Positions 1 to 64,000 of a stretch of DNA of 64,000 bases are shown piece by piece. The stretch is from positions 1-64,000 of the forward strand of contig NZ_JAQMHX010000020.1 of the NCBI RefSeq assembly GCF_028331445.1. The letters are read 5' to 3'. The notes under the pieces were generated by a model, which made no database searches, was not told the DNA's origin, and saw nothing but the letters and a program-made list of their open reading frames with translations. Each line of letters opens with the position of its first letter. Positions within the stretch are counted from its first letter, which is position 1. The translations under genes were made by a program, and so were the position numbers. The stretch comes from Candidatus Phyllobacterium onerii. GTDB lineage: Bacteria > Pseudomonadota > Alphaproteobacteria > Rhizobiales > Rhizobiaceae.

Positions 1-104
1 ATGACAGCAACCCCACCGGCTCACCAAACCAACATTTTCTCTTGAGCCCACCCCTTCTACCTGGTGGGCGGCGGGGTGCCCCGGCCCGCCACCTATGCTT
101 ACCT

Positions 105-473
105 TTAGCTTTGACCACCCTTTCGGCCCGCTTCACGCGCACGCTCCGGATCGTCTGCAAAATTTCCACCGCGTTGCTGGCGGCTTTCGTCGGTTTCCGC
201 CGACTGCTGGCCGCCGCTGCGGTTTCCGCCGGAGTGCTGTCCGCCCTGACGGCCAGCTTCAGCCGCTCGATCGGGATCATTCTCGAAGCTGCCACCGGAC
301 TGCTGGCCACCGCTTCTGCCGGCCTCGGCTGCCCGCTGCGGATCGTTCTTGAAATTACCACCAGACTTCTGTCCGCCTTCACTGGCGATTTCCCGCTGTT
401 TGTCATCATCCATCGATGCAAATCCGCGGTCTGAACCGCCACCCTGCTGTTCGCGATTGTTGTTGTTCGGCAT
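105..473 (-). CDS. KGG-repeat stress-induced small protein
   Basis: A 122-residue, very hydrophilic protein built of repeats. Blocks of the form 'xNDPxRAAEAGRxGGQxSGG' recur about three times (residues about 40-120), and the protein ends in a KGG motif (RKGGQS). This is the composition of the KGG/con-10/GsiB-like general stress family, small disordered proteins made in response to osmotic, heat or desiccation stress. No signal peptide or membrane segment is visible. An EcfG-type promoter lies 44 bases upstream of the ATG and supports control by the general stress sigma factor. The family call rests on the repeats; the exact role is not known. Confidence 0.8.
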   Translation of the reverse strand: MPNNNNREQQGGGSDRGFASMDDDKQREIASEGGQKSGGNFKNDPQRAAEAGRSGGQQSGGSFENDPDRAAEAGRQGGQHSGGNRSGGQQSAETDESRQQRGGNFADDPERAREAGRKGGQS

Positions 474-516
474 AACTTTCCTCCATTGGTTTCAGGTTAA
501 CCCCGTTGCCCGCACA

Positions 517-541
517 AACAGGTTTTTGCCGCAATGGTTCC
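517..541 (-). promoter_or_regulatory. EcfG (RpoE2)-type general stress promoter
   Basis: Reading the minus strand, GGAAC (537-541) is followed after 17 bases by GTT (517-519). This matches the alphaproteobacterial EcfG consensus GGAAC-N16/17-(C/T)GTT. It lies 44 bases upstream of the KGG stress gene in the right orientation. Confidence 0.55.
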
Positions 542-721
542 CTGAATTTTTTGTAATTTTAAAACTGTGCGGTAGATGACAAAACAAGGCTCGTCGCGCT
601 TAAGGTTTGAAAGTCGGACCGTGTCTACCTGCGGCTTGAACAGCGATAATGGCAACAATGACGGAACAAAAATAGCAAGCGCGCTTTCTCCAGGGATCCA
701 CCCCAAATGCAGGAGGCGACC

Positions 722-1036
722 ATGCCAAGAGGCGACAAATCAAAATATACCGACAAGCAGGAGCGCAAAGCAGATCACATTGCCGAAGGCTATGAAAAAC
801 GCGGCGTCTCCGATTCAGAGGCGGAACGGCGCGCCTGGGCGACGGTCAACAAGGAGAGCGGAGGCGGCAACAAATCAGGTTCAGGACGCGGCAAGAAGGA
901 TACCCACGAGTCTTCGGAAAAAGGCGGTCGCAAGGGTGGTTCTGCTGCATCCCGCCGATCTGCGGCTCAACGATCGGCTTCGGCAAAAAAAGCCGCAGCG
1001 ACCCGCAAGCGGAACGCAGAACACGCTGGACACTAG
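722..1036 (+). CDS. Small basic protein of the rhizobial 'plasmid stabilisation'-like type
   Basis: A 104-residue, highly charged protein. The N-terminal half (MPRGDKSKYTDKQ..., then an AEGYEKRG segment and a SEAERRAWATVNK segment) is the conserved part of a family often annotated as plasmid stabilisation protein in Rhizobiales. The C-terminal half is a low-complexity Gly/Ser/Lys/Arg/Ala tail with an EKGGRKGG motif that recalls KGG stress proteins. The start at 722 is chosen because a perfect AGGAGG lies at 711-716; an in-frame ATG at 707 would place that site inside the gene. A weak EcfG-like box (GGAAC at 663-667) lies upstream. The annotation name is historical; a DNA- or RNA-binding stress role is inference from composition. 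Confidence 0.65.
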   Translation: MPRGDKSKYTDKQERKADHIAEGYEKRGVSDSEAERRAWATVNKESGGGNKSGSGRGKKDTHESSEKGGRKGGSAASRRSAAQRSASAKKAAATRKRNAEHAGH

Positions 1037-1601
1037 CGTGCCAACTTTGGGTGCTTAGCAAGCGCAATCTATCGGCCTGTCACGCCGGCACTTTAACCGT
1101 CCGAAGGACTTGTGCTCGAATGTTGATTCTTCCGCAAGTGCGAGCCCTATTAAATCAACTCGATGCGTACCATTCCTGACCACCGACCTGCCGTCATGCA
1201 GATGGGCGTTGAGACGGGAAAGCAAAATGAAATCAAAGGACGCTGTAACAACGACGACGGTAGCCGCGAGAGCTTGCCAATCATATGCGTTGAGGCGAGC
1301 ATGAATTTACAGCTCCCAAGGGTGAGGAAACGTGTCGACGTGAGCAACGCAGTCAATCATGCATAACTTCACTTGATGCTTCTGGATTGCGCTGCAACAC
1401 AAAGCGCGCCCTGAAGCGTAACCCAGTTTTCTAAATTTACCGAGCTGAGATTGTCGCGAACTATGATTAGGTCATATCCGGCACGGTTCTCCTCTCGGAG
1501 CTGCAATACTCGAAAGTCCGTCAGTCATGGATTTTGTTTGGCAACCGATCCATTATTTGAGCGTTATTGGAACCACACCGTATTCTACCGCGTTTCCAAC
1601 C
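1037..1601. other. Intergenic stretch, no gene seen
   Basis: Short open frames exist on both strands but none has a recognisable family, a good ribosome site or coding-like composition. I see no repeat or RNA gene here. Confidence 0.5.
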
Positions 1602-1877
1602 ATGCGCGAATTGCCATTTCAACACGTGACAGTCCTAAAACAACCTGGCGGAACGGTGGAGCACATATCATCCGTCAACGCTGCGGCAGATTTCCTGTTA
1701 TCGAATTGGCCGGACGACAAAGGCAAAAAATATAGAGCTGCTCGACAAACGTGTCTCGACGCACTCAATGGAACCGGCACCGCAAGACACGCTCGATCCA
1801 CCTTCGTTGCGGCCTTGAAGGAAGCCGATATTTTTGTCAGCGAACGAACGCCATCCGCAAGGCACCCCGGCAATTAG
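1602..1877 (+). CDS. DUF982 domain protein
   Basis: A protein of 91 residues from the ATG at 1602 (MRELPF). It shows the DUF982 pattern: an N-terminal strand (HVTVLKQPGG), a helix with SVNAAADFLLSNWP, then a KYRAARQTCLDAL helix, a GTGTARHARSTFVAALKEA segment and an ADIFV end. DUF982 proteins are small, often multi-copy rhizobial proteins without a known function. The open frame extends upstream to 1527, but the extra 25 residues do not match the family, so the internal start is preferred. It is followed 22 bases later by another small gene in the same direction. Confidence 0.7.
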   Translation: MRELPFQHVTVLKQPGGTVEHISSVNAAADFLLSNWPDDKGKKYRAARQTCLDALNGTGTARHARSTFVAALKEADIFVSERTPSARHPGN

Positions 1878-1898
1878 GATTAGAGGTGGGGTTAAACG

Positions 1899-2132
1899 AT
1901 GACAGAACTAAGGGACATCGACAACCTTGCTACACCCCCTGAAGTTGGCGACTGGGTATTGATTGAACGAGACGGCGAAAAATTTATCGCTAGTGGACCA
2001 GTAAATGGAACCCGCAAGGCTTCATTTTTCAAACCAACTCCCTTCGATACGCTTGATCAGGCAGTTACAGCGTCACTTGTTTGGGCCGAACAGAATGAGG
2101 TTCCATTTGTTTACATCAGAGCTGCCCAATAA
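1899..2132 (+). CDS. Small hypothetical protein
   Basis: A 77-residue protein with no family I can name. It contains VGDWVLIERDGEKFIASGPVNG, which looks like a small beta-rich fold, and a C-terminal helix with TLDQAVTASLVWAEQNEV followed by a strand. An AGAGGTGGGG ribosome site precedes the ATG. It lies 22 bases after the DUF982 gene and is probably co-transcribed with it. Real-gene status rests on the ribosome site, spacing and composition. Confidence 0.5.
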   Translation: MTELRDIDNLATPPEVGDWVLIERDGEKFIASGPVNGTRKASFFKPTPFDTLDQAVTASLVWAEQNEVPFVYIRAAQ

Positions 2133-2217
2133 AATCTTCGTTATGGCAGTTGGGGGAGTCGGCATCACGCCTTTTGTTCTACGCACATGTTTGTTGGCCT
2201 CCGAAGTCTGCCAACGC

Positions 2218-2487
2218 CTAGCCGCGCGATGTCATCCACACACCAACCAGCGTCACCGCCAGCCCCGCGAACATCGCGGCTGTCAAAGGTTCTGAAAACA
2301 GCAACCATGCCCACAGCATCGTTATAGGTGGACTGAGGTAGATCGCCGCGCTGACCTTGGCCATGGGGTAAAGCCGCAGACTGGTGTAGTAGACGGCGTA
2401 GGCGAGGAACCTTGCGATCAGAACCAGCCAGATCATCCCGACCGCGAAATCACGGGTCATCGGTGACGCAAGGCTACCCTGCGTCAA
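2218..2487 (-). pseudogene. EamA/DMT-family transporter, C-terminal remnant
   Basis: The frame encodes only the last third of a drug/metabolite transporter: YTSLRLYPMAKVSAAIYLSP is the conserved start of the second EamA repeat's final helices, followed by PPITMLWAWLLFSEPLT and AGLAVTLVGVWM. These are three hydrophobic helices. A full DMT protein has about 300 residues and ten helices, so about two thirds of the gene is missing. Upstream on the minus strand I find no continuation. It is read as a decayed remnant. Confidence 0.7.
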
Positions 2488-2684
2488 CGCGCATAGGCTT
2501 TAACGTGGCGAATTCGATGCGGCAATGGTCCAGGTCTTCAGCCACGAGGTACGCCCCCGCCGACATTGTTTTATACCGGGAAGACCTTCACTGGGTGAAG
2601 CATCCAGATTTTGCTACTCCCGCAGGACGGCCTGATTCCGTTTCTGTCGTTCGACGATGCCTGCCGCATTGTACAATTTCTGCG

Positions 2685-4570
2685 CTAAAGCCAGAATGGG
2701 TAGCTGCCGGATCGCGTATGCGCTCTAAGATGCTGCTCCAGCAAGAGTTCCCGGATGTCTGTCGCCGAGACCGGTTTGCCGAAAAGATATCCCTGGCCAA
2801 ACTGGCAACCGAGCTCGCTCAGCTGCCGCTCCTGGTCAATAGTTTCGATACCCTCTGCAATCACACGCATGTTCAACCGGTTAGCCATGTCGATGATAGC
2901 TGCGACAATGACTGAACTTGCTTTTCCATTGGTCAAAGCCTCCACGAAGGACCGATCGATTTTTATAATATCGACCGGAAAGCTTATCAGATGAGTAAGG
3001 GAAGCGTACCCCGTGCCGAAATCGTCAAGTGCAACAAGCAGTCCTTTATCGCGGAGCCGCTTTACCGCTTTTGCCACGAACTGGTCGCTGCCGCCCATGA
3101 ATACAGACTCGCTAACCTCCAGTACAATGTGCTTGAGCGGGACATTTTGCTTCGCAAAGCATGCCTCGATCTTCGCCTGGAGATTTCCGTATTGAAAGTC
3201 CCCGGTCGTCACATTAATGCCAACGTACTCCACCGGTATTCCAAGGTCCAACCATTCGCGAATATCAGATGCAACTTGGTGCAACATTCTCTCAGTAACA
3301 CGCGAGGCTATCTTGGTATCGGAGAACGCCGCAGCAAAATCGCCCGCAGGGGACACGGCGCCTTGTGGATCAGTCATGCGTACCAAAGCTTCCAGGCCCA
3401 CAATTTCTGATGACGCCAGCTGCGCAATTGGTTGGTAATATGCCGTTATGCGGCCCTCGACCAACGCAGCGTCGACATTGCGGATGGCACGGATACGGTC
3501 GACAATCGACGTGCGAAGCTCGGGACGAAATTGAACGTAGCCTCCCCTATTTGTCTCCTTGGCATGGTAAAGCGCAAAATCCGCATTCTGCCGCAACGTA
3601 TTTGCTTCAACGCCATCGGCTCCGAACAGGGCGCCGCCGAGCGTGACGCTGGGAAAAAGTGTGTCCAATCCAACAGTTACGGAACCGCTGGTTCTGTGGA
3701 GAACGTCTTGAGCGGCGGCAGTCAGATCGTCTGCAGTTGTGACACCATCAATGATTACTGCAAATTCGTCCCCGCCCAGCCGGAATGCTGTCTCCCTCGG
3801 TCGGCCCTCGCCAATCATGTTAGCCACACTTCGGATCAGGAAGTCTCCGACCAGGTGTCCCATGGTATCATTGACAGATTTCAAGTGATCGATATCTACC
3901 AGTAGAAGCCCGAAATCGGATCCGTCATGAATCGCGCGCAGAGCATTTCATCAAAGCGGGTTCGATTGGACAGCCCGGTCAGCGCGTCAAAGTATGCGAG
4001 CTTATAGTCGCGCGCCTGCACCTCTTCATGCTCAATGGCAATTGCGCACAGATGAACACAGGTCTGAACGATTCGCCTCTCCAGTTCATCAGGAGTCCGG
4101 ACTGTTTTGTAATAGAAAGCAAATGTACCCACCACGCGTCCATCGCGCGACTTTATAGGAGTGGACCAGCAGGCTCGAAGCCCCAGTGGCAGGGCCAGAG
4201 CCTTGAAATTAGCCCAGAGCGGGTCGGATTTTATATCTGAAACGATCACGGCTTCGCCCAGGTAGGCTGCCGTTCCGCACGACCCGACTGCGGGGCCGGC
4301 TTCGATCCCGTCGAGCGCCTCAGAGTAGGCGTCAGGCAGGCTTGGCCCGGCCAGCGGGTGAAGCTTTTGGTCCGGGTCTACTGTGAGCACTGAACATACG
4401 ATGGTTGGAACCAGATTCTCGATCCTACGACACAGCAAATCGGCGATGTCGCGCAATGGATCACCCGAGGTCACAGCTTCGAGAATTTCATTCTGAATAT
4501 GGAGCAGGAGATCACTGACGCCAGGCTTCATACAGATTTTCCACATTAAAGGGATTTTCGCACCGGTCAT
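2685..4570 (-). pseudogene. GAF-GGDEF-EAL c-di-GMP enzyme, split by one frameshift
   Basis: Two adjacent minus-strand frames together make one bifunctional c-di-GMP protein. The first (4570 to 3896, 224 residues) holds an N-terminal GAF sensor domain (PAVGSCGTAAYLGEAV) and the opening of a GGDEF domain (FDALTGLSNRTRFDEML). The second (to 2685) continues with the metal-site DID and HLKSVNDTMGH, RLGGDEF, then a full EAL domain with EALVR, NVTTGDF, DDFGTGYASL and KIDRSFVEAL. The join needs a change of frame near 3935-3945: the sequence reads ATGCTCTGCGCGC where one extra base would restore MLLRAIHDG...FGLLLVDID. Both catalytic motifs are intact, so this is a recent lesion or a base missing from the assembly. 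If whole, it would make and/or degrade c-di-GMP in response to a GAF ligand. Confidence 0.85.
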
Positions 4571-5560
4571 GCAATACTACGTCTTATCCGTAAAGATAAC
4601 ATGAGCAGACGGTTGTTGTTCACTTAACTTCAGTCGCCCATCAAGTGTGGTTTGCAATGGAGAAGCGCACGCGGACAAGAACCGTTCCAAAGGCATTGTC
4701 ACCCATTAGCGTTAAATGGGCATGTATCCAGTGACCACTCGTGATCTGTCACGTTCAAGCATGGGGAATTTACTCAGTACCTGACGTCCCGATCAGCCAC
4801 GGATTCCGCAACGCTCATGGTTCGATCGCAACAATAGCCGGCATCTGCGTGCGGAGCGGCTCCCGTGTTCGGGTGCTACTTTGACGACGGGACGTATCGA
4901 ATTCGTCGAAATCACCAGGTGCCAGTTTCGTCCTCAAGAAGGTTCCCCAGTTCGACCGTTTGTCAGCCCGAAGCCACGGAAGTCGAGATCAGGCCGTTCG
5001 GCTGCGGCCTTCGGGTTTCCTCGTGGATCCGCATGGACTTCGTTCGATCCAGCGCCTTCACCTCGAAACTGTCGTCCTCTGGCCGCGGCGCCTTCTATTT
5101 CCTCGTATCGGCGGTATGGCTAAGCGCCAGCCACATGCGGCGGAAGATTGCCTGACTTGGCGAGAGGACGCGTTCTCCAGTTTGCTCACTCGATGAATTC
5201 ACGGGGATAATATGCCCGACGTCCTTCTGGTCCGAGGCTGCCATTCAGAAAAGCCGCGTACCTTGAAAGTTCTCACGCGGCACGCCGGCCACTCCAGTCA
5301 GACGGTAAACCATCAAATCGCCAAATAACGCAATAGTGCGTGTCACCGCGTGTTGACAGACGTCCAAGACGAAAATACGTTTCTAGATGCGGACCAAGGT
5401 TCCATATAGAAGAACAAATGAGGGCGTTGGAACGGAGCGATGGAAGAGGAGTGTGACAGTCCCGTGTGGTTCTTGCTGCGTGACGCAAGACGAGAAATTG
5501 CGATCGGCTCATCACCAGCGTCATTCGCGTCAACCGGCAATGAAATGATAAGGAGGTCTC
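4571..5560. other. Long intergenic stretch, no supported gene
   Basis: Nearly 1 kb without a recognisable protein on either strand. The short plus-strand frames at 4865-5196 and a minus-strand frame antisense to the next gene have no family resemblance and no clear ribosome site. The length and lack of coding signal fit decayed DNA. Confidence 0.5.
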
Positions 5561-6583
5561 ATGACAGCGGTTTTGCGTTTCCTTCTGATCCTGGTCGCAA
5601 CGGCATCGGCCGTCGTTGCGTCCCGGGCAGAAGACCTCACAAGGATTGATGTTGCGCTTGGCGATGTCTCTTTGAACAAAGTCGCATTCCTTGTCGCTGC
5701 TGACAACGGAATCTACGCCAAATATGATCTGACTATCCATCAGTTCATCACCAAAAATGCCGCCTCTCGCATCAGCCGCAGCGGCATCAATGTGCCTCAG
5801 AGTTTCATCGGCACGGATGAAGAGGACGCGCGTGCGCCAATCTCGATTGGCGGCGGCAGTCCGCTGATAGTTTCCATGACCACGGACGCCCGTTCGACCG
5901 ACAGGATTATCATCGCCACCACTGACAGCACGGCGCGTTTCCATATCATCGCGTCAAAGGCGTTGACCTCGGTTGATGATCTGAAGGGCAAGCGGCTCGG
6001 CTATTCGAGTTACGGTTCGGTCAGTCATCTGATGGCCCTGGCATTCTTGCGGCAAAAAGGCTGGAGCGCAGATGACGACATCTCGCTGATGGGTGAGGGC
6101 ATGGCCTATGCGGCTCTCAAGGAGGGCAAGGTTGACGCGTTTATCGGTAGCGAGATCTACTATACGATGGCCGACAAAAACGGTGCCAGGGATCTCGTCA
6201 ATCTGACCGATTATAATATCCCGCTGGCCGGTTCCGGGATCAATGTCGAGCGTAAGTGGCTGGCCGCCAATCGTGACAGCGTAATGCGCTTCGTCAAGGC
6301 GACGGTCGAAGCCTACGCGCTGATGAAGTCGGATGAGAACGTCGTCCGGGCGGCGCTGGCGAAATGGTACGGCATTCACGATACCAAGCAGCAGGACGAC
6401 ATGTATGCGCAGGTCGTCGCCTCACCGGAAAAGCCCTATCCAGCGGTTGACGGCATCAAGCTCGTGAAGAGCCTCTTCAACCACCGCGAATTGCGGCGCT
6501 ACGAGGCTGAGCATTTCTACGATGCCAGCTTCGTTACCGAGTTGGACAAGAGCGGCTTTATCGACGCGCTTTACAACAAGTGA
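5561..6583 (+). CDS. ABC transporter substrate-binding protein, NMT1/THI5-like
   Basis: A 340-residue periplasmic binding protein. An N-terminal signal peptide (FLLILVATASAVVASRAED, cut after SRA) is followed by the SsuA/TauA/THI5 fold: NKVAFLVAADNGIYAKYDLT, SIGGGSPLIV, then the lobe-two block ALTSVDDLKGKRLGYSSYGS and a KEGKVDAFIG segment. An AAGGAGG ribosome site precedes the ATG. No permease or ATPase gene lies next to it, so it is an orphan here or uses a transporter encoded elsewhere. The following gene encodes a secreted hydrolase in the same direction after about 100 bases. The ligand cannot be read from sequence; the family covers sulfonates, nitrate, pyrimidine precursors and aromatic acids. 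Confidence 0.85.
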   Translation: MTAVLRFLLILVATASAVVASRAEDLTRIDVALGDVSLNKVAFLVAADNGIYAKYDLTIHQFITKNAASRISRSGINVPQSFIGTDEEDARAPISIGGGSPLIVSMTTDARSTDRIIIATTDSTARFHIIASKALTSVDDLKGKRLGYSSYGSVSHLMALAFLRQKGWSADDDISLMGEGMAYAALKEGKVDAFIGSEIYYTMADKNGARDLVNLTDYNIPLAGSGINVERKWLAANRDSVMRFVKATVEAYALMKSDENVVRAALAKWYGIHDTKQQDDMYAQVVASPEKPYPAVDGIKLVKSLFNHRELRRYEAEHFYDASFVTELDKSGFIDALYNK

Positions 6584-6685
6584 CGTCGGCGGTCTCGACG
6601 TCATCAACGCTTGGTTTGCTGGAATCCCAATTGCCCAGAACTGAACGATGGGAGTTGGTGTTAGGCGATTTTTTGGAGGAGACAC

Positions 6686-8008
6686 ATGCTTTTCATCAAT
6701 AGAATGCTGAAGTTCGCCCTGGTGCTTGCCGCTGGCTTGACCGCTTGTAGCCTTGCCGATGCACAAAGCCATCCGGAATATATCCAGTTTTCCCCGACCG
6801 CCACAAAGGGGGCGCTCTACAAGCCGGACTCCGGCAAGACGTCGCCAGTAGCATTCCTTGCCATCCACCGTACATCAAATTTCATGAGCATAATCGCAAC
6901 CAAGGAACTTTCGCAGCGCGGTTTCATGGTGCTTGGCATGAACCCTCGCTCGGACAACAACGAGGCTGCCGTCAATTTCGAGGAAATCGCCCTTGATATC
7001 AGGCAGGGCGTGGCGTTTTTGAAACAGCAGCCGGGGATCAAGGCCGTGATTCTGATCGGCCACTCGGGGGGCGGTCCTAGCACGACCTACTATCAGGCCG
7101 TGGCAGAAAAAGGACCATCCTACTGCAATGGACCGGACAAGCTCTCCAAATGCAGCAATGACGATGTCGCCGCTCTGCCGAAGGCCGATGGCATGGTGCT
7201 TCTCGATGCGCATCCCGGCAACACCATAAATACCCTGCGTAGCCTCAATCCGGCCGTGACCAACGAAGGCAAACCTGACGATCTTGATCCCACCCTCGAT
7301 CCCTTTAGTCCGCAGAATGGCTTCAACGCGAAAGGTGATTCACACTATTCGGCAGAATTCATCGATCGCTACTCCAAGGCGCAGTCGGCGCGTATGAACC
7401 GGCTGATCGACAAGGCCCAGCAAATGCAAGCCGATCTCAAATCCGGAAAGGATCAGCGCGGCGACGATGCACCTTTCATCGCCTTCCGCGACAGGGCAAG
7501 ACTTTCTGATATTTCCACGGATGTCTGGTGCTGCACGGAGCGACCGGAGAAATTGTTGAAGAACGACGGCTCCATATCGACGGAAATGGTGCATTCTGTA
7601 CGGGTTTCGACCCCGAAAAACGCCAGGGTAGATACGAGCCTGAACGGCGGCGCATTGTTCCTGACGGTGAAATCGTTCCTCAGTGCCAATGCCATCCGGT
7701 CGAAGGACGCGCTAAACGACATCGATATCTGCTCCAGCAACAATTCAACACTGTGCGCCGTCCAGTCGATCAGCGTGCCGATGCTGGTTATGGCGATGGG
7801 CGGGCATTACTTCATCAAGGACGGCGAGACGATCTTCGCTCTGTCGGCCAGCAAAGACAAGGATTTCGTCGTCGTCGAAGGCGCGGTTCACGGGATGACG
7901 CCGTGCAAACCTTGCTCGGAGCAAACCGGTGTGTCCTACGATAATGCAACGCGCAATCTTTACGATTACGTTGCCAACTGGGCGAACAAGCGGTTTCCAG
8001 CATTGTAG
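6686..8008 (+). CDS. Secreted alpha/beta hydrolase
   Basis: A 440-residue exported protein. The N-terminus (MLKFALVLAAGLTACSLADA) could be a lipoprotein signal (LTAC lipobox) or a standard signal peptide cut after ADA. The mature part shows an alpha/beta-hydrolase core: RTSNFMSIIATKELSQRGF, the strand AVILIGHSGGG carrying the nucleophile elbow G-H-S-G-G (serine about residue 131), and the late VVEGAVHGMTPC, whose histidine is a likely catalytic base. Several paired cysteines (for example SYCNGPDKLSKC, CTER, CKPC) suggest disulfides. A GGAGG site precedes the ATG. It may share a transcript with the upstream binding protein. The substrate is unknown; esterase is the safest broad call. Confidence 0.75.
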   Translation: MLFINRMLKFALVLAAGLTACSLADAQSHPEYIQFSPTATKGALYKPDSGKTSPVAFLAIHRTSNFMSIIATKELSQRGFMVLGMNPRSDNNEAAVNFEEIALDIRQGVAFLKQQPGIKAVILIGHSGGGPSTTYYQAVAEKGPSYCNGPDKLSKCSNDDVAALPKADGMVLLDAHPGNTINTLRSLNPAVTNEGKPDDLDPTLDPFSPQNGFNAKGDSHYSAEFIDRYSKAQSARMNRLIDKAQQMQADLKSGKDQRGDDAPFIAFRDRARLSDISTDVWCCTERPEKLLKNDGSISTEMVHSVRVSTPKNARVDTSLNGGALFLTVKSFLSANAIRSKDALNDIDICSSNNSTLCAVQSISVPMLVMAMGGHYFIKDGETIFALSASKDKDFVVVEGAVHGMTPCKPCSEQTGVSYDNATRNLYDYVANWANKRFPAL

Positions 8009-8231
8009 TGGTCCAACGGTTTCGTACCGAAGCCGACTTGCTCGCGCGCTGAGCATGACATGATCGCTGCTCTGCCTGCATCAACCTTGGAGAGCGGTGA
8101 CGGTCACCAAGGTCGGCAGTCCGGCAGCAACTGGCCTTGGTCAGGTCTGAGAGAATGAAATGGCCCATGAACGGAGACGCAAACGTCACGCACTTGGCGG
8201 GTGTTGTTCAAGCCTACCGTAATCCGCGATG

Positions 8232-8464
8232 CTACGCCCGAGATGATCGCTGCGTCTTGCCGACGAGATCATCGTCAATAACCTCAAAACCGATGTCTTC
8301 AAACGGGCGGTAGTGGCCCTCGTAATCCGGCTTCCATCCTTCGCCGTAAGCCGCCGTGGGAACGATCATGAGTTTCGTGCCCGTAAATCTGTCGCAAGGA
8401 TTGCGCGGATTTTTGGAAAACCTGTGATGAGCTCGGACGCGAGCAATAGTTCCTGCGATTTCAT
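8232..8464 (-). pseudogene. Peptidase E / class I glutamine-amidotransferase-like remnant
   Basis: On the minus strand, frame one gives MKSQELLLASELITGFPKI and then RAILATD before it breaks. A second frame continues with RFTGTKLMIVPTAAYGEGW and then KPDYEGHYRPFEDIGFEVID, ending at a stop at 8232. Together these resemble the first 75 residues of peptidase-E-like (S51/type 1 amidotransferase-like) proteins, which have a strand ending in IPTAA and a PFxxIGFEV block. The catalytic Ser part and the rest of the gene are absent and there is a frameshift near 8390, so it is a relic. Confidence 0.5.
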
Positions 8465-8701
8465 AGACCTTTGACGAATCGCCGGGCCGAAGATGTCAAC
8501 ATCGGCACTATTGCCGTGGGCGCATCGGTGGTTGCCTTGTAATGGCAATCGGACCGTCGCCTTCCTGTTCGCATGTGCGAAACAGCGCTTCTTTCCAAGT
8601 AAAAAAGTATCAGACCAACTCCAGCGACGCGATCACAGGCTTTGGCATTTTCTGCGCATTGTCACTGTCAGCATCTTATAATCTAATCTTGGAGGAGCCA
8701 C

Positions 8702-8725
8702 ATGTGTTTCGAACTTTTGATGTGA
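8702..8725 (+). other. Possible 7-codon leader ORF before the cyclase
   Basis: A strong GGAGGAG (8691-8697) lies just before an ATG at 8702 that opens only MCFELLM and a stop. A TATAAT hexamer sits at 8677-8682. The leader is in a different frame from the cyclase starting at 8776. It could be a translated leader or the trace of an old start followed by a frameshift. Confidence 0.25.
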
Positions 8726-8775
8726 TTAAACACACAAGTTTTTCCTTTCAGACTCAGATCAATGGAGCGTGTGTC

Positions 8776-10014
8776 ATGCAGCCTTTAGTAAATTTGGCAT
8801 CGCCGGATGATAGCGGCGCCTGGCCGGCGAAAAGGAGAAAAGTTCTCGACTGGCTGATGATGGATACCCAGAACGAACGTTTCATTGACAACATCTTTGT
8901 AGAGATGTGCGAGAGGCTACTCGATTCAGGCGTCCCCCTTGGCCGGGCAACGCTCCACTTTGCTATCCAGCATCCCCAATGGTTCGGTGCCCGAATCCTA
9001 TGGCATAGGGGGATCACGGAGGCGAAAATCGATACATTTGAACACGGTGTTGAAGAGACTGCAGAATATCTTGAAAGTCCGGTATATGAGATCAGAATGG
9101 GGGCAAGCGAGTTGCGGCAACGTATCGATGACGGTACCCAGGCCGCATCGCGGTATCCACTCTGGCGGCAGCTAAGTAACGAAGGCCTTACGGATTATGT
9201 TGCGTGGCCGCTGATCCACACTCAGGACAAGCGGCACGTAGTCAGCTTCGTCAGCGACAAGCCGCAAGGATTCAGCCAGGATCACTTGGTCTTGTTTGCT
9301 GACGTTCTGCCTGCGCTGGCTCTCGTCAGTGAGATCAGACTCAAGAACCGTTTGGCGCGCACGTTGTTAGAAACCTATGTTGGACCACACGCGAGCGAAC
9401 AGATACTCGCCGGCGCTACCAGCCGTGGCAGCGGATCGACCGTGGGAGCAGCGATTTTGATCTGCGATCTACGCAATTTCACTGCCATATCGGACGCCTG
9501 GCCACGCGACGACGTGATCGAGCTTCTAAATGGCTATTTTGACGCGATGTCCGCGCCTATTGAGAAGCATGGCGGGGAAATTCTCAAATTCATGGGCGAC
9601 GGACTTCTGGCGATTTTCCCACTTAGCAAGTCCACAGCATGCGCCGATCTTCTCCAGGCGATCAGAGAAGCGCAGACAGCGGTCACCGCATTGAATAAAG
9701 AGCATTCTGCAGCGGGGCGCGAACCGCTGGCATACGGCATCGGTGTCCACGCAGGCGATGTCATGTACGGCAATATCGGCTCGCGATCACGGCTTGACTT
9801 CACTGTCATTGGGCCAGCTGTTAACATTGCGTCACGCCTGGAGAGTCTTACCAAGCAGATAGGATATTCCGTTCTGCTCTCGGAGGCTTTCGTGAAGTTG
9901 GCCGGGGTTAAAAACCAAGTGAAGAGCTTGGGGTCCTATACGCTTAAAGGCCTTGAAAGACCAATCGGTGTATTTGGAATTCCCGCTGACCAAACAGAAA
10001 ATATTGAAGCTTAG
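8776..10014 (+). CDS. Class III adenylate/guanylate cyclase
   Basis: A 412-residue soluble cyclase. The N-terminal half (WLMMDTQNERFIDNIF, then LLDSGVPLGRATLHF and HPQWFGARILW) is the sensor region found in many rhizobial cyclases. The catalytic domain begins near residue 225: AAILICDLRNFTAISD with a metal-binding Asp at 231, HGGEILKFMGDGLLAIFP with the second Asp at 275, then GIGVHAGDVMYGNIGS and VIGPAVNIASRLE. All core residues appear present, so it should convert ATP (or GTP) to the cyclic nucleotide. The start at 8776 is chosen for a GGAG at 8764-8767; no start codon supports the longer frame. Close relatives survive as three relics elsewhere in this window (27.7, 30.8 and 32.4 kb). Confidence 0.85.
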   Translation: MQPLVNLASPDDSGAWPAKRRKVLDWLMMDTQNERFIDNIFVEMCERLLDSGVPLGRATLHFAIQHPQWFGARILWHRGITEAKIDTFEHGVEETAEYLESPVYEIRMGASELRQRIDDGTQAASRYPLWRQLSNEGLTDYVAWPLIHTQDKRHVVSFVSDKPQGFSQDHLVLFADVLPALALVSEIRLKNRLARTLLETYVGPHASEQILAGATSRGSGSTVGAAILICDLRNFTAISDAWPRDDVIELLNGYFDAMSAPIEKHGGEILKFMGDGLLAIFPLSKSTACADLLQAIREAQTAVTALNKEHSAAGREPLAYGIGVHAGDVMYGNIGSRSRLDFTVIGPAVNIASRLESLTKQIGYSVLLSEAFVKLAGVKNQVKSLGSYTLKGLERPIGVFGIPADQTENIEA

Positions 10015-10202
10015 GAGGCGACGAAGTCGTATCGACAGCCGCTTGCCATTGTGGCGCGGCTTTCCATGTCGATAGGCGCCCGAGCCGCTTCAGCAAGCGC
10101 ATAGACGCAACCGATCTTCAACGTCAGCGAACCGTTGCTGACCCAGGCGAAAAGCTGTTGCGTATGAGCGCGGAACAGCTCCGGGTGGATGCGGTCGAAA
10201 AA
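10011..10202 (-). pseudogene. Quinone oxidoreductase, C-terminal remnant
   Basis: The minus strand reads HTQQLFAWVSNGSLTLKIG then YALAEAARAPIDMESRATM before a stop at 10011. This matches the C-terminus of QorA-type zinc-less NADPH:quinone oxidoreductases, which carry a WV.xG.L...IG..Y.LAEAA.AH.DLE.R pattern. About 60 of 320 residues remain. Its stop overlaps the end of the convergent cyclase gene. Confidence 0.6.
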
Positions 10203-10417
10203 AGGTCGCTTAGCCGATCTTGCTACTTTTAGGCAGGCTCATGATGTTCAGTAGACCGGGCCCACCGAGCACCGCCTGTATCAGCAGAACGTACCGGAGC
10301 GACGCAGCGAATCGAATGAGGAGCCTGAACGGCAGACAACACCAACGCCTTCACCTCCGCTGGGGCTCAAGACGGTGAATGATTTTCATGGGCTCGGCAC
10401 AGGCGTTTGTACGAAAG

Positions 10418-11680
10418 TCAGTCACCCGGTCTGTGGAGTTCCACTCGGTTGCGACCGGTCTGTTTGGCACGATAAAGCGCCATATCTGCCCGGCGCTGAA
10501 GCTGTTCCGGCGAAATGCTGTCGCCAAGTGCCTGAACTGCAACGCCGATGCTGAGCGTGACGCAATTGGAGATGCTGCTTGAAGGATTTGAAAGGGCGGC
10601 AGCCTCGATGCTCTCTCGAATACGTTCAGCCAGCGCGGAGGCTTCTCGCTCCTCCATCTCCGGAAGAACGACAAGAAATTCCTCACCCCCGTAGCGAGCG
10701 ACATGATCCCTCTCTCTTCGCATGTGGCTTTGGATAATACCGGCCACCTTGATAAGACATCGATCGCCCTCGGCATGACCGAGCCGATCATTAAGGTTCT
10801 TGAAGTCATCGATGTCGCACATCAGCATTGCGACCTGCCCACTGTATTTCCTGCTACGGCTCCAGAGCTGGTCAAGCGTTTCCATCATCCAGCGCCGGTT
10901 GGCAATTCCGGTTAAGGGATCAGTCCTTGCAAGATGCTCAAGTCGGGCATTGGCGTCTGCGAGTTGGTTGACTCGCCGCTTGTCTCTAAGCTCTAGAAGA
11001 AAAGTCTTCTGGGCGAGGATGGTCATCGTCCGTCGTGCGACAATCGTCGCGATGATACCGATTGCAAAAAACAACGTGGCATCCAGACTGCTCGCAATTT
11101 CGAGGTTTGGATTCTGCAGCTGAAAAGCAAGATAAAGGCCAAGCGCAAAACCCGCGATCGCTATCGTAGAAGAAAGCGGAATTGCGAAGATGATGATCGC
11201 TGTGATCGCCACGAACAGCATAATATTCAGATGCCGTTCGTGGAATTCTCCTCCCGCGCTCCTGCCCACCAATGCAATGGATAGGAGGATAAGAAATATG
11301 CCCACTATCAAAACGGCCGCCTGCAGCCAGTGCGCGCGAGGTTTGCGCCAGACAAAGGCGACGCCCAGTGCGACTGGCGGGAGAAATGAGCCAGGCAAGA
11401 GCATGGACAGCGCCACGTCTCGTGGAAGCATGAGCAGGTTGAGCGCCAGCGTCAACACGTCCAGCAGGGCCACCCATATCATCCAGGCGCGGATAATTTT
11501 GGCAGTTTGTGACCAGATGCGGTCCCGAAACACGCGGCTGATTTTGCCCTTTAGACGGATGTCGCGGGTACGGCCGCCCAAAAGCCGCTCGACTTCAGCC
11601 ATAATCAAAGGATCATTTTGTATGTCGACCCGAGTAAGGGCAGCCGAATCTGGTTTCTCCTGGATATCCATGCGAGACAT
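10418..11680 (-). CDS. Membrane-bound diguanylate cyclase (GGEEF)
   Basis: A 420-residue protein with a cytoplasmic N-terminus of about 60 residues, then about six hydrophobic helices between residues 64 and 218, a short coiled linker (VNQLADANARLEHLAR) and a C-terminal GGDEF domain. The domain has DPLTGIANRR (254-263), MCDIDDFKNLND, and an intact GGEEF at 331-335. An RxxD inhibitory site (R322-D325) stands exactly five residues before GGEEF, so product feedback inhibition is expected. It should synthesise c-di-GMP in response to a membrane or periplasmic cue. It stands alone and convergent to the cyclase at 8776. The GGDEF class is certain; the signal is unknown. Confidence 0.9.
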   Translation of the reverse strand: MSRMDIQEKPDSAALTRVDIQNDPLIMAEVERLLGGRTRDIRLKGKISRVFRDRIWSQTAKIIRAWMIWVALLDVLTLALNLLMLPRDVALSMLLPGSFLPPVALGVAFVWRKPRAHWLQAAVLIVGIFLILLSIALVGRSAGGEFHERHLNIMLFVAITAIIIFAIPLSSTIAIAGFALGLYLAFQLQNPNLEIASSLDATLFFAIGIIATIVARRTMTILAQKTFLLELRDKRRVNQLADANARLEHLARTDPLTGIANRRWMMETLDQLWSRSRKYSGQVAMLMCDIDDFKNLNDRLGHAEGDRCLIKVAGIIQSHMRRERDHVARYGGEEFLVVLPEMEEREASALAERIRESIEAAALSNPSSSISNCVTLSIGVAVQALGDSISPEQLQRRADMALYRAKQTGRNRVELHRPGD

Positions 11681-11994
11681 TTATAGGAAATTTTGTTGAT
11701 GGCAAAGATGATGAAAAACGCCGAAGATGGGACTGGCGTATTTGAGCTTTATCTCAAAGCGGTTGTGCGCGTATGGCGTGGCGAACTAAGTGGATAAGGC
11801 CAACAAGGAAAGTAATGCGCCAATTTAGCTTCTCTGAAAGTCGTCTCGTGTCAGCGCACCTTGTTCCCCGTCGGAAGACGCGTCTGCCATGAGTAGTTAA
11901 CACCCTTCGCGATGTTCCAGATGAGTTCCGGTTTCATTTTGTCTGGATGAGGCCTCAATCTTTGCACCATCAAGTGCGCTCCGCTTTTCCTCCA
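11681..11994. other. Intergenic, no gene seen
   Basis: About 310 bases between two minus-strand genes, probably holding the promoter of the diguanylate cyclase and the 3' end of the DUF2270 transcript. No conserved element was recognised. Confidence 0.4.
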
Positions 11995-12711
11995 TCAGAC
12001 ATGTACCTCGCCGTGCTCCTTCTTGTCAGAGTCGACAGCGAGCAGGGCGGCGTAGGCGAGCCAGCAGTAGAAGGCAGTTACCCCGAGCAATATGGCCCAG
12101 CCCGGTATTGGTCCGAATGCTGCGTTTGCGACGATCTCATGGAGTGATCGCGCAACATCCAGCGCCACCCCGTCATCCTGCAATTTAGGCGTCGAGATTT
12201 TCAATATCCAAGCCAGAAGCAGGACAAGGAACATCCATAAATAATTACGGCGCAGCCGCCGCGACATCGCCGCTCGGATGGAGATCAGGAATTGCGGCTT
12301 GCGCAAATCTTGACCAAGCAGGCGCGCCCAGTCGCTATCCAACTCCGGCAGGGGTGCAAAGACCTGCGCAAAATAGTGTTTCTCCAATCGGCGTACTCGT
12401 CCGCGATAGACGTCGAAAAACCGATAGCGTCGCGCCTCGATGATCAGCAGAAGTTGCACCAGCACCATGGCGAACAGAAGGACGCCATGATGAGACGTCG
12501 GCGATGACAACGACAGTGACAGCATGGCCGCAACGCCGGTAATGGCCCAGTTGGTTGTCCGGTCGATCCGGTCGCGCCACCCCGCCATGCGGCCCATCTC
12601 GGCGCGGTGATAATGCGCCAACACCGTGATGTACTCGGCTGATGTGGCCGGGAACGGCGGGATTGACCACCCAGCCGCAGTGACCGGCAGTTGTTCTGGA
12701 GCTTCGTTCAT
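11995..12711 (-). CDS. DUF2270 membrane protein
   Basis: A 238-residue protein matching DUF2270. The hallmark is HYHRAEMGRMAGWRDRIDR just before a first pair of hydrophobic helices (NWAITGVAAMLSLSLSSP, then LLFAMVLVQLLLIIEARRYR), followed by FFDVYRGRVRRLEKHYFAQV and two more helices near the C-terminus (LWMFLVLLLAWILKI and GWAILLGVTAFYCWLAYAAL). Function is unknown; the family is a four-helix inner membrane protein. The start at 12711 is chosen for a very good GGGAGGTGGAT site directly upstream; a longer frame to 12810 crosses this site. A 29-base tandem repeat lies upstream. Confidence 0.8.
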   Translation of the reverse strand: MNEAPEQLPVTAAGWSIPPFPATSAEYITVLAHYHRAEMGRMAGWRDRIDRTTNWAITGVAAMLSLSLSSPTSHHGVLLFAMVLVQLLLIIEARRYRFFDVYRGRVRRLEKHYFAQVFAPLPELDSDWARLLGQDLRKPQFLISIRAAMSRRLRRNYLWMFLVLLLAWILKISTPKLQDDGVALDVARSLHEIVANAAFGPIPGWAILLGVTAFYCWLAYAALLAVDSDKKEHGEVHV

Positions 12712-12793
12712 ATCCACCTCCCAGCAAGATCCTCCCCCGTATTTAATCAACTGAATTCGCCAATATTGGCTTCGCGTTCTAGTTTCGTTCCGG

Positions 12794-12851
12794 AGATTGA
12801 AGAGAGTCAAGAGAACTTAGAGAGGTTGAAGAGAGTCAAGAGAACTTAGAG
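12794..12851. repeat. Two-copy 29-base tandem repeat
   Basis: The 26 bases beginning TTGAAGAGAGTC and ending AACTTAGAG occur at 12797-12822 and again at 12826-12851, a period of 29 bases. It lies in the upstream region of the DUF2270 gene, so copy number could alter its promoter or leader. Confidence 0.9.
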
Positions 12852-13108
12852 TGGAAAAATGCTCGTTCGATTTTGGAGGCGTCATTGTTGAAGCCGATAT
12901 CTTGGCAACCACCGCGTTATCAAGTCGTCCTGAGGTAGATGCATACCAACCAAGGCTGCCCGCACATTGATATGGTGCAAATCGACAGTCTCCTAAAACG
13001 TCTTCCCGATCTCATTGCTGCCGCTTAGACATTTATGTAGGCCATGGAAACTTATTGAGGAGGGAACGATCCTGCTTTATCGGGATTGCGTGAAAAACGG
13101 GAGGCTTC

Positions 13109-13685
13109 ATGACAACGCAACAATTCCTGACCTTCACGGTAATTGGCTTGATGATGGCCGCATTCGTTTGGGGCCGGGTCCGCTATGATATAGTGGCGAT
13201 GTGTTCCCCCCTCGTGGCGGTCGCGGTTGGAGTCGTCTCCCGTTAAGGTGGCGTTTAGCGGCTTCAGCGACGAAATTGTCATCATCGTCGGCAGTGCACT
13301 CGTTGTCAGCGCCGGAGTGGCGCGTTCCGGGCTGATGGACGCGGCGGTGCAACGTTTCGTGCCACAGGTGTCGTCCGTCAGGGCGCAGCTCGCCATACTG
13401 GTGATCATTGTCACCGTGTTGTCGGCGTTTGTGAAAAATATCGGTGCGCTGGCAATCATGATCCCTATTGCCTATCAGTTCGCGCGACGATCGAACGTGT
13501 CGGCTTCGGTGTTCCTAATGCCCATGGCATTTGGCGCCCTTATTGGCGGCCTGATGACGCAGATCGGTACCTCGCCGAACATCGTGGTCTCGCGCGTGCG
13601 CGCAGACATGGTTGGTCAGAGCTTCTCCATGTTCGATTTTACCCCTGTCGGCGCAACACTTGCCGCCACCGGCATCATCTTGGCG
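13109..13685 (+). pseudogene. SLC13-family (citrate/sulfate) transporter, N-terminal remnant
   Basis: An ATG at 13109 with a GGGAGG site begins MTTQQFLTFTVIGLMMAAFV, the first helix of an SLC13/DASS permease. The frame stops at SR* near 13245, but the next frame continues with VKVAFSGFSDEIVIIVGSAL, then VKNIGALAIMIPIAYQFARR and the ion-site-like LIGGLMTQIGTSPNIVVS. This needs one frameshift near 13240. The gene then ends abruptly near 13680, where sequence of a different gene on the other strand begins. Only about 190 of about 600 residues are left. Confidence 0.8.
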
Positions 13686-14020
13686 CGTTCTTCGGTGTAT
13701 TGCATGTTGGCGATCAGGATATCGACCTTGCCCTGCTGCAGGAACTGAACGCGGTTCGGCGGCGTCACCGTGACGGTCTCGAGCTTCACGCCGAGATCGT
13801 CGGCAAGGCCCTTGGCGATGTCGAGATTGAAGCCTTTCTGCTCCTGTGTTTTCGGGTCGATGAAACCGAACGGCGCGCCGGACAGGATGACGCCGACCGT
13901 CAGCGTTCCCCGGGCCTTGATCCGGTCCAGCGTCGCATCGGCCGAAGCGGTCGTGGCGCTCAGCGCACAAATCGACAGAGCAAGCCCGACAAGGGCTCTC
14001 AGGGGGCCCTTAGACAGCAT
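13686..14020 (-). pseudogene. Amino-acid ABC binding protein, 5' fragment
   Basis: From an ATG at 14020 with a GGAGATG ribosome site, the frame gives a signal peptide (LVGLALSICALSATTASADA) and the start of a family 3 solute-binding protein: TLDRIKARGTLTVGVILSG, APFGFIDPKTQEQKGFNLDI, AKGLADDLGVKLETV and LIANMQYTEERAK. At that point (about 13686) similarity stops and the frame runs into the antisense of the truncated SLC13 gene. About 110 of about 270 residues remain. Confidence 0.8.
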
Positions 14021-14654
14021 ATAACATCTCCATTTATAGACAAAGACTACGCAACCGCAGCAGGGCGTGCGACATTCTATAGGCTGGGCCAAAACCGGCA
14101 GATATTTGCAAAGGACAATCGCGGCGGGAATGAATGTTCTGCAGATGCCTTTGCGAAGATGCTCGATTTCCGCAAGGTAGGGCGTATCAGACCATGCGAA
14201 AAGCATAATGCCGGCTTCCCTTGCTTGCGTAAAAGCGGTCGACATCCTCGGCAGGGCAGGCACCGCGCGCTTGGGCCTTGCGTATCAGGGGGTTATCATG
14301 TCGAGAGCCTCGGCTACGCCGCGGTCGATCTCGGTACGCTCGAAGACGGACGGCACCAGCCGTTCGGTGGATGGCTGACGATGAAGGATCGGGCACTTCG
14401 CGGCTGATGCGATCAACGCTTGAGTGCGACACGTCATGCCCGCAGACAGCAACCGGTCGTCCAGCGACCAAACCTGGGAGTGTAGCCCGAGCCGCGGGCC
14501 CGATGGCTTGAGACCTGAGCCGCAGCCTCAGAACGTCATCGATATTTAACAGACGCTTCAGGTTTGAGAAAATTTGGCCCCGACGACGAGGTCAAACGAT
14601 TCGATCCCGTTCGTTTCGAACAAGGTCGCAACCCGGAATCAAAATTGACGTTAC
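14021..14654. other. Intergenic, probably decayed sequence
   Basis: Open frames on both strands are short or lack a recognisable family. Minus-strand pieces look protein-like over short runs (for example a segment with GLVPSVFERTEIDRGVAEAL) but are interrupted by stops. I could not name the source gene. Confidence 0.4.
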
Positions 14655-15347
14655 TCACTTGCGAACATAATTCGGAAATTGTTCGCTGATGAGATCAATG
14701 ATTGAAAGCGTTCCAGACAGATGTTTGCGCAACGCAATTGCCGCGGCTTCCGCGTGTCCGGATTTTATCGCATCGATAATATCTTGGTGATCATTGAGGA
14801 CATTTTGCATCTTGCCCGGCATAGGCAAATTAAGTCGCCGCAGCCGGTCAAGATGGACGCTCTGCCGGCGCACCGTCGACCAGAGGTTGAGAATGTTCGC
14901 ATATTCGTAAATTTTGCGGTGAAAGTCTTTGTCGAGCCTGTCGAACGAATCGTAGGTTTGAGGCGAGGCCACATGACGTTGTCGCGCCAGAATTTCTTCA
15001 AGTTCGTTGGCCAGTTGTTGCGGAGCCTCTTGGGTCAGACGCCGTACGGCCTCGAGTTCAATTGACAGTCGCAAGAACTGGGCTTGTCTTGCATGGCCAA
15101 TATCGATCTTTGCAACGACCGTTGCATATTGAGGAAAGACTTCGACGATTCCCTCTTCCTCAAGGCGCATGAGGGCATCGCGGACAGGGGTTTGGCTGAC
15201 GCCAAACTCCAACTGCAGCGATGCGCGCGAGAGTATCGTGCCTGGAACAAGATCGACTGAAAGAATTCTGTCTCGCAGTATTTCATGGATCTGGTGCGCC
15301 ACCTGCCGTGTTCGATCCAGAACACTCCCATTCACTCTTCCGCTCAT
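14655..15347 (-). CDS. GntR-family regulator, FadR/FCD subfamily
   Basis: A 230-residue regulator. The N-terminal winged helix spans about residues 10-75 (HQIHEILRDRILSVDLVPGT, LQLEFGVSQTPVRDALMRLE, GIVEVFPQYATVV). The rest is an all-helical FCD ligand domain with the metal-site residues typical of the family (FHRKIYEYA, DHQDIIDAIKSGHAEAA, LRKHLSGT). It is divergently placed from the transporter/dehydratase operon starting at 15496, with an inverted repeat between them, so it most likely controls that operon, usually as a repressor relieved by a small acid. The inducer is presumably the transported sugar acid or a product of the dehydratase. Confidence 0.85.
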   Translation of the reverse strand: MSGRVNGSVLDRTRQVAHQIHEILRDRILSVDLVPGTILSRASLQLEFGVSQTPVRDALMRLEEEGIVEVFPQYATVVAKIDIGHARQAQFLRLSIELEAVRRLTQEAPQQLANELEEILARQRHVASPQTYDSFDRLDKDFHRKIYEYANILNLWSTVRRQSVHLDRLRRLNLPMPGKMQNVLNDHQDIIDAIKSGHAEAAAIALRKHLSGTLSIIDLISEQFPNYVRK

Positions 15348-15401
15348 ATTAGGTTCTTTCGCTCATGTATTGACGACCGATAGCACAAAATTTTGGTTGA
15401 T

Positions 15402-15419
15402 GCACTGATGTATTAGTGC
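15402..15419. promoter_or_regulatory. Candidate operator between GntR gene and ABC operon
   Basis: An inverted repeat GCACT-N8-AGTGC lies at 15402-15419, 77 bases before the ATG of the binding protein and 55 bases from the start of the divergent GntR gene. Position and symmetry fit a FadR-type operator. Confidence 0.4.
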
Positions 15420-15495
15420 TTTAAAGGCATGGCGAAGTCGGAGGACCTTCGCCGGATGTGCCGGCGGGCGCAGTTGAATCAAATGGGAGGAAAAC

Positions 15496-16497
15496 ATGCG
15501 ATTGCTTACAAATGGTATTGCCGCCTTGGGCATGATCCTGAGTCTGGGCACGGTGAGCCAGGCTCAGGAAAAGACTGACATTTCCATTACACGCCAGCCA
15601 GGCATTCTGTATCTGGCGAGCCATGTCATGGAAACGCAAAAGCTCATTGAGAAGCACGCGGCGGAAGATGGCCTCAAAGATATTACCGTCAATTGGCGCA
15701 CCTTCAGCGGCGGCGGCGCACAAACCGATGCGCTTCTTTCCGGGAATGTCGACATCGTCAACACCGGAACGGGCAACCTGCTTCTGCTGTGGGACAGAAC
15801 ACGTGGCAAGGTGAAAGGGATCATCACCAGTTCGGCGCAACCGGTCATCATGGTGTCGCGTGACCCCAAGATCAAATCATTGAAGGACATCGGTCCGGGC
15901 GACAAGATCGCGGTCCCCACTGTCGGCGTTTCGACGCAGGCGATCCTGTTGCAAATGGCGGCAGGTCAGATGTACGGAGACGGCGACCTCAAGCATTTCG
16001 ATGTCAATACGGTGCAGCTCGGACATCCCGATGCGATGGCGGCGCTGGCGAACAAGAGCCACGAGGTGGCCAGTCATTTCTCCGCACCGCCGTTCCAATA
16101 TCTGGAGATCGATGCCGGCAACCATGTCGTGGCCAATTCCAAGGACATCATTGGCGGTCCTTTAACGCAAGCGACGTTCTTCACGACAACGGCTTTTGCC
16201 GATGCAAATCCTGTCATCATCAAGGCCGTGCGCGAAGCCACAGTCGAGGCAATCGACATGATCAAGAACAACCCGAAAGACGCCTTGAGCGCCTACAAGC
16301 AGGTTTCCGGTGACAAAACCGATCTTGATACCTTGGTCAAGATCCTCGGACAGCCGGACATGATGGAGTTTCGCACCGATCCTCAGGGAACGATGAAGTT
16401 TGCCACGCATCTGCACAAGATCGGAACGCTCAAGACGATGCCTGCGGCATGGACAGACTATTATCTGCCAGAATCCGCCGATCTAAAAGGCAACTAA
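15496..16497 (+). CDS. NitT/TauT-type ABC transporter binding protein
   Basis: A 333-residue periplasmic binding protein with a signal peptide (MRLLTNGIAALGMILSLGTVSQA, cut before QEK). It shows the SsuA/TauA/NMT1 features: ISITRQPGILYLASHVMETQ, FSGGGAQTDALLSGNVDIVN, SLKDIGPGDKIAVPTVGVST, and a C-terminal segment placing the protein among aromatic/sulfonate-type binding proteins. A GGGAGG site precedes the ATG. It is the first gene of an operon with an ATPase, a permease, an IlvD/Edd dehydratase and an RraA-like enzyme. The gene set suggests a sugar acid ligand, unusual for this transporter family; this is inference from neighbours. Confidence 0.85.
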   Translation: MRLLTNGIAALGMILSLGTVSQAQEKTDISITRQPGILYLASHVMETQKLIEKHAAEDGLKDITVNWRTFSGGGAQTDALLSGNVDIVNTGTGNLLLLWDRTRGKVKGIITSSAQPVIMVSRDPKIKSLKDIGPGDKIAVPTVGVSTQAILLQMAAGQMYGDGDLKHFDVNTVQLGHPDAMAALANKSHEVASHFSAPPFQYLEIDAGNHVVANSKDIIGGPLTQATFFTTTAFADANPVIIKAVREATVEAIDMIKNNPKDALSAYKQVSGDKTDLDTLVKILGQPDMMEFRTDPQGTMKFATHLHKIGTLKTMPAAWTDYYLPESADLKGN

Positions 16498-16563
16498 CTG
16501 TCGGCAACGAGCCAACGACCTGGCAGAGACGCCGGGTCTTCCGACTATCCTATGGAGGCCCAT

Positions 16564-17397
16564 ATGTTACAGGCCATACAGCAAAAAATGGATCCAACGG
16601 CAGGTCTGCCCGATGTCAAAGCGGCAAGTGAGGCCAAGTCGCTTCTCACCGTGGACAAGGTGACGCTTCGCTACAAGACCCCGAATCTGCTGATAACCGC
16701 GACGGAAGACGTCAGTTTTTCTGTCGAACGATCCGACCGATTTGTTCTTCTCGGACCCTCCGGTTGCGGCAAGTCCACGCTGTTGAAGGCCGTCGGCGGA
16801 TACATGGCCCCGGTGAGTGGATCAATCCATATCAACGGGCGTCCGGTCAAAAAGCCTGGCGCCGATCGTATGATGGTATTTCAGGAGTTCGACCAGCTTT
16901 TGCCTTGGAAGACTGTACTGGAAAACGTCATGTTTCCGCTCGTCGTTGCGCGCAAACTACCGCGCAGGGAGGCCGAGGCAAGGGCAAAGGAATATATCGA
17001 TAAGGTGAAGCTGACACGCGCCACCGACAGTTATCCGCACACGCTTTCGGGTGGCATGAAGCAACGCGTGGCCATCGCCCGCGGCATGGCCATGCAGCCC
17101 GACATTTTGCTGATGGATGAGCCGTTTGCGGCGCTCGACGCTTTGACCCGGCGTCAGATGCAGGACGAACTGCTGCAGCTTTGGGAAGACACCAGGTTTA
17201 CGGTCATTTTCGTCACACATTCGATTGCCGAAGCCATCAAGATCTCCAACCGCATTCTGCTGTTGTCGCCTCATCCGGGGCGCGTGAAGGCTGAAGTCAT
17301 CGACGTTGATCGCCCCTGTCAGGACGATGGCAGCGCGGTCGCGCTCGAACGCGATATCCACAATCTGCTCTTTTCCGAGTCCGGCCACAGGGAGTGA
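16564..17397 (+). CDS. NitT/TauT-type ABC transporter ATPase
   Basis: A 277-residue ABC ATPase. Walker A is GPSGCGKST, the Q-loop is VFQEFDQLLPWKTVLENVMF, the signature is LSGGMKQRVAIARGMAMQP, Walker B is LLMDEPFAALDALTR and the switch is VTHSIAEA. The 'LPWKTV' after the Q-loop is typical of SsuB/TauB proteins. The start at 16564 is used because GGAGG lies at 16554-16558; an ATG at 16552 would overlap it. It powers the adjacent permease for uptake of the ligand held by the binding protein just upstream. Confidence 0.9.
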   Translation: MLQAIQQKMDPTAGLPDVKAASEAKSLLTVDKVTLRYKTPNLLITATEDVSFSVERSDRFVLLGPSGCGKSTLLKAVGGYMAPVSGSIHINGRPVKKPGADRMMVFQEFDQLLPWKTVLENVMFPLVVARKLPRREAEARAKEYIDKVKLTRATDSYPHTLSGGMKQRVAIARGMAMQPDILLMDEPFAALDALTRRQMQDELLQLWEDTRFTVIFVTHSIAEAIKISNRILLLSPHPGRVKAEVIDVDRPCQDDGSAVALERDIHNLLFSESGHRE

Positions 17398-17402
17398 CGA
17401 CA

Positions 17403-18272
17403 ATGCCTGGTCCGCAAATCATTCTTGCAGCCGATGTTACGACAAACAGGCAGCATGCCAATGTAGCCGAGGTCGAACAGAGGCTCGGTTCCCTCGAACT
17501 GATCTTGGGTATCAGCGCCGTGCGTAAGACGGTTCTGATTATTGTCCTCGCCATCATCTGGCAGGTCTATGCAAGCTATCTCGACAATCCCCTGCTTTTC
17601 CCCACACTCAGCGACACGCTGACCACCCTTTACGATCGTTTTGTCGACGGCACATTGCCGTCGCGCATCTGGACGACGCTTCAGGTGCTCATCACGGGAT
17701 ATGTGGCAGGAACTTTGCTAGCGGCCATTTTGACAATCCTTGCCATTAACACGCGCATCGGCACCGATTTTTTGGAAACAATGACGGCGATGTTCAATCC
17801 GCTACCCGCCATCTCATTGCTGCCACTTGCTTTGATCTGGTTTGGGCTCGGCGCTTCCAGCCTTGTCTTCGTGCTGATCCATTCCGTGCTTTGGGCGGTG
17901 GCGCTCAACACCCATGCGGGCTTTCTTGGCGTGTCGCGAACGCTGCGCATGGTCGGAGGCAATTATGGATTGACGGGTTTATCCTATGTGACGCGGATTC
18001 TCGTTCCCGCTGCGTTCCCGTCGATCTTGACCGGCCTGAAAATCGGCTGGGCGTTCGCCTGGCGTACGCTGATTGCCGCCGAACTCGTCTTCGGTGTTTC
18101 TTCGGGGCAGGGCGGGCTCGGCTGGTTCATCTTTGAGAACCGCAATCTTCTGGACATTCCTGCCGTCTTTGCCGGGCTGCTCACCGTGATCATCATAGGT
18201 CTCATCGTCGAGAACCTGGTCTTTCAGACCATTGAGCGCCACACGATACAAAAATGGGGCATGAAGGAATGA
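17403..18272 (+). CDS. NitT/TauT-type ABC transporter permease
   Basis: A 289-residue inner membrane protein of the SsuC/TauC class. Six or so hydrophobic helices run from about residue 40 to the C-terminus, with the cytoplasmic EAA-like loop near SRTLRMVGGNYGLTGLSYV and then RILVPAAFPSILTGLKIGW. The ATG at 17403 follows GGAG at 17391-17394; a GTG at 17394 overlapping the ATPase stop is the alternative start. It completes a three-part importer with the two genes upstream and is followed 44 bases later by the dehydratase gene. Confidence 0.88.
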   Translation: MPGPQIILAADVTTNRQHANVAEVEQRLGSLELILGISAVRKTVLIIVLAIIWQVYASYLDNPLLFPTLSDTLTTLYDRFVDGTLPSRIWTTLQVLITGYVAGTLLAAILTILAINTRIGTDFLETMTAMFNPLPAISLLPLALIWFGLGASSLVFVLIHSVLWAVALNTHAGFLGVSRTLRMVGGNYGLTGLSYVTRILVPAAFPSILTGLKIGWAFAWRTLIAAELVFGVSSGQGGLGWFIFENRNLLDIPAVFAGLLTVIIIGLIVENLVFQTIERHTIQKWGMKE

Positions 18273-18316
18273 GCAGTTTTGAGGCTTCCTTCTCCGTCGC
18301 ATTTTCCAATTGAGCA

Positions 18317-20053
18317 ATGGCTATGAAAAAAAACCCTGACACATTAAGAAGCGCCCGGTGGTTCGCTCCCGACGACCTGCGCAGCTCCGGCCATCGATCA
18401 AGAACAATGCAAATGGGTTATGCGCCGGAAGAATGGAGCGGAAAGCCGGTCATTGCTATCCTCAATACCTGGTCGGACGCCAACCCTTGCCATGCACACT
18501 TTAAACACCGCGTCGAGGACGTGAAGCGCGGTGTGTTTCAAGCCGGCGGATTTCCACTCGAATTGCCGGCGCTTTCATTGTCGGAAAGCTACGTCAAGCC
18601 AACGACGATGCTCTATCGCAATATGCTGGCGATGGAAGTCGAGGAGCTGCTGCGCTCCCACCCGGTCGATGGCGCTGTGTTGATGGGTGGCTGCGACAAG
18701 ACCACGCCGGGTTTGGTGATGGGCGCTGTGAGCGCCGGCCTGCCGATGATCTATCTGCCGGCGGGCCCCATGCTGCGCGGCAACTACCGAGGCAAAGCTC
18801 TGGGTTCCGGTTCAGATGCCTGGAAATTCTGGGATGAACGGCGCGCGGGCAATCTGTCGAGGGATGAATGGGTCGAGGTGGAAGCCGGAATCGCCCGCTC
18901 CTACGGCCATTGCATGACCATGGGCACGGCAAGCACCATGACGGCGATCGCGGAAGCCCTCGGCTTGACGTTGCCGGGCGCAAGTTCGATTCCCGCTGCC
19001 GACTCCACTCATATCCGGATGTCATCTGCCGTGGGGCGTCGCATCATCGACATGGTCTGGGAAGACCTCGTTCCGAGCAAGATCTTGACCGATGCATCCA
19101 TAGGCAATGCCGTGGCCGTGGCCATGGCGACCGGATGCTCGACCAATGCCATCGTCCACCTCGTCGCCATGGCACGCCGGGCTGGTGTCGACCTGACAAT
19201 GGACGATCTGGATCGTGCAGGCCGCACGACCCCGGTTCTCGCGAACATCCGGCCAACTGGCGATACCTATCTGATGGAAGATTTCTACTACGCCGGAGGC
19301 CTGCGCGCGCTTATGGCCAAACTTTCATCAAAGCTCGATCTTTCGGTGCTCACGGTCTCCGGCCATACGCTCGGAGAGACGCTGGAGGGGGCCAAATGTT
19401 TCAATGACGACGTTATCCGCTCCCTCGACAATCCTGTCTTTCAGGAAGGCTCGCTTGCTGTCGTTAAAGGCAACCTTGCGCCAACAGGCGCGGTTATGAA
19501 ACCAGCCGCCTGTGATCCGAGGCTGCATCAACACCAAGGTCCGGCATTGGTCTTCGACAGCTACCCGGAGATGAAAGCGGCGATCGACGACGAAAATCTT
19601 GACGTCACGCCCGATCATGTCCTGGTGCTGCGCGGGGCCGGGCCGCAGGGCGGCCCGGGCATGCCCGAATGGGGCATGTTGCCGATGCCCAAGGTCCTGC
19701 TCAAGAGGGGATATCGCGACATGCTGCGTCTGTCCGATGCTCGCATGAGCGGCACCAGCTATGGAGCCTGCGTTCTGCACGTCTCGCCGGAATCGCATGT
19801 CGGCGGCCCGCTGGCTCTTCTGAAAACGGGCGACATCGTGCGGCTCGACCTGAAGGCACGCAGGATTGACATGCTGGTAGACGATGGTGAAATCGAACGC
19901 CGTCGCTCTGAATGGAGGAAACCGGCAGACAAGGCTGGTCGAGGCTACGGTTGGATGTTCGCCAGACACGTGAGCCAAGCCGACACGGGCGCGGATTTTG
20001 ACTTTCTCGAAACACGCTTCGGACCATCCGCTCCTGAACCAGATATCTACTGA
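18317..20053 (+). CDS. IlvD/Edd-family sugar-acid dehydratase, L-arabinonate dehydratase-like
   Basis: A 578-residue Fe-S dehydratase. Three cysteines suited to hold the cluster are seen: Cys58 in SDANPCH, Cys126 in MGGCDKTTP and Cys199 in YGHCMTMGTAST. The number, spacing and length are almost those I recall for the characterised [2Fe-2S] L-arabinonate dehydratase of Rhizobium leguminosarum, and differ from the branched-chain enzyme IlvD. The expected reaction is loss of water from an aldonic acid (arabinonate, xylonate or similar) to a 2-keto-3-deoxy acid, with Mg2+ and the Fe-S cluster. The C-terminal domain has the family's RGAGPQGGPGMPEWG block. It sits in an uptake operon and is followed by an RraA-like gene that could cleave the product. 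Substrate is inference. Confidence 0.8.
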   Translation: MAMKKNPDTLRSARWFAPDDLRSSGHRSRTMQMGYAPEEWSGKPVIAILNTWSDANPCHAHFKHRVEDVKRGVFQAGGFPLELPALSLSESYVKPTTMLYRNMLAMEVEELLRSHPVDGAVLMGGCDKTTPGLVMGAVSAGLPMIYLPAGPMLRGNYRGKALGSGSDAWKFWDERRAGNLSRDEWVEVEAGIARSYGHCMTMGTASTMTAIAEALGLTLPGASSIPAADSTHIRMSSAVGRRIIDMVWEDLVPSKILTDASIGNAVAVAMATGCSTNAIVHLVAMARRAGVDLTMDDLDRAGRTTPVLANIRPTGDTYLMEDFYYAGGLRALMAKLSSKLDLSVLTVSGHTLGETLEGAKCFNDDVIRSLDNPVFQEGSLAVVKGNLAPTGAVMKPAACDPRLHQHQGPALVFDSYPEMKAAIDDENLDVTPDHVLVLRGAGPQGGPGMPEWGMLPMPKVLLKRGYRDMLRLSDARMSGTSYGACVLHVSPESHVGGPLALLKTGDIVRLDLKARRIDMLVDDGEIERRRSEWRKPADKAGRGYGWMFARHVSQADTGADFDFLETRFGPSAPEPDIY

Positions 20054-20069
20054 TAGCCGAGGACAACGA

Positions 20070-20795
20070 ATGACAAACTATGATCTAAGTGAAGAAGCGC
20101 GCAAAAAGCTGATGGGCGTGGCCACGCCAACGATTGCGACGGCGCTGTTCAAGCGTGGGCTGCGCAACCAGTGCATCCAAGATGTGCGACCGCTGTCGGC
20201 GAAGCAGACCAATATGGTCGGGCAAGCCTTTACACTGCGCTACATACCGGCCCGCGAAGACCTTAACACGATCGAGGTCTTCAAGGATCCGGGTCATCCG
20301 CAGCGCGCCGCGGTGGAACAATGTCCGGAGGGAGCCGTCCTGGTGATGGATAGCCGCAAGGATGCCCGGGCAGCTTCGGCCGGCTCCATATTGATATCAA
20401 GGCTGCAAGTGAGGGGTGCGGCGGGTGTGGTTACTGACGGAGGCTTCCGCGACAGTCCTGAGATTGCCAATTTAAGCATTCACGCCTACCACAATCGTCC
20501 TTCGGCTCCAACCAACCTTACCCACCACCAAGCCTACGATATCAACGTCCCAATCGGCTGTGGCGATGTCGCGGTTTTTCCGGGCGATGTGCTTGTCGGG
20601 GACAATGAAGGCGTCATCGTTATTCCGCGGCATTTGGCGGACGAGATCGCCGACGAGACGCTGGAAATGACCGCTTATGAGGATTTTGTCACAGAGCAAG
20701 TCATGAACGGTGCGTCGATCATCGGCCTCTATCCGGCCACAAGTGACAAGCCAAAGGCTGATTTCGCCGTGTGGCGGGAGAAGAACGGAAGATAA
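20070..20795 (+). CDS. RraA-like protein (HMG/keto-acid aldolase family)
   Basis: A 241-residue protein of the RraA/MenG-like fold: VATPTIATALFKRGLRN, GQAFTLRYIPAREDL, GAVLVMDSRKDARAASAGSI, then the active-site block RGAAGVVTDGGFRDSPEI with the Arg-Asp pair, and DVLVGDNEGVIVIPRHLADE. The G..GVVTDG.xRD motif is that of class II 4-hydroxy-4-methyl-2-oxoglutarate aldolases and oxaloacetate decarboxylases. The ATG at 20070 has a GAGGA site; the open frame extends upstream into the dehydratase gene and is not used. It lies 16 bases after the dehydratase. Likely role: retro-aldol cleavage or decarboxylation of the keto acid made by the dehydratase. Confidence 0.8.
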   Translation: MTNYDLSEEARKKLMGVATPTIATALFKRGLRNQCIQDVRPLSAKQTNMVGQAFTLRYIPAREDLNTIEVFKDPGHPQRAAVEQCPEGAVLVMDSRKDARAASAGSILISRLQVRGAAGVVTDGGFRDSPEIANLSIHAYHNRPSAPTNLTHHQAYDINVPIGCGDVAVFPGDVLVGDNEGVIVIPRHLADEIADETLEMTAYEDFVTEQVMNGASIIGLYPATSDKPKADFAVWREKNGR

Positions 20796-20899
20796 GCATG
20801 GAGGAAGCCAAGGTGGGGACTGGCGTTGTCCTGCCCGATTTTCGGTACGTCCTGACTAACCATCAGCGCGCGTTAGTGTCGGGGAACGCAAGGCGTCGC

Positions 20900-21345
20900 A
20901 TACGGCTGCTCGGCGAGCGGCCCATGCCCGATCTCGGCTGGTTCGAAGGAGGCGATCGGGTCTCTGCGGCGGGAGCTCGGTTTCGGAAAGGATCCCGCTA
21001 ATACGCAATCCAAGGCGCTGCTCGGTTAGCTGGGTGGGAGAAACATCGTCAGGGTAAGGCCATTCGCACAACCGAGCGCGCCTGTTGGGCCTGACGCAAG
21101 AGGCTCTTCGACAATTCGATGATAAGCCCGACCTGTTCGGCAAGTGCGATAAACACGTCAGGCGCGGTGCGTGCCTCGAACCCTCACAAGCTTGCCGTCG
21201 CCTATAGTCACCAAAGGTTGGAAAAACGGAACGGTCTCGTGGTTCCTGACGCCGATACGCACAGCCTGTTCCAGCTGGGCGCGGCCGGTGACATATTCCA
21301 GCATGGCAGCGTCGAACATTCTCGTGGAATTGCGTCGCGAAATAG
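20900..21345 (-). pseudogene. GGDEF/EAL protein, decayed EAL remnant
   Basis: Fragments in two or three minus-strand frames line up as one EAL domain: RAQLEQAVRIG then FFQPLVTIGDGKLVRFEA (start of EAL), APDVFIALAEQVGLIIELSK, LLRQAQQARSVV, and VSPTQLTEQRLGLRISGILS followed by ETELPPQ. The order and spacing are those of an EAL phosphodiesterase of the SPDVFI...ELSxxLLRQA type, but the frame is broken several times and the catalytic DDFGTG region is not found. It is a dead c-di-GMP phosphodiesterase. Confidence 0.65.
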
Positions 21346-21844
21346 GAGGCGGACCGGGCTTGCTCGAAGCCTCCGTAGGCGCGTCAGCGACGTAGGCCTG
21401 TTAAGGTGTCGATTGGCAGTTGCCTACAGCAAGAAACGGCTCGCGGACGCCGGCGAAGAAATTGATGTGTTTAAGAAAACTGGCTGAACAGCCACAGCCG
21501 AAGGAGCCTGCGCCGGCGTCGCGCATGACGAATGAGACCCGGCAAAGGTGACCGCGTCGTCGGAGCCATCCGTAATTCTTCAATCCAGCTCATCTTGACC
21601 CGACACGAACAAGCGGCCGCTTTCATGGCCGCAACCTATGGACGGTTGACTGGCAAACCCGTGTCTGCCTTACGACGCTCCGGCCCGGCGCTTTGAATTT
21701 TTCTACTGGAGCAGCGTATGCTCTTCTCGGCGCGATGCCGAGGATCATGATCACGGGCCAACAAGGCATCCTCTCGTCTCGCCAAGCCCGCTTCCAGGAT
21801 CGTCGACGTCGTTGCGCCCAGGAAACCGCTGACCAAGCTCTCAA

Positions 21845-22035
21845 GGCAGATCGTTTCGCTCATGATCCCACCATCGTTCGCTCGCAGCGCGGATGGCGTT
21901 GGGGGACAAGGCATAGCCACTCTTGTCCTTGCCGAAATAGATGCTGCCGTGGCCGGCTCCGAAGATCACCGTACAGGGCTCACGGCCGTCGGCGAGGTGA
22001 TCGGGGAAGCCGAGAAAGGGAGGCGAGACGGTCAT
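21845..22035 (-). pseudogene. Arginase/agmatinase-family N-terminal remnant
   Basis: From an ATG at 22035 the minus strand reads MTVSPPFLGFPDHLADGREP, CTVIFGAGHGSIYFGKD and SGYALSPNAIRAASE. This matches the start of ureohydrolase-fold proteins, where a FGAGHG and an SPxAIR block precede the metal-binding histidines. The frame stops after about 60 residues and no metal-site motifs are found further on. The following 200 bases in the same direction show no clear continuation. Confidence 0.5.
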
Positions 22036-22275
22036 TTTTCATGATGTGATCCGCCGTTTTTTTGCCAATATATGTCCTCTTGAGCCGATACGCTATTGAT
22101 CATATCGATGGATCTTGCTTCCATCGCTGTACTCGACACAAGAGACCACCGCTGTTCCATGAGTCATCCTGATCGTTAGTGGATAGAGTTTTGGTATGGA
22201 GTCAGACCCTTATCGTTGCTACCCGAAGTATGGTCCACCAAAGATTCAAAGGGGGCGTCCCAAGATGGAGTAAAC

Positions 22276-22596
22276 ATGGCAGCGAAAATGGGAATCCTTT
22301 CTGCGCTGATCAAACAAGCAAACGGCGCGACGGATCTCACCCGTGAGGAAAAACAAGTCCTGCTCCGAAATGCCGCTGAGTTGATCAGAATATACAGAGA
22401 GCTAGTTGCGTTTTCAGGGTCCCCGGAGCAGGACACCGGGTCCGATATCGCCTGTGAACTCGAGCAGTTTGCTGAGCATATCGATTTCAAGTACGTCGAC
22501 GAAACAAGCGAAATCATGCTTGAAGCGGCTGACAAAATCCGGATTCTTCGTCTCATGCTCGGCATCAAACAAGAGATTATCGATGGAACCTCTTAA
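22276..22596 (+). CDS. Small hypothetical protein, all-helical
   Basis: A 106-residue protein from ATG 22276 (MAAKMGILSALIKQANG), with a GGAG at 22265. The sequence is predicted to be helical throughout and acidic (LTREEKQVLLRNAAELIRIY, DIACELEQFAEHIDF, EIMLEAADKIRILRLM). No family is recognised and no signal peptide is visible. It stands alone between decayed DNA and rsgA. An upstream frame to 22216 exists but lacks a ribosome site. Confidence 0.55.
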   Translation: MAAKMGILSALIKQANGATDLTREEKQVLLRNAAELIRIYRELVAFSGSPEQDTGSDIACELEQFAEHIDFKYVDETSEIMLEAADKIRILRLMLGIKQEIIDGTS

Positions 22597-22891
22597 TGGA
22601 ACCGCAAAGCGCCGACATCGATGAACCGGTGTGGAGGTGTGCCATAAGCAGGGGTGTATTCGGTTTCAGTTTAGCACCCACTCCTTCATAATTTCTGCAT
22701 GGGTAGTGAGGATATCATTGAAACGGGAAGGATATTAAGAAGCGAATTTGAGATTGCCGCCAGTTTTACATGGGCTTGCCAATGGTTGCGTTATTCAGCG
22801 GCTACCATCGGATATCTTGGCCGCACGAAGTTCGGCACTCGATCCGTGCCAGCGTCGGCTGAATCTTGGAAGATGGGTTGCCTAATTCCAT

Positions 22892-23914
22892 TTATCCCCT
22901 GTTTTTGCGCCGAGGCATGGAACTTGTGCCACGCGGTCTGACTTGATTGACGCTGTTATCGTCGGTTTCGTTCTGCAGCTTTCGCCAGCGGGTCAAACGC
23001 TCGGGATCAATCTTGCCTGCAGCCATTGCTGCTTGCACCGCGCAGCCGGGTTCATGAACGTGACTACAGTCACGAAACCGGCAATGCGGGGCAAGTTCTG
23101 TGATTTCCGCGAACACGGTGTCAATGCCATTACCCACGTGGCTGACATCCAGCGTTCGTATTCCCGGCGTATCGATCACCCAACCGCCGGCGGCAATCGC
23201 GTGCAGAGACCGGGATGTGGTGGTGTGACGACCCTTGGCATCATGCTCGCGGATACCGCCCGTCTGCTGGGGCAGTTCTAGGACCGGGCCCGCCAGCGTG
23301 TTCACCAGAGTCGATTTGCCTACACCGGAGGACCCTACCAAGGTCACTGTCTGCCCGACTCCGCACCAGGCAAAGAGCGCAGTCTTGGCGTCAGGAGAGC
23401 GCGCATTCAGGGTCACGACAGTCAAACCGCGTTGCAGTGCAGCCGCCTGCTGTTCGAATTCCCAAGCGTTTGACACCGTATCAGCCTTGGTCAAGACGAT
23501 GACAGGATTTGTTCCGGCTTGGTTGGCCAATGCAAGGTAACGTTCCAGCCGGGCGGCATTGAAATCGGAATTGCACGAGGTAACGATGAACAGTGTATCG
23601 ATGTTCGCAGCAACCAGTTGTGGGGGTCGATTACCCGTTTTGCGACGTTCCAGCAGGGTTTTTCGCTTCAAAAGGCGTTGCACCAGGTGCGTGCTCGGAT
23701 CAACGAGAATCCAGTCACCTACGGCAAAATCTGCGGTCGTCACTTCGGCGGGATGGGTTAGTTTGACTGTTCCTGATTGAAAAATCGCTGTGAGACGCGC
23801 GCGGTGAACCGTATCAATGCGCATCGGGAGGAGGTTTGTCTCGTTTGACACAAGCTGATCGCTAAAAAATTCCGACCATCCCAAACTCGAGAGCGAAGCG
23901 CAAGAATCAGTCAT
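22892..23914 (-). CDS. rsgA: Ribosome small-subunit GTPase RsgA
   Basis: A 340-residue circularly permuted GTPase. An N-terminal OB-fold (RARLTAIFQSGTVKLTHPAE, then VGDWILVDP) precedes the GTPase with permuted motif order: G4 as VLTKAD, G1 as GSSGVGKSTLVNTLAG, the switch HTTTSRSLHAI, and G3 as DTPGIRTLD. A C-terminal zinc site follows (CRFRDCSHVHEPGCAV). RsgA binds the 30S subunit late in maturation and hydrolyses GTP. Length and order are normal. It stands alone here between unrelated genes, and could be either the housekeeping copy or a second one. Confidence 0.92.
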   Translation of the reverse strand: MTDSCASLSSLGWSEFFSDQLVSNETNLLPMRIDTVHRARLTAIFQSGTVKLTHPAEVTTADFAVGDWILVDPSTHLVQRLLKRKTLLERRKTGNRPPQLVAANIDTLFIVTSCNSDFNAARLERYLALANQAGTNPVIVLTKADTVSNAWEFEQQAAALQRGLTVVTLNARSPDAKTALFAWCGVGQTVTLVGSSGVGKSTLVNTLAGPVLELPQQTGGIREHDAKGRHTTTSRSLHAIAAGGWVIDTPGIRTLDVSHVGNGIDTVFAEITELAPHCRFRDCSHVHEPGCAVQAAMAAGKIDPERLTRWRKLQNETDDNSVNQVRPRGTSSMPRRKNRG

Positions 23915-24589
23915 GGTTTGGTTTCGGTCATCGTAGGGTCATCGCAACATAGGCCTTTTTGCACCTCGGAACTAAAAATATAAACAAGGTATGGCGCCGA
24001 TTCTGTCGTCGTTGAATCAGCGCCAGACCTCTACTGGCACCGGGCAAGGCCAGCAAAACTTTAATACGCGTGAGCTCGCTCAATCATTGTTTCGCCATCT
24101 CGTCCAACGCGGGCTCCTCAATCGGATCGATTCTTATATCTGCTTCATGGCGAAGTCGTGGACTTTTACGCGCAATGAATGGCTGCGACGCAGAGAACGA
24201 GAATGTGTTGGACCAACTCAGTTTGTACCGATGTTACACGAGAGTCCGGTTCTAATTTCTCTTCTGCATTGGCAGCCTTGGCAGCTATCAAATCGAAATC
24301 GCGCAAACCACGGTCAAAGAAGGTCATTGCGCCGGGCCAGTCGGTCCGGGTGTAGATCTCCCTTGAGAGATTGGCCGAGGTGAAGGGATGCCCGGTCGCG
24401 CACCATTTTTGGCCGATGTCATGGCAGCAACTCGGGCGCAAATCAACCTCGACCGGATCACATAAACTTTTGACAAATTGATTTGCGATGCTGCGATTGG
24501 ACAAAACGTGCGTTCTTTTCACGATCGACGCCAGCTTGTGCTCCGGCAAACGCTTGGCTACGCTGAAACAGCAAAAAAGCAGGTTTGGA
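23915..24589. other. Intergenic, one doubtful minus-strand frame
   Basis: A minus-strand frame at 24166-24549 (127 codons, TTG start) contains segments that look protein-like (GLRDFDLIAAKAANAEEKLE) but has no recognisable family and no good ribosome site. It may be decayed coding DNA. Nothing else is seen. Confidence 0.4.
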
Positions 24590-26065
24590 ATGACCGAGAT
24601 CGCATTCGACCATAGTTATAGCCGGCTGCCGGACAAATTCTTTATCCGCACCATGCCCACCCCTGTTGCGTCTCCGAGATTGATCAAGCTGAACTTTGAC
24701 CTCGTTTTCCAGCTGGGTCTAGATAATCGGTGGTTGAGCAGCGCCGAGGGTATAGACCTGCTCGCAGGAAACAATGTCCCGCAGAGCGCTGACCCTATCG
24801 CCACCGCATATGCGGGGCATCAGTTTGGTCATTTCGTCCCGCGACTGGGCGATGGCAGGGCGATCTTGCTCGGTGAAGTCATTGATCGAGACGGTGTCCG
24901 ACGGGATATACAGTTAAAGGGGGCGGGACGGACGCCCTTTTCGCGTGGCGGAGATGGACGTGCAGCGCTGGGTCCTGTCCTGCGCGAATATATCCTAAGT
25001 GAAGCAATGAACGCCCTGCGGATTCCAACCACCCGTGCGCTCGCTGCCGTACTGACCGGAGAAACTGTTGCGCGTGAGATGTCTCTCCCTGGTGCCGTTA
25101 TCACCCGCGTTGCTTCCAGTCACATACGAATAGGGACGTTTCAATTTTTTGCCGCCCGGGGTGACATTGAGGGCATCCGTACTCTCGCAGACCACGTCAT
25201 TGCCCGGCATTATCCCGAGGCGGCAGCAGGCGACATGCCCTACCTGTCGCTCCTGGCGGCTGTGATCGAAGCCCAGGCCTCGCTAGTTGCGCAGTGGATG
25301 TTGGCCGGATTTATCCACGGTGTGATGAATACTGACAACATGTCCATCGCCGGCGAGACCATTGACTATGGTCCATGTGCATTCCTGGACAATTACGATC
25401 CAGCGACGGTTTTCAGTTCTATCGATCATGCGGGCCGCTATGCGTATGGCAACCAAGGACCGGTCGCTTTGTGGAACCTGGTGCGTCTGGCGGAGAGCCT
25501 GCTGCCGTTGCTTGCGGGCGATCAGGACAAGGCGGTGTCCTTGGCTCAAAACGCGCTAGCCACTTTCGACGCCCAATTCCAAACAGTGTTTATCACCGGG
25601 ATGAGACGGAAGCTTGGCCTGTTTACCGAGGCAGAAACCGACCTGGCACTCATTAAGGAACTGCTCGACACAATGACGCAGAGCCAGGCGGACTTTACTC
25701 TGACGTTCCGATATCTGAGTCACTGTGCCGAGACCGTCAACGACGATGAGAAGGTGCTCAACCTGTTTACAGAACCTGGTGCATTCAGGGAATGGCTGGC
25801 ACGCTGGCGGGCGCGCATCGCTCACGAACCGCAAACAGGTTTTGAGCGCCGGACTGCAATGCGTCACGTCAATCCGCTTTTCATTCCCCGAAACCACCGG
25901 GTCGAAGCGGTGATAGCTGCAGCGGTCCAGAATAATGATTTCCGCCCGTTTGAAGAACTCCTGACGGTTGTCGGCGAACCTTTCGAGGACCAGGCCGAAT
26001 TCGCGCATTATGCAAAGCCGCCGGAAATCCACGAGCGCGTTCTCGAAACATTTTGTGGTACGTGA
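24590..26065 (+). CDS. selO: Protein adenylyltransferase SelO (YdiU)
   Basis: A 491-residue pseudokinase-fold enzyme that transfers AMP from ATP to Ser/Thr/Tyr of target proteins. The family blocks are all present: AYAGHQFGHFVPRLGDGRA, the QLKGAGRTPFSRGGDGRAAL nucleotide loop, SEAMNALRIPTTRALA, then GVMNTDNMSIAG carrying the Mg-binding Asn/Asp and DYGPCAFLDNYDPA. The protein ends in FCGT, with a cysteine three residues from the end, as in many SelO proteins (selenocysteine in animals). The ATG at 24590 begins MTEIAFDHSYSRLPDKFF, the usual SelO N-terminus; the open frame continues upstream without family match. A redox/stress role is known for the family. Confidence 0.92.
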   Translation: MTEIAFDHSYSRLPDKFFIRTMPTPVASPRLIKLNFDLVFQLGLDNRWLSSAEGIDLLAGNNVPQSADPIATAYAGHQFGHFVPRLGDGRAILLGEVIDRDGVRRDIQLKGAGRTPFSRGGDGRAALGPVLREYILSEAMNALRIPTTRALAAVLTGETVAREMSLPGAVITRVASSHIRIGTFQFFAARGDIEGIRTLADHVIARHYPEAAAGDMPYLSLLAAVIEAQASLVAQWMLAGFIHGVMNTDNMSIAGETIDYGPCAFLDNYDPATVFSSIDHAGRYAYGNQGPVALWNLVRLAESLLPLLAGDQDKAVSLAQNALATFDAQFQTVFITGMRRKLGLFTEAETDLALIKELLDTMTQSQADFTLTFRYLSHCAETVNDDEKVLNLFTEPGAFREWLARWRARIAHEPQTGFERRTAMRHVNPLFIPRNHRVEAVIAAAVQNNDFRPFEELLTVVGEPFEDQAEFAHYAKPPEIHERVLETFCGT

Positions 26066-26537
26066 AGTCTCATTGTTTCAAGAGGGTCGGAAATTGGATG
26101 GATCAGCCGACAACACACCATCCCATCTGTATATTCCTCTAATCGATGAAAGCGGTTGTCGGTTGTTGGTAAATCCAAAGTGTTGTGGTGCTGCTTGCGG
26201 TGCACTCGGACTCGTCCCAGCAATGGCCTATAAGCCGTTTGTCGCCCATTTGTTTATCTTTTCGATGGTCGGCGTATCGGTGCGTCGCGCGAGGACGCCG
26301 GATTATCCTCTTTGCCCGGTCTGATTGTACCCCTCCTATTGGCCGCCGACAAAAACCACCTCACGCTTTACGGCGCAGGGCGGTCTTTGGCGTTTTCGCG
26401 CGGCATGATGTATCCGTATCGGCCGCAGTTGCAGTCTTCATTTGCCACCTTGGTTTTACGTTTTATCCGAAGTGGAAGTGGCATCGCGCCGGTCTTACGA
26501 ACATCGTCGGTTCGAGTTGACCCGCCGCAACCCGCGC
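26066..26537. other. Intergenic, no gene seen
   Basis: About 470 bases after selO. Short frames on both strands have no family match. No repeat or RNA structure recognised. Confidence 0.4.
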
Positions 26538-26669
26538 TTATCTAAGATCAACCGCCTCATCAGGGGTGACTAGACTGGGCGGTGCGTCCTCGCTCGAGCA
26601 AAACGCCAGCGCCGCCAGTAGTGAGAACATGGCAACCAACGCGGGGAGTACAAGGTAACGCTGTCTCAT
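26538..26669 (-). CDS. Short exported or membrane peptide, 43 residues
   Basis: From an ATG at 26669 the minus strand encodes MRQRYLVLPALVAMFSLLAA followed by LAFCSSEDAPPSLVTPDEAV and DLR before a stop. A positively charged start, one hydrophobic helix and a short polar tail give the shape of a signal peptide or single-pass small membrane protein. GGAG lies 6-7 bases before the ATG. No family is known to me. It is too short for automatic calls; the ribosome site and layout are the only support. Confidence 0.4.
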   Translation of the reverse strand: MRQRYLVLPALVAMFSLLAALAFCSSEDAPPSLVTPDEAVDLR

Positions 26670-26902
26670 CGCGAACTCCGATGTGTTGAGACACGATCAT
26701 TATACCATTTGATGGCGTTCCAGTCGCCAAGCTTGGCCCGCGCAATGGTTCCCAGTCGCCGCGATCCCTACGGCATGCCTAAGTCGATCCGACCGCCTCG
26801 GCGACTATCGCCGCGATAACCGTCGAGGCGAGGGACAAGTGGCGGTTAGAAATGGTGAAGCGGGAGCAGGAAGGGCATGCTTGTGGCACTTTCATTCGTA
26901 GA

Positions 26903-27169
26903 TCACGACCGAAGCTTCTTGATGAAGATGACACCGGAAAGGCAGAAACAAATTGAGTTGGTAAGAATGATCGGCCACTCGCCCCGCATCATTCCGAAGG
27001 CGGACCAGAGAGCGAACCCCACGACGGTGAGAGCGTACATACGGGTCGAGATCGCTTCGGTGTCGTCTGTCCTCATGACCTTCCAAACTTGAGGAACGAA
27101 ACTTGCTACCGAACAAGCAGAAGCGAGGTAACCAACGATCAATGCGGTGTCCAAGGTGCGTCCCGCCAT
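26903..27169 (-). CDS. SemiSWEET / MtN3-type sugar transporter subunit
   Basis: An 88-residue protein with three membrane helices in the PQ-loop arrangement of SemiSWEET: helix 1 ALIVGYLASACSVASFVPQV with the conserved Pro-Gln, the loop WKVMRTDDTEAISTRMYAL, helix 2 VVGFALWSAFGMMRGEWPII, and helix 3 NSICFCLSGVIFIKKL with the conserved Asn. SemiSWEETs act as homodimers for passive sugar movement across the membrane. Length is typical (85-100). It is followed by the DUF3072 gene in the same direction but at lower coordinates, with a separate ribosome site. Confidence 0.82.
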   Translation of the reverse strand: MAGRTLDTALIVGYLASACSVASFVPQVWKVMRTDDTEAISTRMYALTVVGFALWSAFGMMRGEWPIILTNSICFCLSGVIFIKKLRS

Positions 27170-27193
27170 TCCAGCGTCCAGCCCGTACTCATG

Positions 27194-27409
27194 TCAATCG
27201 AGATCAAGCGCCTGTTTGAGTTCCTCAATCCTTTTCGAGGCCTCGGCTTTGGAAATGCCCTCCGCGAAAGCATCCGGTTTATGCGCTTGTTCGGAGAGGG
27301 TTTTCAAATAGGAGCGTTGAGCGCCGGTCATGGGCTCGTCGCCGCTGATCCAATCGTCGGGATCTTTCTGCCTATTGGAAGATATGTCAGTTTTTGGGCC
27401 GTTACTCAT
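27194..27409 (-). CDS. DUF3072 protein
   Basis: A 71-residue protein from ATG 27409. The DUF3072 block is PMTGAQRSYLKTLSEQAHKP followed by KAEASKRIEELKQALD, a short helix-turn-helix-like pair of unknown function found across Rhizobiales and actinobacteria. The preceding acidic part (DPDDWISGDEPM) is typical. The ribosome site GGAGAG lies in the downstream copy of a 15-base tandem duplication. An upstream ATG at 27451 in frame is possible and would include both copies in the coding region. Confidence 0.75.
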   Translation of the reverse strand: MSNGPKTDISSNRQKDPDDWISGDEPMTGAQRSYLKTLSEQAHKPDAFAEGISKAEASKRIEELKQALDLD

Positions 27410-27410
27410 A

Positions 27411-27440
27411 CTGATCTCTCCATAGCTGATCTCTCCATAG
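27411..27440. repeat. Perfect 15-base tandem duplication over the DUF3072 ribosome site
   Basis: CTGATCTCTCCATAG occurs twice without a gap (27411-27425, 27426-27440). On the minus strand each copy reads CTATGGAGAGATCAG, so the Shine-Dalgarno-like GGAGAG is present twice before the DUF3072 start. Confidence 0.95.
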
Positions 27441-27738
27441 TTCCTGTTCACTAAACGTTCTTGTTTGGCTTGAGTTCCAAATTCGGTATGGCTGCAGACG
27501 ACATCCTTGATGCCACCCCCAAGCCGCGCGATATGGCAAGCTGCGCCGTTTTCGTCATGCCGTTATGGAAGCCCTGCCTTGGCATGAGCCTTCGCCAGAA
27601 AGATAAGTACATTCTGGTGATGCTTTCATATTATCCGCAAGGGTGCGGCGACCTCAAAGCAGGCGCGCCGCAAAGTACGTGGCTTCCACAGGCGAGCTGC
27701 TGTAGGCTGGAAAAGCGGTCAACAAGAAGGACCCAAAG

Positions 27739-27861
27739 TGGAGCGTCACCTTGCAGCCATCCTAATTGCAGATGTCGTCGGCTATGGCCGTCTGAGCCGT
27801 ATCGACGAAGAAGGTACGCGCGCGCACTTCCAGACAGACCTGCACAAGCACGCTGCACGGT
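27739..27861 (+). pseudogene. TPR-type adenylate cyclase, N-terminal fragment
   Basis: A GTG frame reads ERHLAAILIADVVGYGRLSR followed by IDEEGTRAHFQTDLHKHA before a stop. This is the start of the class III cyclase domain in the rhizobial cyclases with C-terminal TPR repeats (ERRLAAILAADVVGYSRLM pattern, with both metal-site Asp positions). Only about 40 of more than 500 residues remain. Confidence 0.65.
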
Positions 27862-27973
27862 AAAACAACAGCCAGAGAGCGTTGCAGACCGTCGCCGCCA
27901 GTTGGAGGCCAAATTCAATCGCTTGAACCACACTTGGACAAGATGGTCTCATCAGATTTAGCCTTGGCGTTGA

Positions 27974-29404
27974 TCAGCTGAACCGACGGATTACTTCGAA
28001 GAGCTGATCACAGGATCGAGCCAGGTTTTTCGTTGGCGCGGTGGCGACACCAAGCAGGAGCGCAGACTCGGCGCTATCAGGCGACACATACCAGGGCGAA
28101 AGTGGCGCCGGCGACATGCCCAACGCCGAGACTTCGCGTACAACGGCCAAGTCCGGTGTTCCCCGCGGCAATTTCAGGAGAACAGCCAGCCCCGGCGCGG
28201 CAATGCTACTGGCATCAACGGATGCTCGAAAACAATCCAGCAGCGCCTGCCGCTTGGCGGCATAGGCGCGCTTGGTGCGCCGGAGATGGCGCATATAGTG
28301 CCCCTCGTGCATGAACTCGGCGGTTGCAAGCTGCAGCGCGGGGCCAGGTGGCGGCGCGAGGCAGGCTGCGACCTCCGCGAACGGAGAAATCAGTTCGCGC
28401 GGTGCGACCAGAAAGCCAAGGCGAAGCGTAGGACTGATCGTCTTGCTGAACGAGCCGATGTGAATGACGCGTCCATCCCGGTCGAGCGAAGCGAGCGCCG
28501 GCGCAGCCCTGCCCATCAGTTGCAGCTCGCTCAGATAGTCATCTTCGATCACCCAAACCTGGTTTGCTGCTGCCCATTCGAGCAGACGAAGACGCCGCTT
28601 GAGTGACAAGGCGGGGCCGAGCGGCGCTTGCTGACCGGGGGTCACCACGACGAGCTTCGCATCAGGATGGTGGCGCATGCCATGATCGATATCGATACCG
28701 TCTGCGTCAACGGGGATCGGAGCAATGGACAAGTGTGCGAGTTCGAGCCCTTTCCTGGCGAAGGGGAAGCCTGGATTCTCGACCCAGACACTTTGTCCGC
28801 CCAAGCCAAGAACGCTGAGCGTCAGACCCAGTCCCGCGCTGAACCCTCCGGTGATAATGATCTGCGATGGCGAGCAGCTGATGCCGCGAGCAACAGCAAG
28901 ATAACCGGCGATTTCCCGCCTCAATTCGATCTCGCCACGCGGATCGGGATAGATGGGGGGAGAACTCGCCTCGGCGCGCACGGCATTTGCACGAATACGT
29001 GCGAACAACGTTGCAGGAAAGGTCTCGGTTGCCGGCACACCCATCTGGAAGAGCGCAGGTCCCTGCGTCATCTCCAGATAAATCTCCATGAACGAGCCTG
29101 CGTCTGCCGGCTGCTCTTTCTTTACGACGGCCCGAGGACGTTGGGCGACGCGCGTGCCAGTCGCCCGCGAGGCCTCGATCAACTGGGCAGCGGCCAGTTT
29201 CTCATATGCGGTCCGCACGGTACCCCGCGCGACACCGAGTTGGGCAGCGAGGTCCTGCCATGAGGGTAGGCGTGCGCCGGGCTCCAGCACACCATTCTCG
29301 ATGGCCGTCGTCACCCCGCGTCGGATCTGCTCGGCCAGAGGCATCTTTGCCGTACGGTCGACAGTCAGGTTCAGCCGCTTGTTCATGCTGCCGTAGTACA
29401 GCAT
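27974..29404 (-). CDS. MocR-family regulator (GntR DNA-binding + aminotransferase-like)
   Basis: A 476-residue fusion. Residues about 10-85 form a GntR winged helix (MPLAEQIRRGVTTAIENGVL, SWQDLAAQLGVARGTVRTAY), and the rest is a fold-type I aminotransferase domain. The PLP-binding lysine is in HIGSFSKTISP (Lys about 321), and IIITGGFSAGLGLTLSVLG, VWVENPGFPFARKGLE and VIEDDYLSEL are typical. MocR regulators use PLP as cofactor and often control a divergent neighbour; here a cupin gene starts 73 bases away on the other strand. The open frame runs upstream to 29794, antisense to that gene, so the start at 29404 (or ATG 29386) is preferred. Confidence 0.88.
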   Translation of the reverse strand: MLYYGSMNKRLNLTVDRTAKMPLAEQIRRGVTTAIENGVLEPGARLPSWQDLAAQLGVARGTVRTAYEKLAAAQLIEASRATGTRVAQRPRAVVKKEQPADAGSFMEIYLEMTQGPALFQMGVPATETFPATLFARIRANAVRAEASSPPIYPDPRGEIELRREIAGYLAVARGISCSPSQIIITGGFSAGLGLTLSVLGLGGQSVWVENPGFPFARKGLELAHLSIAPIPVDADGIDIDHGMRHHPDAKLVVVTPGQQAPLGPALSLKRRLRLLEWAAANQVWVIEDDYLSELQLMGRAAPALASLDRDGRVIHIGSFSKTISPTLRLGFLVAPRELISPFAEVAACLAPPPGPALQLATAEFMHEGHYMRHLRRTKRAYAAKRQALLDCFRASVDASSIAAPGLAVLLKLPRGTPDLAVVREVSALGMSPAPLSPWYVSPDSAESALLLGVATAPTKNLARSCDQLFEVIRRFS

Positions 29405-29476
29405 TTTGTCGCGTTCTTGGTGCTTTTTTTCTGGCCCACCAGGACGCATCTTTATGTTACAAAAAGGAGAAAGCCC

Positions 29477-29893
29477 TTGAAGGTCCGTACCATTGTTGCT
29501 ACCTGCGCCGTGCTCGCCTTGGCGGGTACCGGCTCCACCCCGGCTCATGAGAGTCAAGCCGAAACGGTCACGCCTAAATTCGATCAGGCGATCCCGAACA
29601 TCCCCGGCAAGTCGCTCGTCGCTGTGGAAGTCGACTATGCACCTGCCGCAGCTTCCCCGCCGCACACACACGCGAAGTCCGCCTTCATCTACGCCTATGT
29701 GATCTCGGGCGCGATCGAGTCGAAGGTGAACAATGGCGAGTCCCGCATCTACAAAGCTGGCGAGAGCTGGTCCGAACCGCCAAACGCCAGCCATTCAATC
29801 AGCCGCAATGCGAGCAAGACCGAGCCGGCGAAGTTGCTCGCGGTCTTCGTCGTCGACTCTGACGACAAGGCGCTCACCACCCCTGTCAAATGA
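29477..29893 (+). CDS. Exported cupin-domain protein
   Basis: A 138-residue protein read from TTG 29477, with AAGGAG at 29464-29469. The signal peptide is KVRTIVATCAVLALAGTG ... PAHES. The cupin core shows motif 1 (ASPPHTHAKSAFIYAYVISG with two His and a Glu-like position) and motif 2 (PPNASHSISRNAS). It may bind a metal and sense or modify a small compound in the periplasm. It is divergent from the MocR gene, probably its regulator, and is followed 19 bases later by the stump of a carboxymuconolactone decarboxylase-like gene, a common partner of cupins. Confidence 0.78.
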   Translation: MKVRTIVATCAVLALAGTGSTPAHESQAETVTPKFDQAIPNIPGKSLVAVEVDYAPAAASPPHTHAKSAFIYAYVISGAIESKVNNGESRIYKAGESWSEPPNASHSISRNASKTEPAKLLAVFVVDSDDKALTTPVK

Positions 29894-29912
29894 GACCGAA
29901 GGAACAAGAACG

Positions 29913-29999
29913 ATGACCAAGAGGCTCGATTACGACCAGACCGCTCCCAAAGGGCACAAGGCGCTCGGCCATTTAAGATGGCTTGAAGCATTGGTCTGA
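29913..29999 (+). pseudogene. Carboxymuconolactone decarboxylase-like gene, 5' stump
   Basis: An ATG at 29913 opens MTKRLDYDQTAPKGHKALGH then WLEALV and a stop. The first 20 residues match the start of AhpD/CMD-family proteins (which continue to a CxxC motif). The remaining 120 residues are missing, so this looks like a deletion end point. Sequence after 30000 is unrelated. Confidence 0.5.
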
Positions 30000-30133
30000 G
30001 GCCACTGGGGTTGGCCGACAAAGATCCCCAATTTCACCGAAGGGATTTTTGCACGCTGATGCGAAACTCTCGGTGGGTTGCCGGAAAATGACCCAGAGTA
30101 TCCAGCAGCGATCAAGCAACGATTAGGAAAACC

Positions 30134-30778
30134 ATGATGCTCAAACAAATAGCGGGAGTGCGCATACCCGACAGTAAGATCGGACGCGAAGTGACACAGC
30201 TCATTCGTGACACCGAGAGCGAGTTGCTCTTCCATCACTCGGTCCGGGTGTATTTCTGGGGATCCTTGGCAGGAAATCGGATGGAGCTGAACTTTGATCC
30301 GGAACTGCTTTACACGGCCGCCATGTTTCACGACATCGGCCTCACCGCACGTTATGAAAACAGCCAGCTACGCTTTGAAGTGGATGGCGCGAATGCAGCG
30401 CGCGAATTTCTTCAGGGGCACGGGATCTCCGAAAGCGATATCGAGACGGTCTGGAACGCCGTCGCTCTCCACACTACTCCTGGCGTACCCCAATATATGC
30501 GTCCCGAGATTGCGCTGGTGCAGGCGGGGGCTGGCATGGATGTGGCCGGCCGTGGCTATGATCAATTTACCGATGCGCAGCGCGAGGCCGTTACAGCCGC
30601 TTTTCCCCGAGAGACCTGCTGCAACGACGGAATCATTGACGCATTTTATCAGGGCATGAAACATCGCCCCGACAGCACCTTCGGCACCTTCAACGATGAT
30701 GTCCTGGCGTTCAAAGATCCCAACTTTCGGCGGATTGATATGTGCAGCGTCATCCTTGCCTCAAGATGGAATAGTTGA
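30134..30778 (+). CDS. HD-domain phosphohydrolase-like protein
   Basis: A 214-residue protein of the HD superfamily, closest in pattern to cyanamide-hydratase-like HD proteins. Metal-site residues appear as LLFHHSVRVYFWGSL, then LLYTAAMFHDIGLTARY (the HD pair) and VWNAVALHTTPGVP (later His). The C-terminal part (FPRETCCNDGIIDAFYQGM) is conserved in the group. ATG 30134 is followed by a second ATG at 30137, with an AGGA site upstream. Such proteins hydrolyse phosphoesters or nitrile/cyanamide-like compounds; the substrate here is not known. It stands apart from the MocR/cupin pair. Confidence 0.75.
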   Translation: MMLKQIAGVRIPDSKIGREVTQLIRDTESELLFHHSVRVYFWGSLAGNRMELNFDPELLYTAAMFHDIGLTARYENSQLRFEVDGANAAREFLQGHGISESDIETVWNAVALHTTPGVPQYMRPEIALVQAGAGMDVAGRGYDQFTDAQREAVTAAFPRETCCNDGIIDAFYQGMKHRPDSTFGTFNDDVLAFKDPNFRRIDMCSVILASRWNS

Positions 30779-30785
30779 ATGCAGC

Positions 30786-31240
30786 TTTTCGCCCAGAGCC
30801 GAGGCTGCGGTTCCGGAACTCATCGGCACCGCCCGTATGGCGGCTCCGCTTCCGCAAACGGCAACCGGCTTCGATCTTTTCGGCGACTACACCGAGATTT
30901 CCAACCGCTGCCTGCCAATGAAGCCATGCAGCTGTTGAATGGCTATTTCGACACAGTGGTCCTCGCAATTGCGGGCAAGGGCGATGAAGTGCTGAGGTTC
31001 ATGGGCGACGCTGTGCGCGCATTCTTCCCGGTTACCGGGCGGCATGGCGGCGGTTGCTGCCTACCGGGCAGCGACGGAAATCCTGGAAAAAAACCGAGAC
31101 AACGCAAATCGCCGCAAGAAAATCGAGCGTGGGGCGTGGCCCTGCATCGTCGCGAAGTCAGCTACGTAATCTCGCTTCTGTCCGCCGTCTCGATCCACGC
31201 TGATTGGCCCAGACCGCAACATGGCGATGGTAGGAACTGC
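30786..31240 (+). pseudogene. Class III cyclase, decayed catalytic domain
   Basis: In one frame GFDLFGDYTEISNR appears and the next frame continues with ANEAMQLLNGYFDTVVLAIA, then GKGDEVLRFMGDAVRAFFPV. A third frame holds VAAYRAATEILEKNRDNAN. In order these are the metal-site strand, the LLNxYFD helix, the FMGD second metal site and the following helix of a class III cyclase. At least three frameshifts make it inactive. The N-terminal sensor half is missing. Confidence 0.7.
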
Positions 31241-31378
31241 TTATGTCGGCATCTTTCGTAAGTGCAGGTTCTGGGATCGAGAATTCCATTGGGATTCGAC
31301 CGTTGTAAAGGCTTCAAAAATCCACTCGAACTCCTTGAAAGAAAATGAAATCGACAATCAAGGCGAAAGGAAGTGACA

Positions 31379-32365
31379 ATGAGCACGAATGAGCAAAAGG
31401 CTGCACCGGCCAAGGGCCGCAAGGACCACTTCATGATGGCTTGGCGGGTTCATGAATTCGGACCACCGGATGTCATGGCGTTCGAGAAGATCGACTGCCC
31501 GCAGCCGGGACCCGGCGAAGTGCTGATCCGGGTGCGCGCCGTCGGCGTCGGCCCCTGGGACGGCTGGATAAGAGCCGGCAAGAGCGCCTTGCCGCAACCT
31601 TTGCCCCTTACCCTCGGGTCGGACCTGTCGGGTATTGTCGAGTCGGTCGGCCCTGACGTGAGGAATTTTGCAACGGGCGATGAAGTCTTTGGCGTAACGA
31701 ACGGTCAGTTCGTTGGTGCCTATGCCGAATACGCCATCGCGTCAGCCAAGATGATCGCGAAGAAGCCAGTCTCACTCGACTACAATGCAGCGGCGTCGGT
31801 TCCGGTCGTGGCTGTTACGGCCTGGCAGGCGCTCTTTGAGCATGGAAAACTTGCAGCCGGCCAGATAGTCATTATTCACGGTGGTGCAGGAAGTGTCGGT
31901 GCCTACGCGGTGCAGCTGGCGCATCGGGCCGGTATTCGTGTCGTTGCGACTGCCAGCGCCGCAGACCTTGCCTATGTTCGCAGCCTTGGCGCGGATGAAG
32001 CGGTCGATTACAAGAGCGAGGATCTTGAAAAGCATTTGGGGCAGGCCGATGTGGTTATTGATCTCGTCGGTGGAAGGACGCAAGATCGTTCTTTCAATCT
32101 GCTTCGTCGTGGCGGCAAGCTTGTCTCCGCTGTCTCGCAACCCGATCAGGAAGAGGCCGAACGTCATGGCGTCGAAGCTTTTTTCTTCCTCGTGGAGGTG
32201 ACCGGCGATCGCCTTGCGAAAATCGCTGACTTCATCGACAACGGGAAGATGAGGACACAGGTCGGCGCGGTACTCTCCTTGGCTGAAGCGAGGACCGCCC
32301 ATGAAATGCTGGAAGGCATTTTGCCCCGGCCCCGCGGAAAAATCGTTCTCGATGTCCCAACGTGA
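31379..32365 (+). CDS. NADPH:quinone oxidoreductase-like zinc-less MDR protein
   Basis: A 328-residue medium-chain dehydrogenase/reductase. The catalytic half has WRVHEFGPPDVMAFEKIDCP and GEVLIRVRAVGVGPWDGWIR, without the catalytic zinc cysteine/histidine set. The Rossmann half has VIIHGGAGSVGAYAVQLAH (AxxGxxG variant) and ATASAADLAYVRSLGADEAV. This places it among quinone oxidoreductase-like proteins reducing quinones or enones with NADPH. The ATG at 31379 has AAGGAAG upstream; a GTG at 31373 is in frame. It is followed by a cyclase relic on the opposite strand. Confidence 0.85.
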   Translation: MSTNEQKAAPAKGRKDHFMMAWRVHEFGPPDVMAFEKIDCPQPGPGEVLIRVRAVGVGPWDGWIRAGKSALPQPLPLTLGSDLSGIVESVGPDVRNFATGDEVFGVTNGQFVGAYAEYAIASAKMIAKKPVSLDYNAAASVPVVAVTAWQALFEHGKLAAGQIVIIHGGAGSVGAYAVQLAHRAGIRVVATASAADLAYVRSLGADEAVDYKSEDLEKHLGQADVVIDLVGGRTQDRSFNLLRRGGKLVSAVSQPDQEEAERHGVEAFFFLVEVTGDRLAKIADFIDNGKMRTQVGAVLSLAEARTAHEMLEGILPRPRGKIVLDVPT

Positions 32366-32399
32366 CGGTGGAGCACCGCTCGGATAGCACGTCCGCGCC

Positions 32400-32704
32400 T
32401 CTAAGCGGCAAGCGTCTCCAGTTCAAATTGAAGCCGGGCCGATATTGCCATGCATGACATCGCAGTATCAACGACAATACCATAGTCGAGCGGTGGGCGC
32501 TCGGCTCGACTATGCTCTTATTCAATGTGGCCATGCAATTTGCGCCTCGCCGATTGCCTTGAGGAGATCGGCGCATGCCATTGGGTTGCTCAGTGGGAAC
32601 ATCGCCGAGAGTCCGTCGCCCCAGCAATTTGAGATTTCACCACCACGTTCCTCAAAGATCCGGAATAGCATCAGAAAGGCCTTTTAAAAGTCGATTACAT
32701 CATC
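32400..32704 (-). pseudogene. Class III cyclase remnant related to the gene at 8776
   Basis: Minus-strand fragments read DDVIDF then RIFEERGGEISNCWGDGLSA, MFPLSNPMACADLLKAIGEA and HAWQYRPGFNLNW. They align in order with DDVIEL, IEKHGGEILKFMGDGLLAIF, ACADLLQAIREAQ and MYGNIGS of the intact cyclase at 8776. Stops and frameshifts are present, and FMGDG has become CWGDG. It is a decayed near paralogue. Confidence 0.7.
32481..32514. repeat. Perfect 11-base inverted repeat
   Basis: CATAGTCGAGC at 32481-32491 and its exact complement GCTCGACTATG at 32504-32514, with a 12-base loop. It lies inside the cyclase relic, 116 bases after the oxidoreductase stop. It could serve as a terminator for that gene, though no clear T-run follows. 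Confidence 0.7.
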
Positions 32705-32845
32705 GTACGGGTCGGAATAAATTCAGAAGCGCTGGGACGGCTTGCCGTTTCTCCAGAGCAGCTGGATTTATCTCACGGCGATGCGTACAACGTGCGCCGC
32801 TTATTTCGGAAATCTTGGAAGCTTCACTTCAAACAGTACACACCG

Positions 32846-33100
32846 CCTAAAAGGAACATCGCGACAAAAATGGTCTCGCCGACGACGAACGCAACGGCTT
32901 GGGCACCCGCATATGAAATTGATAAAGCGAAGTCTTCATACCGACCGCTAGCATTCCTCCCGGCAGTGCCCAGCGAGATCGTTCGGCACCGAAGGTCAAC
33001 AAGACCATGGGCATAACTCCGGCCGAATTCGCGCTCGCCAGAACGAGGAACGCCAAAAGGAATCCGGGTATTATGGTTTGGCGCTTCACGTTTCCACCGG
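32846..33100 (-). pseudogene. YeiH/UPF0324-type membrane protein, C-terminal remnant
   Basis: Minus-strand frames give IIPGFLLAFLVLASANSAGV followed by ISRWAL..., AVGMKTSLYQFHM and, in another frame, VGETIFVAMFLLG. The order matches the last three helices of YeiH-family putative sulfate exporters (PWFxxxFxxLxxxNS, then xxGMKTSL, then the final helix). Frameshifts are present. Just upstream (33150-33281) a piece reading GVFEMHDGQIIR recalls SnoaL-like proteins but is too short to call. Confidence 0.5.
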
Positions 33101-33281
33101 CCGCGAGACGGTGTTGAGGGTGACGCAAATTCCGATGCCGCGGGCGACCGTCTGGACCATCATCAAAATCAAGTTGCATGGCGTCAGCCTTTCGAATGAT
33201 TTGGCCGTCGTGCATTTCGAACACGCCATCGCCGCCGCCTTGCGCGTAAAAATCTACCTCCAGATTATCCCACGTCCCCAT

Positions 33282-33815
33282 GTGTTTCTGCGCAAGAGCA
33301 ACAAACGATAGGTGCTCGGCTCTACATCCTTATGCAGTGACCAGATGGTTTGGCACTTAGGGGATTCGAGTTTGCTATGGATGCGTTGGTTCACCGCATC
33401 CTGCATGAAGGGCCTTGTCGCGCTTCGCATCGCGACGGTTTTAGCAATTCATATTTTCTGGTTGGCCGGGTGCAAGCGACGACTTCTGTATTTGGGAGGC
33501 CCTGATCGAACAGGGTCATCACCGTTCGCGCGAGACTATCCGTATCTTCGGGGCGCGCGCAGCTACCTGAGTTCCCCCCACTCTCCTGATAACAGCTCAA
33601 AGTCATAATACAAAAAACTGAAATTTGTATCTTGACATGATCTCATTCGGCTAATAGCGGTAGCAACTTCGGGAGGACGATTGAACACCGCGTGCAGCCT
33701 TCGGCCTGGTCCAGTGCTGACGGTCATAATCTGTGCACAGCGGCTGAACTCGTGGATTCTGCCAGCTCCGATGGGTCAATAACCCGTCGATTTTCGAAAT
33801 GGGGAGGAACTCATC
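33282..33815. other. Intergenic region before the TRAP operon
   Basis: No supported gene. A TTGACA hexamer at 33632-33637 lies upstream of the TRAP binding-protein gene and may be part of its promoter or operator; no well-spaced -10 was found. The rest appears decayed. Confidence 0.35.
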
Positions 33816-34790
33816 ATGTATTTTTCCAAGCCGACAACGACAGCCATTGCCATTGGTGCGCTGATGATCGGAGCTGCAAGCGCTCAGACCGTACTTCGTT
33901 CGGCCGATACCCATCCTGATGGTTATCCGACGGTTGAAGCGGTCAAATATATGGGCGAACTTATCAAGGAGCGCACCGCCGGGCGTTACTCGGTCGAGGT
34001 CTATCATTCCGCGCAGCTGGGCGAGGAGAAGGATACGATAGAACAGACGCAGGCCGGCGTCCTTGATTTCAACCGCGTGTCAATGGGCCCCTTCAACGGC
34101 GTTGTCCCGGTGACGCAGATACCCTCGCTGCCCTATATATTCCGGTCCGCAGACCATATGCGCAAAACGATGGACGGACCGATTGGGGCTGAAATCCTCA
34201 AGGCGTTCGATACGCACAATCTCGTCGGCCTGGCTTTCTACGATTCCGGAGCCCGATCTTTCTACAACTCCAGGAAAGCCATCACCTCTCTCGCCGACCT
34301 GAAGGGGATGAAGTTCCGCGTCATCCAGTCCGATGTGTTTGTCGACATGGTCAACAACCTTGGAGCCAATGCTACGCCGATGGCCTATGGCGAGGTCTAT
34401 TCCGCTCTTGAGACCGGCGTCATTGACGGAGCCGAAAACAACTGGCCGAGCTTCGAATCCGCCAAACACTACGAAGTTGCCCAGTTCATCACTTTAGATG
34501 AACACCAGATGGTCCCGGAAGTCCTCGTCATGTCGAAATCGAGCTGGGACAAGCTTACTCCCGAGGACCAGGCCATCGTGCGTCAGGCGGCAAAGGACAG
34601 TGTTGCCAAAATGCGGGAGCTCTGGGACGCTCGCGAAAAGAAATCCCGCGCAACCGTTGAGGCCGCGGGAGTGAAGGTGAGCGAGATCGACAAGCAACCG
34701 CTGATCGACGCGATGAAGCCCGTCTACGAAAAATATCTGTCGACGCCGGAGTTGAAAGACCTCGCCGCCCGCATTCAGGCAACCAAGTAA
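33816..34790 (+). CDS. dctP: TRAP transporter substrate-binding protein (DctP)
   Basis: A 324-residue periplasmic protein with a signal peptide ([17 protein letters not shown], cut before QTV). It has the DctP fold: [40 protein letters not shown], then the conserved Arg block [20 protein letters not shown] that binds a carboxylate, and [28 protein letters not shown] precedes the ATG. Together with the next two genes it forms a TRAP importer for an organic acid. Position beside apiose/apionate genes suggests a sugar acid such as apionate or isoapionate; this is inference. A strong stem-loop follows the stop. Confidence 0.9.
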
Positions 34791-34800
34791 TCCTTGTGAC

Positions 34801-34829
34801 CACAACGGCAGTTCCGCACTGCCGTTGTG
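34801..34829. terminator. Stem-loop between dctP and dctQ
   Basis: CACAACGGCAG and CTGCCGTTGTG form a perfect 11-base stem with a 7-base loop. No T-run follows, so rather than a full stop it probably stabilises the upstream dctP message or attenuates reading into dctQM, giving more binding protein than membrane parts. Confidence 0.6.
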
Positions 34830-34854
34830 TCCTGACAGGAAAGAAAAGCTGTAG

Positions 34855-35445
34855 ATGACCGGCAACAACAATTCGCAACAAGGTTTGGCTTCCGCGGCAA
34901 GGAGAACGCGCCTGCTTCGCATCGGCGCGATGCTGACGAAAGTCAGCGATGGAGCCCTGTACCTTGCCGGCTTTGGCCTCGTCGTCATGACCGTCCTTGT
35001 CGCCTATCAGGTTTTCTCCCGCTTCATTCTGAACTCGTCACCGAGCTGGACAGAAACCAGCGCCATCATGATCATGAGCTGGTTCATTTTCCTCGGCGCG
35101 GCCATCGGCGTTCGCGAGAATTTCCATATGGGTTTCGACGTGCTTCTGTACGTCCTGCCACAGGGAAGCAAAGGGGCTCTGCGCGCATTTTCCGATGTGA
35201 TCGTTCTTACTTTCGGTATCGGCATGGTTTGGTACGGCTGCAAGCTTGTGATGCTCACATGGCAATCCACCATTCCATCGCTTGGTCTGCCCGCTGGCTT
35301 CGATTATCTCCCGCTGACCACGGGCGGCATTCTGATCAGCCTGTTTTCGCTGGAGCGCATCGTGATGCGATGGGCCGGGATCAGCGTGGACAAGGATATC
35401 AACCTTGAAGACGTTCCCGACATGCCTGTCGTGCAGGAGGCTTGA
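34855..35445 (+). CDS. dctQ: TRAP transporter small permease (DctQ)
   Basis: A 196-residue membrane protein with four helices. The DctQ hallmark is the second-helix block VVMTVLVAYQVFSRFILNSS followed by PSWTETSAIMIMSWFIFLGA and an IGVRENFHMGFDVL segment; the last helix region is PLTTGGILISLFSLERIV. It joins DctM in the TRAP complex. The start at 34855 follows a GGAAAG site. It ends three bases before dctM. Confidence 0.9.
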   Translation: MTGNNNSQQGLASAARRTRLLRIGAMLTKVSDGALYLAGFGLVVMTVLVAYQVFSRFILNSSPSWTETSAIMIMSWFIFLGAAIGVRENFHMGFDVLLYVLPQGSKGALRAFSDVIVLTFGIGMVWYGCKLVMLTWQSTIPSLGLPAGFDYLPLTTGGILISLFSLERIVMRWAGISVDKDINLEDVPDMPVVQEA

Positions 35446-35448
35446 GTC

Positions 35449-36729
35449 ATGGAGCTGTGGATTCTCTTTGGCTTCTTCACGTTCCTGATGTTTATCGGCA
35501 CGCCGATCGCCTTTTGCCTTGGCGCAGCCAGCTTCGCCACCGTGCTTTACCTCGGTCTGCCGCCACTGGTCGTCTTCCAGCGACTGAATTCCGGCATGAA
35601 TGTTTTTTCGCTGATGGCCGTGCCGTTTTTCATCTACGCCGGAGACCTCATGGTTCGCGGCGGCATCGCCCATCGCATCATCGCCTTTGCCGGTTCGCTT
35701 GTCGGGCATTTGCGGGGCGGGCTCGGACAAGTCAACATCGTGACGGCAACACTGTTTGGCGGCATTTCGGGCTCGGCCGTTGCCGAAGCCGCCGCGGTTG
35801 GCGGGCTGATGATTCCGCAAATGAAAGCAAGGGGATATGGTGCAGACTACGCGGTCAATGTTACCTCCATGGCAGCACTGATCGCACTGCTTTTGCCGCC
35901 TTCCCAAAACATGATCATTTATTCCATTGCCGGCGGTGGAAAGATCTCAATCGCCGATCTGTTCACCGCCGGCATTCTCCCGGGCCTCCTGCTGGCAGTC
36001 TCGCTCATGGTCACAGCCTATATCGTTGCCCGCAAGCGGGGCTACCCGACGGAGCCCTTTCAGGGCTTCGCCCAGGTCGGCCGTTTCGCCGTCATTGCCG
36101 TCCCGGGCCTGCTGTTGATCGCCATCATTTTCGGCGGCGTGCGTTCAGGGATTTTCACCGCAACAGAAAGCTCTTGTATCGCCGTTATCTATGCCTTGCT
36201 GGTGACGGTGCTGGGTTACAGATCGATGCGTTGGGACGATTTCGTCCATGCCACGCAAGGTGCGGTGCGCACCACAGCAATGGTGCTGCTGATAATTGGC
36301 ACTGCGGCTTCATTTAGCTGGCTTATGGCCTATCTCAAAGTTCCTTTGGCGCTGATCGCAGGAATGAATGCCATCTCCACAGACCCGCTGGTCGTTCTGC
36401 TCCTGCTGAATGTCCTGATGCTGCTTCTTGGTACGTTCATGGACATGGGCCCCATGATTATCATCTGCACACCGATCTTCCTTCCGATGGCCCAGCACTA
36501 TGGAGTCGACCCGGTCCATTTTGGCGTCATCCTCATTCTCAATCTTGGTATCGGATTGAACACTCCGCCCGTTGGCACCGTCCAGTTTGTCGCGTGTGCC
36601 GTGGGCAAGATCACTGTGTGGCAAGCCATGCGTTCCATATGGCCCTTCTACGGCGCCGGAATTGTGGTTCTGGGTCTTGTCACCTATATTCCGGCCATCT
36701 CGCTCTGGCTTCCGAGCGTGTTCAAATAG
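35449..36729 (+). CDS. dctM: TRAP transporter large permease (DctM)
   Basis: A 426-residue protein with about 12 hydrophobic helices. DctM signatures include FLMFIGTPIAFCLGAASF, NVFSLMAVPFFIYAGDLM, TATLFGGISGSAVAEAAAVG, LLPPSQNMIIYSIAGGG, LGTFMDMGPMIIICTPIFLP and GLNTPPVGTVQFVACAVGKI. It carries the sodium-driven transport path. GGAGG lies 10 bases before the ATG, inside the end of dctQ. A GntR regulator follows 14 bases after the stop. Confidence 0.93.
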   Translation: MELWILFGFFTFLMFIGTPIAFCLGAASFATVLYLGLPPLVVFQRLNSGMNVFSLMAVPFFIYAGDLMVRGGIAHRIIAFAGSLVGHLRGGLGQVNIVTATLFGGISGSAVAEAAAVGGLMIPQMKARGYGADYAVNVTSMAALIALLLPPSQNMIIYSIAGGGKISIADLFTAGILPGLLLAVSLMVTAYIVARKRGYPTEPFQGFAQVGRFAVIAVPGLLLIAIIFGGVRSGIFTATESSCIAVIYALLVTVLGYRSMRWDDFVHATQGAVRTTAMVLLIIGTAASFSWLMAYLKVPLALIAGMNAISTDPLVVLLLLNVLMLLLGTFMDMGPMIIICTPIFLPMAQHYGVDPVHFGVILILNLGIGLNTPPVGTVQFVACAVGKITVWQAMRSIWPFYGAGIVVLGLVTYIPAISLWLPSVFK

Positions 36730-36743
36730 AGGTGGCACCGGCA

Positions 36744-37496
36744 ATGGAAACTGTGACTGATCTAAAAGTGGAACGACGGCCGAAGCTGTCGGAAACAGTG
36801 GTCGCGGCCATCCGCGAGCAGCTGCAGACCGGGCTTATGCAGCCAGGTCAGAAGCTTCCGACCGAGGGCCAGCTCACAGAAACCTTTGGTGTCAGCCGCA
36901 CCGTCATCCGCGAAGCCATCGCCCAGTTGGCTGCCGCCGGCCTCGTCGAGCCGAGACAAGGGGCAGGTGTCTTTGTGATCGAGCAGATTTCGACGGCGTT
37001 CGGTGCATTGACGTCGGAGATGGGCACGAAGAACTCCATAGCGCTCAACGTTCTGGAAGTCAGGCTGGCCATTGAGATCGAGTCGGCGGGGCTGGCCGCC
37101 ACACGGCGCAATGCGGCGCAAGAGGCGGCAATCCAGGAGGCCTATGTCGAGTTCGACGTGCTCCTGCGAAATGGGGATCCCACCGGGCCGGCCGATCTGG
37201 CTTTTCACCGGGCTATCGCCAGTGCAACCAACAATCCGATCTATGTCGAAATGCTGGATGTCCTTGGCCGCCGCGCCATTCCCTGTGACGTGACTTCTCC
37301 GTGGTCCACGGAAACGTCGCAATCGGACGAATATCAGCGTGGTCTGCATCGTGAACATTTAGCCATTCTCAAGGCCATTTCCGCCGGCGATGCCGAAGCT
37401 GCCCGTCACGCAATGCGCGTTCACCTCAGTGCCAGCCAAAAGCGATATCTCGAACGCCTTCAGGCGCGGCATGGCTTTCATCAATCCGGCCCTTGA
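36744..37496 (+). CDS. GntR-family regulator, FadR/FCD subfamily (TRAP operon)
   Basis: A 250-residue regulator. The winged helix spans about residues 12-85 (LSETVVAAIREQLQTGLMQP, LTETFGVSRTVIREAIAQLA, PRQGAGVFV) and the FCD domain follows (ALNVLEVRLAIEIESAGLAA, ADLAFHRAIASATNNPIYVE, EHLAILKAISAGDAEAARHA, MRVHLSAS). The ATG at 36744 is preceded by AGAGGTGG; the frame extends back into dctM and is not used. It probably senses a sugar acid and controls the TRAP operon and/or the adjacent kinase/RuBisCO-like genes. Confidence 0.85.
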   Translation: METVTDLKVERRPKLSETVVAAIREQLQTGLMQPGQKLPTEGQLTETFGVSRTVIREAIAQLAAAGLVEPRQGAGVFVIEQISTAFGALTSEMGTKNSIALNVLEVRLAIEIESAGLAATRRNAAQEAAIQEAYVEFDVLLRNGDPTGPADLAFHRAIASATNNPIYVEMLDVLGRRAIPCDVTSPWSTETSQSDEYQRGLHREHLAILKAISAGDAEAARHAMRVHLSASQKRYLERLQARHGFHQSGP

Positions 37497-37885
37497 AAGC
37501 GCCAGGACCGCGAGTAACGATAATTTTCAGGATATAATGACCTACGTTCGCACCGAATTCACTTGCCGCTATGCCATCGACCCGGTTGCAGCTGCTGCTA
37601 TGGGAAACCGACGAACTGCGCAACAACGTTCACATCGGACATTGTTTTGAAAGGTGGACGCGTCAATCAATTTCTTTCGGTCGAGTTGGCAAAAATCGGT
37701 GGCGATGCAGCCATACCGCGCCCCACTTGCGCCCCCCCGTACCGCCGTCTATTGTGCGTGAGCCAAGATCGTCGAGATGCAAAGCATGCAACGAGCCGAG
37801 ATGCCTGGCAAATGTCATGCGTGCCGTTGCCTTGAACGCAGCATCAGCACGTTGCTCCGGCGTTGGTCGCCGGGGCTGGCGCACG
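37497..37885. other. Convergent intergenic stretch, no gene seen
   Basis: Lies between the plus-strand regulator and the minus-strand kinase. A minus-strand frame downstream of the kinase contains ATARMTFARHLGSLHALHLD, which looks like a piece of coding sequence, but I cannot assign it. Confidence 0.35.
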
Positions 37886-39214
37886 TCAATCCAGCCGTCC
37901 ATCCCGGATGCGAACGAAGAAGTCTTCGTTGCCGATCTGGCCGCCCTTAAGGACAAGTTCCAACGGTGCCGATCCATCAAATCGGTGAGCCAGGCATACC
38001 GGAGAGCCCGGGGATTGCGCAATCGGATGACGCAGAGTGAGTGCCCCGACATGGAGCTCGCTGAGGGCATGGCTTGATGTATCACCACCGGCAACGACAA
38101 CTCTCTTCAGGCCGTTCGCAGCCGTCAGACGATTCAGCAAGGCGCCAAGCCGCCGGCCAACACGATCATTGGCACGCCTGTCGGTGATCGGCTGTATTGA
38201 TGGTTTGCCCAGCGCCGTGAAAAGCAGCGGGCTCCTTCCTGATGTCAGGACCGCTGTGGCCGTATCGAAAGCTGCAGTTTCGGCTCGTTCCGACCCCGCA
38301 CCGGTCGCAAGCGCCGCGTAGTCGACCTCGATCGGTTCGAAGCCATGACTGCTGGCATATCTGATCTGCATTTCCGTTGTCGGGGAGCAACTTCCGGAGA
38401 CGACCGCGATTCTCTCCTGGGGTAACAGCGGCGATGACGAGGCCGCTGGTGCAAGATTGCCCCCGGCGCGCAGGGTTTCAATATACGCATATTCGACACC
38501 CGACGATCCGAATATGAGCGGGGCAGCGCTGCCAAGGTTCGCGTCAATGAGGGCACCTGCGCAGCGCAAGCTCAACAAATCGGCGACATCGATCATGATG
38601 ATTTTGTGGTCTTCGTCCAACGCCTTGCGCAAAGCCATCGATCCGTCGCCAGCGAGGAGTGCCGGAAGCTCGACGAGGCCTATCGAAGTGCGCGTCTGCT
38701 GCGCCAGATGCCTGCGCAGATCGGCTTCATGCATCGGTGTGCTGGGGTGCCGGCTCATCACCGGATGCCTGTCGATCCGGAAGACCTCGCCGCGAAACCG
38801 GGCAAAGAGTTCACCAAACATGGTGTAGCGTCCGAGTTGGGGGACCCCGACAATCAGCAGCGCGGCCTCTTGTTTGAAGGTTTCAAGGCCAATATCGATT
38901 GCCCGGCCGATTGAGCCTTGCGCGGGCGAACTGTCGAATGTCGAGCAGACCTTGTAGTGACAGATGGGAGCCCGCAACGATCGCAGCCATGCAAAGATCC
39001 TCGGCAATTCGCGGTCCATCCATTCAGGTGTTTGGCTGCGGCTGGTTCCCGCCAGGCCGACCGCCGCAGCGTTGTTGAAGGCTTTGAGGCGCGCATCATC
39101 CGGAATCTCGGTAAAAAGGACGGTCTCGATGCCGTTCGAGCTCAAGGCTTCCATCGCATCGGTAGACCCGGTGAAGTCATCGCCGTAAAATGCGATCTGC
39201 GTTTTTTCCGTCAT
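37886..39214 (-). CDS. oiaK: Four-carbon acid sugar kinase family, probable 3-oxo-isoapionate kinase
   Basis: A 442-residue DUF1537/SBD_N-type kinase. The N-terminal domain begins IAFYGDDFTGSTDAMEALSS with the family Asp-Asp, and has ICHYKVCSTFDSSPAQGSIG; the C-terminal nucleotide-binding domain has AVVSGSCSPTTEMQI, RRLGALLNRL, VVVAGGDTSSHALSEL and LVLKGGQIGNEDFF. Families of this fold phosphorylate four-carbon and related acids. Here its start overlaps the stop of the RuBisCO-like gene by 4 bases, the same pairing as OiaK with OiaX/OiaT in D-apionate catabolism. Expected reaction: 3-oxo-isoapionate + ATP to the 4-phosphate. The fold is certain; the substrate comes from context. Confidence 0.75.
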   Translation of the reverse strand: MTEKTQIAFYGDDFTGSTDAMEALSSNGIETVLFTEIPDDARLKAFNNAAAVGLAGTSRSQTPEWMDRELPRIFAWLRSLRAPICHYKVCSTFDSSPAQGSIGRAIDIGLETFKQEAALLIVGVPQLGRYTMFGELFARFRGEVFRIDRHPVMSRHPSTPMHEADLRRHLAQQTRTSIGLVELPALLAGDGSMALRKALDEDHKIIMIDVADLLSLRCAGALIDANLGSAAPLIFGSSGVEYAYIETLRAGGNLAPAASSSPLLPQERIAVVSGSCSPTTEMQIRYASSHGFEPIEVDYAALATGAGSERAETAAFDTATAVLTSGRSPLLFTALGKPSIQPITDRRANDRVGRRLGALLNRLTAANGLKRVVVAGGDTSSHALSELHVGALTLRHPIAQSPGSPVCLAHRFDGSAPLELVLKGGQIGNEDFFVRIRDGRLD

Positions 39215-40467
39215 GACAACCTCGACCGGAAGGTTTCAACTGCCGCACGAAGGTCGGGGTGCGTGACTGCGTAGGTTTCGAGACTGATGCCCTCCACTGC
39301 GGCCTGCCAGGCTTCGCGCAAACTCCTTATCCCGCCCGCCGGACCATGCGGATGCCCCATTATGCCGCCGCCAGCGCAATAAATGAGGTCAGTCGAGCCG
39401 AGCGCCTTGTAGGTGTCTTCCACCTGTTCTGCCGACTGCCCCGAAGAAAATACCGGCATCACCCTGAAATCCCTGTCACCGTCAAACAGGGGGGTGAGGC
39501 ACTGGCCTGCCGACGCGATCGACGACGTGCCATCCTCGCTGAACTTGTTGCGCAGCCCATTGACATGAAGATGATCAACCCCGGCAATCCGCCAGAATTT
39601 CTGCCACGCGATGAAACTGATCCCGATATCGGGCGAGCGTGAGAACAGGCCCCAGCCGTTCCGATGGCCATGTATCGGTAAATCCGTATGCTGTCGCAGC
39701 GCTGTGACAGCGGGAAGCCCGACGCTGTGGATCCCGACCATGACACACGTTCCACCCGCATCGCGTACGAGGTCGGCGTTACGCTTCATTTCATCCATCC
39801 CGCCGGTGATGTTGAAAGCATACATCGGCTTCTTGCCGGTTCTGTCAGCAAAGTCGCGGAGCACCTTCATTACGGCCTTGACACGTTCAGCAAACGGGCA
39901 GTGCGGGCCATTGGCCTGCAACTCATCATCCTTCAGGAAGTCAATTCCGCCTTCCGCCAGTCGCGAGACGAGGCTGGCAGTCTGTAGAGGATCAAGTCCG
40001 ACGCTCGGCTTGATGATCGTACCAATCAATGGACCGACAGGTACACCGGCCAACTTGCGCGTTCCGCCTATGCCTGCCCGCGGGCCGGGATAGGCGGCCG
40101 CAAACTCCGGTGGAAGCTCGACGTCAAGCAGACGAAGCGCAGAGACCTCGCGCAATTCGAAAAGGTTGCCTGCAACTGTTGCCAGCACATTGGGAAGCGA
40201 CGGTCCCATGTTCGCCAGTGACCAGGAAAGGCGAATTCGCCCGCGCGTAAATTTCCTGCCGGCTACCCTGCATGGCAGGGAAGGCTTGCTGGCCGCACCA
40301 GTCTCGACGATCGACTCAATGCGCGCCCCATAGGCCTCTTTCAGCTCGTCGGTCTCGCCTTCGAGCTGCATGAACGTGCCTGAGGATTGTTCCCCGGCGA
40401 TGATGGCCGCCGTATCGGCAAGGTTTCCGGGCGTCTCCAGATCGTAATCAGCGTAAATTCGGTTCAC
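39211..40467 (-). CDS. RuBisCO-like protein (type IV), probable 3-oxo-isoapionate-4-phosphate decarboxylase or transcarboxylase
   Basis: A 418-residue large-chain homologue from GTG 40467, placed five bases after GGGAGG; an ATG at 40497 would include that site. Active-site relatives are visible: GTIIKPSVGL (Lys153, equivalent of the first RuBisCO lysine), GGIDFLKDDE (Lys179 with acidic D-E, the carbamylation site), PIHGHRNGWG (histidines 266/268) and VFSSGQSAEQV with YCAGGGIMGHPHGPAGGI at the phosphate side. The sequence is not that of a CO2-fixing form (short, no small subunit). The neighbour kinase and ApnO point to OiaX (decarboxylase) or OiaT (transcarboxylase/hydrolase). No tetrose isomerase genes are nearby, which slightly favours OiaT, whose products go straight into central metabolism. 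Confidence 0.8.
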   Translation of the reverse strand: MNRIYADYDLETPGNLADTAAIIAGEQSSGTFMQLEGETDELKEAYGARIESIVETGAASKPSLPCRVAGRKFTRGRIRLSWSLANMGPSLPNVLATVAGNLFELREVSALRLLDVELPPEFAAAYPGPRAGIGGTRKLAGVPVGPLIGTIIKPSVGLDPLQTASLVSRLAEGGIDFLKDDELQANGPHCPFAERVKAVMKVLRDFADRTGKKPMYAFNITGGMDEMKRNADLVRDAGGTCVMVGIHSVGLPAVTALRQHTDLPIHGHRNGWGLFSRSPDIGISFIAWQKFWRIAGVDHLHVNGLRNKFSEDGTSSIASAGQCLTPLFDGDRDFRVMPVFSSGQSAEQVEDTYKALGSTDLIYCAGGGIMGHPHGPAGGIRSLREAWQAAVEGISLETYAVTHPDLRAAVETFRSRLS

Positions 40468-40518
40468 GTTCACCTCCCGTTGATTGCCAGCATACATACA
40501 GGCGCATTATTAACTGAT

Positions 40519-40537
40519 CAACTCATTATACCAGTTG
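40519..40537. promoter_or_regulatory. Candidate operator in the oiaX/apnO divergent promoter
   Basis: CAACT-N9-AGTTG with an internal TGGTATAATGAG (minus strand) lies midway between the divergent RuBisCO-like gene and apnO. A GGTATA-type half-site is known from NanR-like FadR regulators, and a NanR-like gene ends this locus. TTGACA at 40535-40540 overlaps. Confidence 0.4.
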
Positions 40538-40594
40538 ACAACATGATATCTTGCCGACACATTGCGGCGAGGAATTCAAGGGAGGGCATTCTTC

Positions 40595-41419
40595 ATGAAA
40601 ATCGCGCTGCTCGGTGCTGGCGGAAAAATGGGGACGCGGCTCGCGAAGAACCTTACGGGGTCGCGATTCCAAGTGGCTCATGTAGAGGTCAATGAGGCGG
40701 CAAAAGCCCGCCTGAAGGATGTGCTGGGTGTCGACTGCGTCACTCCGGAGGAAGGCCTCGAAGGGGCGCACATCGTTGTTATGGCGGTTCCCGATACAGC
40801 GATCCGGGCAGTGTCTCATCAGATCGTCGACAGGCTCCAGCCCGGCACGATGGTTGTCATCCTCGATGCGGCCGCACCATTTGCCGGCCACCTGCCGGAA
40901 CGCAAGGACATCACCTATTTCGTCACGCACCCTTGTCATCCGCCGATCTTCAATGACGAGACAGAAATGTCCGCAAAACGGGATTTCTTCGGCGGCGTCG
41001 CTGCGGCGCAGTCAATCGTCAGCGCGCTGATGCAAGGGCCCGAGGAACACTTCGCCCAGGGCGAAGAGGTGGCGAAACTCATTTACAAGCCCATCCTGCG
41101 CTCGCACAGGGTTACTGTCGAGCAGATGGCGCTGCTCGAACCCGGCCTTTCGGAGACTGTCTGTGCGTCACTGCTGGCGGCCATGAAGGATGCCCTGGAC
41201 GAGGTCGTTCGCCGGGGCGTTGACCCGGTCGCGGCCCGCGACTTCCTGCTCGGGCACATGAACATTCTGGGTGCCGTCATCATGGGGGAGGTCGACGGCG
41301 TATTCTCGGATGCCTGCAACAAGGCAATCGAAAACGGCAAGCCGCGGATAATGCAGCCGGACTGGCTGAACGTCTTCAATCACGACGAGATCACGGAGAG
41401 CATCCGGCGGATCACCTGA
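40595..41419 (+). CDS. apnO: D-apionate oxidoisomerase (ApnO)-type dehydrogenase
   Basis: A 274-residue NAD(P)-dependent enzyme with an N-terminal Rossmann fold (MKIALLGAGGKMGTRLAKNL, GxGGxMG) and a C-terminal domain resembling phosphogluconate/ketol-acid reductoisomerase-type helices (KPILRSHRVTVEQMALLEPG, LLGHMNILGAVIMGEV). VTHPCHPPIFNDE is a distinctive block. In D-apionate catabolism ApnO oxidises and rearranges D-apionate to 3-oxo-isoapionate. GGGAGGG precedes the ATG at 40595; the frame runs further upstream without support. It heads the large plus-strand operon, 84 bases before the sugar-binding protein gene. Confidence 0.72.
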   Translation: MKIALLGAGGKMGTRLAKNLTGSRFQVAHVEVNEAAKARLKDVLGVDCVTPEEGLEGAHIVVMAVPDTAIRAVSHQIVDRLQPGTMVVILDAAAPFAGHLPERKDITYFVTHPCHPPIFNDETEMSAKRDFFGGVAAAQSIVSALMQGPEEHFAQGEEVAKLIYKPILRSHRVTVEQMALLEPGLSETVCASLLAAMKDALDEVVRRGVDPVAARDFLLGHMNILGAVIMGEVDGVFSDACNKAIENGKPRIMQPDWLNVFNHDEITESIRRIT

Positions 41420-41479
41420 TCCGACGGTGATCCATCCCTGTTGGAGGACAGCGATACACCATTGAAAAGCGATCGATAA

Positions 41480-42445
<966 letters not shown>

Positions 42446-42456
42446 GCACAAGAGGC

Positions 42457-42486
42457 GCATGGCGGATCACGCAAGATCCGCCATGC
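42457..42486. terminator. Stem-loop between sugar-binding protein and DUF2291 genes
   Basis: GCATGGCGGATC and GATCCGCCATGC form a perfect 12-base stem with a 6-base loop (42469-42474), 12 bases after the stop. No T-run follows. As in the TRAP operon, it probably stabilises the binding-protein message and limits reading into the downstream genes. Confidence 0.65.
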
Positions 42487-42527
42487 CTTCTTCGATGCCC
42501 TGATCCTTATGCTCGCGAGTGAAATGG

Positions 42528-43205
42528 ATGACAATCAAAGTAAACGTCCTTGTTGCCGTCTCGGTCGCCGTCGTGGTGCTCGGCGTTTCGGGCTGCAAGA
42601 TCAAGAAGAATGAAGCCGCCAGCGCCAAGGCCTCCGGCCAGCTCGAAATATTCTTTGATTCCTCGGACTTCAATGCCGAGAAGGTGGTTGCCGATATATG
42701 GACGCCGAAGGTCGAGCCTTTCATGCGCGACAAGGCTAATCGATTTGCCGAGGTCCAATCGGCGTTGGCAAAGGACGCCAGGAGTGCCGGGCCGCAGTAT
42801 GGATATAGCGAGAATCCTGCCCAGAACCCCTATAGTTTCATAGTCAGGCTTGACGGCCAGGTGGTCGACTCGAACACCAAGTCCAGGGCCGCCTATATCG
42901 CGGTGGATACGAATGGCGACGGCAAGAGCGATGCCAAGGTGCAGCTTGGCCCGGTCATCCGTGGCACGGCGCTGCGTGACGTCCTGCCTTTCATCCCTTT
43001 CAGCGCCTTCAAGAACCAGATTGAATATGCCAATGTTGGCCGTGCGCTGAATGCGCATGTCTACGAGGCCAAACTCTCCAAACTCGACCGGGACAACCTT
43101 GTTGGAAAACATGTGAGTGTAACGGGGGCTTTCGTGGCCCCGAGTGCGGGAGCTGAAATCCTGATTGCGCCGTCCGACGTCACCATCGCAGGCGGCCAGC
43201 CATGA
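42528..43205 (+). CDS. DUF2291 lipoprotein of a sugar ABC operon
   Basis: A 225-residue protein starting at ATG 42528 (MTIKVNVLVAVSVAVVVLGV) with a lipobox VSGC, so it should be anchored at the membrane. The body contains DFNAEKVVADIWTPKVEPFM, SFIVRLDGQVVDSNTKSRAA, VDTNGDGKSDAKVQLGPVIR and VTGAFVAPSAG. DUF2291 genes are frequently placed between the binding protein and ATPase genes of ribose-type transporters; their role is unknown. Its stop overlaps the ATPase start by 4 bases, so translation is coupled. A GTG at 42519 is an alternative start. Confidence 0.82.
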   Translation: MTIKVNVLVAVSVAVVVLGVSGCKIKKNEAASAKASGQLEIFFDSSDFNAEKVVADIWTPKVEPFMRDKANRFAEVQSALAKDARSAGPQYGYSENPAQNPYSFIVRLDGQVVDSNTKSRAAYIAVDTNGDGKSDAKVQLGPVIRGTALRDVLPFIPFSAFKNQIEYANVGRALNAHVYEAKLSKLDRDNLVGKHVSVTGAFVAPSAGAEILIAPSDVTIAGGQP

Positions 43206-44749
43206 ACGCCGATCAGGAAGTCATCCTCAGCGTGCGCGGTGCTACCAAGGTCTATCCGGGGACGATCGCCTTGAAATCCGTGGACTTCGATGTCCGCAAA
43301 GGCGCCGTTAATGTGCTTGTCGGGGAGAATGGCGCCGGCAAATCGACCCTTATGAAGATTATCAGCGGCGTCGAACAGCCAACCGAGGGCACCATACTGC
43401 TGCATGGCGAGCCCATTCGCATGACCAGTACGCAGGATGCTATCCGCAATGGCATCGGTATTGTGTTTCAGGAACTCAACCTGTTCCCAAACATGACCGT
43501 CGCCGAGAACATCTTCATTACGCGCGAACAATGCCGTTTCGGCATCGATATTGACCGCACGACGCAGGAAGAGAAGTCCCGGGCACTCATGCGGCGTCTT
43601 GAACATGATATTGCGGTCGACCGGCCGGTCGGAGAATTGCGCATTGGCCAGCAGCAGATTGTCGAGATTGCCAAGGCCCTGTCACAGGACGCAAGGATTC
43701 TGATCATGGACGAACCGACCTCGGCATTGAGCGCCACCGAGGTCGAAATTCTGTTCCGCGTGATTGCCGAGCTGAAGGCGCAGGGGGTGGCAATCGTCTA
43801 TATTTCCCATCGTCTCGAGGAACTCGTGCGCATCGGCGATTTCATCACTGTCCTCAGAGACGGCAGCATAACCGGCTCGAGTTCGATGAAGGACATCGAT
43901 GTGCCTTGGATCGTGCGAAGCATGATCGGCGCGTCGTCAAAGGACTATGCCAAGACCGCAGAGCACAAATACGGCAACGAGATTTTGCAAATCGAGGATA
44001 TTACGCTGCCGAGGCAAGGCGGCGGTTATATGGTTGACCATGTCTCACTGTCGTTGCGGGCAGGGGAAATCATCGGCATCTACGGCCTGATGGGGGCGGG
44101 CCGAACCGAGTTGTTCGACTGTATCATGGGGCGGCACAAGCATGCCGGGGGGACGATCCTCGTTGGCGGAAGGCCATTGCCCAAGGCGGATGTCCTTGAG
44201 CGTATCAATGGTGGGCTTGCCCTGATCCCGGAGGACCGGAAGGCCGAGGGGCTGATCCAGATCATGTCGATCAGCGACAACATGACCCTGGCGAGCCTCT
44301 GGAACTATGTGCGCGGCGTGCAGATCGACGGCAAGAAGGAGCGCGCGACAGTCGCGCAATACGTTCGCAAACTCGCGATCAAGATCGCCAATCCGGATAA
44401 TGAGGTCGCATCGCTTTCAGGCGGAAACCAGCAGAAGGTGGTCATCGGCAAGGCGCTCATGACGGATCCGAAAGTCCTGCTTATGGACGAACCGAGCCGT
44501 GGCATCGATATCGGTGCCAAGGCGGAAGTGTTCCGCACCATGCGCAGGCTTGCGGCGGACGGCCTTGGCATTCTCTTTGTGACGTCCGACCTCGAAGAGG
44601 TCATGGCGCTGTCAGACCGCATCATCGTCATGTCCAAAGGCCGCATCACCGGCGATTTTCAACGCGTTGGGGCAACGGAACAAGCCGTGGTCGCCGCATC
44701 GAGCGTCGGCCACGACATTACCGGCCAAACCATGGAGGCTCGATCATGA
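43202..44749 (+). CDS. Ribose-type sugar ABC transporter ATPase (two ABC domains)
   Basis: A 515-residue protein with two fused ABC domains, as in RbsA/XylG. Domain 1 has Walker A GENGAGKSTLMKIISG, an atypical signature near VGELRIGQQQIVEIAKALSQ and Walker B LIMDEPTSALS. Domain 2 has GLMGAGRTELFDCIMG (degenerate Walker A), LSGGNQQKVVIGKALM and LLMDEPSRGIDIGAKAEVF. This asymmetry is normal for the family, with one main catalytic site. It powers the permease encoded by the next gene, whose start overlaps its stop by 4 bases. Confidence 0.93.
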   Translation: MNADQEVILSVRGATKVYPGTIALKSVDFDVRKGAVNVLVGENGAGKSTLMKIISGVEQPTEGTILLHGEPIRMTSTQDAIRNGIGIVFQELNLFPNMTVAENIFITREQCRFGIDIDRTTQEEKSRALMRRLEHDIAVDRPVGELRIGQQQIVEIAKALSQDARILIMDEPTSALSATEVEILFRVIAELKAQGVAIVYISHRLEELVRIGDFITVLRDGSITGSSSMKDIDVPWIVRSMIGASSKDYAKTAEHKYGNEILQIEDITLPRQGGGYMVDHVSLSLRAGEIIGIYGLMGAGRTELFDCIMGRHKHAGGTILVGGRPLPKADVLERINGGLALIPEDRKAEGLIQIMSISDNMTLASLWNYVRGVQIDGKKERATVAQYVRKLAIKIANPDNEVASLSGGNQQKVVIGKALMTDPKVLLMDEPSRGIDIGAKAEVFRTMRRLAADGLGILFVTSDLEEVMALSDRIIVMSKGRITGDFQRVGATEQAVVAASSVGHDITGQTMEARS

Positions 44750-45813
44750 GCGCTACGATTACCAAGCAGGCGCCCGGATTGACCTCCAGTTCGGCAGTGA
44801 TGGCGCTCCTGCACATGCGGACCTTCATCGCCCTGTTCCTGGTCCTGATCTTCTTCTCCTTTGCCGCGCCGAACTTCCTCAGCACGGCGAACATGATGAT
44901 CATGTCGAAACATGTGGCGCTCAACGCGTTCCTTGCCGTAGGCATGACCTTCGTCATCATCACCGGAGGCATCGATCTTTCGGTCGGATCGATCGTCGGC
45001 CTGTCGGGTATGGTTGCAGGCGGACTGATCATGAACGGGCTCAATCTCGGACCAATAGGCTACACGATCTATTTCAATGTGGTCGAGGTCGTTCTCGTTA
45101 CCCTGGCCGTCGGCATCCTGATCGGGGCCCTCAACGGATTTCTGATAACGCGATTGAATGTAGCGCCATTCATTGCGACGCTCGGCACCCTCTACGTGGC
45201 CCGGGGCTTTGCCCTCCTTTCGTCGGACGGACGGACGTTCCCGAACCTCGTCGGTAACGCTGAACTCGGCACGACCGGGTTTCCGTTTCTCGGGTCGGGC
45301 GTGATTTTGGGCATCCCCGTATCGATCTGGCTGCTGGTCATCATCGGCTGTGGTGCTGCCTATATCGCCGGACGCACGCCACTTGGCCGTTTTATCTATG
45401 CCGTCGGCGGCAATGAACGGGCGGCGGCGCTGTCCGGCGTGCGTGTCAATCGCGTGAAGATGTTCGTCTATATGTTCTCTGGCTTCTGTGCCGCGATCGT
45501 TGGCCTGATCATTTCATCCGAATTGGTGGCGTCCCATCCCGCCACGGGCGAAAGTTTTGAACTCAATGCGATCGCTGCTGCCGTCCTTGGCGGCACATCG
45601 ATGTCGGGCGGCCGCGGCAAGATCGGCGGCACCATCGTCGGCGCGTTTGTGATCGGTATCCTTTCCGATGGCCTGGTGATGATGGGCGTCAGCTCGTTCT
45701 GGCAGATTGTCATCAAGGGTGTCGTGATTATCGCGGCCGTTGTCGTTGACCAGTTTCAGAGAAGGCTTCAACAAAGACTTGCGCTGCAACAGCAGGCAGC
45801 GATCGGAGGCTGA
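44746..45813 (+). CDS. Ribose-type sugar ABC transporter permease
   Basis: A 355-residue membrane protein of the RbsC/BPD_transp_2 family, with 8-10 helices. Typical blocks: LNAFLAVGMTFVIITGGIDL SVGS (split here), GLSGMVAGGLI, GALNGFLITRLNVAPFIATL GT, LGRFIYAVGGNERAAALSGV with RVNRVKMFVYMFSGFCAAIV, and LNAIAAAVLGGTSMSGGRGK IGG. The pattern is full length. It is followed two bases later by apsD. Confidence 0.92.
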   Translation: MSATITKQAPGLTSSSAVMALLHMRTFIALFLVLIFFSFAAPNFLSTANMMIMSKHVALNAFLAVGMTFVIITGGIDLSVGSIVGLSGMVAGGLIMNGLNLGPIGYTIYFNVVEVVLVTLAVGILIGALNGFLITRLNVAPFIATLGTLYVARGFALLSSDGRTFPNLVGNAELGTTGFPFLGSGVILGIPVSIWLLVIIGCGAAYIAGRTPLGRFIYAVGGNERAAALSGVRVNRVKMFVYMFSGFCAAIVGLIISSELVASHPATGESFELNAIAAAVLGGTSMSGGRGKIGGTIVGAFVIGILSDGLVMMGVSSFWQIVIKGVVIIAAVVVDQFQRRLQQRLALQQQAAIGG

Positions 45814-45815
45814 CA

Positions 45816-46844
45816 ATGGTGAGAGGCGGACTGATCGGTTGTGGCTTCTTTGCCCATAACCACCTCCATGCCTGGCAAGAAATAGGTGATAGCGCGATTA
45901 CGGCCCTGTGCGATCGTGACGAGGAGAGATTGCGGGATGCCGGCCAGAAGTTCGGGATCAGCAATCTTTATACCGATGCGGCAGAAATGATGGCCCGCGA
46001 GTCCCTCGACTTCGTCGACATCGCAACAACTGTCGCGACGCACCGCCCGCTGGTCGAGTCGGCCGCTGGCGCAGGTCTGCCTGTCATTTGCCAAAAGCCC
46101 TTCGCCGAAAGTCTCAGCGACGCCCGCGCGATGGTCGATGCCTGTGCCCGGGCAGGTGTGCCATTGATGGTGCATGAGAATTTCCGTTGGCAGGCGCCGA
46201 TACGCGCCGTCCGCGCTGTCCTGGACAGCGGCCGGATCGGAACCGTCTTTTGGGCAAGAGTGTCGTTTCGATCGGCCTATGACGTCTTCTCGGGCCAACC
46301 CTATCTTGCGACATCGCAGCGGTTCATCCTCGAGGACCTCGGCATCCACATCCTCGACATTGCCCGCTTCCTTTTTGGCGATGTAAGCCGCTTGTCTGCG
46401 GTCATCAATCGGGTCAATCCCAAGATCAGGGGCGAGGACGTTGCGACCGTGCTCATGCTCCACGAAAGCGGCGTGAACAGTATCTGTGATTGCAGTTACG
46501 CGACAGCATTGGCAGAAGAGCTTTTCCCGCAGACACTGCTGGAAATCGATGGCAGTCGGGGCTCGATCCGGCTCAATGCCAACTACGAATTGATCGTGCA
46601 CAGCAATGGCGTGACCGAGAGGCAGACGGTCGCCCCGGTCCTTCACCACTGGGCATGCCGGCCCTGGCACAATATCCAGGAAAGTGTCTACGCCATACAG
46701 AAACACTGGGTGGATTGCCTTGCCGGCGGGACCGTCCCGGAAACCTCAGGAGACGATAATCTTAAAACCATGACGCTCGTGGCCGCCGCCTATCAATCGG
46801 CGGCGGGGAACCTTGCGCCAGTCGATGTCGCGACATTGACATGA
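45816..46844 (+). CDS. apsD: Gfo/Idh/MocA oxidoreductase, probable D-apiose dehydrogenase
   Basis: A 342-residue NAD(P)-dependent dehydrogenase. The Rossmann start is GGLIGCGFFAHNHLHAWQEI, followed by ALCDRDEERLRDAGQKFGIS, DFVDIATTVATHRPLVESAA and the family motif as VICQKPFAES, where Lys is the usual catalytic residue. The C-terminal beta-sheet domain has HENFRWQAPIRAVRAVLDSG and ILEDLGIHILDIARFLFGD, including the conserved Asp/His pair. In the apiose pathway ApsD oxidises D-apiose to D-apionolactone. Its placement between the sugar permease and ApnL matches that order. Its stop overlaps the next start by 4 bases. Confidence 0.75.
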   Translation: MVRGGLIGCGFFAHNHLHAWQEIGDSAITALCDRDEERLRDAGQKFGISNLYTDAAEMMARESLDFVDIATTVATHRPLVESAAGAGLPVICQKPFAESLSDARAMVDACARAGVPLMVHENFRWQAPIRAVRAVLDSGRIGTVFWARVSFRSAYDVFSGQPYLATSQRFILEDLGIHILDIARFLFGDVSRLSAVINRVNPKIRGEDVATVLMLHESGVNSICDCSYATALAEELFPQTLLEIDGSRGSIRLNANYELIVHSNGVTERQTVAPVLHHWACRPWHNIQESVYAIQKHWVDCLAGGTVPETSGDDNLKTMTLVAAAYQSAAGNLAPVDVATLT

Positions 46845-48760
46845 CGGCTCCGTCACCTCGTTCGCTCAGGCTCTTTGGAACGGACATTCCCCCGGCCGAC
46901 GCGCAACTGTTGAGGGCGGGGGATCTGGAGGCGGAGTTGGTACAGGGGAACCTGCGCGCGATCCGCTTCAAGGGGCACGAAATACTCCGCGCCATCGCCT
47001 ATGTCGTGCGGGATCGCGACTGGGGCACGTTCGATCCGGCTATCAGCGATCTCGTTGTCGATATGCAGCCGAAACGTTTTGAAGTGCGCTATTTCGCCAG
47101 CTGCGGCGGTCGATTGCGCTATACGGCGATAATCGGCGGCGACGCCGACGGAACGCTGAAATTCTCCGTCACGGCAACGCCGGACCGGGACTTCGAGACC
47201 AATCGGTGCGGGTTCTGCGTACTGCATCCAATCGTCGGGGTCGCCGGGAAGCCCGTCACTGTCGAACACTGCGACGGGGCGACAGAAGAGGCAATATTCC
47301 CGGATCTGATCGCGCCCTGGCAGCCCTTCAAATCGATCCGTTCCCTGAGCCATAATCCGGCTGAGGGGATAGAAGCGACCTGCCGCCTGCTTGGCGCTGC
47401 GTTCGAGATGGAGGATCAGCGCAACTGGTCGGATGCCTCCTATAAGACTTATGTGCGCCCGCTCGCCTTGCCATGGCCCTACATCATGCCCGCCGGCACC
47501 GCGAACATGCAGGAGGTTGAGCTGTCGCTGCGGGTAGCACCATCGGCGGCGACGCGCAGGAGGAACGGAAACACCGTCCGCGTGACGGTTTCCGGGAAGC
47601 CTTCGGGCCATAGGCTGGCGGAAACGGGACTGCTCGTCATGCCCGACACGTTGCAGCAGGCACTCGACGGTGCGTCGGCAGTCAAAGAGATTGGTCCCGG
47701 CTTTCTCCTTTGTCATCTCGACCCATCAGCCGGCCACGGCGAAGCTGAATTGACCGGCTATGCCCAACTCCGCAATCGTACAAACTGCCCGATCCTGCTG
47801 GAGTATGTCGCCCTTGCTGGCACCGACCTCGATGGCGAGTTTCGGGCGCTGGCAGCGCAGATCGAGCGATCCGCGCTTCGGCTTGCCGGGCTGACCGTTT
47901 GCCCGTTGGTGGACAGGCAGTCTACGCCGCCAGGAAGCCGCTGGCCTGAATGCCCGCCATTGTCCGCTCTTTACGACGCGGCGCACGAGAACTTTGCGGG
48001 TCTTGCCATTGGCGGTGGAATGGTAAGCTACTTTACCGAACTCAATCGCAAGCGGCCGCCTGTTGAAAAACTGGATTTCGTCACGCATGGCACCAATCCA
48101 ATCGTTCATGCAGCCGACGACGAAAGTGTGATGCAGACGCTTGAGGCGCTGCCCTTCATCTTTCGTTCTGCAAGGAAGATCATGGGCGACGTCCAGACGT
48201 ATCGCCTGGGGCCATCCTTCATTCCGATGCGCCAGAACCCCTATGGTTCGCGCGCCTTCGAGAACGATTTGGGCGAACGCAAGGCGATGGCGAAAGCCGA
48301 CCCGCGACAGGGCGGTGTATTTGCTGCTTCATTCATGGCCGGGTACGCCGCGCGCGTTGCCGAACATAACATTGCTTCCTTCGTTCCCGCTGGCCTGTTC
48401 GGCGCCGCCGGCCTTGTCGGCGACGCCGAGACCCCTTATCCGGCGTGCACTGTCGCCAAGTGGCTATGCTGCCTCGCCGGGCAATCTGTGCTCGAGAGCA
48501 GCTCGGAGGAAGAGGCCTCAATACTGCTCGCAGCCTTTAAGGACGATGCAGGACATGTAAGCGTTTTGATCTCCAATATCACGGGGGAAGTACATACGGC
48601 CACCCTTGATCTGTCCGCCCGCCCGTCCAGGCTGTCGGTCGCCATATTGGACGAGGATAGTTTCCCAGGAGCGGCGAGGAGGAGATTGCCCTTTGGCGAA
48701 GATCAGATCGAGCTTTTATTGAAGCCCTATGCGGTAGCACTCCTGCGTTATAACGTTTGA
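46841..48760 (+). CDS. apnL: D-apionolactonase (ApnL)-type protein
   Basis: A 639-residue cytoplasmic protein without a signal peptide. I recognise no classical lactonase motif; the assignment uses length, context and a glycosidase-like architecture: an N-terminal beta-rich part (LRAIRFKGHEILRAIAYVVR DRDWG), a central barrel-like part (PNATVS-free; SEEITRNRTNCPIL region, then LYDAAHENFAGLAIGGGMVS YFTELNRKR) and a C-terminal beta domain (LLAAFKDDAGHVSVLISNIT GEVHTATLDL). Characterised ApnL proteins have this size and directly follow apsD. Expected reaction: hydrolysis of D-apionolactone to D-apionate. It is the last catabolic gene of the operon. Confidence 0.68.
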   Translation: MTAPSPRSLRLFGTDIPPADAQLLRAGDLEAELVQGNLRAIRFKGHEILRAIAYVVRDRDWGTFDPAISDLVVDMQPKRFEVRYFASCGGRLRYTAIIGGDADGTLKFSVTATPDRDFETNRCGFCVLHPIVGVAGKPVTVEHCDGATEEAIFPDLIAPWQPFKSIRSLSHNPAEGIEATCRLLGAAFEMEDQRNWSDASYKTYVRPLALPWPYIMPAGTANMQEVELSLRVAPSAATRRRNGNTVRVTVSGKPSGHRLAETGLLVMPDTLQQALDGASAVKEIGPGFLLCHLDPSAGHGEAELTGYAQLRNRTNCPILLEYVALAGTDLDGEFRALAAQIERSALRLAGLTVCPLVDRQSTPPGSRWPECPPLSALYDAAHENFAGLAIGGGMVSYFTELNRKRPPVEKLDFVTHGTNPIVHAADDESVMQTLEALPFIFRSARKIMGDVQTYRLGPSFIPMRQNPYGSRAFENDLGERKAMAKADPRQGGVFAASFMAGYAARVAEHNIASFVPAGLFGAAGLVGDAETPYPACTVAKWLCCLAGQSVLESSSEEEASILLAAFKDDAGHVSVLISNITGEVHTATLDLSARPSRLSVAILDEDSFPGAARRRLPFGEDQIELLLKPYAVALLRYNV

Positions 48761-48822
48761 CAGTGCTGACTTCGTCCGCACCACACTGATTTGCAATGAA
48801 GGTTCGGGAGTCCTTTTGGCCT

Positions 48823-49533
48823 ATGAAAAATCTCGATGATCGAATCGTCCGAAGAAAGCTGTCCGATGAGGTTTTCGATCGGTTGCACGACCTTATCGCC
48901 AGCGGCGAAATCGGTCCCGGAGATGAGATGCCCTCCGAGCGGGATCTCATGGAGCGATTTGGCGTGGGCAGGCCCGCGATCCGCGAGGCGATGCAATCGC
49001 TGCACACTATGGGGTTGATATCCATTTCCCACGGCGAGCGGGCAAGGGTTAGCGCTTTGACGCCGCGGAAGATGTTCAAGCAGATCGATGTGGTGGCACG
49101 CATGTTGATGCTGACTTCCCCGGAATCGCTTGAACATCTCAAAGGCACCCGGCTGTTCTATGAGCGCGGTTTGGTCCGCATAGCGGCCGAGCGGGCGACG
49201 CCCGGTGACATCGACGCGCTCGAGTCAATCTTGGCCAGCCAGAAACGCCACTACGGCAATTCTGAGCGCTTCATCGCGGATGATATTGCTTTCCACCGTA
49301 AAATCGCTTCGATTTCCGGTAATCCCATCCTCGAGGCATTGAGCGAGTCGCTGCTAAAATGGCTGTTCGAGTATCACATCGAGATGTTGATCTGGACCGG
49401 TCAGGAAAACGTGACACTTCAGGAGCATGCGGCAATCCTGAATTGCATCAAAGGTGGTGATGCCGACGCGGCGGAACGGGCTATGGTTGTTCATATCGAG
49501 CGCTCGCGGGCTCTCTATGCGGTCAAACGTTGA
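48823..49533 (+). CDS. GntR-family regulator, NanR-like
   Basis: A 236-residue FadR/FCD-type regulator. The N-terminus MKNLDDRIVRRKLSDEVFDR then LIASGEIGPGDEMPSERDLM and ERFGVGRPAIREAMQSLHTM is characteristic of proteins annotated NanR. The FCD domain follows (RLFYERGLVRIAAERATPGD, DIAFHRKIASISGNPILEAL, EHAAILNCIKGGDADAAERA). An upstream in-frame ATG at 48796 is possible, but the family usually starts near 48823. It ends the apiose operon, 62 bases after apnL, and is the best candidate for binding the operator near 40519. Confidence 0.82.
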   Translation: MKNLDDRIVRRKLSDEVFDRLHDLIASGEIGPGDEMPSERDLMERFGVGRPAIREAMQSLHTMGLISISHGERARVSALTPRKMFKQIDVVARMLMLTSPESLEHLKGTRLFYERGLVRIAAERATPGDIDALESILASQKRHYGNSERFIADDIAFHRKIASISGNPILEALSESLLKWLFEYHIEMLIWTGQENVTLQEHAAILNCIKGGDADAAERAMVVHIERSRALYAVKR

Positions 49534-49729
49534 ACCAGGTTGATGACCTCAACCTTGGTGCAATTCTGGGCATTGTAGAAAAAATCTTGTCTACACTGTT
49601 CATCGACGCCGATTTAACCTCGGCAACTATCCCAATTTGAGATAACGGCACAATGCAAGCGGGTGTGGGTTCTAATTCAAATGCAACGGCGGTCTGGGGC
49701 AGGTCAGTCCGGCAGCGATACGATTTCAA

Positions 49730-49978
49730 CAAGCTGTTCTCTGAACACTTCGGTCGGGTCCTGTCGTCGAGACACTTTCCCGGGGTCGTGTTGAGACGCT
49801 CGCTGATTGATCGCACGGTTTGCTGCGGCAGCGACAGGAGAGATCCGTGTCACGCGGCAGGTAGCGGCGCACTCTTTTGTTCATGTTCTCGACAGAGCCT
49901 TTCTGCCAGCGGGCTTGCGGATCGCAGAACCATGCCTTCGGCCCCATCCCGGCCGCCAAATCGCGCCAGGACACGAAC
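49730..49978 (-). pseudogene. IS30-family transposase, C-terminal remnant
   Basis: Minus-strand frames give SWRDLAAGMGPKAWFCDPQA followed by RWQKGSVENMNKRVRRYLPR and DTDLS, then in another frame VRSISERLNTTPGKCLDDRT. This is the last third of an IS30 DDE transposase, with the third catalytic residue (Glu in SVEN) present, but the frame is broken and the front is gone. It directly joins the YhcG remnant. Confidence 0.8.
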
Positions 49979-50395
49979 TCGAATTTGCTAGTCTTCGCAA
50001 AAAGCTTTTGCTCCTCCAAGGCAGACTGTGGAGCAGGGAGGGTCCGTGCGAAGTGGTAAGTACTTTGCCTTGCCGTCGATAAAGGCCGCTTTCGATCTGA
50101 TATGCGAGGAGGTTGCGGCTCCACCCATGTTTCTTCGCATGACGGACATACCAAAGTTGCTCTTCAGTACTCTTCAAAGCTTCAATGCGTTTGACGCTTT
50201 GGCCCCAAGGCAACCTTGCAGCAAGTTGTTGCACGATCTCCTCGTCGGGAAACACCTGCGCCAAGGCACGCATATATTTGAGATTTCGAGGCAAAAGGAC
50301 CGGGCCTGTCGATCACGCGGACACCCATCCTGCGCTGCTCTGGCGGGCTAATTTCCCGCTGCCGATGCTCCAATAGAGCAAGATAGGTTCTCGGC
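49979..50395 (-). pseudogene. YhcG/DUF1016 nuclease-family N-terminal remnant
   Basis: Frames read MGVRVIDR, then PRNLKYMRALAQVFPDEEIV, QQLAARLPWGQSVKRIEAL, GWSRNLLAYQIESGLYRRQG and, after a shift, RTLPAPQSALEEQKL. This is the DUF1016 N-terminal domain (PRNLKYM..., LPWGHN, ARNWSRNVLxxQI, TLPxPQSDLA) of YhcG-type PDDEXK proteins. The C-terminal nuclease domain is missing, replaced by IS30 sequence. Frameshifts are present. Confidence 0.75.
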
Positions 50396-50468
50396 TGACA
50401 GCGACGGCCGCCGGCGCCGCCGCAGGAATATGTCAACCTCCGGCGATCGGGTACGGAGCGTCATGAAC

Positions 50469-50505
50469 AAAAAAGGACCGCTGCGGGAGGAGGTGCAGCG
50501 GTCCT
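50469..50505 (-). terminator. Intrinsic terminator of the small RNA
   Basis: Perfect 11-base GC-rich stem (50474-50484 with 50495-50505) followed on the minus strand by six T. Confidence 0.85.
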
Positions 50506-50578
50506 GATTGTAAATGTACCGCGGGAGGAGGTGCAGCACACTTGAGCTGGGTTTCCGGGAGGAGAAGAACCCAACGAC
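50469..50578 (-). ncRNA. Alpha-r14 / cuckoo-type small RNA with three anti-Shine-Dalgarno hairpins
   Basis: On the minus strand three consecutive hairpins each show a CTCCTCCC motif in the loop. Hairpin 1 (about 50573-50548) has stem TGGGTT/AACCCA; hairpin 2 (about 50538-50515) has GTGCTGC pairing with GCGGTAC; hairpin 3 (50505-50474) has AGGACCGCTGC/GCAGCGGTCCT, a perfect 11-base stem, with loop ACCTCCTCCC followed by TTTTTT, an intrinsic terminator. Tandem CCUCCUCCC loops are the hallmark of the cuckoo/alpha-r14 RNAs of alphaproteobacteria (stress-induced CcsR in Rhodobacter is a relative), thought to bind ribosome sites or an RNA-binding protein. The 5' end is estimated. Confidence 0.75.
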
Positions 50579-50689
50579 GCCAGACTACCTTAGGTCAAAT
50601 TTGAGGCAATCCTTAATCATGCATAACAGTCTATGCAAATTGTCGCATTCCTGTCGTGGCGGGCAGCAGAAAACATCTGTTCGGAAACA

Positions 50690-50840
50690 GCGACGATATC
50701 GACCTGCGCACTGGCGCCGGCACGCGGGAAGGGCCAGAAGCGGCTCCGGAGCCACCCGAGCATCAAGGAGCGCCTGGCCATTGGCGGCCGCTTGGTCATG
50801 CCGGTTGGACCCGATGCAATGAGCCAGAGATTCGGCAAAA
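50690..50840 (+). pseudogene. Protein-L-isoaspartate methyltransferase-like remnant
   Basis: The plus strand reads EGPEAAPEPPEH in one frame and then SIKERLAIGGRLVMPVGPDA in the next. This is the late TAxGPEVPExLxxQLAxGGRLVxPVG block of PCMT enzymes. Only this segment is recognisable and it contains a frameshift. Confidence 0.5.
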
Positions 50841-51098
50841 CTGACCGGAGCTCAATGCCCCCGATCTTCCGCTTCGTCGCGTTGGCACAGGCGAAGACCA
50901 AGCGCATCGCGATCAATGCCCGTCATAACTGACTGCAACTGGCCGGGTGCAGCCTGACAGGCTGGCGAAACCGTCTCGGACTTGCTCAGAGATCTCGCGG
51001 CCCTGATTGCGCAGATGGCAACGAGTGATCCACTACCGCCCGCGTAGGCGAAAGCAACCGCCGAGGGTATTTGCAGGTTCCGATTTGGGCGCTGCCAG

Positions 51099-51125
51099 CT
51101 AGCACTCCTATCATTCGAGTGCCAA
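51099..51125. promoter_or_regulatory. CIRCE operator (HrcA site) of groESL
   Basis: CTAGCACTC-N9-GAGTGCCAA at 51099-51107 and 51117-51125 differs from the CIRCE consensus TTAGCACTC-N9-GAGTGCTAA at one base in each arm. It lies 54 bases before groES, so HrcA repression relieved by heat is expected. Confidence 0.88.
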
Positions 51126-51178
51126 TGAGGGTATGAAGGCATGTGAGCCACATTGTCTGGCTGCAGAAAGAGTTCCTC

Positions 51179-53168
<1,990 letters not shown>

Positions 53169-53188
53169 ATTCTGGTTCCCGGTACCAT

Positions 53189-53219
53189 GACATCGCGCCA
53201 CAGCTTTTGGCGCGATGTC
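53189..53219. terminator. Stem-loop after groEL
   Basis: GACATCGCGCC and GGCGCGATGTC form a perfect 11-base stem with a 9-base loop, 20 bases after the groEL stop. T-run absent, but position and strength suit a terminator or 3' stabiliser. Confidence 0.65.
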
Positions 53220-53503
53220 TGCCCGTTACAAACATCGAGATTGACTTGCTGGACGCTCGGATAAAGCGATTTAGTCTAGGAGTGAGCCTTCCCTATGGCG
53301 CTACGACAGAGCCAGGAGTTCGTCGGATTTCGGGTGCGTTCATAGCGTTGAAAAGCCGGCACTAGAGGCGCCGATGGCTTTTGCGGCAGCGACGGTCGCG
53401 CCATCCATGCCGCCGAGAAAAGACACAGTGGTATCGATCTAGGTTCATCATGGTCCCTGCATTCGTATGCGGCGGCACGCCGGGTACACACGTTAGCCGC
53501 AGG

Positions 53504-53779
53504 CTATGCACGATCGAAGGTAAAGGAGGTAAGCAGAGTGGTGACGAAGTTACTCGCTTTTTCTTTGACCAGCACCTCTGTCCATTCGTTTGTCCCTCGC
53601 AGCATGAGACCCGAGTAAATGCTGTCGACCGCTGCCTCCTCGATGCGCTTGATATGCGACTTGAACACAGTTTCATCGCCCGTTTTGTACATATCCCGCA
53701 CGACCATCCGTAGGATTTCCTGAATGGCAATCTGCCAGGCCGTGTTGATCGCCTGGAGCTCATTGCTCTGCTCTGTCAT
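53504..53779 (-). CDS. Small hypothetical protein
   Basis: A 91-residue protein with GGAG about 7 bases before ATG 53779. It is predicted helical (LQAINTAWQIAIQEILRMVV, VFKSHIKRIEEAAVDSIY, VLVKEKASNFVTTLLTSF). No signal peptide and no family I recognise. It lies downstream of the cold shock gene on the same strand, but a strong terminator separates them, so it likely has its own promoter. Confidence 0.6.
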   Translation of the reverse strand: MTEQSNELQAINTAWQIAIQEILRMVVRDMYKTGDETVFKSHIKRIEEAAVDSIYSGLMLRGTNEWTEVLVKEKASNFVTTLLTSFTFDRA

Positions 53780-53856
53780 TCAAATCTCCGAATATGCGCC
53801 GGCTGGCCGCGGAGCAATGCTATCCGGCTCGGAGGCTTCCGACAGTTCATGAACAT

Positions 53857-53883
53857 AAAAAAAGGCCAGGCAGATGCCTGACC
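53857..53883 (-). terminator. Intrinsic terminator of the cold shock gene
   Basis: On the minus strand GGTCAGGCA-TC-TGCCTGGCC is followed by seven T (53857-53863). One G-T type pair, otherwise complementary. It ends about 65 bases after the cold shock stop. Confidence 0.8.
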
Positions 53884-53946
53884 CACTTGGTTAACTTGCC
53901 TTCGACAGTATCAATATAGCCGTGGCCAAGGCAAAGCGGTTACCGA

Positions 53947-54156
53947 TTACATAGCCTGCAGATTACAGGCCGACATTTTACCCGACTTACTGTCGCGCTC
54001 CAGCTCGTAGCCGATCTTCTGACCCTCGACAATTTCGCGCATACCGGCGCGCTCGACCGCAGAGATATGAACGAACGCATCGGTGCCGCCGTTGTCAGGC
54101 TGGATAAAGCCGAAGCCTTTGGTGGAATTGAACCATTTAACTGTGCCAGTGGTCAT
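53947..54156 (-). CDS. cspA: Cold shock protein, CspA family
   Basis: A 69-residue OB-fold protein: MTTGTVKWFNSTKGFGFIQP with RNP1-like KGFGFI, then DAFVHISAVERAG with RNP2-like FVHIS, and a C-terminal GYELERDSKSGKMSACNL. It binds single-stranded RNA/DNA and acts as an RNA chaperone. The ATG at 54156 is chosen because the family starts MTTGTVKWFN and AAAGGG lies upstream; a second ATG 15 bases earlier is in frame. A terminator follows. Confidence 0.93.
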   Translation of the reverse strand: MTTGTVKWFNSTKGFGFIQPDNGGTDAFVHISAVERAGMREIVEGQKIGYELERDSKSGKMSACNLQAM

Positions 54157-54721
54157 AACGAACCCTTTCATAGCAATTGCAACGACCCGCCGACATAGAA
54201 CTTGGCGGATGATGATCTCGATCTTTGAAGGGGAAGTTCGTCCAGGGCACGTTGCCAGCGCGCGATAACAAAAGTCAAACTAGCAAACATCGACGCTAGA
54301 CGTGTACCCCTCCACACACCAAGATGTCAATGCGGCGCCCCCTCCGGTCGCGGTGTCGCTGTCAGCATCATAAGGTTGGGGGATGGTCGCCCTTTCCCGC
54401 GCGCACGACGGTCGCGAAGAAGCGCATCGTTCAAGGCGAACCGATGCTTCGCTTTTGCATCTTTGTCGTCCCAGGATTTTCAGGAGCGCGTTTGCAGGGT
54501 CGGTGCACTGAATTTGCAGGCGAGCAGGGCAGGACAGGACAGGACAGGACAGGTGAAAATATTCGTTCTTCGCAAGCGTTTGCGCCCATTCCGCGCTTGC
54601 GGCCGTGGTCGTCCGCTACCGTGCTTTGGTCCACTATTTATTTTCTTCGGATCGATTTGAGAGCGCACGCGTTGGAAAGCAGCCCACGATGAGACGGACA
54701 GCGCTACGAAAGGGACTTCGT
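54157..54721. other. Intergenic with a pentamer repeat
   Basis: No supported gene. It includes the cold shock promoter/leader region, the AGGAC repeat at 54531-54553 and the upstream region of the response regulator. Confidence 0.4.
54531..54553. repeat. Pentanucleotide repeat (AGGAC)4
   Basis: Four perfect AGGAC units plus a partial one. Such tracts can change length by slippage. It lies about 170 bases upstream of the response regulator start, outside any supported coding region. Confidence 0.95.
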
Positions 54722-55093
54722 ATGAAGAAGAACTCGATCACAATCCTCGTTGTAGAAGACGAGGTCATCGTCCGCATGGACATCGCCCACGCTTTGGAAG
54801 CCGCCGGCTTTAGCGTGTTGGAAGCGGGCGATGCCGACGAGGCAATCGCTATCCTGAGTGAACGCGATGATATCCGGGTGCTGTTCACCGATATCGACAT
54901 GCCCGGAAGCATGGATGGATTGAAACTGGCGGCCGCGGTGCGGGACAGGTGGCCACCGATAAAGATCATCGTTACATCGGGACATAGGTACATGTCCGAC
55001 GACACACTTCCGGTCGAGGGCCGCTTTTTTGGAAAGCCTTACCACCACAAACACATCATAGAGGCCGTACGAGAGATGGGAATGGTGAATTAA
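54722..55093 (+). CDS. Single-domain response regulator
   Basis: A 123-residue receiver domain with no output domain. The acidic pair is Glu12-Asp13 (VVEDEVIVRMD), the phosphoacceptor Asp57 in LFTDIDMPGSMDG, the Thr/Ser switch in IIVTSGHRY and the conserved Lys in FFGKPYHH. This CheY-like type usually works by binding a partner or as a phosphate sink for an HWE kinase. AAAGGGA precedes the ATG at 54722. It lies upstream of a KaiC-like gene and an HWE kinase, forming a possible module. Confidence 0.88.
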   Translation: MKKNSITILVVEDEVIVRMDIAHALEAAGFSVLEAGDADEAIAILSERDDIRVLFTDIDMPGSMDGLKLAAAVRDRWPPIKIIVTSGHRYMSDDTLPVEGRFFGKPYHHKHIIEAVREMGMVN

Positions 55094-55235
55094 TGGAGGT
55101 GGCTCGATAGCGGCTCGAGGTCATATGAATGCGGATGCCGTCGATCGCGATGTTGACGATGGTCAATGTGGAATATAAAGCGGGAAGCGTTTGCAGTCAG
55201 CCGTCTGGCGTCTCCCCCTACTCGATTTCAACGGA

Positions 55236-56693
55236 ATGGATTCGATCGACATGGTCACGCATAAGAAACAATCTGTCGTGAAAACCGGCATTGCCGGGCT
55301 GGATGAAATCCTCCGGGGCGGCTTGCCTTCTTCCAATTTTTACATCCTGCAAGGTGCTCCCGGATCGGGCAAGACAACAGCAGCGCTACAGTTTCTGCTC
55401 GCCGGCGTCGAGGCCGGGGAACGCTGCCTTTACGTCAGTCTCTCCCAGACCGCGGCAGAGCTTGAATCGATCGCCATTTCTCACGGCTGGAGCCTCAAGG
55501 GTATCAGAGTTGAGGAGTTGTCGGCGTCCGATGCTGTGAATGGCGCTTCGGATCAAACGATCTTTCAAACCACGGAGCTCCGGCTCGACGAAACCCGGAA
55601 AGCCGTTGAGCAGGCAATTGAAGATCACAAGCCCCACAGGCTTGTCTATGACTCGCTTCTGGAAATCCGCCTCATCACAGGAGATTCCCCGCGCTTTAGA
55701 CGCGAACTGTTGGGTTTTAAATCTTTCCTGGCGCAGCGGCAGGTGGTGGCCTTGCTACTGGATACACAGACGAACGGCTCAGTTGAGCGCAGCGGCGAGG
55801 AGGTCGAGGGGATTGCCCATGGTGTCATCCGCTTCGACAAATCGCTCGAGGAATATGGCGGGGTCCGTCGCCGGATCGAGGTAAGCAAGATGCGCGGCGT
55901 TCCTGTGGCCGACGGCTATCATGATATGGCCATACGGGAAGGAGAAGGGGTTATCATCTACCCAAGGATAATTCCCGGGGCGGCATCCGAAACAGTCAAA
56001 CCGCAGCTGATCAAGTCGGGCGTTACAGCCCTCGATGAAATGTTTGGCGGCGGACAGGAGTCGGGAACGACGACGCTGGTTATCGGCCAGTCGGGGACCG
56101 GCAAATCCACCATGTCATCGCTCTACGCGACAGCTGCATTGAAACGGGGCGAGAGCGTTGCGCTCTTTCTGTTTGAGGAAAGATTGGAAACGTTTTTCCG
56201 GCGTTCCGAGGGACTTGGCATGGACCTGCGCCAGTTTCACAAGGACGGCCAGCTGATCATACGGGATTTCAATCCCAACGAGATATCGCCCGGCGAATTC
56301 GGCAAGATCGCGCAAGAGGTGGTCACCCGGGAAAAGTCGCGCGTTGTGGTGATCGACAGCTTCACCGGATATCTGAATTCACTGCCGCACCGCGAGAAGG
56401 CCGTGCGCGATATCCAGTCTTTGCTGAAATATCTCGCCCGTTCGGGCGTACTGACCATGTTGATCGTCGCGCAACACGGTTTGCTCGGGCAAAATGTTGG
56501 CATTGACGTCGATGTCAGCTTCCTTGGAGACACTGTCCTGCTTCTCAGGATCTCCGAACATGAAGGAAAGCTCAGACGCAGCATCACGGTCGTCAAGAAG
56601 CGGCACGGTCCACATGACCTCGACGTCCGAGAGCTCTTGATCGAAAGCTCCGGCGTTACCGTTGTTGCGTACAACCCCCTGCCAGAGGCGTGA
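55236..56693 (+). CDS. KaiC-like two-domain RecA-type ATPase
   Basis: A 485-residue protein with two KaiC domains. Domain 1: Walker A GAPGSGKTT (about 40-48), but where KaiC has the catalytic Glu pair this protein reads YVSLSQTAAEL, so ATP hydrolysis there is doubtful. Domain 2: Walker A GQSGTGKST (about 284-292), with LFLFEERLETFFRR holding the Glu pair, and Walker B VVVIDSFTG. The Ser/Thr phosphorylation pair of the cyanobacterial clock protein is not obvious. The alternative start is ATG 55251. Its stop overlaps the kinase start (TGATG). No KaiA or KaiB is near, so it is a KaiC-type switch or stress signalling ATPase, not a known clock. Confidence 0.85.
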   Translation: MDSIDMVTHKKQSVVKTGIAGLDEILRGGLPSSNFYILQGAPGSGKTTAALQFLLAGVEAGERCLYVSLSQTAAELESIAISHGWSLKGIRVEELSASDAVNGASDQTIFQTTELRLDETRKAVEQAIEDHKPHRLVYDSLLEIRLITGDSPRFRRELLGFKSFLAQRQVVALLLDTQTNGSVERSGEEVEGIAHGVIRFDKSLEEYGGVRRRIEVSKMRGVPVADGYHDMAIREGEGVIIYPRIIPGAASETVKPQLIKSGVTALDEMFGGGQESGTTTLVIGQSGTGKSTMSSLYATAALKRGESVALFLFEERLETFFRRSEGLGMDLRQFHKDGQLIIRDFNPNEISPGEFGKIAQEVVTREKSRVVVIDSFTGYLNSLPHREKAVRDIQSLLKYLARSGVLTMLIVAQHGLLGQNVGIDVDVSFLGDTVLLLRISEHEGKLRRSITVVKKRHGPHDLDVRELLIESSGVTVVAYNPLPEA

Positions 56694-57733
56694 TGGACGC
56701 CAGCAATCACGGCGAACTGGACTGGGTGCTTGTCCTGGCACCCTACAGGAAAGACGCAGCCTATATCGAGATGTTGCTCGTGGAACATGGCATGGTCGTC
56801 AGGGCCTGTGCCGATACCGAGGATCTGGTGCGGAAGCTTCCGCAATCGCCCGGCGTAATCATTGCCACCCACGAGTCCCTCAATCCTCCGACGATCGAGG
56901 CCATCGCAAACCATTTGACCACTCAGCCAAACTGGTCGGACTTGCCAATTTTCGTGCTGTTGGATCGAACAGCACAGCAATCGCGAATCCGGGCGGAACT
57001 GGACAGGCGATGGCCACGCTCACGCCAGCTGTTCTTTCAAAGACCCATCGCTTCCCTGGAGCTTGTGAGCGGCGTGCAATCTGCGCTCCTTGTCCGGTTG
57101 CGCCAGCGGGAAGTCAGAGACTCCATCGAGCGGGAAAGGGAGCTTCGTCTCGAACTCAACCACCGCGTCAAAAATATCCTGGCCAGCGTGACATCGATTT
57201 TTCGCATGACCCGTCGCGGTGCCGACACGATCGATGCTCTTACCGCTGACTTCGAAGGCCGCCTGGGGGCACTGGCCAACGTCCACTCCGCCGTATTCGA
57301 AGCAGGAGGCGACGCCGTCGCACTGAGAGGCATGGTGAACCTCACTCTGGAGCCTTATCGTGCCGACGGGAGGAACAGAATTTATGTCGAAGGGCCTGAT
57401 CTGCTGCTCACCCGCGAGGCGGGGACAACCCTGGCGCTATGCCTGCACGAACTTGTCACAAACGCCCTCAAGTACGGTGCGCTTTCAACCCCGGAGGGAA
57501 GCGTCAGCGTGGTCTGGGAAATTTCTGCCAGCGACACACCGGCGTTGACCCTTGAGTGGGCCGAGACCGGGGGGCCGGCTGTCGCGCCTCCGACGAGGGC
57601 AGGTTACGGAACCAGATACGTGCGTTCGGCGCTGGCTGCCGTCTTTGGAGAAAAGCCCATTGTGACTTTTGATCCTGCCGGCCTGCGGTGCGTTGTCAGT
57701 GGACCGCTTTCGAAGGTCTCACCAAGAGACTGA
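56693..57733 (+). CDS. HWE-family histidine kinase with degenerate receiver
   Basis: A 346-residue soluble kinase. Residues about 10-120 resemble a receiver domain (WVLVLAPYRKDAAYIEMLLV, LPIFVLLDRTAQQ, FFQRPIAS) but the phosphoacceptor position lacks a clear Asp (VIIATHESL). The kinase part starts at ELRLELNHRVKNILASVTSI (phosphorylated His in the H-box), and the ATPase has LCLHELVTNALKYGALSTPE (N-box) and the WxE of the family in TLEWAETGGP, with YGTRYVRSAL near the end. The HWE identity is clear. Translational coupling to the KaiC gene implies they act together, with the upstream single-domain regulator as the probable phosphate acceptor. Confidence 0.88.
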   Translation: MDASNHGELDWVLVLAPYRKDAAYIEMLLVEHGMVVRACADTEDLVRKLPQSPGVIIATHESLNPPTIEAIANHLTTQPNWSDLPIFVLLDRTAQQSRIRAELDRRWPRSRQLFFQRPIASLELVSGVQSALLVRLRQREVRDSIERERELRLELNHRVKNILASVTSIFRMTRRGADTIDALTADFEGRLGALANVHSAVFEAGGDAVALRGMVNLTLEPYRADGRNRIYVEGPDLLLTREAGTTLALCLHELVTNALKYGALSTPEGSVSVVWEISASDTPALTLEWAETGGPAVAPPTRAGYGTRYVRSALAAVFGEKPIVTFDPAGLRCVVSGPLSKVSPRD

Positions 57734-58184
57734 ACCGGTGCCTGCGCCAGGTACCGGGCTCCAGCGCACCAAACGATCCCTGAAAGAATCTCGTATTGGA
57801 TACGCGATTCCTATTCGGCAATAAACCGGCGACTTAAACGTTGTAGACGGGATGCAGCCGAGGGCCGCTTTTGTTTCATCAGTCTGGCGGTTCTACATCA
57901 GCGCCCCGCAATATGACGTGTGGAAGCACACCGCGCTTATCATAGACGTCGTCCCGGGCCGTGGCGGCATGTTTTCGCCCGATAATGGCCGGGAAGGAAG
58001 AGTTCTGACGCGATCAAAAGTCTGCGTCGTTCCGGAGTGATGACTGCAATGTCCAAACAAAGGAGGTGCCAGTTTTCCTTGAACGACCGAGCCACTGTCG
58101 ACTCTGACGAGGGCGATGTTGCCACGCCGGAACGGCGAGAAACGGATCAAGTAAGCAGGACCGATCTCCCGTTTGACAATCGTC
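57734..58184. other. Convergent intergenic, no gene seen
   Basis: Lies between the kinase and the cupredoxin gene. Short frames exist on both strands but nothing is recognisable. Confidence 0.4.
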
Positions 58185-58553
58185 TTATGGCTTGACCGTA
58201 AGACTTGCCTTCATGTTGGGATGGAGACGGCAGTAATACTGCACTGTTCCCACGCTGGTGAGCACAAGGCTTGCAGACTTGCCCGCCGGGATCATGACTT
58301 CCCAGCCTTCTTTGACAGTCGCAGTGTGGACTAAAAAATCCTTGTTGACCCATTCGATCGTGTCACCAATCTTGGCGTCAATCGACACCGGTGAAAACGC
58401 CATTTTTTCGATTGTGACCTGGAGGGTCTCGGCTTTTGCATGAATTGCACTCAGGTGGAGCAAGAGAACCACAGCAGGCAGAAGCTTCCGCCTCGACAAC
58501 ACTGCAGCAGCCCTATTTGAGCTCTGCGGCAACGTGCTCCGCATGCTGTTCAT
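58185..58553 (-). CDS. Periplasmic cupredoxin (amicyanin/plastocyanin-like)
   Basis: A 122-residue blue-copper-type protein. The signal peptide is RRKLLPAVVLLLHLSAIHAKA, cut before ETL. Copper ligands are His76 (LVHTATV), Cys108 and His111 (YYCRLHPNM) and Met114. The spacing C-x2-H-x2-M is that of amicyanin/pseudoazurin-like short cupredoxins. It likely shuttles electrons or binds copper in the periplasm. Its start overlaps the end of the DUF4142 gene by 41 bases, so the two are co-transcribed under the ECF sigma gene upstream. Confidence 0.88.
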   Translation of the reverse strand: MNSMRSTLPQSSNRAAAVLSRRKLLPAVVLLLHLSAIHAKAETLQVTIEKMAFSPVSIDAKIGDTIEWVNKDFLVHTATVKEGWEVMIPAGKSASLVLTSVGTVQYYCRLHPNMKASLTVKP

Positions 58554-59037
58554 GTCCTTGGAATATCTTCAGGCCGGTTTCTAGCAAACTCTTCAACTCT
58601 GCATTGGTCGCCGACGGAATAAGCAGTGTTTCAAGTGCGCCGTTCACCTGCTTGTGATACGCCACTTCATTGTCGACATAGGCTTTGTCGAAAGCCGCAC
58701 CCTTGAGCTTATCGAGTTTTGCCCGCTCGCTGGTTGCAGCTTTGGTGAGCGCTTGGCTGGTATCGTTGTCTTCCGGTGTTACCTTGAGCTTCTTGACAAG
58801 TGACAGCGCCTGCACGTTGACCGCCTCGTGATCGCGAACCATATCCTTGGCAAAGGCGACAACCTCTTTGCTCTTGGATTTGGCAATGGCCTGTTTTGCC
58901 GCATCAATGTCGATAATCCCGGCGGTATAGGCGATGTGCGCGATCTGCGGGTCGGTAGGTTTGTCAGCAGCCTGGGCAAGTGACACACCTCCCAGAAGCG
59001 ACAGTGCGGTCATAATCGCCGTTGTTTGCGAGAACAT
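58513..59037 (-). CDS. DUF4142 periplasmic protein
   Basis: A 174-residue exported protein with signal peptide MFSQTTAIMTALSLLGGVSL AQA. The mature part is the four-helix ferritin-like DUF4142 fold: IAYTAGIIDIDAAKQAIAKS, FAKDMVRDHEAVNVQALSLV (with the His-Glu pair), SERAKLDKLKGAAFDKAYVD, EVAYHKQVNGALETLLI and KIFQGHEQHAEHV. Family members are stress-linked envelope proteins of unknown activity; His-rich helices could bind metal. It stands between the ECF sigma gene and the cupredoxin gene. Confidence 0.88.
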   Translation of the reverse strand: MFSQTTAIMTALSLLGGVSLAQAADKPTDPQIAHIAYTAGIIDIDAAKQAIAKSKSKEVVAFAKDMVRDHEAVNVQALSLVKKLKVTPEDNDTSQALTKAATSERAKLDKLKGAAFDKAYVDNEVAYHKQVNGALETLLIPSATNAELKSLLETGLKIFQGHEQHAEHVAAELK

Positions 59038-59120
59038 AGAAAATCTCCTTCACCCGGATTCCCGGGTTTGTTTTCCGTTGACCGCTATTGGATGGTTCCG
59101 AAGGAAAAAGGTTCCAGGAA

Positions 59121-59813
59121 TTAATCAGGAAAACCGAGGCGTTGCATCACAGCTGCCGTCAGGCGCGCACAGCGGCGGCCCGCAAAAGGAAACGCATCCA
59201 GCAATACCGGACCGATCTGGCCCTCCAGCTCCTTGCGCACCAGCGCACGGGCGCGATGCAGCCGCGTCTTGGCCGTCTGCGGACGGATACCGAGATGCTC
59301 GGCGGTTTCTTCCTGGCTCAGTCCTTCGATTACCCGGGCAATAAAAACAGTGCGATAGATATCCGGTAAGTTGTCGGTCGCCCGTTCCACCATCTGCAGC
59401 ATCTGTCGCTGTGCCATCATCCGCTCCGGATCGTCGCTCGTGTTGAGGGGGAATTGAATGATGTCCGCCTGTGGCGCCAGAACGATTGCTGTTGCAAAAG
59501 CGGACGCATGCCGCTTTTTGCGCAGTCGGCCCAAGGCTTCGTTTATGACGATCCGGGACAGCCACGTCGCAAGCGAAGAATCCCCGCGAAATTTTTCGAG
59601 GTGAACAAATGCCGAGACGTAAGCTTCCTGAATGATATCCTCGGCCTCGCCGTCATTACGCATGATACCGCGCGCGATCCGGAATAGCCCGCGATTGTGG
59701 GTTTGCATGATCAGGCGAAAAGCTTCGCCATCTTGTGCCATGGCGCGGCGAGCAAGTTCAAGATCCTCGATGTGAATGGCTGTAATGACCGTCTTGTTCA
59801 AAACCGCTGACAT
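59121..59813 (-). CDS. ECF sigma factor
   Basis: A 230-residue RNA polymerase sigma factor. Region 2 is IMQTHNRGLFRIARGIMRND, EDIIQEAYVSAFVHLEKFRG and LATWLSRIVINEALGRLRKK; region 4 is NLPDIYRTVFIARVIEGLSQ, EETAEHLGIRPQTAKTRLHR ARALVRKEL. It has a C-terminal extension of about 30 residues (DAFPFAGRRCARLTAAVMQR) that could carry a regulatory element; there is no anti-sigma gene beside it. ATG 59813 follows AGGAG; a start at 59834 is less likely. It probably drives itself and the DUF4142/cupredoxin genes via a GGAACC-type promoter. Confidence 0.9.
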   Translation of the reverse strand: MSAVLNKTVITAIHIEDLELARRAMAQDGEAFRLIMQTHNRGLFRIARGIMRNDGEAEDIIQEAYVSAFVHLEKFRGDSSLATWLSRIVINEALGRLRKKRHASAFATAIVLAPQADIIQFPLNTSDDPERMMAQRQMLQMVERATDNLPDIYRTVFIARVIEGLSQEETAEHLGIRPQTAKTRLHRARALVRKELEGQIGPVLLDAFPFAGRRCARLTAAVMQRLGFPD

Positions 59814-59835
59814 GGCCAATCTCCTGTTGGACATA

Positions 59836-59863
59836 TTAGATGATATTGCCGATGAAAGGTTCC
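59836..59863 (-). promoter_or_regulatory. ECF-type promoter of the sigma gene
   Basis: On the minus strand GGAACC (59858-59863) is followed after 17 bases by TCTAA (59836-59840), 23 bases before the sigma factor start. The pattern resembles RpoE-type ECF promoters and suggests self-activation. Confidence 0.5.
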
Positions 59864-60402
59864 CGCTTTTTTCGCTCCTATGGCATTGAAAGATGCAAGC
59901 CTCCAGACGCGCCGACGCGGATCGGAATTGGATCGAAGCGCCTGAATATATATCTTGTCACCGTGAGAGCGATTGCACCTTGGCTCAACCAGATCTGTTG
60001 GCTCCCTGGAGCGCCGTTCTGCGAAGTGATGACGAGAAGAATGGCGCCGTCATCGATTCGGATTGGTTCAAGCCGACCGGTAGCGAATGTTGTGAAACGG
60101 ACTTCGACGATGGATCAAGACATTGACGCCACAATGGAAGTTGCTCGAAATTCATGTGTTATCGGCATTTTCAAAGGAAGTTTTCCTGACAGGTTCTGTA
60201 GTTGAACAAATGCCAATCCTGAGCAAGGATGGTCAAGATTTTACAGGCTGACCGCCTGGTTCACCGTTTTTATTAATGGCGATTCCCGGTGGCGCGTAAC
60301 GGGGTCAGAATGAACTCTGCCCGCCTGAAAAGTCATGTAAGACGATCAGGTTTTGACAAACTTTGCCAAACTCAGTCAATCTGGGCGCAAATGGAGGCTT
60401 GA
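59864..60402. other. Intergenic, no gene seen
   Basis: About 540 bases between the sigma factor and the toxin-antitoxin pair. Frames are short and without family match. Confidence 0.4.
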
Positions 60403-60657
60403 ATGGCTACTATGAACGTATCTCTACCGGACCAAATGAAAGATTGGGTCGAAGCCCAGGCAAGGACCGGGCGATACGCCAATGCTAGTGATTATGTGCG
60501 CGATCTGATTCGAAGGGACCAAACGCGTAGTGATAAGATTGTTGCCATGCAACGCTTCGTCGATAACGGTCTCAAAAGTGGTGTTGGCAGCCGGTCGAAG
60601 GACGAGCTCTTCGCTGCGGCTGCCGCGCAAACGGAAACGCCGCGCGCCAGCAGATAA
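60403..60657 (+). CDS. parD: ParD-family antitoxin
   Basis: An 84-residue type II antitoxin. The ribbon-helix-helix DNA-binding part is MATMNVSLPDQMKDWVEAQA followed by YANASDYVRDLIRRDQ, the ParD/CopG signature; the C-terminal tail (RFVDNGLKSGVGSRSKDELF) wraps the toxin. It neutralises ParE and represses its own operon. Its stop overlaps the parE start (TAATG), the usual arrangement. Such pairs stabilise plasmids and genomic islands. Confidence 0.92.
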   Translation: MATMNVSLPDQMKDWVEAQARTGRYANASDYVRDLIRRDQTRSDKIVAMQRFVDNGLKSGVGSRSKDELFAAAAAQTETPRASR

Positions 60658-60950
60658 TGCGTTTTAGCCTTTCTGTCGAAGCGGAAGAGGATATCATCGC
60701 CTTCACCGAGGAAGGTATCCGCATATTCGGAGCGCTACAGGCCAGGCGGTACCATGACGACTTGTTCGCGGTCCTTGAACTGATCGCCGCAAATCCCCGA
60801 ACGGCGCGTGAGCGAGAAGGGATTTCGCCGCCGGTCAGGATCCATCCGTTCAAAGCCCATCTGATTGTCTACCGCATCGAAGAGAAGGGAGCCATTTTCG
60901 TGATCCGAATACGCCATGGACTTGAAGATTGGGCCAGCGAACCTGCTTAG
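60657..60950 (+). CDS. parE: ParE-family toxin
   Basis: A 97-residue RelE/ParE-fold toxin: FSLSVEAEEDIIAFTEEGIR, GALQARRYHDDLFAVLELIA, NPRTAREREGISPPVRIHPF and HLIVYRIEEKGAIFVIRIRH GLEDW. ParE proteins of this type poison DNA gyrase. The conserved R and the C-terminal RxxHxxxDW are present, so it looks intact. Coupled to the antitoxin gene. Confidence 0.92.
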   Translation: MRFSLSVEAEEDIIAFTEEGIRIFGALQARRYHDDLFAVLELIAANPRTAREREGISPPVRIHPFKAHLIVYRIEEKGAIFVIRIRHGLEDWASEPA

Positions 60951-61320
60951 GGTCCGCCGATTGAACAGACAAGCGCAGTTGCTTTTAAAGCAATCACCGC
61001 TGGGAATGTAACAGACGGCCTGACATTCTTTAAGTTGCTGTTATGCTGCTGAATCATCCCCCGCATATTGTTTCAGGATCGATGGTTCAACTCCCATCAA
61101 GACGACCATAGTGCCTGCTTATGGCTCAAAGCGGTCATTTGAGCCAGTTCGTTACGCACCTTCTAGTTGTTGCATCCGACTGCAGCCAATGCCTTCCCCT
61201 AAGGTCGATGGCGGTCAAGCTGGAACGGTGTTACCTTGGGCGTGGGGATTCAATTTGGACGGCGTCGCGTTTTGGCATGCGGTGTGTTGGAGACGGTCGA
61301 GCGACGTTGGGGGAAACAAC
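60951..61320. other. Intergenic, no gene seen
   Basis: Contains the likely promoter of the outer-membrane protein gene. The plus frame runs through from 61111 but the signal-peptide start at 61321 is far better supported. Confidence 0.4.
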
Positions 61321-62109
61321 ATGAAATATTCCATTTCGTTGATAGCATTGATCGCAGCTGGTCTTCTGGCAGCAAGTCCCGTGCGTGCCGCCGACATCAC
61401 GTCGCCGATGGCACCCGAACTCAAGCAGACCGAGAGGGATGGTTGGACGTTTGCCATTGCCCCGTATTTCTGGGCTGCGGGCATGTCCGGTGACGCCGGG
61501 CTTTTCGGTTTGCCGACCGTGCATCTCGACATGGACTTCGGCGACATTTTGAAGAATCTCGACTTTGCCGCCATGGCGATCGGCGAGGCGCGCTACGACC
61601 GTTACAGCCTGTTCACCGACATCTTGTACACCAAGATCTCGAGTGGCCGCGCCACGCCGCGAGGCATCATTGCCGGAAGCGTCGACGTTTCGTCCGAAAC
61701 ATTTGCCGGCCTCGTCGGTGCCGGCTATTCGGTTCTGCAAAATGAGCGGGGCAATCTCGATATTGTCGGAGGCCTGAGGGTCTGGCACGCCAGCACGGAC
61801 ATTTCGTTCAGCGGCGGCATCCTCGACGGCCGCGGCCGGAGCGACGGGGCGACCTGGGTCGATGGTCTCGCCGGACTGCGCGGCAAATATTCCATCACCG
61901 ACAAGGTATATCTGACAGGGTGGGGCCTTGTCGGCGGTGGCGGCGCGAATGTCGACTGGGATGTCGCAGGCGGCATCGGCTACAGTTTCAACGACAAGAT
62001 CTCGGCCGTTGCGGGCTATCGGGCGCTTGGTGTCGACTACAGCGATGACGGCTTCGTCTTCGATGTCGTCCAGCAGGGACCGATCTTCGGCGTCGTCATG
62101 CATTTCTGA
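61321..62109 (+). CDS. Outer-membrane beta-barrel protein
   Basis: A 262-residue exported protein with signal peptide MKYSISLIALIAAGLLAASP VRA. The mature protein is rich in alternating aromatic/Gly strands (WTFAIAPYFWAAGMSGDAGL, FTDILYTKISSG, TFAGLVGAGYSVLQ, VYLTGWGLVGGGGANVDWDV, ISAVAGYRALGVDY) and ends in the barrel signature GVVMHF with a terminal Phe. It resembles OmpW/OmpA-barrel-like hypothetical proteins of Rhizobiales. GGGGG lies before the ATG. Function unknown; a porin-like or structural outer-membrane role is likely. Confidence 0.8.
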   Translation: MKYSISLIALIAAGLLAASPVRAADITSPMAPELKQTERDGWTFAIAPYFWAAGMSGDAGLFGLPTVHLDMDFGDILKNLDFAAMAIGEARYDRYSLFTDILYTKISSGRATPRGIIAGSVDVSSETFAGLVGAGYSVLQNERGNLDIVGGLRVWHASTDISFSGGILDGRGRSDGATWVDGLAGLRGKYSITDKVYLTGWGLVGGGGANVDWDVAGGIGYSFNDKISAVAGYRALGVDYSDDGFVFDVVQQGPIFGVVMHF

Positions 62110-62170
62110 GCGGGAAGCCGTAAACGCAAAATTCACGCTGCGCCAAAGCGGCCTGAGCTTTGCGAATAAC

Positions 62171-62998
62171 TCAATAGCACGGTGGTAGCGGATAATAGCC
62201 GCATTGCGGGTAGTAATATGGATTGGCAGCCGCCGCACCTAGGGCAGCACCTGCTACCGCGCCGGCTGCCACCGCACCGCTGCCATACCAGGCACCGTGA
62301 TAGACCGGAGCATGCCAGTAGGTCCCGCCGACGTGGGCAACATTGACGTCACCGACATGGGCGTAGCCTCCATGGAAATCTCCTGCAGCAAAGTCGCCGC
62401 CACGGAAGCCGCCTCCGCCGAAGTTCCCACCCCCGGCAAATCCGCCTCCATGGAAACCGCCTCCGCCAAATCCGCCGCCGCCGAAGCTTCCACCGAAATG
62501 ATCGATGAAAAGCGCTGCTGGCCCGGACCCACCATCCAGGCTTCCTTCAAGAACCATAACGTCGAATGTGAGATTGCCGCCGTCGAGCTTCGGAGATTTG
62601 AGGGTGACGACAGCGTCACTCACACCCGATCCGTCGCCGCCGAGCACGGATACCGTGGCGTTTGGCGGGTCAACGGCAAAGTTGTCCTTGCCCTCATCCC
62701 ACTGCATGATGAACTGCTCGGTGGCGACATGTCCTGCGGCCCGCACCGGACGGTCGGCAAAGACGATGGAATTTGCCGACACGCCGGTGAGAACAAGCTT
62801 GCCGCCGTCAAGCTTGGCTCCTGCCGAATTGATGACTGCAAGTGACGGCACAGGGCCGGTCGGCGTGACAGTCCCGATGGTTTTTTGCAAGGGCACACTT
62901 GGTTTCTTGGCCGAATCCTGGGCGAATGCTGCCGTCGTTGCCAACGCCAAACCTGCGGCAACGGCCATAGAGCCGGCGATGGGATGGTTGATCTTCAT
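62171..62998 (-). CDS. Exported glycine-rich protein
   Basis: A 275-residue protein with signal peptide PIAGSMAVAAGLALATTAAF AQD. Residues about 35-165 form a beta-rich domain (ANSIVFADRPVRAAGHVATE, LKSPKLDGGNLTFDVMVLEG). Residues about 170-215 are a Gly-rich repeat (GGGGFGGGGF-type), followed by a hydrophobic Ala/Gly segment (AVAAGAVAGAALGAAAA) and a Tyr/Pro/Cys tail (NPYYYPQCGYYPLPPCY). It is coupled to the HAD phosphatase gene (stop/start overlap). The family is unnamed; a surface or envelope role is inferred. Confidence 0.7.
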   Translation of the reverse strand: MKINHPIAGSMAVAAGLALATTAAFAQDSAKKPSVPLQKTIGTVTPTGPVPSLAVINSAGAKLDGGKLVLTGVSANSIVFADRPVRAAGHVATEQFIMQWDEGKDNFAVDPPNATVSVLGGDGSGVSDAVVTLKSPKLDGGNLTFDVMVLEGSLDGGSGPAALFIDHFGGSFGGGGFGGGGFHGGGFAGGGNFGGGGFRGGDFAAGDFHGGYAHVGDVNVAHVGGTYWHAPVYHGAWYGSGAVAAGAVAGAALGAAAANPYYYPQCGYYPLPPCY

Positions 62999-64000
62999 AA
63001 CGATATCCTCCGAGTTGTCGGGAAAGTTGCCGATCGGTCCGCAACGTCCGGACGTGCGTCACTTTTCGGGAAAGACTGTTTCCAGTCGGCCTTCATGTCG
63101 ACAACGGCCCACTGGTTGACGGCGGCCGCATCAAGCGCCGTGTCGAGGCGACCGAACTCCGTATTGCGGTCGTAGGCATATTCGCGCTCCACATCGGTGT
63201 GGTGGATAATCATCCCGAAACCGGGTTTGTCGCCCAAAGTCGTCGACTGCAGCATCTCAAGGTCGCCATCGGAATTGCCGAAGGCTGCGATAGGACGGCG
63301 GCCAATGTGCTCGTTGATACTAACGGGCTTGCCGGCCTTATCGTCAATGAAGTTGACTTGCGGCAGCCGCATCAAGGTCGGCGCGCCATCCTTCATCTCG
63401 AATTGCGTCTTGATCGACGAGCCGACGACCTGTTCGGGCGGGACGCCATAGACCTTGTCCGTCCATGGCCGCATCATCTCGATGCCGCCACCCGAGACGA
63501 TGAAGGTCTTGAAGCCGCTGGCGCGCAAATAGGTAAGGAGTTCGAGCATCGGCTGGTAGACGAGCTCGGTGTAGGGCTTCTTGAATCGCGGATCACGCGC
63601 GGTTGCCATCCAGTCGGTGACGATCGTCTGGAACTCCTCGTGGGTCATTCCGGCGTGCGTCGCCATGATGAGTTCCAACAGCCCCTTTTCGCCGGCTGCG
63701 GCAAGGGTTTTCATATCGCCCTCAAGCACCGCCTTGAATGGCTGTGTGTCCTTCCATTCCGGATGCGATGCGGCCTCGGCCTTTACCCGGTCAAGGGCGA
63801 AAGCGAGCTGAGTGTAGATCGGATGCTCGACCCACAAGGTGCCGTCATTGTCGAACACGGCGATGCGTTCCGGCTCGGCGACGAAGTCGGGTGTGTTCTC
63901 TGTGGTCACCTTCTTGACGACTCGACGATGGCAGCCTTTGGTGCCGTGTCGTTCCACGACGGCAGCGGATCCGTCTGACCCTGCGCCGTTGCGACAGCCA
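62995..64000 (-). pseudogene. HAD-family acid phosphatase-like protein, partial, frameshifted
   Basis: The gene enters from beyond the right edge. Near the edge the frame gives AVATAQGQTDPLPSWNDTAP KAAIVE, the end of a signal region; then one base is missing (GAGTCGTC where GAGTTCGTC would keep frame) near 63925, after which VKKVTTENTPDFVAEPERIA and VFDNDGTLWVEHPIYTQLAF continue with the HAD nucleophile motif DNDGT. Later motifs are FKTFIVSGGGIEMMRPW, then IGRRPIAAFGNSDGDLEML. The catalytic core is complete. Either a fresh null mutation or a sequencing error. Predicted to be an exported nonspecific phosphatase. Confidence 0.75.

Follow-up and report, generated by a model that had tools for sequence, protein, structure and literature searches.

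Positions 33816-49533 raise the question of whether two importers, an ABC transporter and a TRAP transporter, serve a single pathway for D-apiose and D-apionate, as an earlier note on this DNA had proposed, and of which reaction the RuBisCO-like protein (RLP) encoded between them would carry out. We refer to the whole analysed stretch of 64,000 nucleotides as the window. Our joint reading, which we hold with good confidence, is that 37886-49533 represents a complete oxidative D-apiose locus whose RLP is most likely OiaT, and that the TRAP transporter with its FadR-type regulator is a separate remnant of a hexuronate operon.

Gene content and the apiose assignment

Proteins were called from open reading frames with Pfam and NCBIfam scans, applying the NCBI curated cut-offs. 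The calls confirmed the gene order and strands given in the earlier note (Table 1). The listed frame of the ApnO-like gene begins at a TTG at 40562, and the true start of the RLP may be a GTG at about 40467.

Table 1. Features of the locus, in window coordinates.
Feature	Position	Strand	Evidence
Inverted repeat ATACAA-N11-TTGTAT, putative operator for the hexuronate TRAP genes	33608-33630		upstream of DctP
DctP, TRAP binding protein, hexuronate type, outside the apiose block	33816-34790	+	Pfam, homologues, tree
DctQ, TRAP small permease	34855-35445	+	Pfam
DctM, TRAP large permease	35449-36729	+	Pfam/NCBIfam
GntR/FCD regulator	about 36759-37496	+	Pfam; 67% identity over 238 residues to S. meliloti FadR-type
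kduI remnant, about the first 46 codons, frameshifted	about 37537-37678	+	homology between GntR and kinase
DUF1537 kinase, OiaK type	37886-39214	-	Pfam; NF042436 430.8 bits (cut-off 700)
RLP, outside the OiaX clade, proposed OiaT	39211-40497	-	profile scans, tree, residues
Conserved candidate operator, divergent RLP/ApnO promoter region	40514-40549 (core 40523-40536)	-	motif search
ApnO-like D-apionate oxidoisomerase (PGDH_C)	about 40595-41419	+	Pfam; PDB 5t57, 416 bits
Ribose-type/D-apiose-type ABC binding protein	41504-42445	+	Pfam; PDB 5ibq
DUF2291 lipoprotein	42519-43205	+	Pfam
ABC ATPase	43202-44749	+	Pfam
ABC permease	44746-45813	+	Pfam
Gfo/Idh/MocA dehydrogenase, ApsD type	45816-46844	+	Pfam; PDB 5uhw, 448 bits
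ApnL, D-apionate lactonase	46841-48760	+	NF049900 759.6 bits (cut-off 750)
NanR-like GntR/FCD regulator	48796-49533	+	NF003011 322.6 bits (cut-off 260)

The apiose block comprises the OiaK-type kinase, the RLP, the ApnO-like enzyme, the ribose-type ABC transporter with DUF2291, the Gfo/Idh/MocA dehydrogenase, ApnL and the NanR-like regulator. Its earlier assignment to apiose is supported by ApnL scoring above its cut-off, by the PDB matches of three further proteins, and by a conserved block order. The ABC binding protein shares 228 of 289 aligned residues (79%) with PDB 5ibq, which we take to be a D-apiose-bound binding protein. The dehydrogenase and ApnO matches, to 5uhw and 5t57, are nearly full length. 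In the NCBIfam scan, no model scored above its cut-off for either of these two enzymes. ApnL is identified by its curated cut-off, the structure matches make the ApsD and ApnO assignments probable, and the OiaK and OiaX cut-offs were missed. We name the window kinase OiaK-type only, since it falls below that cut-off; the kinase of another ApnO locus does so as well (472.5 against 700 bits). The block order is the same in P. zundukense and R. aggregatum. Loci L003, L004, L011 and L014 show this order without a TRAP match, and the NanR-like regulator is retained with the block in the loci compared.

From these directly observed gene families and their synteny, we infer the substrates as follows. 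D-apiose would be imported by the ABC transporter and converted by the ApsD-type dehydrogenase to apionolactone, which ApnL would open to D-apionate. ApnO would isomerise D-apionate to 3-oxo-isoapionate, and the OiaK-type kinase would phosphorylate it. The RLP, most likely OiaT (a transcarboxylase/hydrolase), would then convert the phosphorylated product to glycolate and 3-phosphoglycerate, with glycolate entering central metabolism through glycolate oxidase. Genes resembling glcD, glcE and glcF are present in the genome; GlcD scores below its cut-off (540.4 against 567.9), as does a partial GlcE match (205.5 against 284).

Oxidative D-apiose pathways with ApsD, ApnL, ApnO, OiaK and either OiaX or OiaT were reportedly described by Carter et al. 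in 2018. The window shares with them all enzyme families, the apiose-type ABC binding protein and the organisation of the block, and differs in no respect of kind; its RLP and kinase lie under the NCBI OiaX and OiaK cut-offs. The block is an ordinary additional example of loci already known. Passages of PMC6302742 cite Carter et al. 2018. RLP/kinase pairs are known from other contexts too, and the block might serve another sugar acid: three loci (L006, L008 and L009) carry an RLP without ApnO alongside other enzymes, and the examined stretch lacks an ApnO match in 34 of 102 RLP-bearing sequences. Against this, the window combines an ApsD-type dehydrogenase, ApnL, ApnO and an apiose-type binding protein, which makes a different substrate very improbable.

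OiaX or OiaT

The earlier note had left the RLP as "OiaX/OiaT". The OiaX half of that label did not survive, and OiaT is the best fit. OiaX is the best NCBIfam match of the RLP, and a decarboxylase of this type would lead through erythrulose phosphate to erythrose 4-phosphate. However, scores against the OiaX model NF042437 are split: 33 of 199 genomes reach at least 730 bits, the next reaches 454, and the window RLP has 417 against a cut-off of 700. In the RLP tree, the 22 rows of the OiaX clade are set apart at 100% SH-aLRT with the window RLP outside. It lies on the same 97-row side as four RLPs from Ancylobacter (Xanthobacteraceae), in a different subclade; these served as a same-family stand-in for the characterised Xanthobacter OiaT.

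The active-site residues divide in the same way. At the positions equivalent to E60, N123 and H327 of RuBisCO, all 22 OiaX-clade rows have replaced these residues with D, G and Q. In contrast, E, N and H occupy them in all 66 ApnO-bearing rows outside that clade, the window included. Furthermore, an RpiB-family isomerase occurs in 33/33 OiaX genomes against 40/166 others. This genome (99.93% complete) yielded no RpiB-family match and holds a single copy of TIM. RLPs other than OiaX showed no link with RpiB (8/24 vs 65/175).

Two OiaX-type loci (L161 and L162) share the apiose-type ABC transporter, the ApsD-type dehydrogenase, the NanR-like regulator and the kinase with the window; ApnL is present in the first and lies just beyond the examined stretch in the second. 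Their RLPs are 44% identical to that of the window and carry the distinct active-site residues. A D-apiose-growing strain, LCG007, is reported in a passage of PMC11747546 to have a gene for the decarboxylase next to those for the other enzymes, which would favour OiaX. Given the split scores, the separate clade, the residues, the lack of an RpiB-family match and the single TIM, we rejected OiaX and regard it as improbable here. Judged by its sequence, the RLP is not OiaX, and OiaT, forming glycolate and 3-phosphoglycerate, would fit it best; the NCBIfam scan gave no match of the RLP to a curated OiaT model. An RpiB-family gene together with D/G/Q in place of E/N/H may offer a genome-level rule for separating OiaX loci.

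A candidate operator of the apiose block

The motif search of the window yielded a single strong site, at 40514-40549, where the RLP and ApnO genes diverge. Its core, AACTGGTATRA[TA][GAC]A, is found in 32 of 68 ApnO-bearing RLP loci and has one exact occurrence in this genome. One-mismatch matches elsewhere in the genome are near chance, at 4 against 1 for a control pattern. In a promoter alignment of three sequences, only the window and the same-genus genome G063 align well by eye. The exact palindrome GGTATACC, of the E. coli NanR-like kind, has no occurrence in the window.

It is probably through this site that the NanR-like regulator acts on the divergent promoter. Among the open-licence papers listed, none dealt with an apiose operator. 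On balance, we lean towards the NanR-like proteins of such loci being a family of apiose/apionate regulators that read a previously undescribed operator, one that marks the importers of the pathway in each genome. The operator may provide a means to delimit apiose regulons.

The TRAP importer as a probable hexuronate unit

The proposal that both importers feed one pathway, with apiose entering through the ABC transporter and D-apionate through the TRAP transporter, was not supported. The TRAP genes do adjoin the apiose block. A DctP match occurs in 21 of 67 ApnO-bearing RLP loci, the window included, and 18 of the 21 have neither an ApsD nor an apiose-type binding protein match; in L022, L024 and L030, about 170-210 bases separate DctP from the operator of the apiose type. 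However, a 100/100 branch separates the hexuronate clade that holds the window DctP from all 27 RLP-locus DctPs in the tree (those with at least 80 bits to the window DctP). Moreover, the window search found no apiose operator core upstream of the TRAP genes, and the block occurs without TRAP at other loci.

The kin of the window DctP sit in operons with uxaC and/or kduI, as seen in 3/3 annotated plasmid records (context was examined for three of the 29 close homologues in the tree; two further plasmid records with a DctP carry no annotation). Among eight hexuronate loci searched, kduI is present in all and uxaC in six. The inverted repeat upstream of the window DctP recurs with the same spacing in 4/8 of these and in 0/101 other loci searched. 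G063 has DctPQM-FadR-KduI without an OiaX-family match. The window DctP also matches PDB 4MHF (356.8 bits), described in a passage of PMC7660916 as a glucuronate/galacturonate binder. The closest comparison is the S. meliloti operon uxaC-DctPQM-FadR-KduI-KduD, in which DctP is 69% and DctM 82% identical, the regulator matches as given in Table 1, and the repeat is common to both. The window differs in having no uxaC or kduD match and only a stub of kduI, with no homology beyond about 46 codons.

On clade, synteny, stub and operators, we rejected the TRAP transporter as an apionate importer and consider that role unlikely. The unit at 33608-37496 is most likely a separate hexuronate importer with its regulator, its substrate suggested by homology. 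It is probably what is left of a glucuronate/galacturonate operon, with kduI cut off at the junction. A hexuronate-type DctP could take D-apionate as a side substrate. The idea of two importers may hold elsewhere, since TRAP importers of other DctP branches accompany ApnO/RLP loci in other genomes. An importer can be misassigned on neighbourhood alone: by its position this one would be an apionate transporter, whereas its clade, the kduI remnant and the operator speak for hexuronates.

Rhamnogalacturonan II and apiogalacturonan are sources of apiose as well as of uronic acids. Given this shared source, the two units might work together on debris of plant pectin, with selection favouring their neighbourhood. 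Genome G146 has uxaC-KduI-KduD-UxuB-like-UxuA after an apiose block, although this stretch is one of 16 that we selected. A hexuronate-type DctP co-occurs mildly with ApnL (23/47 ApnL genomes vs 43/152 others, p 0.013), but shows no significant genome-wide link with any OiaX/OiaT-like RLP (24/57 vs 42/142, p 0.098). Hexuronate units adjoin 2/10 full blocks, in differing arrangements, and kduI in the window is decayed; we regard a selected pairing as doubtful.

The kduI remnant between the GntR and kinase genes had been overlooked in the earlier note. Elsewhere in the genome, uxaC, uxuA and a uxuB-like gene lie on contig C7. Against the idea that the stub is the sole kduI of the genome, three KduI/IolB-family (PF04962) matches, candidate kduI genes, lie on contigs C9, C8 and C5.

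Identity and operator of the apiose block

The gene families, order and strands described in the earlier note were borne out by an ORF listing and profile scans, and a kduI remnant is added to its gene list. Its apiose assignment was also supported. In the profile scan, ApnL passed the NCBI equivalog cut-off (759.6 against 750). Of 289 residues aligned between the ABC binding protein (SBP) and PDB 5ibq, 228 are identical; the dehydrogenase matches 5uhw (448 bits, nearly whole length), and ApnO matches 5t57 (416 bits). We take these entries to be the apiose-binding protein, ApsD and ApnO, respectively, all from the work of Carter et al. The block order, NanR-ApnL-ApsD-permease-ATPase-DUF2291-SBP-ApnO / RLP-kinase, is repeated in P. 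zundukense, R. aggregatum, Mesorhizobium RMAD-H1 and M. xinjiangense, and DctP, DctQ and DctM had no match in the stretches of these four blocks. The kinase scored 430.8, under the OiaK cut-off of 700, and is therefore named OiaK-type. The check for DctP, DctQ and DctM covered 88 loci, made up of the top 80 among 566 confirmed relatives from one genome scan and eight plasmid hits hand-chosen among 366 records. Useful additions to this known type of apiose locus are the reassigned importer, the rule for OiaX and the operator.

Positions of the features discussed
Feature	Sequence	Position	Strand
144-aa ORF adjoining the TRAP unit	window	32847-33281	
ATACAA-N11-TTGTAT, before DctP	window	33608-33630	
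DctP	window	33816-34790	+
Stretch after GntR aligned with G063	window	37410-37638	
kduI remnant	window	about 37537-37678	
RuBisCO-like protein (RLP)	window	39211-40497	-
GroEL gene, near the next feature	window	51492-53168	
Response-regulator gene, then KaiC-family ATPase gene	window	54605-56693	
True RuBisCO large-subunit gene, same genome	G000:C8, L152	4592-6052	
Broken OiaX-family copy	G003:C10	2627-3354	
Apiose block with hexuronate genes	G146 (L164)	379-18045	

Nine loci have 24 invariant columns in common in their divergent RLP/ApnO intergenic regions. When eight of these regions, the window excluded, were used to train a matrix, the window site scored 52.9, against 19.4 for the runner-up in 64 kb and at most 9.5 in five single-base shuffles of the window. 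The core AACTGGTAT[AG]A[TA][GAC]A, eight of whose bearers were used with the window to define it, is carried by 33 of 110 sequences, 38 copies in all; the reversed pattern gave 0, and 40 permuted patterns gave a mean of 0.05 (largest 1). It was found in 32 of 68 ApnO-bearing RLP loci, 1 of 34 lacking ApnO and 0 of 8 hexuronate loci; being absent from 36 of the 68, it is not universal. The window's genome holds one exact copy. In three fetched loci (L022, L024, L030), the distance between a copy and a DctP is about 170-210 bases. A search of open-licence literature turned up no paper on an apiose operator. We infer that the NanR-like protein reads it.

The RuBisCO-like protein and downstream metabolism

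The earlier note had matched the RLP to OiaX/OiaT. The OiaX model matched in 102 of 199 family genomes, with 33 genomes at 730-797 bits and all other matches at or below 454; the window scored 417. The RLP tree had 119 rows (quick method, SH-aLRT without bootstrap, some branches long); 22 OiaX rows formed one side (100% SH-aLRT, branch length 1.1), and the window fell in a 10-row clade (99%), nine of whose members carry ApnO. An alignment to the RuBisCO of the same genome (L152) shows that the window RLP retains the residues at E60, N123, K175, K201, D203, E204, H294, H327 and K334 (RuBisCO numbering) and has S for K177. The E60/N123/H327 positions are D/G/Q in 22/22 OiaX-clade rows and E/N/H in 66/66 other ApnO-bearing rows. 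Score, clade and active-site residues, together with the isomerase search described below, speak against OiaX, and the reaction would be of the OiaT type, transcarboxylase/hydrolase. According to passages of PMC6302742, the A. radiobacter K84 and X. autotrophicus RLPs carry out decarboxylation and transcarboxylation/hydrolysis. Among plasmid records, a set that may lack entries closely matching the window's genome, the best RLP matches were two Phyllobacterium plasmids (84-85%).

The true RuBisCO gene (486 aa; 795.5 bits to the RuBisCO model, cut-off 438) lies apart from the apiose block; a similarly weak OiaX-model match in same-genus G149 (134.6 bits) may be a true RuBisCO too. The broken OiaX-family copy in G003 has internal TGA codons, with an intact copy on C8 of that genome. 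RLP loci without ApnO included those of Rhizobium etli (L006; short-chain reductase, KDG permease), an archaeal Natronococcus plasmid (L008) and Croceibacterium (L009; amid glycosidases).

The decarboxylase (OiaX) apiose route uses TpiA2/RpiB-type isomerases to reach erythrose 4-phosphate. An RpiB-family gene was present in 33/33 OiaX genomes versus 40/166 others (Fisher p 1e-17, which overstates independence because the genomes are related); ApnL was also present in 33/33, among the 199 family genomes. Genomes with only non-OiaX RLPs had no RpiB link (8/24). The window's genome (6.0 Mb, 99.93% complete, the window being contig C20) gave no RpiB-family match, and only one TIM was found in it. 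Glycolate oxidase-like genes are present, with GlcF over its cut-off, GlcD just under, and GlcE partial and under. For the Brucella erythritol route, a passage of PMC5992420 includes TpiA2 and RpiB types among the isomerases towards erythrose 4-phosphate.

Kinship of the TRAP unit

The reading of the TRAP unit as a second importer of the apiose pathway was abandoned: its DctP lies in a hexuronate clade, a kduI remnant is present, and no copy of the apiose core precedes DctP. Among the top five PDB matches of DctP is 4MHF, described in passages of PMC7660916 as binding glucuronate and galacturonate.

The context of DctP kin was read in five plasmid records (three annotated, two by tblastn) and in genomes G155, G073 and G063. 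All three annotated records place the kin (68-70% identity) after uxaC and before kduI, with a FadR-type regulator between DctP and kduI in the S. meliloti record; of the tblastn-read records, both carry kduI and one uxaC. G155 and G073 have the order uxaC-DctPQM-FadR-KduI-KduD, and same-genus G063, with no OiaX-family match, has DctPQM-FadR-KduI. In total, kduI is present in 8/8 hexuronate loci and uxaC in 6/8.

A DctP tree of 65 rows held the window, the 8 hexuronate loci, 29 close homologues chosen by similarity (three being the same genes as hexuronate rows, and these three having known wider context) and 27 DctPs from RLP loci (at least 80 bits), leaving out RLP loci with weaker DctP matches or a DctM match only. 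The window groups with the hexuronate and close-homologue rows, and the 27 RLP-locus DctPs, several long-branched, lie across a 100/100 branch. After the GntR gene, 169 of 232 positions align with the FadR-kduI junction of G063, with a frameshift, and homology then ends.

Elsewhere in the genome, contig C7 carries uxaC, uxuA and a uxuB-like gene; the 18 kb examined there gave no TRAP match. Other contigs hold three matches to the KduI/IolB family. Hexuronate genes adjoin 2 of 10 full apiose blocks, window included, too few for claiming selection for pectin debris; in G146, uxaC-KduI-KduD-UxuB-like-UxuA follow the kinase.

The ATACAA-N11-TTGTAT element that precedes the window's DctP was also present in 4 of the 8 hexuronate loci, against 0 of 101 others, and the FadR-type protein would be its reader. 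The neighbouring 144-aa ORF is probably a truncated gene, because its match to the Cons_hypoth698 family spans only positions 237-301 of 304.
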